Of a stretch of 64,000 nucleotides of DNA, positions 1-64,000 are shown one piece after another; position 1 is the stretch's first letter; each line of letters begins with the position of its first letter. Below the pieces are notes generated by a model. The model saw nothing but the letters and a program-made list of their open reading frames with translations. It searched no databases and was not told the origin of the DNA. Source of the stretch: Treponema sp. (GTDB lineage: Bacteria; Spirochaetota; Spirochaetia; Treponematales; Treponemataceae); assembly GCA_017469785.1 (NCBI GenBank), contig JAFUFU010000045.1:146284-210283 (forward strand), given 5' to 3'. The position numbers were made by a program, and so were the translations under genes.

Positions 1-131
1 AATTTTTGGAGATATTTAAACTGACTTAAAAATTAAGGATCTTTTTCAAAAAAAATGCAAGAAATTTCGTTTTTGTAACAAAACTAGACGGAAATAGTTA
101 CAATCCGGTGCGAATTTTTTACAATTATTTG

Positions 132-160
132 TTGACCTCGGAAAATCCAAGTGGTAAAGT
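132..160 (+). promoter_or_regulatory. sigma70-type promoter of the left OMP operon
   Basis: A -35 box TTGACC (132-137) and a -10 box TAAAGT (155-160) are separated by exactly 17 bases. Transcription would start near 167 and give a leader of about 62 bases. The promoter lies outside the inverted repeat that starts at 188, so it would stay in place if the segment 188-9992 inverted. I found no comparable promoter before the mirror operon at 9951. Confidence 0.7.
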
Positions 161-170
161 GTTAGCCAAA

Positions 171-203
171 GGAAATTAAAAAAACCGTTGGTTTAAAATT
201 TCC
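171..203 (+). promoter_or_regulatory. leader hairpin at the left inversion boundary
   Basis: GGAAATT (171-177) pairs with AATTTCC (197-203), and AAACC (182-186) pairs with GGTTT (190-194), around a GTT loop. Only the right arm is shared with the mirror operon; the left arm is unique to this side. It may be a leader structure, or the dyad of a serine-recombinase crossover site, as hix sites also have AAACC and GGTTT arms around a short core. Confidence 0.45.
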
Positions 204-310
204 AATTAAAAAAGGAGGATTTTTTCCTATGAAAAAAATCGTATCAGTGCTGTCTGTTGCTGCATTGACCCTTTCAGCTGTCTTCGCGGCAGATGTTTCT
301 TTGAATTACA
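188..310 (+). repeat. left arm of 123-bp perfect inverted repeat
   Basis: This stretch is identical, in reverse complement, to 9870-9992. It covers the end of the leader, the ribosome binding site, the start codon, the signal peptide and the first mature residues of gene A. The identity begins exactly at TTGG, preceded by CCG on this side. Confidence 0.9.
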
Positions 311-1569
311 GACTCGGTGGAAGTTTGTATTCAGAAGAAAACACCAAGAAGATTGCAGCTGACGGATCGGAAACAGCTACACAGACGCGCGAAGCTCTTA
401 ACCTCGAAGGTTACGGAGACTCAGGAATTGGAGACCTCAAATTCACGGCGATGAATGACTTCGCGGGATTTGTGCTCAAGGTCAATATTAATGATAGTGA
501 TGCTTACGAAACAAGAGAGGTCAGCGAATACTACGGCTGGCTGAATTTCTCAAACATTCAGGTAACTGCTGGTAAATGGGACAGCCGCTACGTTGGTCTT
601 CTCACTGATGATGCAGGCGAATGGGAAAACAACGAGTATGCACGCTACAAACCTGGTGTTATCGGCGGTAAATACGCTTTCGATATCGACAACCTCACAA
701 AGGTAAGAACGTCAGCAGGTGATTGGGAGCAGCGTCTCGGTACAGCAGTCGCTTACACAAACCATCCAAACGAGGACTCATACTTCATGGTTAAGGGTGT
801 GCTCTTCGACAGCGATTGGGGCTCAACACTCCGCTTGGACAGCGATCGCGCATACGGAGATGATTACGCTGTTGGTAACGGCGACCTCAGCTTCTTCTCT
901 GGATTTGCAGGTGAAGTTGCATTCCGCACAGCTGCATTCGACATCAACTTCGTTGCAAAGTCAATGTATCGTGACGAACTGGGCTTGGGAGCATTCTTCC
1001 GCACAATCGGCGATAAATCAAACCTCTTGTTCGGTCTTTCTGCCGGCTTGGATCTGGCAGAACACAAAGACGCTAATGGCGATAAACCCGACCACAACTA
1101 CCGCGAGTTTGCATTTGACTTCCGCGGTCGATTCAAGCTCTCTGAGCAGCTCACGCTCACTACAATGAACAACCTTTCTGCCCTTAACGAGGCAAAAGCT
1201 AAAAACCAGGACTACGATGAAATGGACTTCCATCTCTGGGATATGGTAAGCCTCGCTTATCAGGCAAACGAGAAAGTGCTCGCTCAGCTCACTCTTGAGA
1301 CTGAATGTGACCTTCTCAAAATTCATGCAAACAGCGATAACGATGGAAATGAACTTGACGGCCCATTCTCACAGGGTGGTTTCACAATCACCGTTGTTCC
1401 GGGCGTCACATATTCACTTAACGAAAATGCTACTATCACAGCAGGTGTAGCCGTTGAATGGTACAACATTGGTGCCTCACCGGCTTATCAGGATAGCTGG
1501 AAGGGGGACGATAAGGACCATGCCACTTCAACAATCCAGATTCCTGTTGTGTTCAAAGTAGATCTGTAA
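229..1569 (+). CDS. outer membrane beta-barrel-like surface protein, paralogue A (left)
   Basis: This 446-residue secreted protein has a signal peptide ending near Phe-Ala-Ala (residues 19-21). The body alternates short hydrophobic and polar stretches rich in Tyr, Gly, Asp and Asn, with turns such as EYYGWLNF, as in porin-like barrels. The barrel call is inferred from composition, length and signal peptide; I do not recognise a named family. A strong GGAGG ribosome site precedes ATG at 229. It is the first gene of a three-gene operon behind the promoter at 132-160, with 22 bases to gene B. Its paralogue A' (8590-9951, minus) has the same signal peptide and long shared blocks. The two differ in the region around residues 30-60, around residue 290, and in a loop around residues 365-385, as expected of surface loops. 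Confidence 0.75.
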   Translation: MKKIVSVLSVAALTLSAVFAADVSLNYRLGGSLYSEENTKKIAADGSETATQTREALNLEGYGDSGIGDLKFTAMNDFAGFVLKVNINDSDAYETREVSEYYGWLNFSNIQVTAGKWDSRYVGLLTDDAGEWENNEYARYKPGVIGGKYAFDIDNLTKVRTSAGDWEQRLGTAVAYTNHPNEDSYFMVKGVLFDSDWGSTLRLDSDRAYGDDYAVGNGDLSFFSGFAGEVAFRTAAFDINFVAKSMYRDELGLGAFFRTIGDKSNLLFGLSAGLDLAEHKDANGDKPDHNYREFAFDFRGRFKLSEQLTLTTMNNLSALNEAKAKNQDYDEMDFHLWDMVSLAYQANEKVLAQLTLETECDLLKIHANSDNDGNELDGPFSQGGFTITVVPGVTYSLNENATITAGVAVEWYNIGASPAYQDSWKGDDKDHATSTIQIPVVFKVDL

Positions 1570-1625
1570 TGGTGTAGGAGGAAAATAGATTATGAAAAAG
1601 ATAATTACGGCTCTGACTGTTACAG
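1563..1625 (+). repeat. second inverted-repeat block (A/B junction, left)
   Basis: These 63 bases are a perfect reverse complement of 8534-8596. They cover the last two codons of gene A, the spacer with GGAGG, and the first 34 bases of gene B. The gene B bodies diverge right after the block. Confidence 0.85.
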
Positions 1626-2770
1626 CTTTGGCTTTCTCTGCAGCTTTCGCAGATGTGGCACTTGAATTCACACAGAATGCTTATATCCTCTCCGACAAGG
1701 CGGTTGGTGCTAACAACACAGGAACTCTTGACTTGTTCACCGGCTACAAAGGATATGATACCCCGCAATCGGGACAGACTATCACCGGCAAATCTTCGGT
1801 AGGCAAAGACGGAGTTACCGAAGGAAATCTCAAATTCACTGCAAAAACAAAGGTTGCAGGTGTTGAATTTACAGTAAAGCCAACGCTTAACAATAGCGGA
1901 AACACCATCGTATGGAGCACTTACTACGGATGGGCGAAATTTTTTGAAGGTGCCATGGAACTCCGCGCTGGTCGATGGGAATCTCGCACGGTAAACCGAT
2001 ATACGTCTTATCAGGGAAAAATCCCGGGCACATTCTACGAGCGATACAAGCCAGGAATCGGGGTAAACAAAGCCATTGGCGCAGATATCAACAATCTTAC
2101 CCTTAAAGCAAAGGCCGCTCAGCTCAAATATTCAATGGACGGTGGCGTTTGGGTCACAGGCGCACTTATCAAGAGTGCATACGATGCTGCTTCTGGTATT
2201 AACTCACAGTCTGGCTGGGCAGCAGAATTCGGAACACCGATTGGCGAAGGCTCAAAGCTCATCATTGACTTCAAGAACTTGAAGCAGGATCAGTATTCTC
2301 TGGCCGCTTTCTTTGAGAACACAACACTCAAGGAAGGGCTTGATTTCCAGGCAGGATTCATCTTTGACCGCACTGATGCAACAACAAACAACATGATGTG
2401 GGCAGGTGATTTCCGCGCGAGCTACGAGCTTGCTGATAATGTGACGCTCATCACAATGAATAACCTTACCTATGACGGCACAACAAGTGTAGGGGGAGTC
2501 TACCGACTGTGGGACATGGCTAGCCTTGCAATCATGGCTTCAGACGCAGCGATACTCAACCTCACCGTTCACTGGGAGCATGACGACCTCTTGAACGCTT
2601 ACGATAATGAAGACAACGCAATCGGACAGATTGATTTCTCTCCGATGATCAAGTATCAGGTTGGAAAAGGCGTTGACATCACGGGCGGCGTGCATATCGC
2701 CGTTTTGGGCTGGAGCAAACCGAATACGACTCTGTTCAGCATTCCGTTCGTGCTTCATGTGTCAATGTAA
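1592..2770 (+). CDS. outer membrane beta-barrel-like surface protein, paralogue B (left)
   Basis: This 392-residue protein has a signal peptide (MKKIITALTVTALAFSAAFA) and a barrel-like body with repeated aromatic strands such as YYGWAKFFEG. No named family is recognised. It follows gene A by 22 bases and precedes gene C by 32, so all three are probably co-transcribed. The paralogue B' (7455-8567, minus, 370 residues) shares the start region and C-terminal strands, including the ending LHVSM. The first 60 mature residues and an internal segment near residues 120-190 differ in length and sequence. This is the most diverged of the three pairs, so it may be the most exposed or most selected antigen; that is inference. 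Confidence 0.72.
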   Translation: MKKIITALTVTALAFSAAFADVALEFTQNAYILSDKAVGANNTGTLDLFTGYKGYDTPQSGQTITGKSSVGKDGVTEGNLKFTAKTKVAGVEFTVKPTLNNSGNTIVWSTYYGWAKFFEGAMELRAGRWESRTVNRYTSYQGKIPGTFYERYKPGIGVNKAIGADINNLTLKAKAAQLKYSMDGGVWVTGALIKSAYDAASGINSQSGWAAEFGTPIGEGSKLIIDFKNLKQDQYSLAAFFENTTLKEGLDFQAGFIFDRTDATTNNMMWAGDFRASYELADNVTLITMNNLTYDGTTSVGGVYRLWDMASLAIMASDAAILNLTVHWEHDDLLNAYDNEDNAIGQIDFSPMIKYQVGKGVDITGGVHIAVLGWSKPNTTLFSIPFVLHVSM

Positions 2771-2853
2771 TGTAGCGTAAGGATAATGGAGGAAAAAAGA
2801 TAATGAAAAAGATTATTAGTACTTTAGCCCTTGCTACATTGGCATTTGGCTCA
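2753..2853 (+). repeat. third inverted-repeat block (B/C junction, left)
   Basis: These 101 bases are a perfect reverse complement of the corresponding stretch on the right (about 7372-7472). The block covers the end of gene B, the spacer and the signal-peptide codons of gene C. After one mismatch at 2854 the match continues to 2899. Confidence 0.85.
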
Positions 2854-4107
2854 CTGTTTGCCGATGTTACATTCACGACAAACTATAGAACTCGCATGGC
2901 TGCTTTCAGCCGTGTAATGAATGCTGACGATTGGACTGCAACAGCTAAGGCAGACCGCTTCAACTCATATCTCTTCGCTCAGCGTGGTTATGATTCTGCA
3001 AGCGACGACTTCAAGATTGAGGTTGCAAACGATTTCGGCGGAGCTGGCGTGCGAATCGACCCAAGTCTCGGCGACAATCAGGATACAAGCGATGACCGAA
3101 ATACCCTCGCAGAATACTATGGCTATGTGAACCTCGGTGCAATCAAAATCACCGCCGGCCTCATTGATGGAATCAGCAACGGTACCTACCGTCTCACTGA
3201 CGAAGTCGGAGCTTCAAACCTCTGCGGTGAGTCAACTGATGCTTATGCGCCAGGCTCAATGCACGGAGCAGCAATCAGCTTCAAGGCTGACGACATCACT
3301 TATTTTGATGGTGAAAGTCGCCCGGTTGGTATGATTACCTATACCGGTGATTTCGGCGACACAGTTCTCACTGCTGATTTAGTTGCCGCAGCAATCGACA
3401 ACAACAATGGTTCAGCCACATGGGATGGCTCAGAAATGCACGCAGCCCTCGGTGCTCGCGTTGACTTGAAAATCCCTGCTGCTGACATTCAGTTTGTCTT
3501 TAAACAGCACACAAACACAAGTGCTGTTTCTAAGCGCTCTGTCGCCTTGCACGTGGCTCCGGCTATCAGCGAGAATTTGAGCCTTGCCCTCGGTGGTGCT
3601 GCCGGCTTCTATAACGGCGACCTCAGCGAGTTCAACGCCGACATCCGCTTTATGTTCAAGAGTGGCAACATGAGCATCACTTCTCTGAACACAATCGGCT
3701 TTGTCACTGACAACGGCGTGAGCAATGGCACATCAGTTGGATATGACACGCACGTTGGTCTTGTATTCGTAGACTCAACTGGAGCAAGTGCATCGCAGGA
3801 TAACCGAGCATCTCAGTCATCAATGTGGAACCTCTTGGCATTCCGCATGGAAGCATCTGAGAAGCTTGCCGTATTCTGCAACATCGGCGATATCATCGGA
3901 TTCAACGCTGCTCACAAAGAAATTGGTGACTACGGAATGGAGTTCTTCCTGGCTCCTGGTTTCTAGTTCTACGCAACAAAGAACTGTTCAATCACATCAG
4001 CTCTCCGAGTTGGTGTGAGCAACCTTCTTATGGACGACGATACCTACACAGACATCGAGCCTGCTTACGGCATCCTCGTTCCTGTAGTGCTCCGCGTACA
4101 GCTCTAA
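2803..4107 (+). pseudogene. outer membrane protein paralogue C (left), with in-frame TAG
   Basis: The reading frame opens at ATG 2803 with a typical signal peptide and stops at TAG 3964-3966 after 387 residues. The same frame then continues with 46 sense codons to TAA 4105-4107. Those codons match the C-terminus of paralogue C' (6115-7422), where the stop position is a Gln codon (CAG). One C-to-T change therefore explains the stop. Outer membrane barrels need their last strand for assembly, so the short product is probably misassembled or inactive. The otherwise intact frame suggests a recent mutation. A sequencing error, suppression, or repair from C' by recombination are alternatives. It closes the operon before the terminator at 4166-4206. 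Confidence 0.8.
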
Positions 4108-4119
4108 TCTGATATGGCA

Positions 4120-4157
4120 ATTCCGAGACAAGGACAAGCTTCCTGCTCGGGATTAGC
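4120..4157 (+). other. hairpin after the left operon
   Basis: ATTCCGAG pairs with CTCGGGAT around an AAGGA/TTCCT inner stem. A related structure (GATTCCGAG with CTCAGAATC) lies after the mirror operon at 6069-6103, so the 3' ends of both operons keep a similar fold although the sequences differ. A role in mRNA stability is inferred. Confidence 0.4.
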
Positions 4158-4165
4158 AAACAGGG

Positions 4166-4206
4166 AAACGAAGCCCGGGAATCTTTCTCAGGCTTCGTTT
4201 TGTTTT
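4166..4206 (+). terminator. intrinsic terminator of the left OMP operon
   Basis: A perfect 10-bp stem, AAACGAAGCC (4166-4175) with GGCTTCGTTT (4191-4200), is followed by a T-rich run to 4206. Confidence 0.85.
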
Positions 4207-4312
4207 AAAACTCTTTAGCATTTATCACTTCATTTTCTGTTGATTTGCAATTTTCCGACCTCAGTCTTCTGTAACTCGGTTCTGTCTGGTTTGTTTTAAT
4301 TTTAGTCGCATC

Positions 4313-4341
4313 TTGTTGAAGTCGTCTCTATAGCATATAAT
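4313..4341 (+). promoter_or_regulatory. promoter of the lipoprotein gene
   Basis: TTGTTG (4313-4318), a 17-base spacer and TATAAT (4336-4341) precede the gene at 4380. An AAGGAG site lies just before ATG. Confidence 0.65.
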
Positions 4342-4379
4342 AGAAGAAAATCCTAGATGCATTAGACAAGGAGAAAAAA

Positions 4380-5246
4380 ATGAAAAAAAATGTTGCATTG
4401 CTTCCGGTTTTTGCGGGAATCGCTGTGCTTTTTGCAAGTTGTGGTTCTACAAAAATACCCTTGCAGGAACACTCGCCGGTAGCTGTCATTACAATAACTG
4501 GAAATGGCCAGGTTCCGTGGCTTTCTGACGGAAGTGACGAAACTGAAGACGGTACTTCGGACGGCATCCTCTCAACCATGGTCAATAAGCTCATTGACGG
4601 TGACAATCCAGAAATCGTAACTTCAGTTGACCGCCTCGACTACGCCAACGATTCAATCTTCCAGATTGTTCCGGAACTTACCGGCGCAGAATTCCTTCCC
4701 AAGGATAAATTCATTCAGTCAGAAGCCTATGATGAGCTTGACTCAACCTATTTCAACCTGCTTTCTTCAGTAAAAACTGCTACAGGTTACAAGGATTTGA
4801 CTGCCCTCGGTTCAAAACGTCTCCGAATGCTTCTTGAAGGCACTGGTGCAAAATCGGGCATTTTCTTTGATTACACTTTCCAGAAAAAACTTCTCAAGGG
4901 AAACAAATGGAACGGCTATCTCTGCGGTCTGGTCACTCTCAAGGCAAAAGTCGTAAATGAGCGCGGCAAAGTTCTCCTCAACAAGACATTTGTTGCACAG
5001 TCTTCTGAGAAAATCCGAATTTCCAGCCATAAATACGACAAAGACGCATTCGTCGCAAGCCTGAACGAAGCCATTGATTCTACAATCCGTATGTTCTCCA
5101 TGGAATTTGCAGGTGTAGACGAAGGCACTGAGGCTCTTGAAATCGATGATTCGGTTCAAGGAGATGCAATCGCTCTTCCAGTCCGCACTGAACAGAAATC
5201 AGAAGTTTCCGAAGAGACTGCAGAATCAGAGTCGGTTACAGAATAA
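4380..5246 (+). CDS. putative lipoprotein of unknown function in the invertible locus
   Basis: The 288-residue product starts with a lipoprotein signal and lipobox ending LFASC (Cys21), so it should be lipid-anchored in the envelope. I do not recognise the family. The middle contains a mixed alpha/beta segment (residues 60-240) with a possible sheet core near WNGYLCGLVTLKAKVV, and the C-terminus (from residue 250) is acidic and low-complexity. It has its own promoter and terminator and lies between the mirrored operons next to the recombinase. It would flip with the locus but stay linked to its promoter. A role in export or assembly of the variable proteins is possible but unsupported by any motif. 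Confidence 0.7.
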   Translation: MKKNVALLPVFAGIAVLFASCGSTKIPLQEHSPVAVITITGNGQVPWLSDGSDETEDGTSDGILSTMVNKLIDGDNPEIVTSVDRLDYANDSIFQIVPELTGAEFLPKDKFIQSEAYDELDSTYFNLLSSVKTATGYKDLTALGSKRLRMLLEGTGAKSGIFFDYTFQKKLLKGNKWNGYLCGLVTLKAKVVNERGKVLLNKTFVAQSSEKIRISSHKYDKDAFVASLNEAIDSTIRMFSMEFAGVDEGTEALEIDDSVQGDAIALPVRTEQKSEVSEETAESESVTE

Positions 5247-5268
5247 AATAATCAAAAATTCAATCGAA

Positions 5269-5316
5269 ATCCGTCTGATTGTGAAAACGTCCTCATAGTC
5301 AGACGGATTTTTTATT
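5269..5316. terminator. bidirectional terminator between lipoprotein and recombinase
   Basis: AATCCGTCTGA (5269-5279) pairs with TCAGACGGATT (5299-5309), followed by a T run on plus. On minus the arm runs into A/T-rich sequence. It separates two convergent genes and overlaps the recombinase stop codon. Confidence 0.8.
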
Positions 5317-5914
5317 TAAAAAATATCCGGGCAAGATGCTTGTTCAGAGTTATCCATGAAACTCCAAGTTCTGCCGCAAGCGAACGCTTGCTCCTGCCGA
5401 TTATAATCTGCTGTTTTATGTAATCATCGTAAGGGGAAAGTTTATACGAATCTGACTTCCGGCCTGCGCGTCGTCCGATGTGTTTTCCATCAAGCCGGGC
5501 GCGTTGCAAGCCCTGTTTTGTCCTTTCTGAAATCAATTGGCGCTCTATTTCCGCTGACAATCCGAAAGCAAAAGCCAGCACCTTTGACTGAATATCATCT
5601 CCAAGGCGGTAGTTGTCTTTTATAGTCCAGACTTTTATGTTTCTTTCGAGGAAATATTGGAGCACATTCATAATCATAATAAGGGAACGGCCGAAGCGGG
5701 AAATTTCCGTGCAGATTATCAAATCACCCTCCTTGCTTTGCATCATGAGCTCCTTGCCAAGCTTCCTCGTTTCCGGGCGTTTTGTCCCGCTGATTTTTTC
5801 CTCAATCCATTTGTCGATTATAATTCCATTCTGACGAGCGAATTTTTCTATTTCCAGCTGCTGATTCTCTAGATTTTGGTGGGCTGTTGAGACTCTGATA
5901 TAACCATAAACCAT
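5312..5914 (-). CDS. serine site-specific recombinase, Mpi-like DNA invertase
   Basis: The 200-residue protein is a complete small serine recombinase. The N-terminal catalytic domain begins YGYIRVS with nucleophile Ser9 and Arg7. It has the SRFGRS motif (72-77), the long E helix (about 112-140) and a C-terminal helix-turn-helix (about 172-196). The stretch YRLGDDIQSKVLAFAFGLS is what I recall from the Bacteroides fragilis master invertase Mpi group, which flips promoters of surface polysaccharide loci. The start at 5914 is chosen because GGAGGAA lies 6 bases upstream and the motif begins at residue 3; an upstream in-frame extension to 6067 is hydrophobic and unlike the family. Lying between inverted operons, it is the obvious candidate to invert them. 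Tn3-type resolvases share the fold, but this size and sequence favour an invertase. Confidence 0.9.
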   Translation of the reverse strand: MVYGYIRVSTAHQNLENQQLEIEKFARQNGIIIDKWIEEKISGTKRPETRKLGKELMMQSKEGDLIICTEISRFGRSLIMIMNVLQYFLERNIKVWTIKDNYRLGDDIQSKVLAFAFGLSAEIERQLISERTKQGLQRARLDGKHIGRRAGRKSDSYKLSPYDDYIKQQIIIGRSKRSLAAELGVSWITLNKHLARIFFK

Positions 5915-6063
5915 AAATAATTCCTCCACACATATTTGTACGGAGAAAATCATGATTAAATTGAGCGTTTTTTTTGATAATTTGACGAGTAAAAAAAGTG
6001 CACTGCCAAAGATTATCAGAAACCACTGGAGTGCACTTAAAATCAATTTCAGATTTTTGTCTT

Positions 6064-6114
6064 TCACTGATTCCGAGCCATGGAAAATCCAGTGACTCAG
6101 AATCTAGCGCTAGA
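6064..6114 (-). terminator. hairpins and 12-bp palindrome after the right OMP operon
   Basis: A perfect palindrome TCTAGCGCTAGA (6103-6114) abuts the stop codon of gene C'. Beyond it on minus, CACTGGATTTTCC and GGAATCAGTG form a bulged hairpin without a clear T run. It may end or stabilise the operon transcript. The palindrome could also be a recombinase site, but no matching copy follows the left operon. Confidence 0.4.
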
Positions 6115-7422
6115 CTAGAGCTTGACGCGGAGCACTACAGGAACGAGGATGCCGTAAGCAGGCTCGATATCCTTGTAAGTTTCGTCGTCCATAAGAAGGT
6201 TGCTCACGCCAACTCGGAGAGCTGTTGAGATTGAGCAATTCTTTGTTGCGTAGAACTGGAAGCCAGGAGCTACGAAGAACTCCATTCCATAGTCACCAAT
6301 TTCTTTGTGAGCAGCGTTGAAGCCGATGACATCGCCGATGTTGCAGAATACTGCGAGCTTCTCAGATGCTTCCAGTCGGAATGCCAAGAGGTTCCACATT
6401 GATGACTGAGATACAGCGTTTGTCTGTCCATTCACAACACCATCCTTGTTAAGGTACAAAAGACCTACGTGCGTGTCATATCCGACAGGATTGTAGTTCG
6501 ATACACCTGCATCTGTGATGAATCCGATTGTGTTCAAAGAAGTGATGCTGATGTTGCCGGTCTTGAATACGAAGCGGATGTCAGCGTTGAACTCAGTAAG
6601 CTCACCGTTGTAGAAACCTGTTGCTCCACCGAATGCCAGGCTGATGTTCTCGTTGATAGCCGGAGCTACGTGCAAGGCGATAGAACGAGCTGAAACATCT
6701 GTAGTGTTTACGTGCTGCTTGAATACAAGCTGAATTCCTGCTGCAGGGAGTTTTGCATTTACTCGGAAACCGAGAGCTGAATGCATCTTTGAGCCATCCC
6801 ATGTAGCGGTAGAATTCAAAATGCTTTCGTCTGTGTGAACATCAATAGCTGCGGCAACGAGGTCTGCAGTGATTTTTGTGTCACCGAAGTCTCCGTTGTA
6901 AGTGAGCATACCAACCGGGCGATTTGCACCGTCGAAATAAGCGATATCATCAGCCTGGAAGGTGATTGCTGCTCCGTGCATTGAGCCTGGCGCATAAGCA
7001 TCTGTTGATTCTCCGCCGAGATTTGACTTTCCAACCTCATCTGTAAGGCGGTACTCATCGTTAGAGATTCCGTCAATGAGACCGGCTGTAAGCGTTACAG
7101 AACCGATTGTTGCGTAGCCATAGTATTCTACGAATGAATCATTACCAGCTTCTGCATTTGGATCTACACGGACACCTGCTCCGCCAAAGTCGTTTCCGAC
7201 TTCGACTTTGAAAGTATCGCTTGCTGAACCGTAAGCATTATGCTTGAACAGGTATGATGTAAATTTCTCAGCCTGTGTATCGGTATCGGTATATCCATCT
7301 GCGTTCATTACACGGCTGAAACCAACCATGCGAGTTCTATAGTTTGTCGTGAATGTAACATCGGCAAACACTGAGCCAAATGCCAATGTAGCAAGGGCTA
7401 AAGTACTAATAATCTTTTTCAT
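6115..7422 (-). CDS. outer membrane beta-barrel-like surface protein, paralogue C' (right)
   Basis: This is the intact 435-residue counterpart of the interrupted gene C (2803-4107). It has the same signal peptide, and most of the mature sequence matches closely. The main differences are in the first 50 mature residues and short insertions near residues 95, 190 and 310. It ends VLRVKL where the left copy would end VLRVQL after readthrough. The GGAGG site and spacer match the left copy exactly. It is the last gene of the minus-strand operon A'-B'-C'. With no promoter seen upstream of that operon it may be silent in this orientation. Confidence 0.75.
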   Translation of the reverse strand: MKKIISTLALATLAFGSVFADVTFTTNYRTRMVGFSRVMNADGYTDTDTQAEKFTSYLFKHNAYGSASDTFKVEVGNDFGGAGVRVDPNAEAGNDSFVEYYGYATIGSVTLTAGLIDGISNDEYRLTDEVGKSNLGGESTDAYAPGSMHGAAITFQADDIAYFDGANRPVGMLTYNGDFGDTKITADLVAAAIDVHTDESILNSTATWDGSKMHSALGFRVNAKLPAAGIQLVFKQHVNTTDVSARSIALHVAPAINENISLAFGGATGFYNGELTEFNADIRFVFKTGNISITSLNTIGFITDAGVSNYNPVGYDTHVGLLYLNKDGVVNGQTNAVSQSSMWNLLAFRLEASEKLAVFCNIGDVIGFNAAHKEIGDYGMEFFVAPGFQFYATKNCSISTALRVGVSNLLMDDETYKDIEPAYGILVPVVLRVKL

Positions 7423-7472
7423 TATCTTTTTTCCTCCATTATCCTTACGCTACATTACATTGACACATGAAG
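7372..7472 (-). repeat. third inverted-repeat block (B'/C' junction, right)
   Basis: Perfect reverse-complement partner of 2753-2853. It covers the end of B', the spacer and the signal-peptide codons of C'. Confidence 0.8.
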
Positions 7473-8567
7473 AATGAACGGAACTTCAAAGTTCATTGTA
7501 TCCGGACTTCTTTCATCCCAGCTGGAAGTTCTGATGTTAAGACCTCCAGTAAGGTCAACACCCTTTCCAACCTGATACTTTACCATTGGGGCAAAATCCA
7601 AAGTTGCTTCTCGTCCAGTTGCTGCAACTTTCATCAAGTCGTTGTGTTCCCAATGAACGATAAAGAGTGCTGTGAGCTGGTCAGAAAGCTCTGTAGACAG
7701 GCAGACCATATCCCAAAGGTTGTAAACCGGGACAGTACCCAAGGTATTGTAAGTAAGGTTATTCATCGTTGCGAGACGGAGATTGTCTGCAAGATCATAT
7801 TCACCACGGAAATCAATTGCCCAAGAGAAGCTGCCAGTAGCCTCTCGGCCGAGTGAGAATCCAGCTGTGAAATCAAGGCCTTCTTTGAGGGTTGAGTTTT
7901 CAACAAAGGCAGCGACTGAATACTGATCCTGTTTGAAGTTTTTGAAGTCTACGATGAGACGTGAGCCTTCGCCAACTGAAGTACCGAATTCAGCAGCCCA
8001 ACCAGCTTTCTGCTGGGTTCCAGATGTTGTGTCGTAGTCACCCTGATGGAGAACGCCTGTTACCCAAGCGCCACCGTCCATATTGTAGGTAATCTGAGCG
8101 GCAAGCTGTTTGTCTGTAAGACGGTTTGAATCTGCGGCTGCAGATGTATTGCCGAGGCCTTTTACGACACCCATCTTATAGCGCTCATACTGAGTTCCCT
8201 GAAGTTTTCCGCCGTTTGCGAATCGCTTTGCAGTGCGTGCTTCCCACTGACCAGCCTGGAGCTTCATTGCGCCGTCGAAGAAGTTTGTCCAACCGACATA
8301 TTCTGATGCCTTGACTGCATCTGGATTGCCATCCTGCAAACTCGGTTTTACTGTGAGCCATACACCGGCATTCTTATTCTTGATGGTGAATTTCCAGTTT
8401 CCGTTAGCGGTTGCATTACCATCAAATTTTCCTGAATATCCGTTGAAATCAAGGTTTCCATTATCGCCGAGCAGAACTGCATACTGCGTGAATTCGAGAG
8501 ACACATCAGCAAATGCCGCAGCGAGAGTCAAAACTGTAACAGTCAGAGCCGTAATTATCTTTTTCAT
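7455..8567 (-). CDS. outer membrane beta-barrel-like surface protein, paralogue B' (right)
   Basis: The 370-residue protein has the same first 14 residues as gene B apart from one Ala-to-Val change. Its body has clear differences in residues 25-60 and 115-170 and a matching C-terminal half ending LHVSM. Its barrel nature is inferred from the signal peptide, aromatic strands and paralogy. It sits 22 bases after A' and 32 before C', the same spacing as on the left, so the operon was duplicated as a unit. Confidence 0.72.
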   Translation of the reverse strand: MKKIITALTVTVLTLAAAFADVSLEFTQYAVLLGDNGNLDFNGYSGKFDGNATANGNWKFTIKNKNAGVWLTVKPSLQDGNPDAVKASEYVGWTNFFDGAMKLQAGQWEARTAKRFANGGKLQGTQYERYKMGVVKGLGNTSAAADSNRLTDKQLAAQITYNMDGGAWVTGVLHQGDYDTTSGTQQKAGWAAEFGTSVGEGSRLIVDFKNFKQDQYSVAAFVENSTLKEGLDFTAGFSLGREATGSFSWAIDFRGEYDLADNLRLATMNNLTYNTLGTVPVYNLWDMVCLSTELSDQLTALFIVHWEHNDLMKVAATGREATLDFAPMVKYQVGKGVDLTGGLNIRTSSWDERSPDTMNFEVPFILHVSM

Positions 8568-8596
8568 AATCTATTTTCCTCCTACACCATTACAGA
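8534..8596 (-). repeat. second inverted-repeat block (A'/B' junction, right)
   Basis: Perfect 63-base reverse-complement partner of 1563-1625. Confidence 0.85.
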
Positions 8597-9951
8597 GCTA
8601 CTTTGAATACGACTGGAACCTGAATTGTGGTCGTTGTCGTATGTACAGAATCTCTGAACTTCGGTGAAGCACCGATTTCAGCCCATTCAATTGCAACTCC
8701 GGCAGTGAGTGTAGCGTTTTCATTGAATGAATATGTTACACCCGGTGTAACGGTGATTGTGAAACCACCTGTAGCACTAGCTCCGAAAGTCGTTGAACCT
8801 TTTGCGCCGTTGTTAGTTGCTGTCCAATCATCTCCAGGCTCTGTGTTTTCAGCACGAATCAAGAGAGGGTCACACTCGCTTTCAACAGTGAGCTGTGCAA
8901 GAACTTTCTCGTTTGCCTGATAAGCGATGCTTACCATGTCCCAAAGGTGGAAGTCCATTTCATCGTAGTCCTGGTCTTTAGCTTTTGCATTGTTAAGAAC
9001 AGAAAGGTTGTTCATTGTGGTGAGCGTGAGCTTCTCAGAGAGCTTGAATCGACCGCGGAAGTCAAATGCAAACTCGCGGTAGTTGCTGTCGTTTACGTCC
9101 TCTGTATCAGACAGATCCAAACCGGCAGAAAGACCGAACAAGAGGCTTGTGTCTCCGATTGTGCGGAAGAATACTCCCAAGCCCAGTTCGTCACGATACA
9201 TTGACTTTGCAGCGAAGTTGATGTCGAATGCAGCTGTGCGGAATGCAACTTCACCTGCGAATCCAGAGAAGAAGTTGAGATCGCCATTACCAACAGCGTA
9301 ATCATCTCCGTATGTGCGGTCGCTGTCAGTGCGGAGTGTTGAACCCCAGTCGCTGTCAACAAGAACGCCCTTAATCATGAAGTATGTGTCATCATCCGGA
9401 CGGATTGTGTAAGCAAGTGCTGTTGAAAGGCGCTGCTCCCAGTCAGTTTCTCCTGCGGTGTTTGTAAATCTCACTTGCGTGAGGTTGTCGATATCGTAAG
9501 CGTATTTACCGCCGATAACACCCGGTTTGTAGCGAGCGAACTCATTGTCTTCCCAGTTTCCACCGTCGTCATCAAGCAGAGCCACATAGCGGCTTGTCCA
9601 TTTGCCCGAAGTAAGCTGGAGACCAGCGAAGTTGAGCCAACCGTAGTATGTGTCAACGTCAAAAGCAGTGTAAGCAGTATTTACTTTAGGGTTTAATGTG
9701 AGTGCAAAGCCTGCAAAATCATTCTTTGCCGTGAATTCAAGATCACCCGACGGCGTTGAAGAGTAACCGTTCAGGTCAAGAAATGTGCGTGTTGAACTGA
9801 GCTCTGGATCGCCACCTTCAGTTTTAATCTCCTTGGTATTTGTTTCTTTGTAGAGCGTTCCCGCCATTTTGTAATTCAAAGAAACATCTGCCGCGAAGAC
9901 AGCTGAAAGGGTCAATGCAGCAACAGACAGCACTGATACGATTTTTTTCAT
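8590..9951 (-). CDS. outer membrane beta-barrel-like surface protein, paralogue A' (right)
   Basis: The 453-residue product has a signal peptide identical to gene A and long identical blocks, for example around GDDYAVGNGDL and NFFSGFAGEVAFRTAAFDIN. It differs in discrete segments near residues 27-60, 85-100, 285 and 370-395, and the last of these is longer than in A. This block-wise pattern fits surface loops on a conserved barrel frame. It is the first gene of the right operon. The only DNA between it and the phosphofructokinase gene (9952-10201) holds a promoter facing the other way, so it looks promoterless in the present orientation. Confidence 0.75.
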   Translation of the reverse strand: MKKIVSVLSVAALTLSAVFAADVSLNYKMAGTLYKETNTKEIKTEGGDPELSSTRTFLDLNGYSSTPSGDLEFTAKNDFAGFALTLNPKVNTAYTAFDVDTYYGWLNFAGLQLTSGKWTSRYVALLDDDGGNWEDNEFARYKPGVIGGKYAYDIDNLTQVRFTNTAGETDWEQRLSTALAYTIRPDDDTYFMIKGVLVDSDWGSTLRTDSDRTYGDDYAVGNGDLNFFSGFAGEVAFRTAAFDINFAAKSMYRDELGLGVFFRTIGDTSLLFGLSAGLDLSDTEDVNDSNYREFAFDFRGRFKLSEKLTLTTMNNLSVLNNAKAKDQDYDEMDFHLWDMVSIAYQANEKVLAQLTVESECDPLLIRAENTEPGDDWTATNNGAKGSTTFGASATGGFTITVTPGVTYSFNENATLTAGVAIEWAEIGASPKFRDSVHTTTTTIQVPVVFKVAL

Positions 9952-9992
9952 AGGAAAAAATCCTCCTTTTTTAATTGGAAATTTTAAACCAA
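9870..9992 (-). repeat. right arm of 123-bp perfect inverted repeat
   Basis: Reverse complement of 188-310. On minus the identity begins at TTGG, preceded by CC, so the boundary reads CC-TT-GG. The unrelated sequence beyond it leads into the phosphofructokinase promoter. Confidence 0.9.
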
Positions 9993-10126
9993 GGATTGAT
10001 GTGCATAATGCGTTTTGAGCTTGCTTTTTCGGATTTTACAGGTGAGTGAATTTTGTCTTATTTTAGGTCGGAAAAGTCTAATTGCTTTAAATCCGCGTGA
10101 AAGTACAAAACTGTGTCATTTTTGTA

Positions 10127-10155
10127 TTGAAAAATCGGTGAATTAAGCATAAAAT
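10127..10155 (+). promoter_or_regulatory. promoter of the phosphofructokinase gene
   Basis: TTGAAA (10127-10132), a 17-base spacer and TAAAAT (10150-10155) lie 46 bases before the start codon. An AAGGAG site is at 10189-10194. Confidence 0.7.
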
Positions 10156-10201
10156 ACTTGATAACTCATGCGTATTCGCGCTGCTTTTAAGGAGCATTCC
10201 T

Positions 10202-11605
10202 ATGGAAGAAAAATTCGATTTTACTATTGAACAGCTTGGTGAGTGCAAAGTTCCATCACCTATCGAGCTTTCAAAAGAACATGGTGAATTCCGTGCCAAC
10301 TATGTCAAGGATACTTCCTTTGTTCGCTATAAGGTAAATGTTTTTGATGCAAACTCAACAGAAAATGAAAGGACCAAAGGCAATCTCATGCAGAAAGCCG
10401 GTCCTCGTGAATTCATCTATTTTAACCCGGCTCACGTAAATGCTGGTATTTGTACTTGTGGTGGTCTTTGCCCTGGTCTCAACGACGTAATCCGCGCTGT
10501 CGTCCGCTGTCTTTGGTATCGCTATGGCGTCAAACGAATTCGCGGCTTCCGCTATGGTTTCAAGGGCTTCTTCCCGGAGCAGGGCTACGATACAATCGAG
10601 CTTACTCCAAAAGTTGTAGACGATATTCACAAAAATGGCGGTACATTCCTTGGTACAAGCCGTGGTGGCGGCAACCGTGTCTCTGATATCGTTGATGCGG
10701 TTGAGTCACTCAGCATGAACATGCTTTTCATCGTTGGTGGTGACGGAACTCAGCGTGGTGCCCTCGATATCGCCCGTGAAATCGAAAAACGCGGCCTCAA
10801 GGTTGCCGTTGTCGGCATTCCGAAAACCGTTGATAACGATCTTCTCTTCATTGACCGCTCATTTGGCTTTGAAACAGCTGTCGAAAAGGCTCGTCAGGCT
10901 GTTGACGCAATCCACATGGAAGCCGAGTCGCAGATTAATGGTATCGGTGTCGTCAAGCTCATGGGCCGTGAGTCAGGCTTTATTGCTACTTCCACTACGC
11001 TTGCAAGCCACGAGACGAATTTCTGTCTTATCCCGGAAGTTCCATTCGACATGGACGGTCCGAACGGATTCCTCTCGCACCTTGAGAAGCGTCTTGAAAA
11101 GCGTGGCCATGCGGTTATCATCGTTGCGGAGGGTGCTGGTCAGGAGCATTTGCAGTCAACAAACGAAACAGACGCTTCTGGCAACAAAAAGCTTTCAGAT
11201 ATCGGCGTGTTCCTCTGCAACAAAATCAATGAATACTTCGCAAACAAGCATATTCATGTCAATCTCAAATATGTTGACCCAAGTTATCAGGTTCGTTCTT
11301 CTGTCACAACGGCAAACGATTCAGTCTACTGTGAGCGTCTCGGCAACAACGCAGTTCATGCGGCTATGGCAGGCAAGACAAAGTGCGTCGTTGGTCTCGT
11401 TCATGACAAATATGTCATCATCCCGACTGAGATGGTAACGCGTAAGCGAAACAAGGTTGATCCAGAAGGCGCATTGTGGCGCGATGCTCTTGATGCAACT
11501 GGTCAGCCGATTCTCATGGTGAACAATATTCAGTCGGTCATTGACCACATGAAGAAGAACGCCGAAGAAGAAGAAAAAAAGGCACAGGAGAAGGCTGGTA
11601 AATAA
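10202..11605 (+). CDS. 6-phosphofructokinase, plant-like long subgroup
   Basis: The enzyme phosphorylates fructose 6-phosphate to the 1,6-bisphosphate in glycolysis. The 467-residue chain shows the family motifs in order: [15 protein letters not shown] (87-101), GGDGTQRGA (179-187), PKTVDND (207-213) with the catalytic Asp, and MGRESGFIA near residue 255. GGDG with Gly at the fourth position favours ATP as donor, because pyrophosphate enzymes usually have GGDD. The Lys of PKTVDND is shared by pyrophosphate enzymes and by plant and trypanosome ATP enzymes. The donor is therefore probably ATP but not settled. It is monocistronic, with its own promoter and terminator, just outside the invertible locus. 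Confidence 0.9.
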
Positions 11606-11620
11606 TCCGGCCCCATAACA

Positions 11621-11660
11621 AAAAAGCTGACTGCTTTGATAAGCGGTCAGCTTTTTTTAT
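11621..11660 (+). terminator. terminator of the phosphofructokinase gene
   Basis: AGCTGACTGCTT (11625-11636) pairs with AAGCGGTCAGCT (11641-11652), followed by seven T. A preceding A run lets it serve the opposite strand as well. Confidence 0.85.
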
Positions 11661-11730
11661 GCTCCAAAACGTTAAAAGTGTAGTTTTCCCCGCGAGTGTT
11701 TCAAGGGCAAGCCATGGGACCCTTACAGGG

Positions 11731-13158
11731 CTACAGTTTGTCGATGAGCATTGAACACTTTCCGGATGGAATCGGAAGAGTTTTCTTTTTTTGGTCAAGA
11801 ATATTGATTGTGAAGTAGTAGAGCTTTTCGCTTTCCATTTGGATGCCCCAGCCACGAGGCGTTTTGTGGCTGAGAATCGTGATGAGGTTCCGTTTGAGTG
11901 AAAGCTTTTCGATACCCATAATCTCAAGGTTCGGGATAATCCAATCGACCGTTTTGCGTGGCAGGGAAATTGAAAGCCCGATGACGTTTTCAATCATGAG
12001 CGCTATGGTTGAAAGACCTATGGTAATCATGCAGTGTTTGCGAGGGAAGGATTCATCTCCTGATTTGATTGCCGGGCCTTCCTTGCAGGGCAGATAAGCT
12101 TCGTATAAATCACCCTTGCTACCGTCCGCTGGCTGCAGGCCCTCAAGCACGAAATAGAGATGGCGTATTGCACATTCGCGGGCCAAATCGTATCGCTGAT
12201 ACTTTTCGAGGCCCTTGATAACCATGAAATTGTATATTGGATATACTGAACCGTTGTAGCCTTCGCCGTCAGCGCTGAAAGTCGGGCTGTCTAAGCTGAG
12301 GGTCGGGAAGGGATGTTCTGAGCCGAATGTTTCCGGATTTGAAATGTGGGCAATAAGAGAATCCGCCTTGTCGGCGTTGGGAATTTCTGCAAGGAGAGGC
12401 CAGAAACCGGCGATTGTTTTGACAGGAAGCTGAGACCCGTTTTCGTCCAAATCGTGATAGAAACCTGTCTCTTCGTTCCACATGTATGAGTTGATTCGGG
12501 TTTTGAGGCTGAAATACATGCGCTTGTACTGAAAACTGAGTTCCTTGTCGTTGAGAATGTCACCGAGAGAACTCATATTGAGGGCGTTGATTGCGATACA
12601 TGCGTTAAAATCCACCGGATAGCAGACGTTTTCGCGCGGAGAGTTATCCATGCCACAAGCGATGGCAGGAACTGAATAGAGACCGTTCTCGCGCTTGAAA
12701 TTTGCGTCAATCCATTCCATGAATTTTTGAAGGACAGGCATGACTTCTTTGACGCGACGCTTGTTTGCAAGCTTGTGGTAGAGGTTGAATTCGGCCCACG
12801 CAAAGAGAGGAAGCCCGATTCCTTCAGGATTTCTGCTGTCAACGACCGGAGCGCCCGTTTTTAAATCGTACATCCAGCGGATTGCGCCGTTTGATTCTTG
12901 TTTTTTATAGAAATAATCGAGATTTGTTTCGGCGGCATAATTTTTGTTTGAGTATACTAAGAAAAATGTTGAAAAAATCGATTCCGCCTGATTTATGGCT
13001 AACTGAGAATCCCCAGGATGGACGAAAAAACCATCGGTTGAGACTTCATTCGTTTTGGGATCAATCCATGAATCAGAAATCCAATTCCATGTTTTGTCAT
13101 AAATATCGACAAAATCTTGATCATAAAAGTGAATCTTAGGAAAATCTTTCTTGCTCAC
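11731..13158 (-). CDS. GH63/trehalase-like (alpha/alpha)6-barrel glycosidase
   Basis: The 475-residue protein has no signal peptide and so is probably cytoplasmic. It resembles the MGH1-like/GH63 group of (alpha/alpha)6-barrel hydrolases, with segments such as GLPLFAWAEFNLY (near 117-129), PVDFNACIAINALN (near 182-195) and DGEGYNGSVYPIYNFMVIKG (near 297-316). These enzymes release glucose or mannose from alpha-linked oligosaccharides or glycosides such as mannosylglycerate or trehalose; I cannot fix the substrate. The start is a GTG at 13158 with GGAG five bases upstream, and no better ATG exists. It stands alone, convergent with phosphofructokinase. Confidence 0.65.
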   Translation of the reverse strand: MSKKDFPKIHFYDQDFVDIYDKTWNWISDSWIDPKTNEVSTDGFFVHPGDSQLAINQAESIFSTFFLVYSNKNYAAETNLDYFYKKQESNGAIRWMYDLKTGAPVVDSRNPEGIGLPLFAWAEFNLYHKLANKRRVKEVMPVLQKFMEWIDANFKRENGLYSVPAIACGMDNSPRENVCYPVDFNACIAINALNMSSLGDILNDKELSFQYKRMYFSLKTRINSYMWNEETGFYHDLDENGSQLPVKTIAGFWPLLAEIPNADKADSLIAHISNPETFGSEHPFPTLSLDSPTFSADGEGYNGSVYPIYNFMVIKGLEKYQRYDLARECAIRHLYFVLEGLQPADGSKGDLYEAYLPCKEGPAIKSGDESFPRKHCMITIGLSTIALMIENVIGLSISLPRKTVDWIIPNLEIMGIEKLSLKRNLITILSHKTPRGWGIQMESEKLYYFTINILDQKKKTLPIPSGKCSMLIDKL

Positions 13159-13290
13159 AAAAACTCCGCGTTCCCAATGGGTTGAAGATATTACACCTTT
13201 TGGGAAATCCTTTACAGTATATCATACTTTTTTAAAAATTGCGCATAATTTTAGAAAAAAAAGTGTTTTTTTACCAATTTTGGGTGGATT

Positions 13291-15039
13291 TTATCGGTAT
13301 GTCAGGCGTACGATTTCAGTTTCTGATTTATGCCTTGATTTGAGGAAAAGCGTATTTTTGTTTTCCCTGTAAATGAATCCTGATGAATTGTAAGTCTCAA
13401 AGCGAGGGGCAGAGTGGAATGAGAGACCGTAAATCTCGATTTCGTTGAAAGGCGTGATGCCACTGATAATCGCATAGTTTGTATCGCCCTTGGGGAAGGT
13501 GACTGTAATGGTTGCGACGCTGTTCTGAAGTGAATAGGTCATAGATTGCGTGCAAGTCCAGGCCCAGATAGTTCCCGCCGCATTTCTAGAAAGCACTTTA
13601 TAGTGTGGATAGAATGAATTGTTTACGAGAATCGGGTAAATATCCGTGAGTGTCATTGTATCAAGGGAGTTGACCGAGAGAATCGAGTTGATTAAGGCGT
13701 ATCCAGTTCTTGAACATTCTGCTGAATTATTGAATTCTCCCCATTGCACGAGGGCATTGCCTGTAGAAAGGGCGATGTAATTTGATACAGGTACATCTTT
13801 TTCCATGAGCGTAAGCAGGGTATCGTTGAGCACACACTTTGACTCAATGATGTTCAGGCATTTTTGCGCAGCCGGAAGAAGCAGGTCTGCAAGGTTGGAA
13901 TGGAGTGCGGATAGCTTGAGATATGTTATAAGGATTCCGCTGGCCTGAGAAAGCTTGACCTGGTCATCGGAGCTTTCAATGTTTTCAAGGAGCGTTTCCG
14001 GAATCTTGAGAAGAGAGCGAACTTTTGAACCGTCTGGAAGAATGTCCAGATATTCAGCAAGCCCTTCCACGGTGAATATTGAAAGTGAATTGTTCTCGAT
14101 GGCGTTTGAAATCATCTCTGACATATTGTTGTTGTGCATTTCCAGCGAGGGAGCCATGGCTTCAAGTGTGTTGAAATATGGTGATGACAGATAGGTGCGT
14201 TTGTTTCCCTTTTTAAAAGAGTCTGGTATGTATGCGACGGCTTCTGTATATCGCCCCTGTGAGGCAAGCTCCGCGACGTAAGCGATGGCGGCTTTTTCGG
14301 AAAGGGTTTGGTTTGTTTTTATGATGTTCGAGACTGAATCAACAACTGTTTTTCGGAATTCCCTGATATTTGTGTCGTAAGTCGATTTCTGTGCGATAAT
14401 CATGTCCGAATCGAGGGATGAAAAAGTGAATTCGACAGAAGGATCATAGGCTACGTAGTACGAGATAAAATTCTTGTCAGAAAGGAAGATTGTCGTGTCA
14501 TCAATCTGCGATGCCGTGAAGGCATAGGAAAGACTTTTTGAGTTGATAATCAGCTTCGTGCGTGTTTTATCTGTAACTGAAAAGCCGGAATTTGGTTTGT
14601 AATGCAGGTAGAGCCCGAGAGCGTCGTTTGGCAGTGCTGCTGTAATTGAAAAAGCGGCATCTGAATCGGTTCCTGTGGTTGCAAAGGTAAGGGATGTGTC
14701 ATGAGTAAAATGAAATGTATATGACAAAGCTGTTTTTTGCTCATAGGAAAGCAGAGTGAGATTTTCCTTGACCTGTGAGCCGTCCTGATTTTTAACGTAA
14801 AGCTGTGCCGGAGTCATTTCATCGGCGACAAAACTTATGCCCTTGAATGAAACCTGCAGGGAATTCTTGAGAGAAATCTCACCGCTGTCATCCTGCGATT
14901 GAGCATAGGAAAGTGAAAGGAGACCTATGTTTTTAGAAACAACGGATTCATTCCTAAATTGGAGAACAAAAATTCCGATAATTATAATACTATAAAGAAC
15001 GATAAGCCCGAATGATTTTCTGATTGGATGTCTGTACAT
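13291..15039 (-). CDS. membrane-anchored protein of unknown function
   Basis: The 582-residue protein begins with a positively charged stretch and one hydrophobic segment (about residues 10-27), a signal anchor or uncleaved signal. The remainder would be periplasmic. Residues 60-210 look like beta-rich domains with repeated Ser/Thr and hydrophobic alternation; residues 230-440 look helical and TPR-like. I do not recognise the family. It is divergent from the TPR protein gene at 15123, with only 83 bases between the starts, so the two may share regulation. Confidence 0.65.
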   Translation of the reverse strand: MYRHPIRKSFGLIVLYSIIIIGIFVLQFRNESVVSKNIGLLSLSYAQSQDDSGEISLKNSLQVSFKGISFVADEMTPAQLYVKNQDGSQVKENLTLLSYEQKTALSYTFHFTHDTSLTFATTGTDSDAAFSITAALPNDALGLYLHYKPNSGFSVTDKTRTKLIINSKSLSYAFTASQIDDTTIFLSDKNFISYYVAYDPSVEFTFSSLDSDMIIAQKSTYDTNIREFRKTVVDSVSNIIKTNQTLSEKAAIAYVAELASQGRYTEAVAYIPDSFKKGNKRTYLSSPYFNTLEAMAPSLEMHNNNMSEMISNAIENNSLSIFTVEGLAEYLDILPDGSKVRSLLKIPETLLENIESSDDQVKLSQASGILITYLKLSALHSNLADLLLPAAQKCLNIIESKCVLNDTLLTLMEKDVPVSNYIALSTGNALVQWGEFNNSAECSRTGYALINSILSVNSLDTMTLTDIYPILVNNSFYPHYKVLSRNAAGTIWAWTCTQSMTYSLQNSVATITVTFPKGDTNYAIISGITPFNEIEIYGLSFHSAPRFETYNSSGFIYRENKNTLFLKSRHKSETEIVRLTYR

Positions 15040-15122
15040 TTTATTCAGTTTATCAAACCGAGCGGAAAGTTAAAAGAGGGCAGACAAAATCGTCTGCTAA
15101 AAATCAACATAAGGGAAAAATG

Positions 15123-16475
15123 ATGAAATTCACGAAAAAAATGACCGTTCTGATTCTTGCTGCCGCCATGCTATTGTCTGCCCACGCCTTGTATGCGGCA
15201 TCAAACGCAGAGATGTCTTTTGTCCAGAACCTGAACTCTGTGCTTGCGAATGGCCGGCTTGATGAAGCCATCGCGCTTTTTGATACAATCCCCGAAAACC
15301 TGCAGGAAGACATTGATTTGCGCACGTTGCAGGCATCCCTGCTGCTTTCAGCTGGAAAAACAGGCGACGCAGAGAAAATTGCCGTAAATCTTCTTGCAAA
15401 AGAGCCAAAAAATATAGATGTTCTTCTATTGAATGCGATGGTCGCAAAGCAGAAAAAGAATTCGGCGAAGAAACAGCAGTACCTCAAGCAGATTCTTACG
15501 ATTCAGCCTTACAATCCCGATGCAAATATTGAGCTTGGCGATGAGCAGGCTGTAAAACGCAATTATCGGAATGCTCGCGATTATTATCTGAAAGCGCTGA
15601 AGGGCAATCCCAACAACATCGAGGCGCTTTTTGGTCACGGAAAGATGTCCTATTATCTCCAGCGGGATGATGATTCAAAGAAGAGCTTCAATAAAATCCT
15701 TTCGATTGACCCGGATTATGCGCCGGCTCTTTCTTATCTGGCCAAATTCGAGGCGGAAGGGCGTCGCTTCAAGAAAGCTGTGGAATATGTGTCGCGGGCA
15801 ATTGAAATTGATCCTGAAAACAGCGATTACTATTTTGACTTGGGAAATTTCAACCGTGAGGCCGGAAAATATGCCGATGCAGAAAAGGCATGGAAGAAAG
15901 CCGTGGAGCTAGACCCAGATTATTTTTTGGGCTATGCGTATCTCGCTGGTTTGTACGATGAACAGAATAAATTCGATGAAGCTTATGAGAATTATAAGAA
16001 AGTCGTTCAGAAGAATCCCAATTATTATTACGCTTATGAATCGATTGGAATGCTTGCATGGAGGGCTGGAAAATACTCGGAAGCACGTCAGGCCTTTAGC
16101 GCGGCATACAATGGAAATCCCGGCAATACATCCTATGCTCTTATGATTGCCTGCTGTTATCAAAAAGAAAAAAATCCTCAGGAGTGCAAGAAATTCACCG
16201 AGAAAGCGATGAGGAATCTTGACCGTAATTCTTTTGAGTATCTTTCATTGCGCCTGATTCACGACATGACAGGCGACTCAACCCTTGCGCTTAAAATTCA
16301 GAATGAGGAAAGCAAAAAAAAGAAAGGAAAATACCTTTACTATCTCGCCTTTTACTGGGATATGAAGGGAAATTCAAGCCTTGCGCATAAATATTATGCC
16401 GAGGTCACAGAAATTCAGGGAGCGGATTTCTTTGAATACCGTCTTGCTGAATGGGCTGAAAAGGGAATTGATTAA
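15123..16475 (+). CDS. secreted tetratricopeptide-repeat protein
   Basis: The protein of 451 residues has a signal peptide (cleavage near ALYA-A, residue 25) followed by about ten TPR units. These show the usual spacing, for example NPNNIEALFGHGKMSYYLQR, DPENSDYYFDLGNFNREAGK and DPDYFLGYAYLAGLYDEQNK. TPR arrays bind other proteins, here probably in the periplasm. AAGGG lies seven bases before ATG 15123; an ATG at 15120 directly before it is an equal alternative. The partner is unknown; the divergent gene at 13291-15039 is a candidate by position only. Confidence 0.8.
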   Translation: MKFTKKMTVLILAAAMLLSAHALYAASNAEMSFVQNLNSVLANGRLDEAIALFDTIPENLQEDIDLRTLQASLLLSAGKTGDAEKIAVNLLAKEPKNIDVLLLNAMVAKQKKNSAKKQQYLKQILTIQPYNPDANIELGDEQAVKRNYRNARDYYLKALKGNPNNIEALFGHGKMSYYLQRDDDSKKSFNKILSIDPDYAPALSYLAKFEAEGRRFKKAVEYVSRAIEIDPENSDYYFDLGNFNREAGKYADAEKAWKKAVELDPDYFLGYAYLAGLYDEQNKFDEAYENYKKVVQKNPNYYYAYESIGMLAWRAGKYSEARQAFSAAYNGNPGNTSYALMIACCYQKEKNPQECKKFTEKAMRNLDRNSFEYLSLRLIHDMTGDSTLALKIQNEESKKKKGKYLYYLAFYWDMKGNSSLAHKYYAEVTEIQGADFFEYRLAEWAEKGID

Positions 16476-16548
16476 TTCACAATGCATAATTCATAATGCA
16501 CAATGAATAATTCTTAATGCAGAATATTGAATTGTAGTGGAGAATATT

Positions 16549-17754
16549 TTGTCACAAAATAATTTGAATCTTAACGGAAAAGAAATAGTTTTGCTGGGAA
16601 CGGCACATGTCTCACAGGCCAGCTGCGAGGAAGTAAAGGCCGCAATTGCCGAAAAAAAGCCCGACTGCGTGGCCATTGAGCTTGACGAGCAGAGATTTGC
16701 TTCCCTTAATGACAGTGAATCTTGGAAAAATCTTGATATAATCAAAGTCCTGCGTGAAAAAAAGGGATTTTTGCTCCTGGCGAATCTGGTGCTTTCAAGC
16801 TTCCAGAAGCGGATGGGTGCCAATGTGGGCGTGAAGCCGGGCGACGAAATGCGCGCGGGAATAGAGGCCGCAAGAGAGCTTAATATTCCTTGCGAGATGG
16901 TTGACCGCCCGATTCAGACGACGCTTCGCCGGGCCTGGGCAAAAAATTCCGGCTATGGAAAAATCAAGCTGCTTTCGGCTTTGCTTGCCAGCGCGGCTTC
17001 AAAGGAAGAAGTTTCCGGCGATGAAATCGAAAATCTCAAGAACAAGAGCGAGATGGACGGCATGATGAACGAGCTTGCCCAATTCATGCCGGGCGTAAAA
17101 GAAGTTTTGATTGACGAGCGGGATTTTTACCTGGCGGCTCACATTTGGGAAGCCGTGCAAAAAGATGATCGAAAGAGCGTGATTGCTGTTTTGGGCGCTG
17201 GGCATTTACCGGGCGTGCAGGCTCACCTTGAGAAAATCGCGGCCGGAGCAGAAGGCACGGACACGACCGAGATTAGTTCCCTTCCCGCAAAAAAAATCGG
17301 CGCGAAAATTCTTGGCTGGGCTATTCCCGTGATTATAATCGCTTTGATTGCGGCGGGCTTTGTCTACGGCGGCATGAAAAAGGGCGCGGACTTGCTGGGA
17401 GCCTGGGTTTTCTGGAACGCAATTCTGGCTGGAATCGGAGCTTTGATTGCAGGCGGTCATCCCCTTACGATTTTGATGGCTGCTGTGGGCGCTCCTTTCA
17501 CTTCTCTTTGCCCCCTTGTGGGCGTGGGAATGTTCGCCGGAATCGTGCAGGCCTTTATTTGTAAGCCCAAAGTTGCCGACATGGAAAGCGTGATGGACGA
17601 TGTTTCAAGCGTAAAGGGATTTTACAAAAACCGCCTGCTCCGTGTCCTGCTCGTTTTCTTCCTTTCAAGCCTTGGAAGCTCAATCGGAACTTTCGTAGGC
17701 GGCTCTTCAATCGTGGTGGGCGTGGTGGCCTTCTTAAAAGGATTGGTCAGCTGA
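16549..17754 (+). CDS. TraB/GumN-family membrane protein
   Basis: The soluble N-terminal half carries the TraB-type motif VLLGTAHVS (near residue 15), AIELDEQRF and GAGHLPG (near residue 222), as in TraB/PrgY/GumN proteins, which resemble Tiki-type metalloproteases. The C-terminal 150 residues hold about four membrane segments. PrgY of Enterococcus acts on peptide pheromones; the substrate here is unknown. TTG 16549 is chosen because GGAG lies six bases upstream; GTG 16537 in the same frame has no ribosome site. The gap before it (16476-16536) consists of AT-rich near-palindromic words of the type AATGCATAATTCATAATGCA, a short dispersed-repeat-like stretch. Confidence 0.75.
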   Translation: MSQNNLNLNGKEIVLLGTAHVSQASCEEVKAAIAEKKPDCVAIELDEQRFASLNDSESWKNLDIIKVLREKKGFLLLANLVLSSFQKRMGANVGVKPGDEMRAGIEAARELNIPCEMVDRPIQTTLRRAWAKNSGYGKIKLLSALLASAASKEEVSGDEIENLKNKSEMDGMMNELAQFMPGVKEVLIDERDFYLAAHIWEAVQKDDRKSVIAVLGAGHLPGVQAHLEKIAAGAEGTDTTEISSLPAKKIGAKILGWAIPVIIIALIAAGFVYGGMKKGADLLGAWVFWNAILAGIGALIAGGHPLTILMAAVGAPFTSLCPLVGVGMFAGIVQAFICKPKVADMESVMDDVSSVKGFYKNRLLRVLLVFFLSSLGSSIGTFVGGSSIVVGVVAFLKGLVS

Positions 17755-17771
17755 TTTTTGGCTTAATATGC

Positions 17772-17800
17772 AAAAAAATGCCCTGCGCTCTGGCAGGGCA
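17772..17800 (-). terminator. terminator of the small lipoprotein gene
   Basis: GCCCTGC (17780-17786) pairs with GCAGGGC (17793-17799). On minus the stem is followed by seven T. It lies between two convergent genes. Confidence 0.8.
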
Positions 17801-17819
17801 AAAGTCAGTTTACGACAAA

Positions 17820-18248
17820 TTATTTTTTTGTGAAGGTGAGGTTAGTATCAGGATCGGTGAAACTTCCGTTTGTAACCGCAAATGCTGCTTCGTCCTGTGG
17901 GTCTGCAACGAGTTTGTCTTCATCATTTGCTTTGTGGGTGCGCGTAATCGCAATTATGCCTGTGTTCCAATCTCCGCTCACGATTCGATATGTGCCTTTT
18001 CCGTCAACATAAGAATAGTTTGCCTCTTTGACTTTCATAATGCCTTTGTAAGTTTTATTGTCGTAAAAATTGAGCGTGTATGTACAGTTGTAAGTTGTGT
18101 CTTCGCCTGGATAGGTAAATTCAGTGACATACGCTGCGCTTACAGACGGACCATCGTCATCATCGTCGTTATCAGAACAAGCGATAAAACCGAAAGAAAG
18201 CACTGACAAAGCGAGCAGTGCCGCAAAAATGTTAAAGAACTTTTTCAT
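17820..18248 (-). CDS. small putative lipoprotein
   Basis: The 142-residue product has a signal peptide with lipobox FIACS (Cys24), then an Asp run (residues 27-32) and a single beta-rich domain with alternating Tyr/Thr strands, such as TYNCTYTLNFYDNKTYKG. It resembles small lipocalin-like or DUF-type lipoproteins common in gut bacteria, but I cannot name the family. GGAGG precedes ATG. Its promoter (18296-18323) carries a nine-base T tract in the spacer and is repeated 1.86 kb away. Confidence 0.7.
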   Translation of the reverse strand: MKKFFNIFAALLALSVLSFGFIACSDNDDDDDGPSVSAAYVTEFTYPGEDTTYNCTYTLNFYDNKTYKGIMKVKEANYSYVDGKGTYRIVSGDWNTGIIAITRTHKANDEDKLVADPQDEAAFAVTNGSFTDPDTNLTFTKK

Positions 18249-18293
18249 AGTAAGTTCCTCCTAAAAATGAAATTTGCCATCTAAGATGACCTT

Positions 18294-18323
18294 TTACTAT
18301 ACAAAAAAAAAGCATTTTGCCAA
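18294..18323 (-). promoter_or_regulatory. promoter of the small lipoprotein gene, copy 1 of a direct repeat
   Basis: On minus, TTGGCA (18318-18323), a 16-base spacer containing nine T, and TATAGT (18296-18301) form a good promoter. Nearly the same 30 bases recur at 20157-20185 with eight T. The homopolymer sets the spacer length, so slippage could tune expression. Confidence 0.65.
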
Positions 18324-18338
18324 GGTTTCGCAGGCTCT

Positions 18339-18366
18339 TTGATTCTGTTTTCTTCTGTGATATAAT
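18339..18366 (+). promoter_or_regulatory. promoter placing transcription start at the ATG (leaderless)
   Basis: TTGATT (18339-18344), a 16-base spacer and TATAAT (18361-18366) end seven bases before ATG 18374. Transcription should begin at or next to the start codon. No Shine-Dalgarno sequence is present. Confidence 0.65.
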
Positions 18367-18373
18367 TTTTCTC

Positions 18374-19960
18374 ATGGAAGCACCACGAAAACTGCCGATT
18401 GGCATTCAGGATTTTGAAGATTTGCGACAAAATGCTTATGTCTATGTTGATAAAACCAAGCATGTTTATAATCTTGTCACAAAAGGAAAGCCTTATTTTC
18501 TGAGCCGTCCCCGCCGTTTCGGGAAGAGCCTTTTGGTCTCCACGCTGGAGGCATATTTTTTGGGAAAGAAGGAGCTTTTTAAAGGGCTTTGGATTTATGA
18601 CGAGGAAGAAAAGTCCGAAAATCCGTGGCAAGTCTATCCCGTGCTGAAATTTTCGCTTGCGAGCGGTGAATTTACCGAGCCTAATGGTTTAAGGAACAAA
18701 CTAAACGACATTCTGAAAGATTTTGAAGAAAAATATTCTCTTCCTTTTGATGAAACTGATTTGGTTTCCCGCTTCAAAAATGCGCTCAAAAACGCTTATG
18801 AAAAGACTGGCAAAAAAGTCGTGGTTCTTGTTGACGAATATGACACGCCTCTTTTGCGGAACATCGGCGAGAACGAAGAGCAAGAAAAGGCAAACCGTGC
18901 GCTGTACAAAGGATTTTTCGCCACGCTCAAAGATTATGACGCATATCTCCGATTTGTTTTCTTTACCGGTGTCACGAAATTCAGCAAGGTCTCGGTTTTT
19001 AGCGATTTGAACCAGCTTCAGGACATAACTTTAGATTCAATATTCAGCTCAATCTGCGGAATTACTCAGGCGGAGCTTGAATCTAATTTCGCTCCTGAAA
19101 TCGAGGCGATGGCAGAAAAATTCGGAATGACGAAAGATTCTTGCCTTGCCGAGCTTAAAAAACGCTATGACGGCTATCATTTTACGCAGGAAAAGGAAGA
19201 TGTTTACAATCCGTTCAGCTTGATAAACGCATTTGCAAAACAACGATTCGGAAATTATTGGTTTGAGACTGGCACACCGACATTCTTGGTCAAGAAACTA
19301 AATGAAATCAACTTTGATATGCGTAATTTCGAGGATAAAGTAAAAATCAGTGAAGACGAAATCAAGGATTACCGTCCCGAAAACGACAATCCGATTCCGC
19401 TTTTGTATCAGTCGGGCTATCTCACGATAAAAGGTTTTAATGCGAAGCAAAATTCGTATAAATTAGGCTTCCCGAACGAGGAAGTCAGATACGGTTTCTT
19501 AAAGGCTCTTGCTCCGATATATCTTAAAATTGAAAAACAAAGTTCGCATTTCAATGTGGATATTCTCGATGATGCCGTTGAAGAGGGCTACACGGACGGA
19601 ATGAGAGATTGGTTCACTTCGCTTTTCGCGATTCTGCCCTATCCTGCGAGCGGTGACACGGAAAGCCTGACCGAGCAGAATTTTCAGAATGTGATTTACT
19701 TGTCGCTTTTGATTTTGGGAAAATATGTGCGAACCGAAGTCCACTCTGCGAAGGGTAGGGCAGACTGCATAATCGAGACCGATGATTTTGTTTACGTGTT
19801 TGAGTTCAAGCGTGACGTGAGCGCGAAAGAGGCCTTGAAGCAGATTGATGAGCAAGGCTATGCAAAACCTTATGAAGCTGACAAACGCAAACTGTTCAAA
19901 ATCGGCGTGAATTTCAGCACGAAAGAAAGAAATATTGTCGAGTGGGAAGTTGTCAGTTAG
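18374..19960 (+). CDS. AAA-ATPase-like protein with C-terminal PD-DEXK-type domain
   Basis: The 528-residue protein begins with the AAA-ATPase-like signature: KLPIGIQDFEDLR, YVDKTKHVYNLV, then the Walker A-like RPRRFGKSLLVST (near residues 45-57) and the Walker B-like VVVLVDEYDTPL (near 140-150). The C-terminal domain (about 410-520) ends with the nuclease-fold core E-(x)n-GRADCIIE and VFEFKRD. This family (AAA-ATPase_like plus DUF1703/PDDEXK_9) is expanded in Treponema and Bacteroidetes; its function is unknown. The start at 18374 fits both the family N-terminus and the leaderless promoter. The gene lies between two copies of a 30-bp promoter repeat. Confidence 0.8.
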   Translation: MEAPRKLPIGIQDFEDLRQNAYVYVDKTKHVYNLVTKGKPYFLSRPRRFGKSLLVSTLEAYFLGKKELFKGLWIYDEEEKSENPWQVYPVLKFSLASGEFTEPNGLRNKLNDILKDFEEKYSLPFDETDLVSRFKNALKNAYEKTGKKVVVLVDEYDTPLLRNIGENEEQEKANRALYKGFFATLKDYDAYLRFVFFTGVTKFSKVSVFSDLNQLQDITLDSIFSSICGITQAELESNFAPEIEAMAEKFGMTKDSCLAELKKRYDGYHFTQEKEDVYNPFSLINAFAKQRFGNYWFETGTPTFLVKKLNEINFDMRNFEDKVKISEDEIKDYRPENDNPIPLLYQSGYLTIKGFNAKQNSYKLGFPNEEVRYGFLKALAPIYLKIEKQSSHFNVDILDDAVEEGYTDGMRDWFTSLFAILPYPASGDTESLTEQNFQNVIYLSLLILGKYVRTEVHSAKGRADCIIETDDFVYVFEFKRDVSAKEALKQIDEQGYAKPYEADKRKLFKIGVNFSTKERNIVEWEVVS

Positions 19961-19976
19961 GAAGGAGCGTTGGGGC

Positions 19977-20070
19977 GTTGCGGGGCAAAAAACAAGTTGA
20001 TTTGCCCCGCAGAAGGGGGTGTGGGTGAAAGCGAAGCTTGAACCCCAGGGGGAAGGCTTTCCCCCTTTGT
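19977..20070. repeat. GC-rich palindromic intergenic repeats
   Basis: GCGGGGCAAA pairs with TTTGCCCCGC (about 19980-20012), and GGGGGAA pairs with TTCCCCC around 20049-20067. The word GGGGAAGGCTTTCCCC also occurs inside the uppP insertion at 29080-29096, so this is a dispersed repeat word. The first hairpin may end the upstream transcript, though no T run follows. Confidence 0.5.
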
Positions 20071-20082
20071 ATAAAAATTTTC

Positions 20083-20136
20083 TCAGATTTTATAAATCCT
20101 TGTTTCTATTAATGAAATCTTCGTTGCTTTTTTCAT
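20083..20136 (-). CDS. 17-codon open frame behind a duplicated promoter
   Basis: On minus, a copy of the lipoprotein promoter (20157-20185) and an AAGGAG site lead to ATG and 17 codons (begins MKKATKISL). The start looks like a lipoprotein or signal peptide start that is cut short. It may be the remnant of a duplicated lipoprotein gene, or a small leader peptide. Confidence 0.35.
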   Translation of the reverse strand: MKKATKISLIETRIYKI

Positions 20137-20156
20137 GAAAAGACTCCTTTTTGTAA

Positions 20157-20185
20157 TTACTATACAAAAAAAAGCATTTTGCCAA
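20157..20185 (-). promoter_or_regulatory. copy 2 of the repeated promoter
   Basis: The same sequence as 18294-18323 in the same orientation, with eight instead of nine T in the spacer (15 bases). The two copies bracket the AAA-ATPase gene. Confidence 0.55.
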
Positions 20186-20266
20186 CTTTAAAATTTTTAT
20201 TATATAACAATAAGTTATGATTTCTTTTGATGAAAGGTTAAGCGATTTTCGGTAGAATGTTCCTGT

Positions 20267-21793
20267 ATGAAGAAAAACAAATTCTTCTTGATTCTGATTT
20301 TTTCCTTTCTTTTCTCGCCGGGATTTTCTGAGAGTGATTTGCCATCTTTGCTTTTCGGCTATCTTAAAAATGATTTGACCCTTCAAAAATACACTCTGAC
20401 GGCTCAGGACAAGGCTCTTTCTTACGATGCGTCAAAAATCGAAAATGGAATCGAACTGAATCTTTCCACTGGAACCGTAAAGATTCAGGCTTCTTCGGAC
20501 GGTTCAAAATACACTTTCACGCCGTCGGCTTCTCTGGCTCTGCCTCAGCTTCATGACACCACTCTTTCAGCTTCCTTTCCCATGACGAAAAAATCAGGCT
20601 TTGAAACGGAAAGCGAGAACGGCACTTTTTTGGACAACGGCTCCCTCAAAATCTCCACGGCTATTGTCAGTTCCAAGCCGCTGAAACGAAAAGTCACCTT
20701 GCTTGAGGCAGAGCGTTCTTACATCGAGGCTGAACGGGCGGTTCAGAATCAGGCTCTTACGGTTGAAAATGATTTCTACACGAATCTTAAAAATCTTTAT
20801 TCTTACGTTCAGAAGGTTCTTACGGCAAAAAATGACTTGTACGATGACGAGATTGACCTGAAAGTCCTCAACGCTCAGGGCTACAGCAAAACAAGCGCGT
20901 CTTATCGAAAAAAATATCTCGAAGTTCTGAGTGACAGGCGGAGTGTGGCTGAGAATCTCCGAAAACTGGAGCGGGAGACAGCGATTTTTGCCGTAAAATG
21001 CGGCGCAGAGTATGAGCAGGTCTTCAAACCAGAAAATTTTGAAAAAGATAAGATTCAGGATTTGGAAAATCAGGCATTTGAGAGCGTGATGGCTTTTCTT
21101 CCCATGGAAATCCCCGGAGTAGAGATGGAAGACGTGCTTTCCTACAAGTCTGATGACTACACAAAGACAGAAAGCGCGGTCTGGTCAAAATACATCGGTG
21201 ACATGAAGCGGAAAACTGATTATTCTTTGGAATTGGGAATTTACGGAGGATACACTTTCAATGAATCTTCCTCAAAATACGATACTGTGGACGGAGGCCT
21301 TACCTTTGACTGGCGGGGAATTACGGCAAGCGCAGGCGTTTCTCTTCCTGCCGGGCAGAATCTTTTCCCCCTGGAATCTTCAAGTGCTGGCACTCCTTCT
21401 GATTCTCCGGTTTACACTTTTTCCCTTACGCTCAATCCCAACACATGGAGGCTCTCTTCCATCGATAAAAAGCAGGACGAGCTGAACTCAAAAATCGATG
21501 AGATTTCAATAAAATCAGCGGCGGACGATTACGACACGGCGGTTTTGGACAAGCTCACTGAGCGTGGAGATTTGCGCTGGTCGGAAAAATCCTATGCCGA
21601 GGAATATGACATGTATTCTCAGCTGGAGTACGATATGGACAAGTGGCTGGAGCAGGGAAGCGTCACAAAGAGCGATTATCTGGACGCGGCCAACAACCGG
21701 GACAAGGCACAGATGAATATTCTGATTAACGCCGTGGAGAAAATTATCTACAACAACGAAGTGAAGATGATGTTTGTGAAAAAAGAAAACTGA
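20267..21793 (+). CDS. TolC-like outer membrane efflux protein
   Basis: The 508-residue protein has a signal peptide (cleaved near GFSES), long helical stretches with heptad character (residues 145-260 and 385-490) and beta segments between them. This is the layout of TolC-family outer membrane channels, although sequence identity is weak. Its position immediately before an HlyD/MacA-like adaptor and a MacB-like ABC transporter supports the call. ATG 20267 follows a TAGAAT box by eight bases with no Shine-Dalgarno site, so translation may be leaderless. The adaptor starts about 45 bases downstream. Confidence 0.7.
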   Translation: MKKNKFFLILIFSFLFSPGFSESDLPSLLFGYLKNDLTLQKYTLTAQDKALSYDASKIENGIELNLSTGTVKIQASSDGSKYTFTPSASLALPQLHDTTLSASFPMTKKSGFETESENGTFLDNGSLKISTAIVSSKPLKRKVTLLEAERSYIEAERAVQNQALTVENDFYTNLKNLYSYVQKVLTAKNDLYDDEIDLKVLNAQGYSKTSASYRKKYLEVLSDRRSVAENLRKLERETAIFAVKCGAEYEQVFKPENFEKDKIQDLENQAFESVMAFLPMEIPGVEMEDVLSYKSDDYTKTESAVWSKYIGDMKRKTDYSLELGIYGGYTFNESSSKYDTVDGGLTFDWRGITASAGVSLPAGQNLFPLESSSAGTPSDSPVYTFSLTLNPNTWRLSSIDKKQDELNSKIDEISIKSAADDYDTAVLDKLTERGDLRWSEKSYAEEYDMYSQLEYDMDKWLEQGSVTKSDYLDAANNRDKAQMNILINAVEKIIYNNEVKMMFVKKEN

Positions 21794-21837
21794 AAACTGA
21801 AAGTGGAAAGATGAAAGTTGGGGGGCGAGCGGATTTT

Positions 21838-22902
21838 ATGAAAATAAAAATATCTAAACGAAAAAAGATTCTTCTCAGTGGATTGATAGCGCTTCTTTTG
21901 CTTTTGGTGATTCTGCGGATTTCTCGCGGGATTGCGGAAAAACGGGCGGCTTCTTCCCAGACTTCTTATGTCGTTCGCAAAGAGACTTATGAAAATGTGA
22001 TTCAGATTGCGGGAACCGTGGCGGCGGCAAAATCCCAGACGCTGAAATCCCTGAATGACGGAACCGTGGTGGGCGTTTACAAAAAAGAAGGCGACCGGGT
22101 GAAGGCGGGGGATTTAATCGTTCAGCTGGACGACACCGAGCAGCAGTACAATCTCGCCAACCTTGACTATGAGATTTCCGTGGCCCGGCAGAATCAGACG
22201 GCGGGAAAAATCAAGCTTATGGAGACTCAGCGCACTTCCCTTGTACGAAAAATCGCTGACCGTAAAATCGTGGCGACTTTTGACGGAATCATCGCGAGCC
22301 TTGACGTTGATCCCGGCGATTATCTTGAGGCAAAGGATTCAATCGGCACCCTCGTTGATACAAGCTATCTTACGGCGGACGTTGAGGTTGCGGAAACCGA
22401 CGTTTCAAAGCTAAAAGTGGGGCAAAAAGTTGATTTTACTTTTCCGGCCTATGACGGCACTGTGGAGGGCTACCTTGTCTCTTATCCTGCCATTGGTGAA
22501 GTGACGAGCCGGGGAGCCACAATCGTGAATGCAAAGGTCAGAATTGACGATGTGCCGCAGGGCGTCCTTCCAAATTTCAGCTTTACCGGCAAAATCCAAA
22601 TCACCGAGCCTGAGCAGAAGCTTGTGGTGGAACGCTTTGCAATCGGACGGGACAAGGGCACGGCTTTTGCGGAAATAATGAACCGGGACGGAAGCACAAC
22701 CAAAGTCGCGGTGGAAGTCGAGCCTTACGGTCTTGAATACGTGAACGTGCTTTCGGGGCTTGAGGGTGGCGAAATCCTTAAAGCCCAGAGTGATGTCTCA
22801 AAGAGCGGCAGAATGAGCGTGAGCAAAAAAGGCCAGAAGGCGCAGAAAAACAACAAGAATCAGCAGCAACAGCCACCCATGGGCGGAATGCCTCCGTTCT
22901 AA
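21838..22902 (+). CDS. MacA/HlyD-like periplasmic adaptor subunit
   Basis: The 354-residue protein has one N-terminal membrane segment (about 8-28), then a lipoyl-like barrel half (VGVYKKEGDRVKAGDLIVQLDDTEQQ, a stretch starting near residue 68), a short helical hairpin, the second lipoyl half (FDGIIASLDVDPGDYLEA), and beta-barrel and membrane-proximal domains. It would link the MacB-like transporter to the TolC-like channel. The C-terminus is low-complexity with Gln and Pro. ATG 21838 is chosen because the membrane segment follows at normal distance; ATG 21811 is an alternative but lies in a simple repeat (GAAAACTGAAA type) also found in uppP. Confidence 0.8.
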   Translation: MKIKISKRKKILLSGLIALLLLLVILRISRGIAEKRAASSQTSYVVRKETYENVIQIAGTVAAAKSQTLKSLNDGTVVGVYKKEGDRVKAGDLIVQLDDTEQQYNLANLDYEISVARQNQTAGKIKLMETQRTSLVRKIADRKIVATFDGIIASLDVDPGDYLEAKDSIGTLVDTSYLTADVEVAETDVSKLKVGQKVDFTFPAYDGTVEGYLVSYPAIGEVTSRGATIVNAKVRIDDVPQGVLPNFSFTGKIQITEPEQKLVVERFAIGRDKGTAFAEIMNRDGSTTKVAVEVEPYGLEYVNVLSGLEGGEILKAQSDVSKSGRMSVSKKGQKAQKNNKNQQQQPPMGGMPPF

Positions 22903-22910
22903 GGATTTTT

Positions 22911-23591
22911 ATGTCAGAGCCAGTTATATTAATGGAAGATGTTCGTAAGATTTACTCGATGGGGGAGCAGGAAGTCCACGCTTTGCGGGGGATTTCTTTT
23001 TCCGTGGAGCAGGGGGAATTCATGTCCATAATGGGACCTTCCGGCTCAGGAAAATCCACCTGCATGAACATGATTGGCTGCCTTGACCGCCCCACCAGCG
23101 GAATCGTGAAAATCGGGGGCAAGGAAACGGCCAAAATGAGCGAGAAAGAGCTGGCCGTCCTCCGCAACAAAACAATCGGCTTTGTTTTCCAGCAGTATCA
23201 TCTTTTGCCAACGATGACGGTGCTTGAGAATGTCATGGTTCCCCTCCGCTATCAAGGAATCGAGCGGCCCCTCCGCCGGGACATGGCACTGGCAGCCCTT
23301 GAAAAAGTGGGTTTGTCCGAGCGAATCAATCACCTTCCCAATGAGCTTTCCGGCGGACAAAAGCAACGTGTGGCAATCGCGCGGGCGACGGTCACTCGGC
23401 CTGCGATTATCCTCGCTGACGAACCCACGGGAGCCTTGGACTCCAGCACTGGCCGGGCGGTCTTGGATCTATTCGGCGAAATCAACGCCACAGGAACTAC
23501 AATCGTCATCGTCACCCACGATCCGGGAATCGGAGCCAGCACGAGAAGATGCGTGCGTATTCTGGACGGAATGATACAGGAAGATAAATAA
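22911..23591 (+). CDS. MacB-like ABC transporter ATPase subunit
   Basis: The 226-residue ATPase has Walker A GPSGSGKST (39-47), Q-loop, signature LSGGQKQRVAIARA (near 142-155), Walker B ILADEPTGALD and the H-loop. It is a LolD/MacB-type subunit that powers the mechanotransmission permease at 23757. It starts eight bases after the adaptor gene with an AAGGA site. A 152-bp repeat with a hairpin and T run separates it from the permease gene, which may lower permease expression. Confidence 0.92.
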   Translation: MSEPVILMEDVRKIYSMGEQEVHALRGISFSVEQGEFMSIMGPSGSGKSTCMNMIGCLDRPTSGIVKIGGKETAKMSEKELAVLRNKTIGFVFQQYHLLPTMTVLENVMVPLRYQGIERPLRRDMALAALEKVGLSERINHLPNELSGGQKQRVAIARATVTRPAIILADEPTGALDSSTGRAVLDLFGEINATGTTIVIVTHDPGIGASTRRCVRILDGMIQEDK

Positions 23592-23592
23592 A

Positions 23593-23744
23593 ATTCCTCA
23601 CAGAGGACACAGAGGGCACAGAGATATTTTCGTAAAACAGCATTCTCTCTGTGGCCTCTAAGAGCCTTCGCAACACAGTTGCTACGGAGAGTCGCTAAAA
23701 TCGCATCTTATGCGATTTTTTAACGCTCCCTATCTGTGAGAAAT
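23593..23744. repeat. MITE-like dispersed repeat, copy 1
   Basis: The unit is bounded by inverted ends CTCACAGA (23597-23604 region) and TCTGTGAG (23733-23740). It holds CACAGAG-type short repeats and, near its right end, a hairpin AAAATCGCA/TGCGATTTTTT with a T run. A second copy in the same orientation lies at 28244-28406. No coding capacity is seen. The permease ribosome site lies just outside. Confidence 0.7.
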
Positions 23745-23756
23745 TTAAGGAATATT

Positions 23757-24953
23757 ATGTTAGAAGATTTTATTGACTCTCTTAGGAACTTTTCTCGCTC
23801 TAAGACACGGACTTTTCTTTCTCTGCTGGGCGTGATTATCGGTGTGGCCAGCGTTATTATCATTACCAGCATTGGCTCCAGTTCCGCCAAGCAGATTCAG
23901 AATCAGTTCGGCTCTTCGGGCTTGGATTTGGTGAGCGTGAGCGCGGGCGGATTTATGAGGCGGAACCGGGATGCGGTCACTCTGAAATTCGACGAAGCCT
24001 TGCGCAGCGATTTGTTTGACAGCGTGCGCAATATAAAAAAAGTCTGGTACAAGAATTCGGTGAGCTTTGCGGTCTCTTACGGCGAAACCACGGTCACTTC
24101 AAATGCCACCGCCATTGAGCCCGGCTACCTTGAAATGTACAAGCTCCAACTTGACACAGGCGAATATTTTACCGTCACGGACGATGTTTCCGGCGCGCAG
24201 AAAATGATTATCGGAAGCGAGGTCGCTTCCTCCCTTTTCCCGGACGGAGACGCTGTGGGTAAGGGGGTTCTGGTTGTTTCCTCGAAAGTGCCTTTTGCCT
24301 TTACTGTGGTGGGCGTGCTTAAGGAGCAGTCCAGCGGCATGGAATCCACGACGACGGGAATCTACATTCCCCGGGGATTCTATTCCAAGAAAATCACTCC
24401 AAACCCCACGGCTGACACGATTATGGTGCAGGCGACAGATTCTTCGTTTTGTTCCCAGCTGGTCACGGATTTAACGGCCTACATGAACGAAAAATCCGGC
24501 ACGGAAGGAAGCGTGAACATCATGTCCATGCAGACAATGATTGAGCAGGTTCAGAGTGTCATGGGAACTTTGTCACTCATGCTTTCAGGAATTGCTGCTA
24601 TTTCCCTTTTGGTAGGCGGAATCGGAATCATGAATATTATGATTGTCACGGTCACTGAGCGAAAGCAGGAAATCGGAATCAGAAAAGCTTTGGGAGCCAG
24701 CCCCTTTGCGATTTGCCGCCAGTTTTTGGTTGAGAGCGCAAGCATCACTCTTTTGGGGGGCATTTTGGGAATCGGACTTGGAATCGCCATCAGCCTTGCC
24801 ATTGAATATGTGGCGACCGAGCTTCCTTATTCGATAAAGTTTTCAGCCTGCGTGATTTCCTTCGTTTTCAGCGTCTTCGTGGGGATTTTCTTCGGACTTT
24901 CCCCCGCCATGAAAGCCAGCAAACTAGACCCGGTGGAAGCTCTGGCAGGCTAG
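23757..24953 (+). CDS. MacB-like ABC transporter permease
   Basis: The 398-residue permease has the MacB layout: an N-terminal membrane helix (about 20-42), a large periplasmic MacB_PCD domain (about 45-230), then three C-terminal helices with the conserved VGGIGIMNIMIV, RKQEIGIRKALGAS and C-terminal GLSPAMKASKLDPVEALAG. It would export peptides, drugs or lipoproteins in complex with the adaptor and TolC-like channel. ATG 23757 has an AAGGA site; GTG 23736 in frame lies inside the repeat element and is less likely. Confidence 0.88.
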   Translation: MLEDFIDSLRNFSRSKTRTFLSLLGVIIGVASVIIITSIGSSSAKQIQNQFGSSGLDLVSVSAGGFMRRNRDAVTLKFDEALRSDLFDSVRNIKKVWYKNSVSFAVSYGETTVTSNATAIEPGYLEMYKLQLDTGEYFTVTDDVSGAQKMIIGSEVASSLFPDGDAVGKGVLVVSSKVPFAFTVVGVLKEQSSGMESTTTGIYIPRGFYSKKITPNPTADTIMVQATDSSFCSQLVTDLTAYMNEKSGTEGSVNIMSMQTMIEQVQSVMGTLSLMLSGIAAISLLVGGIGIMNIMIVTVTERKQEIGIRKALGASPFAICRQFLVESASITLLGGILGIGLGIAISLAIEYVATELPYSIKFSACVISFVFSVFVGIFFGLSPAMKASKLDPVEALAG

Positions 24954-24964
24954 GGAGGGGAAAC

Positions 24965-25207
24965 TTATGCGAGTTTCAAAGATTCTTTTCGCAATTTTTC
25001 GAGCGCGGCATTTATAGAAACACGATTTGTCAGGCCGTTTTTTTCAAGCCAAATGAGATTTTCCTTGTCGAAAAGATTATAAATTAGTTGAAATGCTTTT
25101 CGTAAACTTCGTGGGTAGAATTCTTTCGCTTGTTCTGGAGTCACTTCGGGAATGTCTGATAAATCAATTGGTTTATTCTGTAATTCAGCTATTCTTTCTT
25201 GAGTCAT
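24965..25207 (-). CDS. small hypothetical protein
   Basis: The 80-residue protein is charged and probably helical, with the segment PIDLSDIPEVTPEQA near the N-terminus that recalls small antitoxin-like proteins. No toxin gene lies next to it, so this is only a resemblance. An AAAGGAA site seven bases before ATG supports a real gene. It ends 11 bases after the converging permease gene. Confidence 0.5.
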   Translation of the reverse strand: MTQERIAELQNKPIDLSDIPEVTPEQAKEFYPRSLRKAFQLIYNLFDKENLIWLEKNGLTNRVSINAALEKLRKESLKLA

Positions 25208-25302
25208 AGTATAATTTCCTTTCTGATTCTGTAGCGAAACGAGCAGAAATTAATCGTGTTCGTTCTCGTTCGGTGTAAGCGGTCATATATCACGGCCTGT
25301 TT

Positions 25303-27201
25303 TTATCCGCAAATTGATTTTAGCTCAGACACTTCCTTTGCGTACATTTCGATTCCGCTTTTCCAGAAGTCTTTTTGCGTGATGTCAAAGCCTGCCTTCT
25401 TGCACAAATCCTCGCAAGACATGTTGCCCGTGTTGGAGAGCAGTTCTGCGTAAGTTTTGGCAAAGGCGGCTCCTTCTTTCTGGTAACGGGCGTAAAGACC
25501 GGCTGCAAAAAGCTGTCCGAAAGCGTAGGGGAAGTTGTAGAAATCCAGTCCTGTTGAGTAATAATGGGATTTTACCGCCCACATGTATTCGTGCCGCTCG
25601 CCGTTCAAGCCGCTTCCGTAGGATTTTTCCTGGGCTTCTTTCATGAGCCGGCAGAAATCGCTGGCGTTAAGCTCGCCCTTTTCCCGCTCATCAAAGACGC
25701 TTTTTTCAAAGTAGAAGCGGCAGAGAATGTCCACCAAGACTTGGCTCACATCCTGCAAGTCCAGGTCAAGAATCTGGATTTTTTCGGCGTCGGAGCATTT
25801 TGAAATCATGTCCTGCTTTACGATTGTTTCGGCAAAGGTTGAGGCTGTTTCGGCCAGTGTCATGGGGTAGCTGAAAAATGCGGCCGGCTTTCCCTTCATG
25901 CAAGAAAAATGATATGCGTGGCCGAGCTCGTGAGCCAGTGTGATGATGTCGCTGAAAGCCCCGGTAAAATTGGTCATGATTCGGCTCTGGTGGCCCAGTG
26001 CAAAGTCCTCGTCGTAAGCCCCGCCTACCTTTCCTGCCCTGACTTCCGCGTCAATCCACTTTTCGGCAAAGGCTTTTTTTGCAAAGTCGCCCATTTCCGA
26101 ACTGAAAGAGGAATACCGCTGTATGATGTAGTCTCTTGCCTCATCGAAAGTCCATGTTTTTGAGAGAAGAGATTGTCGGGTCAAGCCCGACAATGACAGG
26201 GTGTCGCTGTCATTTCTGAGCTTGTTGTTACCGTCATTCCCGAGCTCGACTCGGGAATCTGTTGCCATAGGCGCGAACAAATCGTAGAAGGCCAGGCCTT
26301 TTTTGTCCTGTGAGACCGTAAGATTGTGCTTGTGCAGGAAATCTGCCTTTAAATTGAAATATTCCCGCCAGAGGGGCAGGCTGTCTTCGATTGCGCCGAT
26401 GAGGGCGTCCAGCGTTTTTTGCGAGAGTCGGGCAGCGGCAAGGGCGCGGTCAATGGGCTTTTGCCATTTTCGGCGGCGGTTCAAGGCCAGAGTTTCGCCT
26501 TTTAGGTTTCCCAGGCAGGCGGCAAAGGCGATTTCATTCTGCTTTAAAAGCGCGATTTCTTTTAAATATGAAGATTTTCGCACATTTGCGTCGGCAGAGT
26601 AGGCATCGTTACGAAGCTCATTGAAAGTTTTGCCGCTTTCCTCGTCTTTGAGATTTGAAATCAGCTGCTCGTGAAGGCGGTCCCAGGCGTCTCCTCCGGT
26701 CTGCTGCAATTCGCCTGCAAGTTTTTCTTCTGCCGGGCTCATCTGGTGTTTGGTTTCTTCGAGAGTCTCGTTCAGAAGGTAGCGGTAGCTTTCAAATTCA
26801 GGGAAGCGTTTGTAAAAATCATCGAGACGGCCGGAATTTGCCAGCAAAACCGACTTAAAGCCCAAGTCAATCTGCCTGTAGCGGAGGGTAAGGTTGTCAA
26901 TTTTCGTGATGTTGTTGAGGTAAGCCGTGTTTGTGGTGTCAACGGAGTAAATTATGTAGGCGTAGGCGTTGAGACTGCCGCAAAGAGAAGAAACCTTGTC
27001 GTCCGCCTCTAAAAATCCTTTGAGCCAGACAGGAAAATCGAAATTCTCTGTGGCCTGAGTGATGAAAGTGCGTGCAGATTCGAGAAGGTTTTCAAGGTTT
27101 TCCATGCCAGCCGTAAAATCAGCGAGGGCCTTCTGGTATTCAGGAGAATCAATAGAAGAAAAAATAGAATCCAAGTTCCAGCGGGGGATATTGTTTGTCA
27201 T
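25303..27201 (-). CDS. pepF: oligoendopeptidase F (M3 family)
   Basis: The 632-residue zinc peptidase has the HELGHAYHFSC motif near residue 424, an ETASTFAE zinc-ligand Glu region near 450, and the oligopeptidase F domain N-terminally (about 110-185). It degrades short peptides in the cytoplasm. Residues about 312-346 are an in-frame insertion encoded by a palindromic repeat (26163-26267); the family sequence resumes at TWTFDEARDYI. It overlaps the threonine aldolase gene upstream by four bases (ATGA), so the two are translationally coupled. Confidence 0.92.
   Translation of the reverse strand: MTNNIPRWNLDSIFSSIDSPEYQKALADFTAGMENLENLLESARTFITQATENFDFPVWLKGFLEADDKVSSLCGSLNAYAYIIYSVDTTNTAYLNNITKIDNLTLRYRQIDLGFKSVLLANSGRLDDFYKRFPEFESYRYLLNETLEETKHQMSPAEEKLAGELQQTGGDAWDRLHEQLISNLKDEESGKTFNELRNDAYSADANVRKSSYLKEIALLKQNEIAFAACLGNLKGETLALNRRRKWQKPIDRALAAARLSQKTLDALIGAIEDSLPLWREYFNLKADFLHKHNLTVSQDKKGLAFYDLFAPMATDSRVELGNDGNNKLRNDSDTLSLSGLTRQSLLSKTWTFDEARDYIIQRYSSFSSEMGDFAKKAFAEKWIDAEVRAGKVGGAYDEDFALGHQSRIMTNFTGAFSDIITLAHELGHAYHFSCMKGKPAAFFSYPMTLAETASTFAETIVKQDMISKCSDAEKIQILDLDLQDVSQVLVDILCRFYFEKSVFDEREKGELNASDFCRLMKEAQEKSYGSGLNGERHEYMWAVKSHYYSTGLDFYNFPYAFGQLFAAGLYARYQKEGAAFAKTYAELLSNTGNMSCEDLCKKAGFDITQKDFWKSGIEMYAKEVSELKSICG
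26163..26267 (-). repeat. palindromic repeat inserted in frame in pepF
   Basis: Two hairpins are present: TTGTCGGG (26173-26180) with CCCGACAA (26186-26193), and ATTCCCGAG (26236-26244) with CTCGGGAAT (26250-26258). The words GTCATTCCCGAG and AAGCCCGACAATGACA are typical of dispersed bacterial palindromic repeats. The insertion keeps the reading frame and adds about 35 Ser/Asp/Leu-rich residues. Confidence 0.7.
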
Positions 27202-28223
27202 AGAATGCTCCTAAGTTCTGAAATTTTTTCGCTTGTACTTGCCCAGCTTGTTGCGAATCGTACGACGGTGTGGCTTTCATCGTATTTTTCCCAGAAAGAG
27301 AATTTTACGCTTTTCTGCAGCTCCTGCATTTTTGAGTTTTCAAGAATCACGAATTGCTGATTCGTCGGAGAGTCGATGAAGAATTTGTAGCCTTTTTCGC
27401 TGAAGGCTGATTTGAGTTCTTCTGCCCGGTCAATCGCGTTTTTGCTGATTTTGAAATAAAGGTCATCGGTGAAGAGAGTGTCGAACTGAACTCCGAGAAG
27501 CCGCCCTTTTGCAAGAAGCGCGCCATGTTTTTTAACAAGATGGTCGAAGTGGGCCGGCATATTTTTCTTTGTAAAAACAACGGCCTCACCGCAAAGCGCA
27601 CCGACTTTTGTTCCGCCGATATAAAAAACATCGCACAGGCGGGCGACATCATGCAAAGTTACATCTGTCTGCCTGCTCGCCAGTCCGTAGCCAAGCCTTG
27701 CCCCGTCCATAAAAAGCGGAATCTCGTGCTTATGGCAGACTTCGCTGATTTGAGTAAGCTCTTCCTTTGAATAAAGCGTGCCATATTCGGTTGGATGGGA
27801 AATGTAGCAAAGTCCCGGAAAAACCATGTGCTCATGATTTCCGTCTGCATAAAAATCTTTGATAAAAGAATCAAGCTCGTTTGCATCCATTTTGCCGTTA
27901 TGTGCGGGAATTGTGAGGACTTTCCGGCCTGTGTATTCGATTGCGCCGGCTTCGTGAACGCTGACATGGCCTGTTTGAGCCGAAACTACGCCTTCGTATT
28001 GGGCAAGCATCGTGTCGATTACAATCTGATTTGTCTGAGTGCCGCCTGTGAGAAAAAAGACCTGAGCTTCCGGCAAGCCACAGACTGCGGCGATTTTTTC
28101 TTTTGCACGCTCTGTGTATTTATCGCTTCCGTAGCCGGAAAGACTTTCCATATTTGATTTTGCCAGTGCTTCTAGAATAAGCGGGTGAGCACCTTCAATA
28201 TAATCACTTTCAAATGAAATCAT
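27198..28223 (-). CDS. ltaE: low-specificity L-threonine aldolase / beta-eliminating lyase
   Basis: This is a 341-residue fold-type I PLP enzyme. The PLP lysine lies in YIGGTKVGA (Lys206), the Asp that contacts the pyridine nitrogen in FMDGARLGYG (Asp173), and GGTQTN (60-65) binds phosphate. It cleaves threonine or allo-threonine to glycine and acetaldehyde. AAGGAG precedes ATG. It is the first gene of an operon with pepF, which fits a role in peptide and amino-acid use. Confidence 0.85.
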   Translation of the reverse strand: MISFESDYIEGAHPLILEALAKSNMESLSGYGSDKYTERAKEKIAAVCGLPEAQVFFLTGGTQTNQIVIDTMLAQYEGVVSAQTGHVSVHEAGAIEYTGRKVLTIPAHNGKMDANELDSFIKDFYADGNHEHMVFPGLCYISHPTEYGTLYSKEELTQISEVCHKHEIPLFMDGARLGYGLASRQTDVTLHDVARLCDVFYIGGTKVGALCGEAVVFTKKNMPAHFDHLVKKHGALLAKGRLLGVQFDTLFTDDLYFKISKNAIDRAEELKSAFSEKGYKFFIDSPTNQQFVILENSKMQELQKSVKFSFWEKYDESHTVVRFATSWASTSEKISELRSIL

Positions 28224-28243
28224 AAAAACTCCTTTTTTTTTAC

Positions 28244-28406
28244 ATTACTCACAGAGGTCACAGAGACCACAGAGAGATTTCTTGTGTAGGAATATTTTTC
28301 CCATTCAACATGCTCTTTGTGTACTCTAAGCCCTACGAGCCTAGCTCTACGGGAGATTCGCAAAAATTGCCGTGCAATTTTTTAACGCTCACTATCTGTG
28401 AGGAAT
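28244..28406. repeat. MITE-like dispersed repeat, copy 2
   Basis: Second copy of the element at 23593-23744, bounded by CTCACAGAG and TCTGTGAG. The terminal hairpin reads AAAAATTGC/GCAATTTTTT, so both arms changed together relative to copy 1 and pairing is kept. It fills the gap between ltaE and uppP. Confidence 0.7.
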
Positions 28407-28419
28407 TTATAATTCGTGA

Positions 28420-29394
28420 TTAAAAAAATATCAGTCCGAGAATTCCAAGCGGAATCAAGTAGCAGGCAAACCATTCCAATTTGCCTTTGCGAATCAGTTT
28501 CATCAAGATTGAAAGGGAGAGGTAGCCCCATGCGAATGCCGCAAGACAACCGCAGAAGACTGGAAGAACACCAATCTGACTTCCGACTTCACCCAAATCT
28601 TTTGCTTCAAGTACAAATGCGCCCAGAATCGCCGGAATCGAGACAATGAACGAAAATTCGCCTGCCGCAGCCCGGTTTACGCCCGCAAGCTGCGCTCCTG
28701 CAATCGTGGAGCCTGAGCGGCTGATTCCGGGCAAGGTTCCGACTCCCTGCATAAAGCCGATAAAAAGCGACTGCAAAATAGAAATGCCTTTTGGCTCTGC
28801 TGCCTTTTTCGAGTCCTGTTTTTTTGACCAAAGCGAAGAAAAAATCAAAAGACAAGCCGTAACGATAAAGCCCGCGCAAGTGACTTTTAGCGGAAGATCC
28901 GGGATGAGCTTGCTGGTAAACACGCCGATTATGCCCGTGACGAGAGTTGCGAAAATCACGGCGAGAATGGTCTTCCGCCCAAGTGCGTCACTGCCTGTGA
29001 GAAGGTCAGCTTCTGGGGTCTTAGGGGCTATGCCCCTAGGAGAAGGGGTAGGCGAAAATGGCGAAGCCATTGTAGCCGAGGGGAAGGCTTTCCCCACCTC
29101 ATTTTCCAGTTCCAATTTTCCTCTTCCAACTTCCATCTTTCCGTTTTCAGTTTTCCGCTTTCCACTTGGCAAAATCCACCTGAACAAAATTGCGAAGAGC
29201 CGGGCGATTTTCTTTCGGAAATACAAAATTACCGCCGCGAGCGTTGCCAGATGAAGCATTACATCGAACAAAAGTGGCACATCCTCAAGGCCAAAAAGTC
29301 GCTGTGCAACCGCCAAGTGACCGCTGGAAGAAATGGGAAGGAACTCGGCGATTCCCTGCACCACGCCAAGAATAATTGCTTGAAAAACAGACAT
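28420..29394 (-). CDS. uppP: undecaprenyl-diphosphatase UppP/BacA with an in-frame insertion
   Basis: The membrane enzyme recycles undecaprenyl pyrophosphate for peptidoglycan synthesis. Motifs are clear: GIAEFLPISSSGHL (15-28) and GTLPGISRSGSTIAGA (near 212-227). At 324 residues it is about 50-60 longer than usual. The excess lies at residues about 77-135, between two membrane helices, and is encoded by dispersed repeats. The flanking helices read normally. ATG 29394 has no Shine-Dalgarno site and a short predicted leader. It is divergent from the phosphoesterase gene. Confidence 0.88.
   Translation of the reverse strand: MSVFQAIILGVVQGIAEFLPISSSGHLAVAQRLFGLEDVPLLFDVMLHLATLAAVILYFRKKIARLFAILFRWILPSGKRKTENGKMEVGRGKLELENEVGKAFPSATMASPFSPTPSPRGIAPKTPEADLLTGSDALGRKTILAVIFATLVTGIIGVFTSKLIPDLPLKVTCAGFIVTACLLIFSSLWSKKQDSKKAAEPKGISILQSLFIGFMQGVGTLPGISRSGSTIAGAQLAGVNRAAAGEFSFIVSIPAILGAFVLEAKDLGEVGSQIGVLPVFCGCLAAFAWGYLSLSILMKLIRKGKLEWFACYLIPLGILGLIFF
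29000..29163. repeat. repeat cluster inserted in frame in uppP
   Basis: It contains TAGGGGC/GCCCCTA (29022-29038), AATGGC/GCCATT, GGGGAAG/TTCCCC, and a run of related words of the type GGAAAACTGAAAACGGAAAG read on minus. The same simple words occur before the HlyD-like gene (21790-21830) and the GC palindrome at 20049-20067. The reading frame is kept across the insertion. Confidence 0.6.
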
Positions 29395-29439
29395 AGCGGT
29401 AGTGTATCATAATTCTTCAATTTGATATACTTTTATCCT

Positions 29440-30489
29440 ATGAAAAAGTTTGTCGTTTTTACACTTATGCTGGCTCTGTTTGCCTCATGCTCGTCGGTTG
29501 TAGTTCCAAATTATATAGTTGATTATTCGGACAAGGGGCGTGAGGAGCGTCGGTTGGAAGAAGAGCGTATTGCCGCCGAAAAAGCCGAAAAACGAAAGGC
29601 TCGTATGCAGGGCTATTCCGATGAGGGTGAAAGCGACGTGTCGCAATATATTGCAAAAAAAGAGATTAAAGTTGACCGGGATAAATGCATAAGAATCGTC
29701 CAGATTTCAGATTTTCATTCCGCGATGTTCGGAAGCAATGAGGACACGCTGATTCAAAAAATCAAGGATGCCAGCCCGGATTTGATAGTTTTGACCGGCG
29801 ACATTTTTGATTTTGAGACGAAATATGCCCGTCCTGTTGAGCATGTGCGCTATTTGATTGACGGTATCAAGGATATCGCGCCATTCTATTATGTTTCTGG
29901 AAATCACGAGTTCTACGCATATCATGAAGAGGAATTCAATTACATCATCACTGACAGGGGCGGAATCGTTATCGAGGGAAAAGCCCTGGCTCTCACTGTT
30001 CCGCTGGGGAAAATCATCCTTGCGGGGCTTCCCGATCCTTTCATTGACCTTTCCATTGAAGAGCGCAGGAAGGCGAAGGACAATAAAGAAAAATACCTTG
30101 AGCGCATCTCCGCTTTGAAGAGTGAGACAGAGGCGCTCCAGCAGAAAATGGCTCTTGCAGGGGAAAAAGTTCTCTGTACGGTTCTGCTGGCCCACCGCCC
30201 AGAGTATATTGACGATTACAAGAAGGCCGGATGCTTTGACCTTGTTCTGAGCGGACACACTCACGGCGGCCTCTGGAAATTCGGGAAAATCATCAAGGGG
30301 GTGTACGCTCCCAATCAGGGATTTTTCCCGAAATATGCCGGCGGGCTTTACGAGTTCTTTGATGAAGAAAAGCCCTCCGCGCTGGTAATCAGCCGGGGGC
30401 TTTCATATCAGAAGCCTGCGATTCCGCGAATCGGCAACAATCCGGAACTTGTCGTCATCGACATTGTTCCCCATGAAAGCCGATTCTAG
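29440..30489 (+). CDS. metallophosphoesterase lipoprotein
   Basis: The 349-residue protein has a lipoprotein signal with lipobox LFASC (Cys16), a charged linker, and a calcineurin-like phosphoesterase domain: QISDFHS (Asp and His metal ligands), LTGDIFDF, VSGNHEF and LSGHTHGG. Such YkuE-like enzymes act on phospholipid head groups or cyclic nucleotides outside the cytoplasm; the substrate here is unknown. ATG 29440 follows TATACT by eight bases with no Shine-Dalgarno site. Confidence 0.8.
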   Translation: MKKFVVFTLMLALFASCSSVVVPNYIVDYSDKGREERRLEEERIAAEKAEKRKARMQGYSDEGESDVSQYIAKKEIKVDRDKCIRIVQISDFHSAMFGSNEDTLIQKIKDASPDLIVLTGDIFDFETKYARPVEHVRYLIDGIKDIAPFYYVSGNHEFYAYHEEEFNYIITDRGGIVIEGKALALTVPLGKIILAGLPDPFIDLSIEERRKAKDNKEKYLERISALKSETEALQQKMALAGEKVLCTVLLAHRPEYIDDYKKAGCFDLVLSGHTHGGLWKFGKIIKGVYAPNQGFFPKYAGGLYEFFDEEKPSALVISRGLSYQKPAIPRIGNNPELVVIDIVPHESRF

Positions 30490-30493
30490 TCTT

Positions 30494-32677
30494 TTAGAAT
30501 CCGAGGCGAACCCAAATCTTCTGGCAGTCAATTACGACCGTCGTTGAAGACTGTTCGTGTACGTCATCATAGCAGAATCCGTATGCAAGGCCGTTGTTTG
30601 TGCTGATGCTGTGCCAGAATCCAGAGTAGTAGTTTGCCGCACCTGTCTGATAGTAAGCATCGTTATAGCTTGCCGGTGCTGGTGCGCTTGTGTAGCCCCA
30701 GGCCGGATTGTCAGAGCGTGTAGCAACGTGGCGGTTGAGGGCAGCGCAGACCCATGCCTGAAGAGCCGGTTCCATGCCGTTACCCTTGGTGTCTGTTGCA
30801 AGGCAGCCAGAGCCTTCAAACGCCTGCTCTGTTGTTGGCTTGCCGTATACCCAGTATGTTTCGCCCACGCGGCACATTGCAGGATTGTATGTCTCCGTGC
30901 AGTAGAATTTGAGATTCGTTCCGTCGCTTGTAAGGATGAATTTACCCTGAGCATGATTTACGGTTGTTGAATGTGTGGTCCAGTAGTTCCATACTTCGTT
31001 GATGTATCCGTCAAGGTAATTCTTGTTGAATTTGCTTGATTTTCCGGGGCATACGATGCGGTAGGTCTCAGCCAGACAGTCGAAATCATTTGAAACGCCT
31101 TTTTGAGCCATGTAATTGCGGTATGCCTGGTAAACTTCTTCACGAGAGGCTGTGACACCAGTCTGTGTGAAAAGTCCGTCGCCGTTTGAGCGTACAGAGC
31201 CGTTTGAAGCGTAAGCTGTGATAAGAGCCGGGAATCCGAACTGGTCAACCTGAGTTGTGTTTACCCATGTTACGCCGTCATTGCGGATTGTGTACTCAAG
31301 CCAGTCATAGTATTTGTTGTAATCCGGGTCTCCTGGATTTGCGATTGACGGGAATACAACGCCTACTCCGTTCTCCGGGCCGTGAATGCTCATTTTTGAA
31401 CCGTAAGAGTAGAAGATTCGTGCGCCGTTGGTGTTTTTAGGAATGTTGAACACTCGTCGGCCGTTTGTTCCGTTGTTATCTTCGATAGTGTATGAATAGT
31501 TGTCGCAGTATTCATTTGCGCCGACAGCCTTGTAAGTTCCGTCCGGGCGGCCCCAGTAATAGATACCGTCATTTCGCTGGTAGAGGACTACGATAAAGAT
31601 TTCATTGTTCTTGAATTTTCCGTTTGTTACGTTTTCAAAAGTGAATGAGACATATCCGTCGTTTTTAGGAGCGGCAAGGCTTGAATATGCAGAAACAGCC
31701 TGGGCTTCAGTAACAGCGAGTGCTCCAGAAAGACCATAATCCGGCTGTGGCTGAACTACTGGAGACGTAGGGTCGGAACCGACCTTCTCGACTTTCCAGA
31801 GCTGGGCGTCACTGCCGTTCCAAGTCCACTGCTGGACGTTTGCGCCGTCATCTGTTGAGGCAGCAGAAACATCGAGGACTTTTCCTGAGTGCTTGTTCAC
31901 GATTTTGTAGTATCCGCTGCTCTGCTTTTCAAATTTCCAGAGCTGGTTTGCAGTCTTATTGTTGTCCCACTGAAGGACGTTTACTCCGTCTCCAGTGCCC
32001 CAGTCAGCAACGTCAAGACAGAATCCTGAATGGACAGAGACGATTGCGTAATATCCGTCTCCGGCGTTTTCGAGCTTCCACTGCTGGTTAGCCTGATTGT
32101 CGCCGAGTCCCCACTGATGGATGTTGGTTCCGTGGGTGTTTGACCATTCTGCAACATCAAGGCCTTTGTTAGAGCACTTTGCGACGATAGTGTAAGCGGA
32201 AGTGCTTGAAAATTCTCCAGAATCTGCTCCAGAGCCGGTCTCCACACCGTAAGTGATTCGTGACCATGAAGTCGTATCAGCAAGAGTTCCCTGAGGAACG
32301 ATTTTTTCGACTCCGCCGTCATTTACGAGAACGCCGACATAGATTTTTGCGTCGCCTGTGAATGTAGGATGGCTCAAGGTGTAAGAATAGACACCATTGC
32401 TGTAGCTCATTTCCTGATTTGCAAGGACAAGACCCGCGCCGTTTCCTTCACTGACAAAAAGACGGGCGAAATTCTTCTGACTTCCCGCATTATAAGAGAC
32501 GGTAAGGCTTCCGTTTGTCATTCCTGTGACAGAAAGCTCCCCGTTCGAGCCTGAATAGAGCGTCCGTATGACTCCCTGGTTTTCATCGGAGCTGTTACCG
32601 ATGTCGCTGCAGGACATCATGCCAAGTGCCGCGCCAGCCATGAGAGAAAGGGCCATACACTTCATAAAACGATTCAT
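30494..32677 (-). CDS. secreted beta-1,3-glucanase (GH64-like) lipoprotein with ricin-type lectin repeats
   Basis: The 727-residue protein has a lipoprotein-like signal (lipobox MMSC, Cys23). Residues about 155-305 form a ricin-B trefoil with three copies of the QW pattern (HQWGLG..NQQWKLE, LQWDNN..NQLWKFE, QQWTWN..AQLWKVE). Residues about 320-727 resemble GH64/thaumatin-like beta-1,3-glucanases: YSYGSKMSIHGP, VFPSIANPGDPDYNKYYDWL, and NTTQVDQFGFPAL. It probably binds and cuts fungal or plant beta-1,3-glucan at the cell surface. ATG 32677 is chosen because GGAGGA lies five bases upstream. Confidence 0.82.
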   Translation of the reverse strand: MNRFMKCMALSLMAGAALGMMSCSDIGNSSDENQGVIRTLYSGSNGELSVTGMTNGSLTVSYNAGSQKNFARLFVSEGNGAGLVLANQEMSYSNGVYSYTLSHPTFTGDAKIYVGVLVNDGGVEKIVPQGTLADTTSWSRITYGVETGSGADSGEFSSTSAYTIVAKCSNKGLDVAEWSNTHGTNIHQWGLGDNQANQQWKLENAGDGYYAIVSVHSGFCLDVADWGTGDGVNVLQWDNNKTANQLWKFEKQSSGYYKIVNKHSGKVLDVSAASTDDGANVQQWTWNGSDAQLWKVEKVGSDPTSPVVQPQPDYGLSGALAVTEAQAVSAYSSLAAPKNDGYVSFTFENVTNGKFKNNEIFIVVLYQRNDGIYYWGRPDGTYKAVGANEYCDNYSYTIEDNNGTNGRRVFNIPKNTNGARIFYSYGSKMSIHGPENGVGVVFPSIANPGDPDYNKYYDWLEYTIRNDGVTWVNTTQVDQFGFPALITAYASNGSVRSNGDGLFTQTGVTASREEVYQAYRNYMAQKGVSNDFDCLAETYRIVCPGKSSKFNKNYLDGYINEVWNYWTTHSTTVNHAQGKFILTSDGTNLKFYCTETYNPAMCRVGETYWVYGKPTTEQAFEGSGCLATDTKGNGMEPALQAWVCAALNRHVATRSDNPAWGYTSAPAPASYNDAYYQTGAANYYSGFWHSISTNNGLAYGFCYDDVHEQSSTTVVIDCQKIWVRLGF

Positions 32678-32800
32678 ATAATCCTCCACATTTTTGTTTT
32701 ATCTAGATTTTCAACCGGGATTTTAAAAAAAGAAAGTAGGCTGGATTTTGGAAAGGTTTGAATTTATGGTGAGAAAATTTTCGGTTTTTGACTGATTTGA

Positions 32801-32833
32801 AGAAAAAAAACGGCAGCGCTTGCTACACTGCCG
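32801..32833 (-). terminator. strong intrinsic terminator between the two lipoprotein genes
   Basis: On minus, CGGCAG pairs with CTGCCG (32811-32833) and is followed by eight T. It lies 124 bases before the GH64 gene and 119 after the end of the Ig-like gene. Confidence 0.85.
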
Positions 32834-32844
32834 AAAAATTTCAA

Positions 32845-32935
32845 TTTTTTTTGCGCCCGTAAAGTTTGCAAGAATACAGGCACTATCCCCGCCGTACCAG
32901 AGGACACTGGCCGATAGGCCGGGGATTTGTTTTTT
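32845..32935 (-). ncRNA. unassigned structured RNA element upstream of the GH64 gene
   Basis: On minus, ATCCCCG pairs with CGGGGAT and encloses GGCC-TATC-GGCC. A second stem, GCCTGTA with TACGGGC, follows, and then the terminator at 32801-32833. The order of structured domain then terminator is that of a riboswitch or a 3'-end structure of the preceding mRNA. I could not match it to any riboswitch class I know. Confidence 0.35.
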
Positions 32936-32951
32936 GGATGATGAGGGGTGG

Positions 32952-34517
32952 TTACTCGACTGTTTGAACAGCTGAGAGTTTCTGGATACGCAATGCCCGG
33001 TCATTTGCTAACGTTACAGTATCGTCAGTTGTTGTAGTATTCATAGCTGTAGCGATTTTATATGTACCAGAAGATAAATTACTATAAGTGTAAGTTACTA
33101 CGGTGTCTCCTTTTATGGTTGATTCCGTGAGGTTTTCGTTAGATGTATCATATGTGGCTGTTACAGCATTACCTTCCGAATCATATACAAAAATATCACT
33201 TGTGTTCGATGAACTTGTGCTTCGAGCAGAAATAGAAAGATTCGCAGTTCCTGTTACTGTGAATTCAATGTAGTCTGTCATATTAGAAACTACGCCATTT
33301 CCACAAGATTTATTAAGATTAATGTATGTTACCTTCGTCTGCTGACTGTTGATAACCCATGTTGAAGTATTACCAGCAATTTTGAAATATTTCTTGTTGT
33401 CTAAAGTTCTGCCATCGCTTATTGGAACATTTGTCATGCCTTCTGAGATTGTGTTTAGTTCAGTGGTTGTAAGAATCGTATCTTTTGCTGGAGAACCTGA
33501 CAAATCCAATTCAAACGTTCCGCTTTGAATCGTCAAATCCTCAGTTACTGTAATCGTTGCTGTAGCACTGAATGAACCGACTGTAGCTTTGATTGTTGCG
33601 CTTCCTGCCGCTGCACCTGTAACAGTGATTTCAGCACCTGTTGTCGCGCTAAGAGTTACCTTTGTTTCACCTTCGGTAATGCTCCAAGCGACGGTTTTAT
33701 CTTCTGTGGTTGTTGAAGGTGTGATTGTTGCAGTTAAAGTTGTGGAATCACCAACTTTGATTTCGTCAGAACTTGCGCTGACAGACACTCCCGTGATAGG
33801 TACCGGCGTGACTTCTTCAACGTCGTTTAATGCGCTGAGTCTAAAAATTCGGCAGCCCAACGCGTAAATGTAGTACACGCCACCGTCAAGCTCACCCAAA
33901 TCAAACTTTTCGGCATTTACAATGGTATTAGCTTCGCTTGTGAATGTCTTTTGATCGACTTTTGTTCCGCTTGAATTTGTAACGACAATCCAGCGACCGT
34001 CGTTACTTCCGTTTCCTGCTACCATAAGTTCAACATTTGCTTTGTATTTGATAGTGAGAGCAAATTTTCCTTTGTAGCCAGTTCCTGCATCGTTTACGGC
34101 GTCAGTTCCGCCCGTGACATAAATTCCAGCTCCTTTTGTCGGTTCTTCTGCTGATGTCTTGAATTTTGATGCACTTCCGTCAACAAATTTGAAAGAAGCA
34201 CCGATTCCGCTTTTTGTTGTGTCATTATTCAGCGTTGCAACGCTTGTAAAATCAGCCCCTGCTGCAAGTGTTGCAGTGATGCCTGTCGGCACTGCACTAG
34301 CATTCACGAAATCCCAGAGAGCGTCAACTTTTGTTGGTGTGTCGAAGTCTTCCTCTTGTTCTCCAGAGCCGGATCCTGAGCCAGAACCAGAGCCACCACC
34401 ATTGTCTGTTGCGCTGTCAAATGCTCCGCCTGCGCCATGTGGGGTACATGAAATCAATGCGCCCAAAAGAAGAGTGCCGGCTGCGAGCAAGGCAGCGGCT
34501 TTTGTGAGTCTTTTCAT
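32952..34517 (-). CDS. surface lipoprotein with Ig-like (Big_2) domain
   Basis: The 521-residue protein has lipobox LISC (Cys24 region) and a Gly-Ser linker of alternating GSGSGS. A beta-sandwich domain (about 55-235) ends in YYIYALGCRIFRL, followed by a bacterial Ig-like domain (about 240-325; PITGVSVSASSDEIKVGDS) and a C-terminal beta domain ending KLSAV. Its overall build resembles non-catalytic modules of secreted polysaccharide-degrading proteins or adhesins. GGAGG lies before ATG 34517. A ten-base poly-G tract (34608-34617) lies in the promoter. Confidence 0.75.
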   Translation of the reverse strand: MKRLTKAAALLAAGTLLLGALISCTPHGAGGAFDSATDNGGGSGSGSGSGSGEQEEDFDTPTKVDALWDFVNASAVPTGITATLAAGADFTSVATLNNDTTKSGIGASFKFVDGSASKFKTSAEEPTKGAGIYVTGGTDAVNDAGTGYKGKFALTIKYKANVELMVAGNGSNDGRWIVVTNSSGTKVDQKTFTSEANTIVNAEKFDLGELDGGVYYIYALGCRIFRLSALNDVEEVTPVPITGVSVSASSDEIKVGDSTTLTATITPSTTTEDKTVAWSITEGETKVTLSATTGAEITVTGAAAGSATIKATVGSFSATATITVTEDLTIQSGTFELDLSGSPAKDTILTTTELNTISEGMTNVPISDGRTLDNKKYFKIAGNTSTWVINSQQTKVTYINLNKSCGNGVVSNMTDYIEFTVTGTANLSISARSTSSSNTSDIFVYDSEGNAVTATYDTSNENLTESTIKGDTVVTYTYSNLSSGTYKIATAMNTTTTDDTVTLANDRALRIQKLSAVQTVE

Positions 34518-34590
34518 TTTGTCCTCCATTTTTGTGTAAAAACACAGACCAAAGGAATTTTTAAGCAAGATGAATCCCTAGGTCATTTGG

Positions 34591-34619
34591 ATTATATTTT
34601 AATATACGGGGGGGGGGTA
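34591..34619 (-). promoter_or_regulatory. promoter with a homopolymeric C10 tract (minus strand)
   Basis: On minus, TATAAT (34591-34596) is preceded by 11 A/T-rich bases and then ten C (34608-34617), so the tract fills the spacer and -35 position. Change of tract length by slippage would move the -35 box. Treponema pallidum tpr genes are regulated by similar poly-G tracts between their promoter boxes. Confidence 0.65.
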
Positions 34620-34673
34620 ATATTCTGACTGAAAGTTGTAAACTTCTGCTAAATTTGGAAAATAACGTTATGA

Positions 34674-35531
34674 TTACTTAGACTCGCGATATGGCTTGAA
34701 CCAATTCTGGAAAAGAAGCGTCCATGACTCACATTCTTTTTCCGAATTGTTTCCGTCGGGATTTGCTGTTTCTTCTGTTGCCAAGGCAAGGGCGTGTTTT
34801 CCCCTGTTGAAGAGATGATATTCAAAATCAATTCCCCGCTCATAGAGGGCGTTCGCAAGCAGCAGGGTGTTTTTTGCCGGAACGGCTTCGTCCTGAAGCG
34901 TGTGCCAGATGAATGTGGGCGGAAAGTCCTCCGTGATGTTTTTTTCTATTGAAACGACATCGCGCATTGTTTCTTTGCCAAGCATCCTGCAAATCTCGGC
35001 CGCCTCTTCCTGAGAAATTGAGCCGATTACGTTCTGAATGGAGCCTTCATGGCAGAAAGGCTCATCGGCGGTAATCACCGGATAGCTCAAAAGCAGGTAA
35101 TTCGGGCGCATCTCTTCGCTTGTGTAAGGGACATATTTTCTGAGAAAAGGAGAATTCCAGAAGCAGCCGAGACTTGCCGCCAGGTGTCCGCCGGCGGAAA
35201 AGCCTGCGAGTATTATTTTTTGTGAGTCAACGTGCCATTCCCGCGCTTTTTGGCGTATAAGGGCCACCGCGCCGGCGGCATCGCAGAGGGCTTCTGGATA
35301 GCGCATGGGAGACAGCTTGTAGTGAAGGATTGCGGCATGATAACCCATGGAATTCATTCTGACGGCGATTGCTTCTTGTTCTCGCTGGCCGTAATGTGAA
35401 TATCCGCCGCCGGGAATTACCAGCACGAGTGGCCTGAGCCTGTCAGCGGAAAATTTCGGATAATTTTGAAGAATGTATGTAGTTATGGAAGAATTTTTTG
35501 AATTTTCAAGATTGAATGTTTCGTGAATCAT
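34674..35531 (-). CDS. alpha/beta-hydrolase, acetyl-esterase type
   Basis: The 285-residue protein has no signal peptide. It shows an oxyanion-hole region VLVIPGGGYSHYG, the nucleophile elbow AGFSAGGH (Ser near 127), an acid residue in WHTLQDEAVP and a His in NRGKHALAL. It resembles Aes/BD-FAE-type esterases that deacetylate xylo-oligosaccharides or small esters. The location among glucanase and sugar-acid genes fits plant-polymer use. A TATACT box ends six bases before ATG, so the mRNA is probably leaderless. Confidence 0.8.
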   Translation of the reverse strand: MIHETFNLENSKNSSITTYILQNYPKFSADRLRPLVLVIPGGGYSHYGQREQEAIAVRMNSMGYHAAILHYKLSPMRYPEALCDAAGAVALIRQKAREWHVDSQKIILAGFSAGGHLAASLGCFWNSPFLRKYVPYTSEEMRPNYLLLSYPVITADEPFCHEGSIQNVIGSISQEEAAEICRMLGKETMRDVVSIEKNITEDFPPTFIWHTLQDEAVPAKNTLLLANALYERGIDFEYHLFNRGKHALALATEETANPDGNNSEKECESWTLLFQNWFKPYRESK

Positions 35532-35537
35532 GGATTT

Positions 35538-35566
35538 AGTATAAAATATTGGGGGTGGCGGGGCAA
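35538..35566 (-). promoter_or_regulatory. leaderless promoter of the esterase gene
   Basis: On minus, TTGCCC (35561-35566), 17 bases, TATACT (35538-35543), then six bases to ATG. Confidence 0.55.
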
Positions 35567-35585
35567 GGGAGACTTCCCCCTTCTT

Positions 35586-35687
35586 TAAAAAAAGAAACCA
35601 CCCGCTTAAAGGAGGAGAAACGGCGGGTGGTTTTGGTGACTGCTTCCAACGGAAGTGTCTTGCAACTACGTTGCTTTTCTTGCTGCT
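35586..35687 (-). ncRNA. predicted small RNA with an anti-Shine-Dalgarno terminator loop
   Basis: A good minus promoter (35694-35722) would start transcription near 35687. The RNA folds into GCAAC/GTTGC (35662-35674), CTTCC/GGAAG (35643-35655) and an 11-bp terminator stem AAACCACCCGC/GCGGGTGGTTT (35595-35633) followed by a T run. The 17-base terminator loop contains CTCCTCCTTT, which is complementary to ribosome binding sites. No open reading frame is evident. An alternative is a leader of the esterase gene, but that gene has its own promoter downstream. Confidence 0.55.
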
Positions 35688-35693
35688 GACTAT

Positions 35694-35722
35694 ATATTAG
35701 ACATTTTGGAGATTTTAATCAA
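35694..35722 (-). promoter_or_regulatory. promoter of the predicted small RNA
   Basis: On minus, TTGATT (35717-35722), 17-base spacer, TAATAT (35694-35699). Confidence 0.6.
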
Positions 35723-35809
35723 TAGTTTTTTTGAAAAATATTGAAAATATTACTGTTTTTTACGAAAATAACAGAAAATTATGCGGTTGTTCGCAAGGGG
35801 TAACATAAA

Positions 35810-36517
35810 ATGAAAAAAATTGGAATTATTGGTGCTATGGAAGTGGAGGTAAACTTCCTGCGCAAGCTGATGGGGGATTCTGTCACAAAAACTGAAGCCG
35901 GTGGAATTTTGTTTGAGGAGGGGAAAATTCACGGTGTGGATGCCGTTCTCGTCCGTTCCGGGGTCGGCAAGGTAAACGCGGCTCTGTGCGCGCAGCGGCT
36001 CGCTCTCCAGTTTGCCTGCTCCCACATCATCAACACGGGAATCGCCGGGGCAATGGCTCACGGTCTTGGCGTTATGGATTTCGTTGTTTCCAGCGATGCT
36101 GTCTATCACGATGTGGACGCAACCGGATTCGGCTACAAAGTTGGTCAGATTCCACAGATGGACGTGTTTTCTTTTGAGGCTGATAAAAACATGGTTGAGG
36201 CGGCTAAAAAAGCTTTCAGTGAATCTGAGCTTGCAGAGGGGCACAAGATGATTGAGGGCAGAATCGCGACTGGCGATCAATTTATCAGTGAAAAAGGTAT
36301 AAAGGCCAAAATCGCCGAGAATTTTTCACCGGCCTGTGTTGAAATGGAAGGAGCTGCAATCGCTCATGCCTCTTATCTGAACAAAGTGCCCTTCGTGATT
36401 TTGCGATGCATGAGCGACATGGCGGACGACCTCAGCTCAAACGGCTACGATTTCAATGAACCTGTTGCCGCAGAACTGAGTGCCCGCGTCGTTGAAAAAA
36501 TGATTCAGCTGATATAA
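35810..36517 (+). CDS. mtnN: 5'-methylthioadenosine/S-adenosylhomocysteine nucleosidase
   Basis: The 235-residue enzyme hydrolyses MTA and SAH to adenine and the thioribose products. Family motifs are GIIGAMEVEV (catalytic Glu13), SGVGKVNAA, NTGIAGAM, VEMEGAAIAH and the catalytic Asp in MSDMADD. AAGGGG precedes ATG. The luxS gene lies convergently right behind it, so both steps of S-adenosylhomocysteine recycling are side by side. Confidence 0.95.
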   Translation: MKKIGIIGAMEVEVNFLRKLMGDSVTKTEAGGILFEEGKIHGVDAVLVRSGVGKVNAALCAQRLALQFACSHIINTGIAGAMAHGLGVMDFVVSSDAVYHDVDATGFGYKVGQIPQMDVFSFEADKNMVEAAKKAFSESELAEGHKMIEGRIATGDQFISEKGIKAKIAENFSPACVEMEGAAIAHASYLNKVPFVILRCMSDMADDLSSNGYDFNEPVAAELSARVVEKMIQLI

Positions 36518-36549
36518 GGGCAGCTGATAAAAAGGTGCACGGCAGGCTC

Positions 36550-37044
36550 TTAGGCGTCTGCGAAGATTCTGCCGTCATCGAGGGTAACCTGGAGCTTTGT
36601 GTATTCGCTGTGGAAGTCGTTTTTCAGTCGGTCTAAATACCGCTTGCTTTCCCATTTGCACATGGGAAGGTCGTGGAGCAGATAATTTCCGCAGGCTTCC
36701 GGGCGTGTGGCGGGAACTTCGTCCTGAGTGAGAATCCATTCAAGGCAGCGGATTGTGAGCTTGCGCATGTCCTGCACGTTGTATGAGCCAGTCATGATGA
36801 TGTACATTCCCGTAAGGCAGCCCATAGGTCCGACATACACGACGTCCTCTTTTACCTCTGAATTGCGGAACCAGGTGGCCATGAGGTGCTCAAGGCTGTG
36901 GATTGCGCTCGGTCCGATGGCAGGTTCCTTGTTCGGTTCTGTGATGCGCAAATCAAATGTAGTGAACCCCTTGTCCTCTCGTGAGACGTAGATTCCGGGC
37001 TTCAAATGGGTGTGGTCAATTGTAAAACTTTGAATGACTTCCAT
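36550..37044 (-). CDS. luxS: S-ribosylhomocysteine lyase (autoinducer-2 synthase)
   Basis: The 164-residue metalloenzyme converts S-ribosylhomocysteine to homocysteine and DPD, the precursor of AI-2. Zinc ligands are visible: HSLEH (His49 and His53) and Cys118 in PEACGNY; the catalytic Cys76 lies in GPMGCLTG. ATG 37044 is chosen from family length and GGGAG eight bases upstream; an ATG at 37050 is in frame. It takes the product of the neighbouring mtnN. Confidence 0.95.
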   Translation of the reverse strand: MEVIQSFTIDHTHLKPGIYVSREDKGFTTFDLRITEPNKEPAIGPSAIHSLEHLMATWFRNSEVKEDVVYVGPMGCLTGMYIIMTGSYNVQDMRKLTIRCLEWILTQDEVPATRPEACGNYLLHDLPMCKWESKRYLDRLKNDFHSEYTKLQVTLDDGRIFADA

Positions 37045-37208
37045 AAACATTGCTCCCTGCAGTTTTTTCTATTATTATAGTGATGCTCCGTAACGTAAAC
37101 AATAGCGAATCCGCGCCTGCCGCCTGATGATTTTAGCCTATTTCCTAATCTTGTTCTTTTTGATAGAATCAATTGAGCGGTTTCCGCTATTTTTATGGAG
37201 ATTACAAA

Positions 37209-38183
37209 ATGAAAGAACTTTCTAAGTTGATGGATTTCCGACCAAGCATTAAGGTCGTTGACGCGACGCTCCGTGACGGTGGTTTGGTTAATGATTTTTA
37301 TTTCCCGGAAGGATTTGCAAAGGCACTTTACGAAGCGAATGTAAAAGCCGGCGTTGATTATATGGAATTCGGCTATCGTGCCGACAAGGAAATGTTCGAC
37401 GAGTCAAAATTCGGGCCGTGCAAATTTTCTAGCGATGACTTTATCCGCTCTGTTGTCGGTGAGAATGACACAGATTTGAAAATTGCGATTATGGCTGATG
37501 TGGGCCGCTGCAACTACAAGCAGGATATTCAGGAAAAGGCAAACAGCCCGGTTGATTTGATCCGGGTCGCAACATACACTCACCAGATGCCGGGTGCACT
37601 CGATATGATTGATGATGCCAAAAAGAAAGGCTATGAAGTCAGTTGCAATATCATGGCTATTTCTAACGCACAGGAAAGTGATTTGAAGGTTGCCCTTGAT
37701 TTGCTCGGAAAATCTCCTGTTGACATCATTTACATCGTTGACAGCTACGGCTCTCTTTACCCGGAGCAGATTGCCCGAATCGCTGACCTTTACGGTGAAT
37801 TCGCCACAAAATACGGCAAAAAACTTGGTATGCATGCTCACGACAACCAGAAGCTTGCTTTCGCAAACACAATCGAAGCTGCTGGCGATGGCGTTGATTA
37901 CCTCGATGCAACTTATGCCGCAATGGGGCGTGGAGCCGGAAACTGTGCCATGGAACTTTTGCTTGGATTTTTGAAGAATCCGAAATTCAAGCTCTTCCCT
38001 GTTATCAAATTTATTGAAGAATACATGAACCCAATGAAAGAAGCGGGTGTGCGCTGGGGCTTTGACCTGCAGTATCTTTTGACTGGCGTACTCAACCAGC
38101 ACCCTCGTACTGCAATTCAGTTCACAAAAGACAAACGCAAGGATTATTCAGAGTTCTACAAAGAAATCACAAGCCAGGAATAA
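37209..38183 (+). CDS. HMGL-like (DRE-TIM) aldolase
   Basis: The 324-residue protein has the metal-dependent DRE-TIM barrel motifs: VVDATLRDGG (near residues 16-25), YMEFGYR, and the two-His metal site GMHAHDNQKLAFANT (near 217-231), with GRGAGN near 253. It resembles 4-hydroxy-2-oxovalerate aldolases (MhpE-like) but lacks their usual C-terminal domain and dehydrogenase partner. The reaction here is probably aldol cleavage or condensation of a 2-oxo acid; the substrate is unknown. GGAG lies eight bases before ATG 37209. Confidence 0.8.
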   Translation: MKELSKLMDFRPSIKVVDATLRDGGLVNDFYFPEGFAKALYEANVKAGVDYMEFGYRADKEMFDESKFGPCKFSSDDFIRSVVGENDTDLKIAIMADVGRCNYKQDIQEKANSPVDLIRVATYTHQMPGALDMIDDAKKKGYEVSCNIMAISNAQESDLKVALDLLGKSPVDIIYIVDSYGSLYPEQIARIADLYGEFATKYGKKLGMHAHDNQKLAFANTIEAAGDGVDYLDATYAAMGRGAGNCAMELLLGFLKNPKFKLFPVIKFIEEYMNPMKEAGVRWGFDLQYLLTGVLNQHPRTAIQFTKDKRKDYSEFYKEITSQE

Positions 38184-38205
38184 TTTAGAACTTCCCTTTA
38201 TAATG

Positions 38206-38248
38206 CAGGAGGTCGTTTTGATTCATTTCAATGCCCTCCTGTTTTTTT
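38206..38248 (+). terminator. terminator of the aldolase gene
   Basis: CAGGAGG (38206-38212) pairs with CCTCCTG (38235-38241), followed by seven T. Confidence 0.75.
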
Positions 38249-38293
38249 CTAAAATCTCTAAAATCTCTAAAATCTCTTAAATCTCTAGAATTA
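38249..38293 (+). repeat. 9-bp tandem repeat, five units
   Basis: CTAAAATCT occurs three times perfectly and twice in degenerate form directly after the aldolase terminator. It lies 130 bases before the beta-helix lipoprotein gene. No promoter box inside is clear. Confidence 0.7.
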
Positions 38294-38425
38294 GGCAAAG
38301 CTGGCTTAAAAAAACTTGAAATTTTCCATAAACAAGTTATACTATCATTAAGGTTGTTTAATTTTCCCTCTTCTTATGCTGAACGTATAAGTTACTTGGT
38401 TCTCGAAAAAACTTATGGAGGATTT

Positions 38426-39955
38426 ATGAAGCGTTTTGCTTATTTGTACGCTATTTTTGCGTTTTCCATTCTATTTATTTCTTGTTTTAATGAACAAAAT
38501 TCCGGCACTTTTTTAGTCTTTTCGTCAAATGCTCGTGCTGCAAATGCCTCTGTGGAAAATCTTACAAACATCACACTAAAAGGTGAATCTTCTGATGGCG
38601 ATAAGTTGGAATATTTTTGGGAAAGCTATGAGCCCTTTATTTCTTCAAGAATTGAATTGAATCCGGGTCTTTGGGATTTTACTCTTCGAGCCTTTATTGA
38701 AGAAGTTGAATATGAAGCAAATGTGCAGGCAGAAATTCAGGCTGAAAGAGAAAATCATGTGAAATTCATTCTTAAGGCTCTTTCTTCTGAATCTGGTGAA
38801 GGTGAGTCTGTTAGCGAACCTGAGTCTGTTAGTGAACCTGAGCCTGTTAGTGAACCTGAGGAAATCAACACGATTTATGTTAGTAAAGAAGGCTCAGAAG
38901 AAAATAGTGGCATTTCCATAGACTCCCCTCTTGATTCAATTGATTCTGCAATCGCTGTCATCAAGGATTTGAATAAAAAAATCGACTGGACAATCTCTAT
39001 CAGTGGCGAAGTTTGTGGTACGCATATCATAGATATTCCTGATTCTTACATGTCTTCACTTACAATTACAGGTGGCTCTGGTGCAGAATCTGACATTCTT
39101 AACGGCAATGAAGAAGACACGACTTTAAAAATTTTAACTTCCATTCCAGTTATTCTTAAAAATCTTACGATTACTGGGGGGAACGGAACTAATGGCGGTG
39201 GCATATATATAAGTACTTCTTCAACCGTTTCTTTGGCAGATGGTGTAGTAATTTTAGGAAACTCTGCAACATCTGGTGGCGGTGTTTACAATGATGGAAA
39301 ACTTTTTATGTATGGAAGTGCAGTTATTGGGGACGCAAATGCAACATCTGTAGCGACATCTAGCAATTATGCAAACACGGCTTCAGAAAATGGAGCCGGA
39401 ATTTATTCTCCAAGTGGTGGTTCAATTTATTTAGGATATAGTAATGAATCTACCAAAACGCCTCTCTCTGGAGGAATATATTACAATTACAGTTCTGGTA
39501 GCAGTTGGAGTTCTGGTGCAGGTATTTGTGGAGAAGATGGTTCATACATATATATGGATAGCGGAAATATCAGCTACAATACGATTGATAACAGAATGGG
39601 TGGCGGTATTGCTTTCTATGGGACTTTTACTATGTCTGGCGGAAGTATAAGTTATAATAAAACTGCTGTAGTAAGTGGTACCGAAAGTGGTGGCGGAATT
39701 CGAGTGGGAGGCACATTCACGATGACAGGTGGAAGTGTTATTAATAACAATGCAGATACTGTTGGGGCAGGTGTGAGTATCGCGTCAAATAGTAATAGTA
39801 AATTCACTATGACTGGAGGAATCATTAAAAACAATGAAAGCACAAACGATGCAAATATCCATATCGAAACAGGCTCCCCAGAAATTAAAATTGGCGAAAC
39901 TTCCGTTACATCTGATAACATTTCTGATTACAACACAAACGGAATAGAACTTTAG
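38426..39955 (+). CDS. beta-helix surface lipoprotein
   Basis: The 509-residue protein has lipobox LFISC (Cys17 region). A repeated Ser-Glu-Pro linker (three SVSEPE-type units, near residues 130-150) follows, and then a right-handed beta-helix region. That region has about seven rungs of the type GGGIYxxG.FTMSGGSIxxN (from about residue 250 to 500). Such proteins resemble pectate-lyase-like or polymorphic surface adhesins expanded in treponemes; no catalytic residues are recognised. The start at ATG 38426 follows GGAGG and begins the signal peptide; the in-frame extension to 38231 runs through the tandem repeat and is rejected. Confidence 0.78.
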   Translation: MKRFAYLYAIFAFSILFISCFNEQNSGTFLVFSSNARAANASVENLTNITLKGESSDGDKLEYFWESYEPFISSRIELNPGLWDFTLRAFIEEVEYEANVQAEIQAERENHVKFILKALSSESGEGESVSEPESVSEPEPVSEPEEINTIYVSKEGSEENSGISIDSPLDSIDSAIAVIKDLNKKIDWTISISGEVCGTHIIDIPDSYMSSLTITGGSGAESDILNGNEEDTTLKILTSIPVILKNLTITGGNGTNGGGIYISTSSTVSLADGVVILGNSATSGGGVYNDGKLFMYGSAVIGDANATSVATSSNYANTASENGAGIYSPSGGSIYLGYSNESTKTPLSGGIYYNYSSGSSWSSGAGICGEDGSYIYMDSGNISYNTIDNRMGGGIAFYGTFTMSGGSISYNKTAVVSGTESGGGIRVGGTFTMTGGSVINNNADTVGAGVSIASNSNSKFTMTGGIIKNNESTNDANIHIETGSPEIKIGETSVTSDNISDYNTNGIEL

Positions 39956-40000
39956 CTTCTAAAAGCCAAAGTACAAGAAATAAACTTTGTACCAAACAAA

Positions 40001-40034
40001 AAACTCCACTTCACACTGAAGCGGAGTTTTTTTA
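40001..40034. terminator. terminator between converging genes
   Basis: AAACTCCACTTCA (40001-40013) pairs with TGAAGCGGAGTTT (40018-40030) and a T run follows. A second hairpin AAGAAATCAC/GTGATTTCTT at 40060-40084 may serve the minus-strand kinase gene. Confidence 0.8.
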
Positions 40035-40103
40035 TTCATAATGAAAAAAAGTTAATTCGTTTAAGAAATCACTTTGTGATTTCTTGTTACGGTAACTTAT
40101 AAG

Positions 40104-41129
40104 TTATCTCTGGATTCGTCCAGAACCGTCGCCGCCTGCGAGCTTGTTTACTTCGTCCTCAGAAACCATGTTGTAGTCTCCGATGATTGAGTGTTTCAAG
40201 CAAGATGCTGCAACTGCCCAGTTGATAGAATCCTGTGTGTTCATACCTTTGAGCTGTGAGTGGATGAGACCACCGCCGAATGAATCACCGCCACCTACGC
40301 GGTCAACGATCCACATCTCATATTTCTTTGAGAAAGCGTAGTCTTTGTCGTCGACGTAGAGAAGAGCCTGCCAGTCGTTGCGGTTAGCGTTGATTGAAGA
40401 GCGAAGAGTGATTGCGACTTTTTTGAAGCCGAATTTCTCTTTGAGCTGGCGTGCAACTGAAACATAACCGTCGTTGTTCAAAGTTCCTTTTGTTGTGTCA
40501 GTTCCCTCAGATTTGATGCCGAATACATCGTTTGCATCATCCTCGTTAGAGATACAAACATCAACGTATTTACAGATTTCTGTCATTGCTTTGCGGGCTT
40601 CGTCTTTTGTCCAGAGCTTTCCGCGGTAGTTAAGGTCACAAGAAGTTGTGATTCCCATTTCGCGGGCTGTTTTACAAGCTTCGATACAAGCAGTTACCAT
40701 GTTTGGTCCCAAAGCCGGTGTGATTCCTGTGATGTGGAACCATTTTGCATCCTTAAGGATTTCTTTCCAGTTGAATTCTTCTGGTTTTGCGAGCTGGATT
40801 GAAGAACCTGCTCGGTCGTAGATACATTTTGAACCACGCTGAGAAGCGCCTTTCTCGTTGTAGTAGATACCAACGCGTGGACCGCCACGAACGATATACT
40901 CTGTGTGAACGCCGTATTTGCGGAGTGAGTTTACGGCAGCCTGTCCGATTTCGTGAGTCGGGAGCTTTGTAACGAAGTATGATTCGTTTCCATAGTTAGC
41001 GAGAGAAACCGAAACGTTAGCCTCTCCGCCACCGAAAGTTGTTGTCATTGAATCAACCTGCACGAAACGATAGTAATCAGCCGGCTGGATGCGAAGCATC
41101 AATTCACCAAAAGTAACTACTTTTGCCAT
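40104..41129 (-). CDS. kdgK: 2-keto-3-deoxygluconate kinase (PfkB family)
   Basis: The 341-residue sugar kinase has the PfkB signatures: GGGEANVSVSLANYG (33-47) and DRVGGGDSFGGGL (276-288) with catalytic Asp282. The N-terminus VTFGELMLRIQP and the overall sequence are closest to KDG kinases, which phosphorylate 2-keto-3-deoxygluconate from pectin or Entner-Doudoroff breakdown. An alternative is another sugar kinase of the family. It has its own promoter at 41166-41194. The nearby aldolase, esterase and glucanase genes fit plant-polymer catabolism. Confidence 0.82.
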   Translation of the reverse strand: MAKVVTFGELMLRIQPADYYRFVQVDSMTTTFGGGEANVSVSLANYGNESYFVTKLPTHEIGQAAVNSLRKYGVHTEYIVRGGPRVGIYYNEKGASQRGSKCIYDRAGSSIQLAKPEEFNWKEILKDAKWFHITGITPALGPNMVTACIEACKTAREMGITTSCDLNYRGKLWTKDEARKAMTEICKYVDVCISNEDDANDVFGIKSEGTDTTKGTLNNDGYVSVARQLKEKFGFKKVAITLRSSINANRNDWQALLYVDDKDYAFSKKYEMWIVDRVGGGDSFGGGLIHSQLKGMNTQDSINWAVAASCLKHSIIGDYNMVSEDEVNKLAGGDGSGRIQR

Positions 41130-41165
41130 AGTCTAGACTCCTATTAATAATGAAATATTGTGAAA

Positions 41166-41194
41166 AGTATATGACGGCATTTTGTATTTCACAA
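41166..41194 (-). promoter_or_regulatory. promoter of kdgK
   Basis: On minus, TTGTGA (41189-41194), 17 bases, TATACT (41166-41171). Confidence 0.65.
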
Positions 41195-41241
41195 TTAAAC
41201 ATTATGCTCTGATTTTGTATTTTAGTGTCCAAGAAATTCAT

Positions 41242-41270
41242 TTGCTTTTTGTACATTTTAGACCTATACT
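41242..41270 (+). promoter_or_regulatory. promoter of the truncated chemoreceptor
   Basis: TTGCTT (41242-41247), 17 bases, TATACT (41265-41270). A GGAGG site lies before ATG 41300. Confidence 0.65.
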
Positions 41271-41299
41271 ATATTTAATAGCAAAAGGAGGAACATTCT

Positions 41300-42358
41300 A
41301 TGAAGAAAAAAAGCGTCATTCGCAGAATGGTCACCATTATTGGAGTTATCATCGCAGCCCTTTTTGTTGCTTTGATTGAATTAAGCGTTAAAGTTGTCAA
41401 TGATTCATCGCGGGTTACCGCCGATGCTGATATGGATGCTCTTGCCTCCTCTTATGCAACTTATGTCGAAACATGGCTTGAAGAAAACCTTAATCTCCTT
41501 GATTTTTATACAAAATCAGACGTGGTTTACAATTTCGGAAGCTATGAGGAAATCGGAGAATGGCTTGCCACAACTCCGAGCCGCCGCTCCCCGGAAATCG
41601 ACTACGTGCTTTTCATTACCGCTGAGGGAAATACCTTCTATGACTCCGGCAAAAGGGGCAACAACTCAGACAGGGCATATTACAAAGCCATCATGAACGG
41701 AGCTGATTTTTACATCACTGACCCCACGGTGGCAAAAGCGACCGGCAAGGTTTCAACAATGCTCGTGCGCCCGGCCTTTGACATGAGCGGCCGCAAAGTC
41801 GGAATGTTCGTAGCGGTCAAAACAATCGATAAAATCCAGGAGAAAATCAATTCATTTACCCTGGGGGAAAGCGGCTACGCATTCATGGTTTCAGGCGACG
41901 GCACGGCAATGTGCCATCCGGATTCTTCCATCCAAATGAAAAACTTCCTGAAAGAATCCCTTCAGGGGCATGAGGATATGAATCAGGTCGCAAGTACGAT
42001 GCTGGCCGGAAATACCGGCAATGCCGTCATCAACAGCTTCGTTAAGAGCGATGAAAAAGACTGTATTTTCTACCACCCCATCGGAAAGACGAATTGGTCT
42101 GTGGCAATCGCAATTCCCTTGGAGCAGCTGGACGCTTCGGCAAACAGAATCCGCAGCATCCTGCTTTGGAGCAACGTTGCAATCGCCGTGGTCGTTCTTT
42201 TTGTGATTATTCTTTTCATGATTGTGGCTTTCAGACCGCTCAAAATCGTGGTTGAGAGCATCATCGGAATCGCCAGCGGAAACGCCGACCTTACCAAGCG
42301 AATCGAAGTCAAAAACAATGATGAAATCGGTTCCGTGGGCCTGGGATTCAACCAGTGA
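41300..42358 (+). pseudogene. methyl-accepting chemotaxis protein, 3'-truncated
   Basis: The 352 residues hold a complete sensor half: membrane helix (about 12-32), a double-Cache-type periplasmic domain (about 40-275), the second helix (about 288-308) and a HAMP domain ending EIGSVGLGFNQ. There the frame stops, and the whole cytoplasmic methylation and signalling domain is missing and not found elsewhere in the window. The stop codon lies at the junction with AT-rich foreign DNA (42348 onward). The product may reach the membrane but cannot signal to CheA. Confidence 0.85.
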
Positions 42359-43298
42359 TAACTGCTTCAAATAATTTCGTAATTTCCAAGAGCCTACGAA
42401 CTGCCTGGAAGCACTCATCAAATATCGGATACATTTCATTTTCCCTGAAAATTGTTGATGTCAATTCAAACGACTGAACATCAATTCTTATAAAGAAAGA
42501 TTTTGCTTTTGGCTTCTTTAAAACCTTAATTTCCGTAAATCCATACTTGTGTAATAAGTTTTCTAAAATTTCCATGTCGGATGTTTTAACTCCCAGAGCG
42601 GGAATAGTTAAATCAACATTTCCAAAATTGGTTTTATGCGAGATATAGAAATCTTTTATAGTGGTTCTAAAATGTGGCCAATACCCATTTGATGTATCTG
42701 CCTTTGTCGCTAAATCTAGTTCAGGATATTTCTGCTTTTGATATTCAACGTATTTATTAAAGAAAGCATTGGCATCCGCATTGAACTCTGTATTACTTTG
42801 ATGCTTTGCTTTGTCTATTGCTTGTTCCAACTGCTGAATTCTTATTTCGTTTATTGAAGACGGATTCTTTTTAAAATAATCTAGGCATTCTTCATAAAAA
42901 ACATGATGAGCATATTTCTTTGCTTCCTCATTGTTTTCATAGTACTTTTCAGGGCAGACTATAAAAATTCTAAAATCAGCATACTCGTTATTTTTTATTC
43001 CCTTTTTGCCACGAATCGAATAACGATTACACTGTTCTTCCATAGCAATTGCATTGATTTTATCTTCAATCAGCAATGCAATTCTTTGATTACCAACCTT
43101 CAATAAAACAGTAATATCAGATTCACCATCTGAATCAGCTTTTGAAAGAATGACATTCTCTACAACAAAGCTACCGTAATTCAAATCTGTTTTTTCTAAG
43201 AACAGTTTTACAAAGTTTTCATCTGTAGCAAAGGCAGACAAAAACAATGTGTCCATATCTCTTTCAGTTACAGAGCAATAATCAACTTTTGCACACAT
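42348..43298 (-). CDS. PD-(D/E)XK nuclease-superfamily protein
   Basis: The 316-residue protein shows a restriction-nuclease-type core: SDITVLLKVGNQRIALLIEDK with Asp61, Glu78 and Lys80, and a following QCNRY helix, as in PD-DEXK families. It probably cuts or binds DNA in a defence role. It is read together with the gene upstream (43302-43874), three bases apart. Its stop codon lies in the first bases of the chemoreceptor side of the junction, so its last residues may differ from the parent gene. The region is visibly richer in AT than its surroundings. Confidence 0.7.
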   Translation of the reverse strand: MCAKVDYCSVTERDMDTLFLSAFATDENFVKLFLEKTDLNYGSFVVENVILSKADSDGESDITVLLKVGNQRIALLIEDKINAIAMEEQCNRYSIRGKKGIKNNEYADFRIFIVCPEKYYENNEEAKKYAHHVFYEECLDYFKKNPSSINEIRIQQLEQAIDKAKHQSNTEFNADANAFFNKYVEYQKQKYPELDLATKADTSNGYWPHFRTTIKDFYISHKTNFGNVDLTIPALGVKTSDMEILENLLHKYGFTEIKVLKKPKAKSFFIRIDVQSFELTSTIFRENEMYPIFDECFQAVRRLLEITKLFEAVITG

Positions 43299-43301
43299 TT
43301 A

Positions 43302-43874
43302 TTAGCTATCCTTAAACTTTTCTTCTATTTCTTTGAGAATAACGTTTGCATTATCACAAAATACTTCCCATGATTCTTGGCCATCTCGAACTAATTCTAA
43401 CTCATTGTCTAATTCATCAAAAAGCTTATCCTTTCCAAGCATTGGCAATAGGGCATCATAAAAAAGAGTTCTATTAGGCGACCTTTCACCCTGAATAAGT
43501 TCCGATGCTGTTTCAATAAAATCCATTACATCACGATGAATTGAAGTTTCTTCTAATAGGCCATATTTAACTTTGAGTTTTTCTATACCCTTGTTAAGAA
43601 CGAAATCATTGTCATTGACTTCCCATTCACCACCAAGAGCAAAACTATATATCTTGGTTAAATCATAAAGAGAATACTCTATCGTTTTCTTTACCTTTTC
43701 TTCTGTGCTTTCAGGTTTCTCTTCAAATCCATAAGGTATTTCAGGCTCATTATTACTATTATTGATTTCTTTATTTAGCCTAAGCAATGCTTCAATAACC
43801 GACTCTGTTTTTTCAGTTAGCCATGCAGACATATCTTGAGTACCAAACTGAGCCGAATAAACTTTATTTTCCAT
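43302..43874 (-). CDS. unknown protein of the restriction-like island
   Basis: The 190-residue protein is acidic and mostly helical, with a middle segment EEKVKKTIEYSLYDLTKIYSF and a C-terminus rich in Glu. No known domain is recognised. It lies between the nuclease gene and methyltransferase remnants, so it may be a subunit of the same restriction system. ATG 43874 is chosen as the start because a GGTGG-type site precedes it; ATG 43886 is in frame. Confidence 0.55.
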   Translation of the reverse strand: MENKVYSAQFGTQDMSAWLTEKTESVIEALLRLNKEINNSNNEPEIPYGFEEKPESTEEKVKKTIEYSLYDLTKIYSFALGGEWEVNDNDFVLNKGIEKLKVKYGLLEETSIHRDVMDFIETASELIQGERSPNRTLFYDALLPMLGKDKLFDELDNELELVRDGQESWEVFCDNANVILKEIEEKFKDS

Positions 43875-43894
43875 ATTTCCACCCATAGATAAAT

Positions 43895-44326
43895 TTATTT
43901 TTCAATCGGTAAATCCCGACCATAATAATTTTCAGGTTCTCTTACTTCCAGAATATCCAGACATTTTGTATCAGCATATTTCGAGATTCTTTGATAGTAA
44001 TCATGTTTGATTTTTATATCGTTTAATTCTTCTCTGCGAGCCTTAGACATCTCAAGAAATTCAGTCTCACGCTCTAGTCCTAAGAATCTACGGCCTAGTA
44101 CTGTAGATGCAATGCCCGTTGTAGAGCTTCCAGAAAATGGATCTAGAATCCAATCATTTTCTTTTGTAGATGCAAGAATAATTCTAGACAACAACGGTAG
44201 AGGTTTTTGAGTAGGATGCTTCCCGCATGACTTTTCCCATTTTGCAATTGCGGGAAGAGTCCATACATCGCGCATCTGGGTACCGCCATTAATTGACTTC
44301 ATCAAGTAATTGGCTTTTTCCACCAA
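43895..44326 (-). pseudogene. C-terminal remnant of a beta-class DNA methyltransferase
   Basis: The frame encodes the back half of an N4/N6 DNA methyltransferase: KSINGGTQMRDVWTLPAI, GKHPTQKPL, and the SAM-binding motif DPFSGSSTTGIAS. The catalytic DPPY motif, which precedes these in beta-class enzymes, is absent, and an in-frame stop closes the frame just upstream of 44326. The sequence recalls the DpnA-type second methyltransferase of DpnII systems. The fragment cannot methylate DNA. Confidence 0.85.
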
Positions 44327-44354
44327 CCCATTTTATAAACGGCTTTGCCAACAT
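44289..44354 (-). pseudogene. N-terminal remnant of a Dam/D12-class DNA methyltransferase
   Basis: From ATG 44354 the frame reads 21 residues that include KPFIKWVGGKSQLLDE, the first motif of Dam-type (D12 class) adenine methyltransferases, then stops. The tail of a different methyltransferase follows directly in another frame. A TACAAT box lies eight bases before ATG, so even the original start signal is kept. Confidence 0.8.
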
Positions 44355-44665
44355 ATTAAGACATTGTACTCGATTTTAACAAAATTTTCCACAGTATTCT
44401 CAATATCATCTATACAAATGCTACACATCCCAAAAACTTTAAGTAAAATCCCCGCATTGACCGTTTGTCATTTTAGCAACCGACTAACGACTTTAAGTAA
44501 AAGTTTAAGTAAATGTTGTTTTGTGTTAGATTCCAGACAGTCCAGAACAGAGCAAAAACCTTGAAATTCCGCGAATTTTGGGGTAAATTTAGCAATATCT
44601 GGCGGAAAAAACGCTATTTGTACTCAAACAAGTCCAATCTAATCTAGTGCTAGTTGCCAACATGA
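44355..44665. other. AT-rich island gap with AGTAAA repeats
   Basis: No gene is seen. The words AACTTTAAGTAAAA (44435-44448) and GACTTTAAGTAAAA plus GTTTAAGTAAATGTTG (44489-44518) recur here. A related tract, 46192-46223, lies on the other side of the AlbA gene. A short C/A-rich stretch precedes the AlbA stop codon. Confidence 0.5.
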
Positions 44666-46045
44666 CTATTTCAATCTGAATACAGAAGTTGGAGATTTTG
44701 GACTTCCATCCCTAACTATTTTTCCATCTTCAATAAGGGGATTGATTATGTCTTCGAGAAATCGGCTTCTGCTTTTATAAGAAGTTACGGCCTGTAATTC
44801 TTTTGTGGATTTTGGACTTTCCTTTAACAGTTCTAGTATTTTTTCTGTATCAGATTTCTCTACAAAGGAATCTTCTGCCTGATACAATTTATCAAAGAGT
44901 CTTAAATCAAGGAAGCCTGGATAAATCATGACACATGGCTGTTTTTCTTCTGGTGAATCCTTATAACTTTCAATCATCGTCTGAAAACCAGTTCCTCCAC
45001 GCTCCATCAAATTTGCAACATCAAGACAAGCTGCTATTATTGTATTTCTTCGAATTGAAGGAATAGCTCCCTGCGGATATTCATTATAATCTTTTGGTAA
45101 AAGCCATGAACCTGGTGAAACTATGTCTATTCTGTCAGAATAAATATCAACATCAATCTGCGTTCCGTAAATTGAATAGTCGCGGTGAGCAATAGCATTT
45201 ACCATAGCTTCACGGATTGCTTCTTTTGGATATGAACGGATTTCTTCTCTACCACCATCGGGAGTCTTTTTCCAGCCTGTTTTAGTATTCCGTTCAATAA
45301 ATTGCAATGCGAGTTTTAGACCTTTTGATAAGGGGCCTTTTATTTTCTCACTATCAAGAACAGTCCCGGTTTTATCCGTTCCACGCCACAAACGGCAACA
45401 AATCAAAGAATCTTCACCTGAATAATCATCCTTGAACATCATCAATCCAGATTTTGCAAAGCCGTCTTTTGAGATTATTTCTTCATTTTGAAGTTCCTTT
45501 ACAGTTGGTGCGGATTTATCGTTTCTAAATTCCTTGCATAAATCAATATAATCAGACCAGTTATCTTCTGAATAGATGAAATCCGTTGTTTCATTATCAA
45601 CACCGAATTTTCGTTTTGAAAGAGAAATAATATCTTCCGGTGTTGCAGGGGTAGAATTACCGTCTCCTCGTATATAAACATTTTCATTAAAGTCGCCTTC
45701 ACGATATCTGACAATGGAATCAGCGGAAAAGACTTTGACGGCAAGAACAAATTTTTCAGCATTATCATCAACGCTTCTCATTCCATATGTTATTTTTGCA
45801 TGAGGAAAAATGTGACGGTCATTTATCACGGAGATAAGATTTTTTGTCTTGTCTATTTCTTCTATCGAAAGGCCAAATGCATCCCGATTATCAGATACTC
45901 CAACAAAGATATATCCACCTTCACCATTTGCATAGGCCACAATTGTTTTTGCCCATTTTAATGGCTCATTTGGATTCAATATTGCCTTGAATTCATACTT
46001 TGTGTCTTCTGTCAGGATATCTGAATATAGTTCGTTAATTTTCAT
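44666..46045 (-). CDS. AlbA-domain ATP-binding transcriptional regulator-like protein
   Basis: The 459-residue protein has an N-terminal Schlafen/AlbA_2 domain (YEFKAILNPNEPLKWAKTIVAYANGEGGYIFVGV, a stretch from about residue 17). It is followed by a GHKL-type ATP-binding region (REAMVNAIAHRDYS near 275-288) with DRIDIVSPGS and MERGGTGF, and a C-terminal winged helix (about 395-455). Proteins of this build are often called RecG-like or divergent AAA-4 regulators and appear in defence islands. An array of six operator-like repeats overlaps its promoter, suggesting autoregulation through the winged helix. Confidence 0.8.
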   Translation of the reverse strand: MKINELYSDILTEDTKYEFKAILNPNEPLKWAKTIVAYANGEGGYIFVGVSDNRDAFGLSIEEIDKTKNLISVINDRHIFPHAKITYGMRSVDDNAEKFVLAVKVFSADSIVRYREGDFNENVYIRGDGNSTPATPEDIISLSKRKFGVDNETTDFIYSEDNWSDYIDLCKEFRNDKSAPTVKELQNEEIISKDGFAKSGLMMFKDDYSGEDSLICCRLWRGTDKTGTVLDSEKIKGPLSKGLKLALQFIERNTKTGWKKTPDGGREEIRSYPKEAIREAMVNAIAHRDYSIYGTQIDVDIYSDRIDIVSPGSWLLPKDYNEYPQGAIPSIRRNTIIAACLDVANLMERGGTGFQTMIESYKDSPEEKQPCVMIYPGFLDLRLFDKLYQAEDSFVEKSDTEKILELLKESPKSTKELQAVTSYKSRSRFLEDIINPLIEDGKIVRDGSPKSPTSVFRLK

Positions 46046-46065
46046 AATCAGGCCTCTTTATTTGC

Positions 46066-46136
46066 ATTATAGCAAACATTGCCGAACATTGCCAATACAT
46101 TGCCCGACATTGCCGGAACATTACCATAACATTGCC
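46066..46136 (-). promoter_or_regulatory. promoter with a helically phased operator array
   Basis: On minus, TATAAT lies at 46066-46071. Directly upstream are six direct repeats of GGCAATGT (one has GGTAATGT), at 46076-46083, 46086-46093, 46097-46104, 46107-46114, 46118-46125 and 46129-46136. The intervals are 10, 11, 10, 11 and 11 bases, about one helical turn each. The second repeat covers the -35 position. Cooperative binding of one regulator on one face of the helix is inferred. Confidence 0.8.
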
Positions 46137-46368
46137 AGAAATATTAATTCAAGTTGAATGAATAGGCCGCAGGCCAAAAACCTACGGCCTACGAACTTAA
46201 AGTAAGGAGTTTAGGTAAAAGTTGAATTTCAGTGAATTCAGGTGGATTTAATTGATTTGCTTTTTTTAAAATCTAGTGTTATATTGTAGGTGTCTTAGGG
46301 CAGAATACCACTATTTTTGACCTTATTTGTCCATTGAGGTTCAGTAAGCTTCAGGTTAAAACAAAAAA

Positions 46369-46411
46369 CCACTCATTTCTGAGTGGTCTGTTATAGCTGG
46401 GGTAGGACTCG
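46369..46411 (-). repeat. duplicate of the tRNA-fMet 3' end with terminator
   Basis: The 18 bases 46394-46411 equal the 3' end of the tRNA gene (46592-46609). A hairpin CCACTCA/TGAGTGG with T run on minus follows, as after the real tRNA. The 5' part of a tRNA is missing. It may be an old attachment site or a decayed tandem tRNA copy. Confidence 0.7.
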
Positions 46412-46556
46412 CCGTTACAGTCGCACACATCGTGTGTGCTCCTTTCACGGCGGCTGCATTCACTAAAACCGCATCCGTGCGGTTTTGCCTGCGCCACTGC
46501 TCGGCACGTTCATTTCGCTTCGAGTCCATACTTGCTGAATAAAAAATTTTGTTTAC

Positions 46557-46585
46557 AAAAAAAAATCCACTCGCTGTGAGTGGAT
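46557..46585 (-). terminator. terminator of the tRNA gene
   Basis: On minus, TCCACTC pairs with GAGTGGA (46566-46584), followed by a run of nine T. Confidence 0.75.
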
Positions 46586-46591
46586 TAACTT

Positions 46592-46664
46592 TAGCTGGGG
46601 TAGGACTCGAACCTACGGCCTCCGGGTTATGAGCCCGACGAGCTGCCAACTGCTCTACCCAGCG
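46592..46664 (-). tRNA. initiator tRNA-Met (anticodon CAT)
   Basis: The 73-base gene folds as a cloverleaf: D stem GAGC/GCTC, anticodon loop CTCATAA on a stem with three consecutive G-C pairs, T arm GTAGG-TTCGAGT-CCTAC. The first acceptor pair is a C1/U72 mismatch. A 1-72 mismatch and the three G-C pairs mark an initiator tRNA. CCA is not encoded. It is transcribed alone and ends at the hairpin 46557-46585. Confidence 0.9.
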
Positions 46665-46682
46665 TCGTAATGTTCGAGTATT

Positions 46683-47363
46683 CTACTCGGTGGTTTCGTT
46701 TTTGTCAATAGCTGAGAGATAAAAAATTCTAGATTCTACGGCCGCAAAGAGAATTGCTATTATAGCCAGCCAGTGGTAGGCCGATGAAAAGCTTACGAAG
46801 AAATTGTAGATTCCGTGGAGGATTACTGCGTAAATAAAGGGCATGATGTTTTTTTTGTGGCGGCGAAAATTCCAGATGTAAAGACCGCTCAGGGCAGCGC
46901 AGAAGACGTGAATTGCTTGAGCCGAGAAAATACGTTTCAAAAGCAGCTGAACGACGATTTCCTTGCCGCCTTGGCCTTGAATTTCCTGAAACTTCTTGAT
47001 GACATAAATGACCGACTCAAATCCTCCGACAGTAAGGCCGTAGAGAATCACGCAACAAAAAAAAGCCGAGAGAATTTGCTTTTTTTGCGGGATGAGGCAG
47101 AGAAAGAGCATTTTCATGGCTTCTTCGATAAGCCCCTTGAATAAGATTGCCGTTATCATGACCGCGATGAAGGTGTATGCGGTGAAAATAGGCAGTTCGA
47201 GGACATAATACTGAATCAGTGATGTGGGAATTACGGTGAGGAGCGCGAGAAGCCCTGAAAGGAGGCAATAACGGATTTTGAGATTTTTATTGAGGATGAC
47301 TGCAAGGGCAAAAAAAAGCAAGGCGGGAATGAATGAAATTCCTAAAAGAGCGTATAAATTCAT
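46683..47363 (-). CDS. PrsW-type intramembrane metalloprotease-like protein
   Basis: The 226-residue protein has about seven membrane segments and the conserved motifs EEAMK, HVFCAALSG and HGIYNF of the PrsW/CPBP-like intramembrane protease group. PrsW of Bacillus cleaves an anti-sigma factor; the substrate here is unknown. ATG 47363 follows TAGAAT (47370-47375 region) by seven bases, so it is a leaderless candidate. The GTG start nine codons upstream lies before that box. It is divergent from aroK with overlapping promoter regions. Confidence 0.75.
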   Translation of the reverse strand: MNLYALLGISFIPALLFFALAVILNKNLKIRYCLLSGLLALLTVIPTSLIQYYVLELPIFTAYTFIAVMITAILFKGLIEEAMKMLFLCLIPQKKQILSAFFCCVILYGLTVGGFESVIYVIKKFQEIQGQGGKEIVVQLLLKRIFSAQAIHVFCAALSGLYIWNFRRHKKNIMPFIYAVILHGIYNFFVSFSSAYHWLAIIAILFAAVESRIFYLSAIDKNETTE

Positions 47364-47410
47364 GTCAGGTATTCTATCATTTTTTTCCACGAAAAACTAT
47401 AATCTTTCGT

Positions 47411-47980
47411 ATGAGTTCAATTATTCTTTTGGGAATCAAGCATTGCGGGAAATCCACGCAGGGAAAGTTGCTTGCAAGGCATTTCAAGTGCCCGTTTTTT
47501 GATACTGATGATGAGGTCACTTCCCTTGCTGGAAAATCTCCCCGCCAGATTTATACAGATTCAGGCAAGGAGGCGTTTCTGGAAGCTGAGCAGAAAGCCT
47601 GTGAAAATCTTGTTGAAAAACTCGCTTCAGAAGAAATGGCGGTGATTGCCACAGGCGGCGGCATCTGTAACAATCCTGAGGCCCTTGAAGTCCTGCACGG
47701 GCTTGGAAAATTTGTCTTTCTCAATGCAGACGAAAAAACTGCCGCCAATCGCATTGTCTGGGAGATAAAATACGATTCAGACGGGAGTATGAAAAATTTG
47801 CCTGCTTACATCGCCAGCAAAAATCCAAAAAACGTGAGCGATGTCCGCTCGATTTTCCATGATTTTTACGAAGAGCGCCAAAAGATTTATAAAGGCTTGT
47901 GCGACCTTGAGGTAAAACTTGAGCACAGCGCGTCAAAATCTGAAAATATGGAGCGAATACTAAGTGCGCTAGCGCTTTAA
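47411..47980 (+). CDS. aroK: shikimate kinase
   Basis: The 189-residue kinase phosphorylates shikimate in aromatic amino-acid synthesis. It has Walker A GIKHCGKST (8-16), the shikimate-binding DTDD (near 31-34) and GGG (near 80). TATAAT (47398-47403) ends seven bases before ATG, with no Shine-Dalgarno site, so the mRNA is probably leaderless. An in-frame extension upstream has no support. Confidence 0.88.
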   Translation: MSSIILLGIKHCGKSTQGKLLARHFKCPFFDTDDEVTSLAGKSPRQIYTDSGKEAFLEAEQKACENLVEKLASEEMAVIATGGGICNNPEALEVLHGLGKFVFLNADEKTAANRIVWEIKYDSDGSMKNLPAYIASKNPKNVSDVRSIFHDFYEERQKIYKGLCDLEVKLEHSASKSENMERILSALAL

Positions 47981-47985
47981 GCGCG

Positions 47986-49728
47986 CTAAGCTTCCATTTT
48001 TGCCAATTTATGTTCCAGTTCAACAATCCGCGAGTGGATGTAGTGGTCTACGGCAAATTTTTCAAGCATACCCTGTGGTTCATTTGAATCGTTGGTTACG
48101 CAGATTGCCTCGGTGTCGTAGTCGCTGAAAAGCTGGTATGCTTCCGGCAGTGAGAGTTCTGGCTGGCAGGTGACCCGGGGTTTCTCCATGATGTCCATTG
48201 CGAGCAGGAATTCTCCCATTTCGCCGATTTGCATTGCTTCCTTAAGGTGCTCAATTGAAATCTGGCCGACGAGTTTGCCTTTGTTGGCTCCTTCGTTTCC
48301 CCTCACTTCATAGTTTGTGTTTTCATGGTGGGTGAAGTTTGAGATTATGCTTCCCACAGTGTCTGTGTCGTTTACGATTGTGTATGATTCAGCGCGGCAG
48401 ATTACATGCCCTTTGATTGAGATGTCGCGGACTTGTGCCGTTTTCATCAAATCCTCTGCGGTGATGTTCAAGCCCACTTCACCGGCCTTGCTGACCCCAT
48501 ATTTTACGCAGATTGGTCCGAGAATCTGGACGATGAATGTGGTCGCCGTTATGATGAGCATGATTTGTGGCCCGATTGAGTCCGAGAAATCGTTTCCAGC
48601 GGCAATGCTCAAGCCGATTGCGACACCTGCCTGACTGAGGAGACAATACGGAAGATATTTTCTGACACTTTCAGAAGCTCCGGTAAGCCTTGCTCCAAGC
48701 CGGCTTCCGATTGTTTTTCCGATTGTGCGGCCGCTCACATAGAGAAGGGCGATGACGGCGATAAAAGGCGTCATAATCCAGATGTTGAGTTTTGCGCCTA
48801 CCGTTACGAAAAAAAGCACATAAATCGGCGGAGTAAATTTTTCAACCAGCTTGAACATGGCATTGGTTTTCGGGTGGGCGAAATTTGTCATGAAAAAACC
48901 GATGAACATTGAGGCGAGAATATTGTCCAGTCCAAGAGAATTGCACAGGCCCGTGCAGAGAAAGAGGGTTCCAAGAGAGAAGCCCAGAACACGGCCATCG
49001 TTGTTCATGATATTTTTGAGAATCAGATTGAGAAAAAAACCAAAGGCAAGTCCTAAGATTACCGAGCCGAAAATGTCGTAGGCAATGGCTCCAAGCTGGG
49101 CGAGGAAGGAAACTGAGTGTCCTCCAAGCAGGGGAGCTGAGATTGTGGCTGCAATCGCGTAGAGAATCAAAGCCACCGCGTCGTCCATGGCAACGATTCC
49201 GAGAATTGTCGTGGTGAGAGGACCCTTAGTACGATATTCTTTGAGAACATCTGTGGTGGCTGCAGGCGCTGTTGCGGCACAGATTGCTCCGAGAATCAAG
49301 CCGAATGAAAGGGAATGTGCGACTGATTTTGTGAAAAGATAGGTCACGCTTCCTGTAAGGACTCCGACCACGAAAAATGGCGTAATGGACTCGCCAATCA
49401 AGATACCCACGAACTGCTTTCCGTATTTTTTAATCACGTCAATCTTAAGCTCTGCTCCGACCAAAAAACCGATTAAAGAAAGCGAAGCCGTTGAAATCGG
49501 GTTCAAGGCTGCCACAGTGTCTTTTCCCAGCAGGACGAAGCCCGAAACTCCTATGATAATTCCAATGACAATGTAGCCGACGACCTGAGGAATCCTTAGT
49601 TTTTGAAAAATGCGACCACCGAAGGAGCCGAAAAACATCATGATTCCGACTAAAAGCATAAGTTCTGAGCCGTTGAGGGACATAAAATGGAGCGCCTGCG
49701 GCAAAATCTGAGACAAGGGATTTTCCAT
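47986..49728 (-). CDS. CPA2-type cation/proton antiporter with C-terminal regulatory domain
   Basis: The 580-residue protein has about 12 membrane helices (residues 18-400) with antiporter features, such as GYIVIGIIIG and a TxxxxD-like AMDDAVALILYA segment near residue 190. A C-terminal soluble region (about 430-560) resembles paired CBS-type regulatory repeats (DIMEKPRVTCQPELSLPEAY). It would exchange Na+ or K+ for protons. It converges with aroK, five bases apart. Confidence 0.78.
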   Translation of the reverse strand: MENPLSQILPQALHFMSLNGSELMLLVGIMMFFGSFGGRIFQKLRIPQVVGYIVIGIIIGVSGFVLLGKDTVAALNPISTASLSLIGFLVGAELKIDVIKKYGKQFVGILIGESITPFFVVGVLTGSVTYLFTKSVAHSLSFGLILGAICAATAPAATTDVLKEYRTKGPLTTTILGIVAMDDAVALILYAIAATISAPLLGGHSVSFLAQLGAIAYDIFGSVILGLAFGFFLNLILKNIMNNDGRVLGFSLGTLFLCTGLCNSLGLDNILASMFIGFFMTNFAHPKTNAMFKLVEKFTPPIYVLFFVTVGAKLNIWIMTPFIAVIALLYVSGRTIGKTIGSRLGARLTGASESVRKYLPYCLLSQAGVAIGLSIAAGNDFSDSIGPQIMLIITATTFIVQILGPICVKYGVSKAGEVGLNITAEDLMKTAQVRDISIKGHVICRAESYTIVNDTDTVGSIISNFTHHENTNYEVRGNEGANKGKLVGQISIEHLKEAMQIGEMGEFLLAMDIMEKPRVTCQPELSLPEAYQLFSDYDTEAICVTNDSNEPQGMLEKFAVDHYIHSRIVELEHKLAKMEA

Positions 49729-49807
49729 AAGACCTACAGTATAGCGATTTTTAATGCTATTGGGAATCGAGCCGGGCCGAACGGATTAAAATGATTAGTC
49801 ATATCGC

Positions 49808-49836
49808 TTGATGTGTTACCGAATATTTCGTAATAT
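49808..49836 (+). promoter_or_regulatory. promoter of the VTC-domain gene
   Basis: TTGATG (49808-49813), 17 bases, TAATAT (49831-49836). The predicted leader is about ten bases and has no Shine-Dalgarno site. Confidence 0.6.
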
Positions 49837-49852
49837 ATCAGCATAAATTTCT

Positions 49853-50557
49853 ATGGCAAGCGTAAAATGGCGACACGAATTTAAATATCTCTCCCCGGAG
49901 TACATTCTTACGTATCTAGAAAAACGCTCGTCTGCGCTTTTGCATCAGGACAGTCATGTAGGAGAGCAGGGGTATTATGCAATCCGCTCCATTTATTTTG
50001 ATGACATGTACAATTCCTGTTATTATGAGAACGAGGACGGTTCGGATCCCCGTGAAAAATTCCGCATCAGAATCTACAACTGTTCCAGGGAGCGTATTTC
50101 ACTGGAGCTGAAGCAGCGCGAAAAATCACGATGTCACAAAATCTCAACGTCCCTTTCCCTTGAAACTTGCGAGGAGATTATGGGCGGAAAAATTCCCCGA
50201 ATTCAGAATGATTCACCATATCTATTGAAGAAACTTGTCATGCAGATGCAGAGCCGTCTTCTCCGCCCCCGCGTAATCGTGGCTTACGAACGCGTTCCTC
50301 TTGTATGGAAGGCCGGAAATGTGCGCGTCACTTTTGACCGGAATATCAGAAGTTCGGCGGATATTGCTAATTTTTTTAATCCGAATCTGGCTTGCCGGCC
50401 GATTCTCGAAACAAACACGAATATGATTGAAGTGAAGTTTGATGAATTCCTGCCTGATTTTATCAATGAGGTGTTGCAGACGGGACGACTTTCACAGACT
50501 TCATTTTCAAAATATTATCTGTGCCGTAAATACAATCTGGCGGCAGAAAATTTATAG
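49853..50557 (+). CDS. VTC-domain protein, polyphosphate-polymerase-like
   Basis: The 234-residue protein resembles the VTC catalytic domain, a tunnel fold with basic and acidic strands: RHEFKYL at the start, SIYFDDMYNSCYYEN, EKFRIRIYNC, SLELKQREKSR and the C-terminal MIEVKFDEFLPDF. In yeast the domain makes polyphosphate from ATP. In bacteria it is often paired with a DUF4956 membrane protein, as here, 15 bases downstream. Confidence 0.78.
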   Translation: MASVKWRHEFKYLSPEYILTYLEKRSSALLHQDSHVGEQGYYAIRSIYFDDMYNSCYYENEDGSDPREKFRIRIYNCSRERISLELKQREKSRCHKISTSLSLETCEEIMGGKIPRIQNDSPYLLKKLVMQMQSRLLRPRVIVAYERVPLVWKAGNVRVTFDRNIRSSADIANFFNPNLACRPILETNTNMIEVKFDEFLPDFINEVLQTGRLSQTSFSKYYLCRKYNLAAENL

Positions 50558-50572
50558 GATTGAGGAGCTTGT

Positions 50573-51253
50573 ATGGGTTTCAAGGATATTTTTAAAAAAT
50601 CATTTCTGGAAGGATTCTCGCGCTATGATATGTCTCCTACCAACATCATCATAGTCATGGCGATTTCTACAGTTTTTGCGCTCTATATTTTCATGGCATA
50701 TCGGCTGCTTACCAGAAAAACCTTCTATTCAAAGACTTTCAATATTTCCCTGGCTGCTGTTACGGTCATTACTACGGCTATAATCCTTACGATTCAGTCC
50801 AGCGTGGTCATTTCTCTCGGTATGGTCGGTGCCCTCTCTATTGTCCGATTCAGAACTGCGGTCAAGGAACCGATGGATCTGGCCTTCTTGTTCTGGGCAA
50901 TCAGCACTGGAATCATCTGCGGTGCGGGACTGGCTGAAATTGCCTGTGTGCTTGCCTTTGTCCTTTCCATCGGGCTTTTTATTCTGGACAGGATTCCTGT
51001 GGGCCGGGCTCCCCAAATCCTTATCGTCAGCGCAAAAGGCTATGATTCAGAAAAAGCAATCATCGAAATCGTAAAAACTTATTGCGCATACTATACGGTA
51101 AAAAGCCGGGCCCTTTCAAACAATCAGACTGATTTGGTTGTGGAAATCCGCACCGTTAAATCCGCAGAAGCGAAATTGATTCAGGAAGTTGCGGCTCTGG
51201 ACAGCGTGCTTTCTTCAAGTCTCTTGCGGCATGATGGCGAAGTGACGTATTAG
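50573..51253 (+). CDS. DUF4956 membrane protein
   Basis: The 226-residue protein has four membrane helices (about 25-150) with the conserved core SLGMVGALSIVRFRTAVKEP, and a soluble C-terminal domain (about 155-226). It is a partner of VTC-domain proteins and may be the channel or anchor for their product. GAGGAG precedes ATG. Confidence 0.78.
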   Translation: MGFKDIFKKSFLEGFSRYDMSPTNIIIVMAISTVFALYIFMAYRLLTRKTFYSKTFNISLAAVTVITTAIILTIQSSVVISLGMVGALSIVRFRTAVKEPMDLAFLFWAISTGIICGAGLAEIACVLAFVLSIGLFILDRIPVGRAPQILIVSAKGYDSEKAIIEIVKTYCAYYTVKSRALSNNQTDLVVEIRTVKSAEAKLIQEVAALDSVLSSSLLRHDGEVTY

Positions 51254-51301
51254 ATTTTAAAACTGGCGTTTTTTAAGAATCTGTCGTACAATAGATTCGC
51301 T

Positions 51302-51784
51302 ATGAAAAAGTTTCTTTGTATTTTATTTGCGCTTGCTTTCTTTGCAGGCGCGGGTTTTGCTTCTTCTTTCAAAACGAATGCTACGGTCTATGTTTCTGTA
51401 AAATCCACGAGTCTCAAAAGCGGGGCAGGATTTTTTTCCAAAAAAAGCGGTACGGTCTCTTACGGCGACCAGATGACTGTGCTTGAAAGCAACTCCAAAA
51501 AATCCCGTGTGCGATTGTCATCAAATCCCTCTGTTTCGGGCTGGATTTCAAACGGAAACTTGACATCAAAAAAAATCACAAAATCATCTTCAAGTTCGGT
51601 GAATGCCTCATCAAACGAGCTTGCTCTTGCCGGAAAGGGATTTTCTGAAGAAGCTGAAAAGGCATTTAAGTCTTCAAACGGAAACCTGAATTATGCTGAA
51701 GTCGATGAAATCGAAAAAATTACGGTCTCAGATTCCGAGCTTTCTGCTTTCATCTCAGAAGGGCATTTGAAGGGAGGCGAGTAA
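51302..51784 (+). CDS. secreted bacterial SH3-domain protein
   Basis: The 160-residue protein has a signal peptide (cleaved near GFASS) and one SH3b domain (about 27-85; VYVSVKSTSLKSGAGFFS and GWISNGNLTSKK). A Ser-rich C-terminal part follows, with KGFSEEAEKAFKSSNG near 117-132. SH3b domains bind cell-wall peptides. ATG follows TACAAT by nine bases with no Shine-Dalgarno site. The protease gene starts within its stop codon (TAATG). Confidence 0.78.
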   Translation: MKKFLCILFALAFFAGAGFASSFKTNATVYVSVKSTSLKSGAGFFSKKSGTVSYGDQMTVLESNSKKSRVRLSSNPSVSGWISNGNLTSKKITKSSSSSVNASSNELALAGKGFSEEAEKAFKSSNGNLNYAEVDEIEKITVSDSELSAFISEGHLKGGE

Positions 51785-52764
51785 TGAGTGAATTGAAAAT
51801 TAAAAGCGGAAAATTTAGAATCGGAAATCTGTTAAGTAAATATTCTTGCGGAAAAACGAAAAATCTTGCCTCTGCATTGTTTCTCATCTCTCAACTTTCA
51901 GTTTTCGCTTTCTTGACTTCCTGTGCCACATCAGGCAAGCTTACGAGCGCGCTTTCTGCTGCCAGCGATATTGCCAGTGCGGCAGGATACGGTGAGGCTG
52001 GTGCTGTGCTGAATGCCGGGGCCTCTGTCTCAAAGGCAATGGAAGAAATCACTCCTCAAAACGAATATTACATCGGACGGGCTGTTGCGGCGACGATTCT
52101 TTCAAATTATAGGGTGTATTCAGCACCGGTGAGCGAAGCCTACCTCAACAAAATTTGCGGCACGATTGTAATCAATTCTGAGAATCCTGAGCCCTACAAC
52201 GGCTATCATGTGAAGATTCTTGACTCAACAGAAGTAAATGCATTTGCGACCAGCGGCGGCCACATTTTCATCACGAGGGGGTTGCTGGCCTGTACGAACA
52301 GCGAGGATGCCCTTGCCGGAGTCATCGCCCACGAAATGGCCCATGTACAGCTGCAGCACAGTCTCAAGGCGATTAAAACCAGCCGCTGGACATCTGCCGG
52401 AATTGCTGCCACAAGCGCTGCAGTTTCCGCCGCAAAAAAAGATTCTGAACTTGCGGCTACGATGAATGACATGGTAAGCGATGTCGTCACCAATATGGTG
52501 AATAACGGTTATTCAAAGACTCAGGAATTTGATGCGGATGCCCTCGCTCTCACGCTTATGGCGAATGCCGGCTACAATCCCAGCGCCATGCTAGACATGC
52601 TTTCCCAGTTAAAGGCGGCTCAGGGCGGAAAATCTGGCGGAATGTACAAAACCCACCCGTCACCCGACCAGAGAATCAGCAGTGTGAATTCGGCGCTCAA
52701 AAAAGTCAGCGCACCGGCCGATACCGCGAATTATCGAAAGGCACGGTTCACGGCAAATAAATAG
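51784..52764 (+). CDS. M48-family metalloprotease lipoprotein
   Basis: The 326-residue protein has a long N-terminus before a lipobox LTSC (Cys47 region), then an M48 peptidase domain with HEMAHVQLQH (near residues 183-192) and the downstream Glu in KTQEFDADALAL. It resembles BepA/LoiP-type periplasmic proteases that police outer membrane assembly. It is coupled to the SH3 gene by a one-base overlap of stop and start and is followed after eight bases by the cyclase gene. Confidence 0.85.
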   Translation: MSELKIKSGKFRIGNLLSKYSCGKTKNLASALFLISQLSVFAFLTSCATSGKLTSALSAASDIASAAGYGEAGAVLNAGASVSKAMEEITPQNEYYIGRAVAATILSNYRVYSAPVSEAYLNKICGTIVINSENPEPYNGYHVKILDSTEVNAFATSGGHIFITRGLLACTNSEDALAGVIAHEMAHVQLQHSLKAIKTSRWTSAGIAATSAAVSAAKKDSELAATMNDMVSDVVTNMVNNGYSKTQEFDADALALTLMANAGYNPSAMLDMLSQLKAAQGGKSGGMYKTHPSPDQRISSVNSALKKVSAPADTANYRKARFTANK

Positions 52765-52772
52765 GAAAATTC

Positions 52773-54800
52773 ATGAGAAAAATCAAAAAAATCAGCCAGC
52801 GGTTCATTTCGATTGCTGCTCTTGCGCTTGTTGTCTGCCTGCTTTCTTCCACCAGTGCTTTCCATTGGGCCGAAAACAAGTCCTATGACAGCCGCATGGC
52901 TTTTTCCGCCGGATATTTTTCTCCTTCGGATGAAATCGCTCTTGTTATCCTTGATCAGGAAAGCCTTGATTGGGCAAAAGAGGAGCTGGGCTGGGGATGG
53001 CCATGGCCCAGGGAAGCCTACGCAAAAATGATTGACTATTTCAACCGGGGAAATGCGGCATCCTTTGCGTTGGATATGATTTATTCCGAACCGTCTGTCT
53101 ATGGCACTTCTGATGATGAAAAATTCGCTGAAAGCGCCAGAAAATTCGGCCGCGTGATTCAGACGATTTTCTATGAGAACAAAGATTCCGAGCCGACCCT
53201 GCCTATACTTTCCCTGCGTGACTCCGCGGCCATGCTGGGAAACGTCAGTTCCAGCCTTGACTCGGACAAGGTTGCGCGAAGAAGCCCTGTGGAGCCGGCC
53301 GTCAGCGGAGAATACGGGCTTTCTATTGCGAGCTATCTTGTCAAGAACGGCAGAATTGATTTTGATGCCATTCCACGGGCAAAAGACGACGGCATGTATA
53401 TCCGCTATGTTGACGATTTAAGCCGTTTTGTTCCCTATTCGGCAAAGCAGATTCTCCAAAGCGAGATGAGCCTTGAGCAGGGACTGGCTGATACCAGCGG
53501 AAATTTTATCCCGCCGGAGCAGTTCGAGGGAAATTATGTGTTTTTCGGCCTTTATGCGCCGGGACTGTTTGATATCTGTGCAACTCCGCTTTCGGCGACT
53601 TATCCCGGAGTCGGAGTGCATTTGTGCCAGCTCGACACGATTCTGCAGGAGAATTATCTCTATGATGTTCCGTCTGCCCTTGAAGTCCTGCTTCTAGTCC
53701 TGTCTGTTGCAGGCGGATTTTTGCTTGGCTCCTCGATTTCTCAGGCAAAAATCACTTCGCTTGTAATAAAGACGGCTTTTGCACTGGCAGTCTGCATGGC
53801 CTGGTATGCGTTTTCCATCATTCTTTTCATCAGTGGATGGATTCTGCCATCTGCCACGGTTATTTTCGGATTTATGCTCTCGTACATTACGGCTATCTTT
53901 GAGGCCTACATGACGGAAGGGCACCAGAGGCGTTACTTGAAGTCGGCTTTCCGCCAGTATCTCAGTCCGGCCGTCATCGAAAATCTTATCGCCAATCCGG
54001 AAAAGCTCAATCTTGGCGGCGAAGAACGTGAAATCACGGCATATTTTTCTGACGTTCAGGGTTTCACCTCCATTTCGGAAAAACTTACCCCGAAAGAACT
54101 CACCGATTTGCTCAACAATTATCTCAGTGCCATGACGGACATCATTCTTGCTCACGGCGGTACAATCGACAAATATGAGGGAGATGCAATCATCGCTTTC
54201 TGGGGGGCGCCTACAGAGCAGGCTGACCACGCGAAACGGGCTGTTGATGCTGCCTTGGCCTGCCAGCAGAAGCTCCGGGACATGCAGGACGAGCTTACTA
54301 AAGTGACAGGGAAGCCTTTTGTGCAGAGAATCGGACTGAACACTGGAAAAGCTGTAGTTGGCAATATGGGAAGTCGGAGCCGTTTTGATTACACCATGAT
54401 GGGCGACACCGTAAATCTTGCCAGCCGTCTGGAAGGAATCAACAAGCAGTTCGGAACATACACCATGTGCTCAAGAGCCACGATGGAAAGCGCAAAGGCC
54501 AATGGCTGCCAATATTTTTTCCGTCCCATTTCAAACATCGCGGTTGTGGGTAAAAAAGAAGGCGTTCAGGTCTTTGTGCCTATGCCGAATGAAGAATTTG
54601 AATCCAGCACAGAAGTGAGAGCTGCCTACGATGAAGCCTATGCCCTGTTTGAGAGAGGGAATTTTAGTGCTGCCAGGGAAAAATTCGCGCAAAATTCAGA
54701 AAATGACGCGCCTTCAGCGAAATTTGTCGAAAAATGCGAAAAACTGATTAAGAATCCTCCTGAAAATTGGGATGGAATTCTTCGCGCGACAGAAAAATAA
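52773..54800 (+). CDS. CHASE2-domain adenylate cyclase
   Basis: The 675-residue protein has an N-terminal membrane helix, a CHASE2 sensor domain (about 35-290), three C-terminal membrane helices of that module (about 295-370) and a class III cyclase domain (about 410-610). Metal-binding Asp residues lie in YFSDVQGF and YEGDAIIAFW. The purine-selecting pair is Lys (IDKYEGD) and Asp (MMGDTVNLASRLE), which indicates ATP and cAMP. The last 60 residues look like a helical TPR-like extension. It is third in an operon with the SH3 and M48 genes. Confidence 0.88.
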   Translation: MRKIKKISQRFISIAALALVVCLLSSTSAFHWAENKSYDSRMAFSAGYFSPSDEIALVILDQESLDWAKEELGWGWPWPREAYAKMIDYFNRGNAASFALDMIYSEPSVYGTSDDEKFAESARKFGRVIQTIFYENKDSEPTLPILSLRDSAAMLGNVSSSLDSDKVARRSPVEPAVSGEYGLSIASYLVKNGRIDFDAIPRAKDDGMYIRYVDDLSRFVPYSAKQILQSEMSLEQGLADTSGNFIPPEQFEGNYVFFGLYAPGLFDICATPLSATYPGVGVHLCQLDTILQENYLYDVPSALEVLLLVLSVAGGFLLGSSISQAKITSLVIKTAFALAVCMAWYAFSIILFISGWILPSATVIFGFMLSYITAIFEAYMTEGHQRRYLKSAFRQYLSPAVIENLIANPEKLNLGGEEREITAYFSDVQGFTSISEKLTPKELTDLLNNYLSAMTDIILAHGGTIDKYEGDAIIAFWGAPTEQADHAKRAVDAALACQQKLRDMQDELTKVTGKPFVQRIGLNTGKAVVGNMGSRSRFDYTMMGDTVNLASRLEGINKQFGTYTMCSRATMESAKANGCQYFFRPISNIAVVGKKEGVQVFVPMPNEEFESSTEVRAAYDEAYALFERGNFSAAREKFAQNSENDAPSAKFVEKCEKLIKNPPENWDGILRATEK

Positions 54801-54808
54801 GGAATATC

Positions 54809-57115
54809 CTAATACATTATTTCCCGCACGGTTTCTGCTGGTGTCTTTCCATCATACAGATAGGCATACATTGCGGCGGCGGCGATGACCTTGCGCCCGT
54901 ATTCGCGTGTTTCGGCAAAAGGCAGGGATTCAAGGAACAAATCCATGCTGATTCCCACTGGTTTCTGGGCTGGTTTTCCTGTGGTGGCCCAGTCGTTTCG
55001 GAATCGTTTTCCCCAGTTACGCACGTTTGTCAGGCCTGCGTTGTATGCGTAGAGTGCGAGAAGCTCGTTGTTGTCCTCGGTCCTGCCAATCAGCGAAGAA
55101 AGATAATGGGTTCCCATGCGGATATTTGTCTCTGGATCAAAAATGTCATATCTGCCGTCTGTTCCGATTTTTAGCTTGCGTGCCTCGTCATCGGCAGTGG
55201 CTTCCATCAGCTGTGTCAGACCGTTCGCTCCTGCCTTGCTCGTGACGCTTGCGTCAAAGAAACTTTCGCTCCTCACAAGCGCAAACATCAGATAATCCTG
55301 TACGCCGAATTCGCTGGAGGCAGTTTCAATGAGCTGCTTGTAGAAGCGCGGATAAGTGACTTGCAACAGTTCTTTTGGAATGGCTCCCTTTGTGGATTCA
55401 AAGGCGCGGGCGGCAATTCTAAGGCTCTGGACATTATAGGAGCTGTCCCTGTTGTTTTCGGCGCATTCGCTCAGGAACTTGCTGGTTTTGATTGTGTCTT
55501 CTGTGGAGATGCTGCTGCGGTTTGCGAGCCATTCCGTGTACATTCGCTGGGGGAAGCCAAAGGCGGCGTATCCGGCAAGAAGTTTTCCGGCCCCCTTGTC
55601 CTCTGTTTCCTGCCTTCCTTCATTTTGCCTGAGAATGTATGCCTCAACCAGTTCTGGGGAGGTGACATTAAGGCGCTCCAGCGCACAGACTTTGTAGTAA
55701 AGCGATGAGGGGCTGTTCAGGACTTTAGTAAAGGCCTCCACCGCTTGACGGGTTTTCAGCCCCTCATCGCCTTGTGCCAGACCTTCCTCTATAAGACGGC
55801 CTGAAATATAGGCGTATTTTCCGGCTGTGAGCGGAGAGAAGTTGGAATCTGTTTTTTTCCAGACTTTGAAGAAATCCTGCCAGCGGTGGCTTGAAAGAAG
55901 CAGAATCGAAAGTGACTCGAAGAAATCATCAAAATAGTCGGGGGAGTGGATTTTCGAGCCGTATTTTGTAAGTGTGGCGATGATGTCATCAGTGGAAGTC
56001 CTAAGCTGAAAATTCAGGAGATACCAGAGACAGTTGTCGAATTGCAGTGGGTCTTCCGTGGATTCAAGGGCTTTCCTGAAACGCGAGACAGTCTGAGTCG
56101 GATACCGGCCAGCCTTGTCGTAAAGCCGTGCGGCGTAAAAATAGGCGAAATATGCTTTTTCGGGCGAAAGAGTCTGTGCGAGGCGGTCAAAGCTCCTTGC
56201 GGAAGCGAAATAGTCGTTTGTTCCGTAGAGCGTTGACTTGCCGATGTCAGAAAGAATCTGGGATTCAATTTCCTCTCCGCGGTTTTTATAAATCTGGAAA
56301 ATTTTGTCAATCTGGCTGAAAGTGAGTTTATAGCTTCTGTGAAATACTGCGATTCTGTAATCTATGATTGTCTTTTCAGGGTTTTCCGCGTTCTGCAGGG
56401 CGCCGAGAAGCTCCTCAAATCCGCCTTCGGGTATGATGGCAGGCTCTTTTTCCTGCGGTTCTGGATTATCCGATGCATCCGTAGCTGCCTTTGGTTCAGC
56501 AGGTGCAAGCTGGCTTTCGAGAAGATTCCGCTTGTTGAGGTTCTTTTGGAATTTTTCTGTTTCCGCCTGGATGTTCTTGTTTTTTTCAAGAATACGGCTG
56601 ACGTATGTGGAGTATGTCTCAAGATGTTCGCTTGAAATGGGCCGGGAAATGTACCACTTGAAGAATTCCTCGTCAAAGCGGCTGTCTTTTTTTTCGGCAA
56701 GGGAGAGAAGCCTGAGTTTTATCAGTTCATTTTTTGCCGTTTCAAGGGAAATGCCGTCAGTGCGCTTTATGATTGAGGCATATTCTCCGTGCAGGAAAAA
56801 TTCGCGGCAGGCGGTTGTGAGCGAGCTTTCATCGGTGTATGTGTCAGCCAGATAGTTCGCAGATTCAATTCTTTCCTTGACGCTTCCAAGCATCGTAAGG
56901 GATTCGGCGCTTCTTTTTGCGATGAGGGGGCTTCCTTTTTTGCGGGCTAATTTAAAAAGGCGAAGTGCTTCATGCTCATTACCTTTGTCTGAAGCCTGAA
57001 GCGCTAGAAAATAATTTGAGTCATCGCCAAACTGTTTTTGTGGAGAATTATCGTCCCTTGCACAGGCAGAAAACAATGCGAGCGCAAGGACGATAACAAT
57101 GAATTTTTTCATCAT
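54809..57115 (-). CDS. lytic murein transglycosylase lipoprotein (Slt-like)
   Basis: The 768-residue protein has lipobox LFSAC (Cys18), a long helical superhelix (about 30-590), and a C-terminal SLT domain (about 605-740) with catalytic Glu in LVRSESFFDASV, GLTQLMEATA and ALYAYNAGLTNV. It cuts peptidoglycan with formation of anhydro ends. A Glu/Pro/Ala-rich stretch (about 205-225) links two parts of the helical region. The start overlaps the end of the LysM gene by four bases (ATGA). Confidence 0.88.
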   Translation of the reverse strand: MMKKFIVIVLALALFSACARDDNSPQKQFGDDSNYFLALQASDKGNEHEALRLFKLARKKGSPLIAKRSAESLTMLGSVKERIESANYLADTYTDESSLTTACREFFLHGEYASIIKRTDGISLETAKNELIKLRLLSLAEKKDSRFDEEFFKWYISRPISSEHLETYSTYVSRILEKNKNIQAETEKFQKNLNKRNLLESQLAPAEPKAATDASDNPEPQEKEPAIIPEGGFEELLGALQNAENPEKTIIDYRIAVFHRSYKLTFSQIDKIFQIYKNRGEEIESQILSDIGKSTLYGTNDYFASARSFDRLAQTLSPEKAYFAYFYAARLYDKAGRYPTQTVSRFRKALESTEDPLQFDNCLWYLLNFQLRTSTDDIIATLTKYGSKIHSPDYFDDFFESLSILLLSSHRWQDFFKVWKKTDSNFSPLTAGKYAYISGRLIEEGLAQGDEGLKTRQAVEAFTKVLNSPSSLYYKVCALERLNVTSPELVEAYILRQNEGRQETEDKGAGKLLAGYAAFGFPQRMYTEWLANRSSISTEDTIKTSKFLSECAENNRDSSYNVQSLRIAARAFESTKGAIPKELLQVTYPRFYKQLIETASSEFGVQDYLMFALVRSESFFDASVTSKAGANGLTQLMEATADDEARKLKIGTDGRYDIFDPETNIRMGTHYLSSLIGRTEDNNELLALYAYNAGLTNVRNWGKRFRNDWATTGKPAQKPVGISMDLFLESLPFAETREYGRKVIAAAAMYAYLYDGKTPAETVREIMY

Positions 57116-58764
57116 TCCGCCGGTATAAGGATGTCGCTTCCAGAAATAATCAAATCTGGATTCTTAATATTGTTGTAATCCGCAATCTTCGGATATTTCC
57201 ACGGTGTCTTATAGTAAGATTCTGAAATATCCCAAAGCGTATCGCCCCATTTGATATGGTACTGGGCGTCAGAGGTCTTTTTGACCTCGACTTTCTTTTC
57301 CTCGACAGGAGCCGGTTTCGGAACGACTTTTTCCGGTTCTGGAGCGATGATGATTTTGTCCTCAACTGCTTCTGGAGCCGGCTCGTCCTTGGGCTCTTCA
57401 GGCTTTACATTGATAACGGTCATATCTTTCTCTGGTGGCGTGTAGGGCTGCTCAATGACAGTTTCCTTTTCCTTTGAGAAGAAGCGGTCAAGGATAGAGA
57501 CGCCGTTCGTGTTCCGAGATGCAAGCAGGTTGTATTTTGACGGCACGATGAAGAGCACGAGAATCGTTGCGATTACACAGATAATCGCGCAGATGATGCA
57601 GATAATCACAGGAATGCGTGTCTTTTTGTTCTCATCTTCCTCGTCGTAGAGAGAAGCGTGCTCTCCGGCGATGGTTTCCTTGTCGTATAAATCCGAGAAG
57701 TCCATTGCGCCGCTTCCTGAGCCAACATCTGTGTCAGCGAAGAGGTCATCGGTTGATGAATTGAAAGCAGGATCGTCCAAATCATCAAAATTGAGACCAG
57801 TGGCGCTGGCATCGCTGAGGTCAGAAGAATCTGATGAGAATGAATCCGTGTTTGTCACGGGCGCGTCAAAGTCCGGGAGATCGAAGCCTTCCGGCTCTTG
57901 AGTCGTATCGCTGTCGTTGAAAATGTCAGAATCAAGGGAATCACCAGCCAGAGTCGTATCGTCTGAGCCGGAATCATCGGCCAAAGTCGTGTCGTCAGAA
58001 TCGAAATCCGGGAGAGAAAAATCCTCTGTTGAGAAATTCTCCACAGTCTCTGTTGCGTCCGCCGTTTTTGACAAATCCGGGCTTTCCGTTCCGATGTCAT
58101 CAGAAACAGTGCCATCAAAGTCTGTGTTTGAGAAATCAACTGACTCAAGGGTCGTGTCCTCAATAGGAAGATCATTGTCAAGTTCCGAATAATCTGGCAA
58201 TGCACCCTCAAAAGATTCAGGGTTTTTTGGGCTTTCTTCCGGGGCAGCCTCAGGCTCAGACTTGTCAAAGCTGAAATGCATGTCCTCCAGGGCGTCTGAT
58301 TTAATGTCCGGGAGATCATCCGGAGAGAATGTGCTGTCCTCAACCTCTGTGCTTGCGAGGTTTTCCTCGACAACCGGGGTTTCCTCTGCGGAGTTTGTGA
58401 TTGCAAAATCAGCAGGCTCCTCACGCTCGGCAGCCGTCCTTGACACCAGGGCAACTTCCGTTTCGCTTTTTTTACCAGTCTCCGGATCAACGACTTCCGC
58501 TGTAAGATTGTTGCCTTCGTCAAGACCGACAGAAAGATGAAGCTCTGGCTCGCCGTTGGGATGCGGGTTAAGTTTTGTGACTTCAAGGGTATCGACGTAT
58601 TCAGCGTCCTCCATCGTACCGTTTTCTGAGCGGTACAGGTCAATCTGAACTTTTGTCTGGTTGTCTTTTGCTGTCGTTAAATCAAGCATTCTTTTTTTGG
58701 GAGTTCCTTCTTCGAGAACCGGATAAAATGTTCCGTCAGCAAGTTTGATTCCGATTGTTTTCAT
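57112..58764 (-). CDS. LysM protein with a long acidic cytoplasmic-type region
   Basis: Residues 1-110 look like a small folded domain. Residues about 130-375 are a low-complexity Asp/Ser/Glu/Phe-rich region with many LPDFD, SDDTTLA and FSxxDL-type repeats. One membrane helix (about 393-415) follows, then a Pro/Glu/Lys linker and a C-terminal LysM domain (about 500-550; YHIKWGDTLWDISESYY). The LysM domain should bind peptidoglycan in the periplasm, leaving the acidic region in the cytoplasm. Coupling to the transglycosylase gene suggests one cell-wall remodelling unit. Confidence 0.78.
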   Translation of the reverse strand: MKTIGIKLADGTFYPVLEEGTPKKRMLDLTTAKDNQTKVQIDLYRSENGTMEDAEYVDTLEVTKLNPHPNGEPELHLSVGLDEGNNLTAEVVDPETGKKSETEVALVSRTAAEREEPADFAITNSAEETPVVEENLASTEVEDSTFSPDDLPDIKSDALEDMHFSFDKSEPEAAPEESPKNPESFEGALPDYSELDNDLPIEDTTLESVDFSNTDFDGTVSDDIGTESPDLSKTADATETVENFSTEDFSLPDFDSDDTTLADDSGSDDTTLAGDSLDSDIFNDSDTTQEPEGFDLPDFDAPVTNTDSFSSDSSDLSDASATGLNFDDLDDPAFNSSTDDLFADTDVGSGSGAMDFSDLYDKETIAGEHASLYDEEDENKKTRIPVIICIICAIICVIATILVLFIVPSKYNLLASRNTNGVSILDRFFSKEKETVIEQPYTPPEKDMTVINVKPEEPKDEPAPEAVEDKIIIAPEPEKVVPKPAPVEEKKVEVKKTSDAQYHIKWGDTLWDISESYYKTPWKYPKIADYNNIKNPDLIISGSDILIPAE

Positions 58765-58819
58765 CTTATACCCCTAATTAAATCAGTGTTGCCCGCAATA
58801 AGCGGATGGATTGATGCCG

Positions 58820-59707
58820 TTACTTCGCGTCACTTGTTGAAGTACGAGGAGCTGTTGCTGCTGCAGGTGTACTTCGTGCTGTTGCGCTGTAACTGTATTC
58901 AGAAATACCTGACAATTCATTTACAGTTGTTCCGAATTTATCAGCGACATTGTATGTCGTTGTTTTGATGATGTTCCCCGTTGAGTCGTATTTGTAGATG
59001 ACGCGAACGATGAGCTTGTTATCTGCATTGTATGTCTGTTCCTCGGTAATCTGATATGATGCGTCAAATCTGTATACAACCTTTTTCGATGGAGCGCCAA
59101 CTGCGTTTGAATAGGCGATTTCCGAAAGTTTACCTGCATCATTGTAAGAGTAGCTTGATTTTTCTTCAAGATGACCCTGAGCCGCATACTGGGCGATTTC
59201 GACTACGCGGTTCTGGTCATCGTACTTTGTGATGATTTTTGAAAGAAGGGCACCGTCAGCATTGTAATATGATTCGTCAGTCTGCTTCCCGTTGACGCGC
59301 CAGATTGTTTTATTTGTGAGCACGTCGCTTGAGTTGAACTCTGATTCTTCGGTTTTGTTTCCGTCAGCATCATAGCTGGCCGTGATTTTCCATGAGACTT
59401 TTCCGTCAGAGTCAGTGCATACTGTCTCAACGAGTTTGTCTCCGTCATATTTGTAAGTGATGTGGTCAACCAATGCGTCTTTGCTGGTCAACTCAGATGC
59501 TTCAATTTCCCGCCCTGTCGAATCAAATGTGTGGACAAACTTTGCCCGTGGTGAGCGGTAATAATCGCCGAATTTTTCCGTAATCTGATATTCTGTTTTT
59601 GTATACTCACCGACTGTTCCGACTGGTTTGAGCGATGCTTCTGAATCAAATGCAAAAGCCTGCGCAGTGAGTGCGGCGGCTGCAAGAATAAACAGTGTTT
59701 TTTTCAT
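58820..59707 (-). CDS. secreted YD/RHS-like repeat protein
   Basis: The 295-residue protein has a signal peptide (cleaved near AFAFD) and about nine repeats of some 20-22 residues, of the type YNADGxLxxKxxxKYD. These resemble RHS/YD or MORN-like beta repeats of unknown function. A Thr/Ala-rich tail ends the protein. GGGGGA precedes ATG. It lies 55 bases upstream of the LysM gene and may be co-transcribed with it. Confidence 0.65.
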   Translation of the reverse strand: MKKTLFILAAAALTAQAFAFDSEASLKPVGTVGEYTKTEYQITEKFGDYYRSPRAKFVHTFDSTGREIEASELTSKDALVDHITYKYDGDKLVETVCTDSDGKVSWKITASYDADGNKTEESEFNSSDVLTNKTIWRVNGKQTDESYYNADGALLSKIITKYDDQNRVVEIAQYAAQGHLEEKSSYSYNDAGKLSEIAYSNAVGAPSKKVVYRFDASYQITEEQTYNADNKLIVRVIYKYDSTGNIIKTTTYNVADKFGTTVNELSGISEYSYSATARSTPAAATAPRTSTSDAK

Positions 59708-60053
59708 ATATTTCCCCCAAAAAATATTTCACGTTTGGTATTTTGTTTAAATATCGGATTTTTATTGTATAACTAAAGTGATTTTATTTTTCTTTTTCTG
59801 CTCTGCACAATAAAACGATGCCCGTAAGTTCCAGTGCGTTTCGGAGTTGTTTTGCTTGGCTCAGGCCGCTCAAGGGCGGATTTTTCTTTGCCGGCATGGT
59901 ATTTTCCGTACAAAAAAGGGTAGGTATTTTCCTTGTAAGATTCCTGTTTTAGGTTTATCCTTGTACTAATTGCTTTAAAATTTGAGTGTAGAGGATTCTA
60001 ATCCACTTTTCAGAATCTTCTTTCCATATACATCTTATTTAGGAGGACAAAAC
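59708..60053. other. intergenic region before pyruvate:ferredoxin oxidoreductase
   Basis: The region separates two divergent genes. A candidate promoter for the plus-strand gene is TTGTAA (59933-59938), 17 bases, TATCCT (59956-59961). GGCCGC/GCGG-type short repeats around 59868-59880 form a weak hairpin. An AGGAGGA site lies at 60041-60047. Nothing else is recognised. Confidence 0.45.
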
Positions 60054-63000
60054 ATGTCCAGAAAGAAACAGTCAATGGACGGAAACCAGGCAGCAGCTCA
60101 TGTCGCTTATGCGTTCACCGAAGTCGCTGGTATCTATCCAATCACTCCTTCATCTCCAATGGCCGACTGGGTTGATAACTGGTCTGCTGCGGGTCAGAAA
60201 AACATTTTTGGTAACAAAGTAAAGGTTATCGAAATGGAATCAGAAGCTGGTGCTGCTGGTACAGTTCACGGTTCATTGGCATCAGGCGCGCTTACAACCA
60301 CCTTTACTGCTTCACAGGGCTTGCTCTTGATGATTCCGAACATGTACAAGATTGCTGCTGAACAGCTTCCTTGTGTATTCCATGTCGCAGCTCGTTGTGT
60401 TGCCACACAGTCTTTGAACATCTTCGGTGACCATTCGGATGTTTACGCTTGCCGTCAGACAGGTGCCGCAATGTTCGCTGAATCAAACCCACAGGAAGTT
60501 ATGGACTTGGCTCCAGTTGCTCACTTGGCAGCTCTCGAAGGCAAGGTCGCTTTCATTAACTTCTTCGACGGTTTCCGCACTTCACACGAAATCCAGAAAA
60601 TCGAAACTTGGGACTATGCTGATCTCAAAGAAATGTTCCCGACAGAAGCCCTCAAAGAATTCCGCGCTCACGCTCTCAACCCAGAGCATCCTGCAATGCG
60701 CGGTTCACACGAAAACGGTGATGTTTTCTTCCAGCACCGCGAGGCTTGTAACTCAACATACGAGGCTCTCCCTGCAATCGTTGAGAAATACATCGACAAA
60801 ATCAACAAGAAGCTCGGCACAAACTACGGTCTCTTTGACTACTATGGTGCTCCAGATGCAGACCGCGTTATCGTCGCTATGGGCTCAATCTGTGATGTTG
60901 CAGAAGAAGTCATCGACTACCTCACAAAGAAGGGCGAGAAAGTCGGTCTTATCAAAGTTCACCTTTACCGACCATGGATGCCGAAGAAATTCCTTGAAAA
61001 ACTGCCAAAAACAGCAAAGAAAGTCGCTGTTCTTGACCGCACAAAGGAACCAGGCTCTCTGGGTGAACCACTCTTCCTCGATGTCGCTACAACTCTCCGC
61101 GAGGCTGGCCTCAACGATGTAGTTCTTTCTGGCGGCCGCTACGGTCTGGGTTCAAAAGACACACCTCCAAGCTCAGTATTCGCTGTATTCACAGAGCTTG
61201 CCAAAGACGCACCGAAGCCACGCTTCACTCTCGGAATTGTTGATGATGTTACAAATCTCTCTCTTCCAGAGGTTAAACCGGCTCCAATCACAGCCGCTGA
61301 AGGTACAGTAGAATGTAAATTCTGGGGTATCGGTGGTGACGGTACAGTCGGCGCAAACAAAGACTCTACAAAAATCATCGGTGACCACACTGACAAATAC
61401 ATTCAGGCATACTTCCAGTACGACTCTAAAAAGACTGGCGGTATCACAATTTCTCACCTCCGCTTCGGTGACAAACCAATCAAGTCTCCTTACTACATCA
61501 ACCAGGCTGATTTGGTTGCCTGCCACAACCAGTCTTACATCATCAAGGGCTACAAGATGGTTCAGGATGTTAAGGACGGCGGAACATTCCTCATCAACTG
61601 CCAGTGGAGCGACGAAGAACTTGACAAGCACTTGCCTGCTGAGTCAAAGAAATACATCGCTGACCACAAAATCAAGGTTTACACTGTAGACGCAGTTGAC
61701 ATCGCAACAAAAATCGGTCTTGGAAAACGAACATCTACAGTTCTCCAGTCTGCATTCTTCAAGCTTGCCGGAGTTCTTCCTGCAGAAGAAGCCATCAAGT
61801 ACATGAAGGAAAAGGTTGTTGCCAAATTCTCTAAGAAGGGTCAGGATGTCGTTGACATGAACTGTCAGGCTATCGACCAGGGCGCAGGTGCTTTGCACGA
61901 AGTTAAGATTCCTGCTTCTTGGGCAAATCCTGCTCCGGATGCAGCTAAACCTGCTCTCAAGGGCGAGAAAGCTACCGTTGATATGGTAGAAAAGCTCATG
62001 AACCCAATCGCTTTGATGGACGGAGACAATCTTCCTGTTTCTGCATTCAAGGACATCGCAGACGGTCAGTTCCAGCTCGGAGCGAGTGCTTACGAAAAAC
62101 GCGGTACTGCAGTCAATGTTCCTCAGTGGGACAGCGCAAAATGTATTCAGTGTAACAACTGTGCATTCGTTTGTTCACACGCAACAATCCGTCCATACCT
62201 CCTCACAGACGCAGAAGCTAGTGAAGTCGAGAAGAACGGCGGAAAAGCTGTTGACCTCAAGCCAAAGGCTGGAAAATATAAGTTCACACTTTCTGTCAGC
62301 CCACTCGATTGTATGGGTTGTGGAGAATGTACAACAGTTTGTCCAGTTCAGGCACTCACAATGGTTCCACAGGAGACTCGCCTGAGCGAGCAGCCAGCAT
62401 GGAACTATCTCGTTGCAAATGTTTCAAAGAAGGAAGATTCTGGTTTCGGCGACAACACAGTCAAAGGAAGCCAGTTCAACCAGCCGCTTCTTGAGTTCTC
62501 AGGCTCATGCGCAGGTTGTGCCGAGACTTCTTATGCCCGCTTGATTACTCAGCTCTTCGGCGAGCACATGTACATTTCTAACGCTACAGGTTGTTCTTCA
62601 ATCTGGGGTGGTCCTGCAGCAACAGCTCCTTACACAATCAACAAGGACTCAAAGAAAGGTCCGGCTTGGGCTAACTCACTCTTTGAGGACAACGCTGAGC
62701 ACGGTTTGGGTATGTACTCAGGCCAGAAATATATCCGCGACAACCTCATCGAGAAGTTGAACGGAATGGAAGCAAACGGCGACCTCAAAGCTGCAATCGA
62801 CGCTTTTATGGCTACAAAAGACAGCACAAAAGAGAATGCGGCTAAGGCTGATGAACTTATTGCTGCTCTCGAAAAAGATGGTTCTGCAACTGCAAAAGAA
62901 ATCCTTGAGCAGAAAGACTACCTCGCAAAGAAATCTGTATGGATTTTCGGTGGCGACGGTTGGGCTTACGACATCGGTTTCGGCGGTTTGGATCACGTTC

Positions 63001-63584
63001 TCGCTTCTGGCGAAAACATCAATGTCATGGTATTCGATACAGAGATGTACTCAAATACAGGTGGACAGGCATCAAAGGCTTCTAACATCGGTGAGGTCTG
63101 TCAGTTCGCAGCTGCCGGTAAAGAGATGGGCAAAAAATCCCTCTCTGAAATCGCAATGAGCTACGGATATGTCTATGTCGGACAGATTGCCCTCGGTGCA
63201 AATCCTGCCCAGGCTCTCAAAGTCATCCAGGAAGCAGAGGCTTACAACGGTCCTTCACTCATCATCGGATACGCTCCATGTGAGCTCCACGGTGTTAAGG
63301 GCGGCATGAACCACTGTCAGGACGAGATGAAGGCAGCTGTTAAGGCTGGTTACTGGAACCTCTTCAGCTTCAACCCGGCCCTCAAGGCAGAAGGCAAGAA
63401 TCCGTTCACCCTCACTTCAAAAGAAGGCGACGGAACTTACCAGGCATTCCTCAACAACGAGACACGCTACTCTGCTCTTACACGCAAGTTCCCGGAGCGC
63501 GCGAAAGTGCTGTTCGACAGGAACGAGCAGGCGGCTAAGGACAGATTTGTTCACTTGCAGAAGCTGGTTGAACTTTATAAATAA
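60054..63584 (+). CDS. nifJ: pyruvate:ferredoxin (flavodoxin) oxidoreductase
   Basis: The 1176-residue single-chain enzyme converts pyruvate and CoA to acetyl-CoA, CO2 and reduced ferredoxin, the central step of anaerobic fermentation. Domain order is normal: pyruvate-binding domain (about 1-255; YPITPSSPMAD), domain II, gamma domain, EKR region, two 4Fe-4S clusters (CIQCNNCAFVC near 697 and CMGCGECTTVC near 752), and the TPP domain with CAGCAETSY near 818, GDGWAYDIG near 968 and a SNTGGQASKAS segment. ATG 60054 fits the family start and the AGGAGGA site. It is monocistronic and shows optimised codon use, fitting high expression. Confidence 0.96.
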   Translation: MSRKKQSMDGNQAAAHVAYAFTEVAGIYPITPSSPMADWVDNWSAAGQKNIFGNKVKVIEMESEAGAAGTVHGSLASGALTTTFTASQGLLLMIPNMYKIAAEQLPCVFHVAARCVATQSLNIFGDHSDVYACRQTGAAMFAESNPQEVMDLAPVAHLAALEGKVAFINFFDGFRTSHEIQKIETWDYADLKEMFPTEALKEFRAHALNPEHPAMRGSHENGDVFFQHREACNSTYEALPAIVEKYIDKINKKLGTNYGLFDYYGAPDADRVIVAMGSICDVAEEVIDYLTKKGEKVGLIKVHLYRPWMPKKFLEKLPKTAKKVAVLDRTKEPGSLGEPLFLDVATTLREAGLNDVVLSGGRYGLGSKDTPPSSVFAVFTELAKDAPKPRFTLGIVDDVTNLSLPEVKPAPITAAEGTVECKFWGIGGDGTVGANKDSTKIIGDHTDKYIQAYFQYDSKKTGGITISHLRFGDKPIKSPYYINQADLVACHNQSYIIKGYKMVQDVKDGGTFLINCQWSDEELDKHLPAESKKYIADHKIKVYTVDAVDIATKIGLGKRTSTVLQSAFFKLAGVLPAEEAIKYMKEKVVAKFSKKGQDVVDMNCQAIDQGAGALHEVKIPASWANPAPDAAKPALKGEKATVDMVEKLMNPIALMDGDNLPVSAFKDIADGQFQLGASAYEKRGTAVNVPQWDSAKCIQCNNCAFVCSHATIRPYLLTDAEASEVEKNGGKAVDLKPKAGKYKFTLSVSPLDCMGCGECTTVCPVQALTMVPQETRLSEQPAWNYLVANVSKKEDSGFGDNTVKGSQFNQPLLEFSGSCAGCAETSYARLITQLFGEHMYISNATGCSSIWGGPAATAPYTINKDSKKGPAWANSLFEDNAEHGLGMYSGQKYIRDNLIEKLNGMEANGDLKAAIDAFMATKDSTKENAAKADELIAALEKDGSATAKEILEQKDYLAKKSVWIFGGDGWAYDIGFGGLDHVLASGENINVMVFDTEMYSNTGGQASKASNIGEVCQFAAAGKEMGKKSLSEIAMSYGYVYVGQIALGANPAQALKVIQEAEAYNGPSLIIGYAPCELHGVKGGMNHCQDEMKAAVKAGYWNLFSFNPALKAEGKNPFTLTSKEGDGTYQAFLNNETRYSALTRKFPERAKVLFDRNEQAAKDRFVHLQKLVELYK

Positions 63585-63591
63585 TTTTCAT

Positions 63592-63615
63592 GCTGACGAG
63601 CCTTAGGCTCGCAGC
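63592..63615 (+). other. hairpin after nifJ
   Basis: CGAGCCT pairs with AGGCTCG directly after the stop codon, with ATGCTG/AGCAT extending the stem. There is no T run, so it more likely protects the mRNA end than terminates. A second hairpin, ATTTTGC/GCAAAAT, follows near 63645. Confidence 0.5.
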
Positions 63616-63726
63616 ATAAAACGCTTAGTGCCATGATCCACGATTTTGCTTTGCAAAATTGGTGCACATGTCAAATCAGTTTCGAGCCGACACTTCGATG
63701 CGGTTCAAACCATTGCGGAAAAAAAA

Positions 63727-63767
63727 GTGCCCCTTGTGAGGAAATTCCTTGCAAGGGGCGTTTTTTA
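63727..63767 (+). terminator. intrinsic terminator of nifJ
   Basis: GCCCCTTG (63729-63736) pairs with CAAGGGGC (63752-63759), followed by a T run from 63761. Confidence 0.85.
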
Positions 63768-63796
63768 TTGTCATATACAAATCCCAAAAATCGTGC

Positions 63797-63802
63797 TATA
63801 CT
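63797..63802 (+). promoter_or_regulatory. -10 box of a leaderless open frame
   Basis: TATACT ends six bases before ATG 63809. The -35 region is weak. No Shine-Dalgarno site is present. Confidence 0.4.
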
Positions 63803-63808
63803 ATACCT

Positions 63809-64000
63809 ATGCAATGCGAAATTGAAAAAAAATTGCATTTTTTCTCAAATCCTCTTGACATGACGAAAACCGCCCATATAATTTCGCAGATTCGCAGATT
63901 CGCAGATTCGCAGATTCGCAGATTCGCAGATTCGCAGATTCGCAGATTCGCAGATTCGCAGATTCGCAGATTCGCAGATTCGCAGATTCGCAGATTCGCA
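63809..64000 (+). CDS. partial open frame running through an octamer repeat
   Basis: From ATG 63809 the frame is open to the window end (64 codons visible). The first 25 codons are ordinary (begin MQCEIEKKLHFFSN), and then the 8-bp repeat encodes the octapeptide FADSQIRR over and over. Because the repeat has no stop in any frame, changes in copy number would shift the frame of whatever follows. A short hairpin with T run (63810-63843) overlaps the start. Only the 5' end is in the window, so the product is unknown. Confidence 0.45.
   Translation, partial: MQCEIEKKLHFFSNPLDMTKTAHIISQIRRFADSQIRRFADSQIRRFADSQIRRFADSQIRRFA
63855..63882 (+). promoter_or_regulatory. consensus sigma70 promoter at the edge of the octamer repeat
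   Basis: TTGACA (63855-63860) and TATAAT (63877-63882) both match consensus, with a 16-base spacer. The first repeat unit begins at the next base, so transcription would start inside the array. Confidence 0.7.
63883..64000 (+). repeat. 8-bp tandem repeat, at least 14.75 copies
   Basis: The unit TTCGCAGA is repeated without a mismatch from 63883 to the end of the window and probably beyond. Eight is not a multiple of three. Perfect identity of all units points to recent or ongoing slippage. Confidence 0.95.

Follow-up and report, generated by a model that had tools for sequence, protein, structure and literature searches.

The best-known route of surface switching in spirochaetes is gene conversion, as in tprK and vlsE. 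In the Campylobacter fetus sap S-layer inversion and the Mycoplasma vsa-type systems, one expression site is served by several silent cassettes, and single genes are switched by other recombination machinery. DNA inversion is well described in Bacteroides fragilis: in the extracts of PMC4747536 used here, Mpi-dependent inversions at several sites control surface molecules by flipping promoters before polysaccharide loci, and inversion by Tsr0667 in the SusC/SusD shufflons swaps outer-membrane gene clusters. The Hin/Gin/Cin invertases act at 26-bp hix sites and flip a promoter (extract of PMC3798978), and the Clostridioides difficile cwpV switch has its promoter outside the segment that inverts, involves an RNA structure of the leader and is proposed to have a terminator in the OFF leader (extract of PMC2784873). 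Among the open-licence papers found for Treponema or spirochaetes, judged by titles, beginnings of abstracts and parts of the review PMC11868660, there is none on a DNA-inversion surface switch in Treponema.

The window, that is, the whole stretch of 64,000 nucleotides of DNA from a gut-type Treponema sp. analysed here, has near its start a mirrored unit at 188-9992 which is likely to switch whole operons by inversion next to one fixed promoter outside it. Each arm consists of three predicted outer-membrane protein genes, and a lipoprotein gene and an Mpi-like serine recombinase gene lie between the arms, as follows.

188..310, + strand: left copy of a perfect 123-bp inverted repeat, with 5'UTR, RBS and signal peptide, by sequence identity
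229..1569, + strand: O1-left, predicted outer-membrane protein, 446 aa
1592..2770, + strand: O2-left, predicted outer-membrane protein, 392 aa
2803..3966, + strand: O3-left, 387 aa, premature TAG; homology to O3-right extends to about 4107
4380..5246, + strand: LIPO, lipoprotein, whose relatives adjoin the recombinase in several other genomes
5266..5311, no strand assigned: terminator-like hairpin between LIPO and the recombinase
5312..5914, - strand: INV, Mpi-like serine recombinase, 200 aa
6115..7422, - strand: O3-right, 435 aa, full length (no early stop)
7455..8567, - strand: O2-right, 370 aa
8590..9951, - strand: O1-right, 453 aa
9870..9992, - strand: right copy of the perfect 123-bp inverted repeat, by sequence identity

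The arms, 188-4110 and 6112-9992, repeat each other in inverted orientation and are 70-96% alike block by block. Positions 1-14000 contain 56 inverted pairs, and the 12 longest among the 25 listed (74-305 nt, 70-96% complementarity) are all collinear between the left and right arms. The outermost 123 bp are 100% identical, and inverted repeats and sites are found at both ends, as in a phase-variation locus working by DNA inversion. In a 60-column profile the identity is 1.00 at the gene start (230-289) and 0.93-0.98 at the O2/O3 junction (2740-2919), drops to 0.15-0.6 in many blocks of the mature regions, and beyond the left end is 0.37-0.45, the level of unrelated sequence in a forced alignment. 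The collinear pairs, the gene order and the recombinase match bear out the mirrored three-gene operons of the original prediction, the perfect repeat ends at exactly the bases that it gave for the unit, 188 and 9992, and the profile reproduces the junction sequences and blockwise-differing mature proteins that it had described.

The left and right proteins are 69% (O1), 52% (O2) and 73% (O3) identical by BLASTP. They are predicted to be outer-membrane proteins from signal-peptide-like starts and from a weak match of O1 to the TDE1717 outer-membrane barrel model (O1-left 22.2 bits and O1-right 17.3 bits, below the curated cutoff of 135), which is also matched by five of the eight members of the O1 alignment at E<=0.1; they may serve as surface antigens. 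O1-left has one Pfam match with a score far below the cutoff, O2-left and O3-right, the O2/O3 proteins scanned, have no family match in Pfam or NCBIfam, the six members of the O3 alignment have no Pfam match, and a PDB sequence search with the O1 and O3 alignments gave none at E<=1. O1 relatives in this genome are confined to the mirrored locus. O3-left, which ends early at a TAG (3964-3966), belongs to the presumed ON operon, and its truncation counts against the reading as a switch.

INV has a resolvase catalytic domain (Pfam Resolvase PF00239, 1.6e-33, residues 2-144) and matches the NCBIfam Mpi model (E 5.8e-74) with 248.2 bits, under the curated cutoff of 272, so it is named Mpi-like and not Mpi. 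A start at the GTG of a 251-aa ORF was rejected; the conserved homology begins at 5914. There is no second close INV in its own genome, the next match being 33% identical with 27.6 bits, and a search of 1-10400 against Rfam at the gathering threshold gave no match. INV would be the agent that flips the segment at the dyad sites below, which, like the outside promoter and the 5' hairpin, are absent from the original prediction.

132..160, + strand: promoter-like TTGACC-N17-TAAAGT, its -10 preceded by TG, on the outer side of the left site; same form in relatives
171..203, + strand: predicted 5'-mRNA hairpin with the site as its apical loop, fold -8.3 kcal/mol
182..194, + strand: left canonical site AAACCGTTGGTTT, AAACC-GTT-GGTTT
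9984..9997, - strand: right variant site AATCCTTGGTTTAA, AATCC-TT-GGTTT; the variant recurs in G162, G122, G124 and G208

An exact search for AAACCGTYGGTTT found a single occurrence in the 3.24-Mb genome, the left site, and exact searches gave a single variant site genome-wide as well; the two mark the ends of the unit and are mutually inverted. A shufflon has three or more sites and many alternatives; by exact search there are two sites in this genome, and more in G116 and G208. The dyad centre is precisely where the 123-bp identity sets in, each outer half-site is specific to its flank, and the right site is without the canonical outer half. A promoter-like match was read from the sequence on the left side only, none being present outside the right site on the minus strand up to 10300. 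Among 4000 random 70-bp windows 8 contain its strict form, its score is equalled or beaten by 2.7% of shuffles of its upstream stretch, and the form TTGACN-N17-TANNNT is also found upstream of sites in relatives.

The predicted 5' hairpin is split, one arm lying on the promoter side and the other in the cassette with the dyad at the tip. Equally low folds are reached by 2.3% of outer-flank shuffles in the window, and over 21 sites the predicted outer and inner arms covary: none of 20000 permutations folds as low as the sites' own arms, when the single core AAACCGTTGGTTT is inserted for all sites, G015 (a near copy of G115) and G122 (whose contig ends inside the inner arm) are left out and three of the four silent arms of G116 are identical.

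In the proposed mechanism, INV, encoded inside the segment, would join the end dyads and invert 188-9992, so that each flip would put one three-gene operon behind the promoter beside the left site and the operon away from it would stay silent, with exclusive transcription of one operon at a time. The crossover would fall in the tip of the 5'-mRNA hairpin, the promoter side giving one arm and the cassettes the matching other arm. The truncated O3-left and the variant right site make a partial impairment of the local unit conceivable, and on the same two features it might be regarded as a former inversion unit that is now locked by decay. This is unlikely: the variant recurs in the four relatives listed above, and G124 pairs a variant with a canonical site around INV, so the variant is hardly a product of decay, and the idea of a simply decayed right end was rejected.

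Evidence for inversion comes from relatives. In the G116 assembly a segment between two dyads is present in both orientations: contigs C71 and C23 agree at all unambiguous bases before the site (5035 of 5035), and past the site the 543-bp intersite segment agrees with C71 at 112/112 when flipped (one of nine offsets tried) and at 37/112 when unflipped. Moreover, G116 C37 carries a 13.5-kb unit with the operons inside and the topology of the window, and contigs stop there exactly at the cassette divergence and the flank divergence (overlaps 119, shared repeat 51 bp), which fits ends where inversion would branch the assembly. The G116 bin has other redundant contigs, C70 and C73, and its pattern may possibly come from a strain mixture or an assembly error. 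Inversion through homologous recombination at the 123-bp repeat, with the recombinase acting elsewhere, is conceivable in that RecA-type exchange can proceed on 123 bp of perfect identity; it is very unlikely, however, against the mere 51-bp repeat shared by the C37 ends, the location of the C71/C23 junction at the dyad, and the association of close INVs with the site, including, in G138, G133 and G124, their position between paired sites that are inverted to each other.

In G041 the promoter-bearing flank and the silent flank both continue into one shared cassette stretch of 133 bp. In G051 the flank genes are as in the window, with a site at each, on two contigs; the flank proteins are 95% and 97% identical to those of the window and the O1-like protein only 28-31%, so the site outlives the cassettes. 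A static inverted duplication, in which divergent paralogous operons have kept similar blocks via gene conversion and no inversion takes place at present, would agree with the blockwise identity, the truncated O3-left and the contig of this strain (C50), which is continuous across the sites in one orientation only, but it is quite unlikely in view of the identity beginning exactly at the dyad centre between flank-specific outer half-sites, the inverted segments at the same dyad in relatives, and the G051 divergence. The whole-operon switch of the original prediction is well supported in relatives by shared end sites, the one-sided promoter-like sequence, the G116 orientations and the 13.5-kb contig ends, whereas flipping in this strain, and by INV at these sites, is what we infer. 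An inversion between species suggested by G162 (LIPO and INV reversed relative to PFK) was set aside as too weak, G162 having two LIPO/INV copies.

A scan of 196 genomes of the genus gave 65 canonical matches, spread over 43 of them, and the reversed-pattern control gave 22 (table sum). The canonical site is present in 17 of 23 genomes with an INV of at least 250 bits and in 26 of the remaining 173 (Fisher P 1.4e-8); the exact canonical site is missing from the other 6 of the 23. In related Treponema the dyads stand upstream of outer-membrane protein (OMP) operons. Of 60 matches used for gene starts and contig ends (without G172:C89, G231:C168, G214, G167 and G165), 36 are followed on the same side by an RBS and an ATGAAR start no more than 75 bp away and 0 have these on the other side, and for 14 a contig end is no more than 200 bp away versus 1.5 expected, 200 contigs being assumed for nine genomes without a contig number.

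Exactly one examined site bears a promoter-like sequence in 12 of 14 multi-site genomes, and two such sites are found in none (permutation P 0.004, with the cutoff of 14 fixed after the scores had been seen). These genomes have at least two sites inspected at the expected OMP start, or at a contig end where one is expected, and six of the 34 sites are too near a contig end for a gene to be visible (G208 C237, C6 and C133; G122 C177; G099 C33:25830; G022 C52). The G116 count of five merges contig-end duplicates and omits C71, G208 was entered as four sites with one promoter before its three silent sites were scored (later scores 10-13), an extended -10 (TGATATACT) spotted by eye at the canonical site of G124 was left uncounted, and the second matches G172:C89 and G231:C168 and the variant G231:C66 were left out. 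The cutoff is reached by 3.4% of random 70-bp windows, and the single promoter-bearing sites of the 12 genomes have shuffle P values of 0.000-0.163, not all significant alone. T. berlinense (G018) has one site and no promoter.

The motif, promoter and hairpin also stand upstream of single OMP genes in G115, G015, G231, G171, G232 and G153, and beside some such genes no second site was seen, so the motif also acts without inversion. On this basis the dyad might be a mere 5'-UTR hairpin or regulator site shared by OMP genes of treponemes, with the recombinase and the mirrored operons adjacent by accident. Silent sites, however, retain the core and the inner arm and mostly lack the promoter and the outer arm, and exchange occurs at the site in G116, which makes this highly improbable. 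For many species of the genus, we incline slightly towards a mutually exclusive system in which one promoter and half a hairpin form the expression site, one or more promoterless OMP operon cassettes carry the other half, and an Mpi-like recombinase joins them at the hairpin tip, so that the recombination site would be a functional mRNA 5' end and whole operons would be exchanged.

If the switch is real, a site-specific and reversible exchange of whole operons would be another route of surface variation in gut and rumen Treponema, its junctions would be directly readable from long reads, and selection of surface variants by hosts, phages and competitors would become testable. As far as the extracts cited at the outset describe the known systems, the unit is like B. 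fragilis Mpi in that INV matches the Mpi model (5.8e-74, although 248 bits are under the cutoff of 272) and unlike it in that operons would flip past a fixed outside promoter instead of promoters flipping. The exchange of outer-membrane gene clusters by DNA inversion is shared with the Tsr0667 shufflons, but Tsr0667 is a tyrosine-type recombinase, the proteins are different and the genome of the window has two sites only. One expression site with silent cassettes recalls sap and vsa, where single genes are switched and not three-gene operons. With Hin/Gin/Cin the unit has a serine invertase in common, and the half-site AAACC/GGTTT presumably resembles those of hix, gix and cix, although the canonical Treponema site has a 3-base centre. 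An outside promoter and the involvement of leader RNA structure are likewise found in cwpV, but in Treponema the predicted 5' hairpin belongs to the ON leader and the swap would take in whole operons, and the split of this hairpin is an unusual link between a recombination site and an mRNA leader.

The unit in the window most likely swaps whole operons behind a single promoter. Two operons, each with three predicted outer-membrane protein genes (O1, O2 and O3), face each other across a lipoprotein gene and an Mpi-like serine recombinase gene, and the ends carry proposed crossover sites of two forms, canonical and variant:

132-160, promoter-like sequence outside the left site
182-194, canonical site at the left end, at whose dyad centre the perfect repeat starts
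188-310 and 9870-9992, perfect outer inverted repeat of 123 bp
229-3966, plus strand, left three-gene operon, facing the right operon
4380-5246, lipoprotein gene, between the operons
5312-5914, minus strand, serine recombinase gene, between the operons
6115-9951, minus strand, right three-gene operon, facing the left operon
right end, variant site, AATCC-TT-GGTTT

The original prediction of mirrored three-gene operons around the recombinase and lipoprotein genes holds, the arms being inverted copies with a perfect outer repeat of 123 bp, and its shared junctions and block-wise divergence are also borne out, the arms agreeing closely where genes start and at junctions and poorly in many blocks of the mature regions. 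The left O3 stops at a TAG (3964-3966) and has 387 amino acids versus 435 for the right O3. No promoter-like match directed into the right operon was found within 9998-10300. In the genome holding the window (G000 of the 196-genome scan; 3.24 Mb, 63 contigs; the window is C50:146284-210283), all O1 relatives lie inside the locus and none outside it, and the recombinase has a single further match, a weak one (33%, 27.6 bits).

When the leaders of O1-like genes (both arms of G000, and G051, G018 and G013) are aligned, they share a dyad, AAACC-GTY-GGTTT, directly 5' of the ribosome-binding site. Across the 196 genomes this canonical motif occurs 65 times, in 43 of them, versus 22 for the reversed-pattern control (summed from the table); the variant occurs 15 times, in 13 genomes, versus 1 for its control. 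Among 60 canonical sites examined, 36 have a ribosome-binding site and an ATGAAR start on one side and 0 of 60 have them on the other, 5 are too close to a contig end to judge and 19 fail; 12 of these 19 lie inside predicted genes, and 3, all in G013, do precede outer-membrane protein genes and were missed by the ribosome-binding-site rule of the test. The variant stands upstream of the flank gene PFK, in the same place as in the window, in G162 and G122, and at an outer-membrane protein operon without a promoter in G208; in G124 a variant and a canonical site together enclose the recombinase.

Some sites have a TTGACN-N17-TANNNT promoter 17-28 bp upstream, and others lack it (strict form in 8 of 4000 random 70-bp windows; a score of 14 reached by 3.4% of random windows). 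Exactly one site scores at least 14 in 12 of the 14 genomes with two or more sites (34 sites), while none has two promoter-bearing sites and G151 and G124 have zero; random placement gives 6.4 genomes with exactly one on average versus the 12 observed (P 0.004), and single-site shuffles in these 12 give P from 0.000 to 0.163. The G013 promoter has a looser form, TTGCAA-N16-TAGAAT.

Where a site has a promoter, base pairing across the dyad joins its outer flank to its inner flank; the predicted 5' hairpin is split between promoter side and cassette side. Over 21 such sites, which are non-independent (some species have arms in common) and include G124, whose promoter was seen by eye only, own arms fold at a mean of -10.8 versus -6.3 kcal/mol for foreign arms. 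None of 20000 permutations reaches so low a value, and in 9 of 21 cases the own arm is the best; site by site, 0-24% of shuffles of the outer flank give an equally low fold. All 16 silent inner arms (four from G116, three of them identical) fold more stably with the promoter-side arm of their own genome than with 20 foreign arms on average, and 5 beat every foreign arm. However, in G162 and G208 the silent outer arms likewise pair well with the inner arms of the same sites when the canonical core is inserted; when the native core is kept, 1% of shuffles are as low. The hairpin may first have served as a leader element and later been taken over as a recombination site. Single outer-membrane protein genes with promoter, hairpin and dyad occur in G115, G015, G231, G171, G232 and G153 (loci L109, L110, L124, L129, L130 and L126); G231 has additional motif matches besides the one covered here.

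Operons lie inside and the promoter outside in G000, G051 (same flank genes as the window, one site each, spread over two contigs) and contig C37 of G116, where by score both flanks of the unit lack a promoter. The promoter lies inside and the operons outside in G138, G133, G099 (a contig end cuts off the right-hand gene), contig C23 of G116 and, though no promoter passes the score, G124. The recombinase sits between both sites in G138, G133 and G124.

Inversion itself is indicated in G116, where contig C71 equals C23 at 5035 of 5035 unambiguous positions (64 further positions are N) up to a site, past which the promoter-bearing intersite segment is flipped; of nine offsets compared, one gives a match at 112 of 112 bases, versus 37 of 112 in the C23 orientation. 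At the C37 unit, C23 breaks off exactly 43 bases inward, at the point where the two cassettes of C37 part, C37 itself breaks off exactly 8 bases outward, where the two flanks part, and contig overlaps are 119 bases versus a shared repeat of 51; from such ends and overlaps, both junctions are read as probably present in reads. As a caveat, the G116 bin holds redundant contigs (C70, C71 and C73 overlap C30, C23 and C17), which points to a mixture of strains or to output written twice. In G041, a promoter-bearing and a silent flank enter the same 133 cassette bases, where both contigs end; the remainder of the cassette was not found in the bin, so two cassettes with identical starts may be present instead. 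Overall, 14 of 60 sites lie within 200 bp of a contig end versus 1.5 expected, G116 supplying 5 of the 14.

Of 23 genomes with a recombinase match of at least 250 bits, 17 have canonical sites, versus 26 of 173 others; the six of the 23 that lack the exact site are G020, G036, G106, G028, G164 and G159. The best-listed 13 recombinase loci in the named collection are from Treponema, including T. berlinense ATCC BAA-909 (G018) and T. zioleckii kT3 (G028), and one Spirochaetaceae, several being from ruminant gut samples. The lipoprotein gene adjoins the recombinase in G051, G162, G208, G038 and locus L228. Identity between G051 and the window is 95% and 97% for the two flank proteins, 80% for the recombinase, 44% for the lipoprotein and 28-31% for the O1-like protein; such fast cassettes and slow flanks fit diversifying surface proteins, putatively antigens, at a fixed switch. 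The outer-membrane protein locus does not always carry these flank genes: in G208, G124, G038 and G022 the genes upstream of PFK are others. In L173 (G124; 8197-8778), the recombinase match spans only residues 36-199 in one frame, apparently by a frameshift in the assembly.

More distant Mpi-like recombinases (54-56%) at L053 (T. berlinense, G018:C17, 9580-17631), L062 (G020:C4, 9660-17055) and L252 (T. saccharophilum, 9989-19477) adjoin methylase-like fragments, with VIGNPPYI in those of L053 and L252, and a large opposite-strand gene, into whose region inverted repeats run from beside the recombinase in L053 (62 bp, 84%) and L062 (296 bp, 83%); this suggests invertible restriction-modification specificity. 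Beside another Mpi-like recombinase in L054 (G044, a single-contig genome), a 161-bp inverted repeat (89%; 10238-10397 and 12342-12498) flanks a 421-aa gene. A gene with starts such as MTENTRKTKSWDELTFADNFLFCKILE, which we take to be PD-(D/E)XK-like, recurs inside or beside units (L046 1028-1879, L099 6387-7337 and L171 2682-3245).

The swapping principle is already established in other bacteria. Within the open-licence literature searched, the probable switch stands out as a new form of it through cassettes the size of operons, its pattern of one promoter, the divided 5' hairpin and its occurrence in Treponema.
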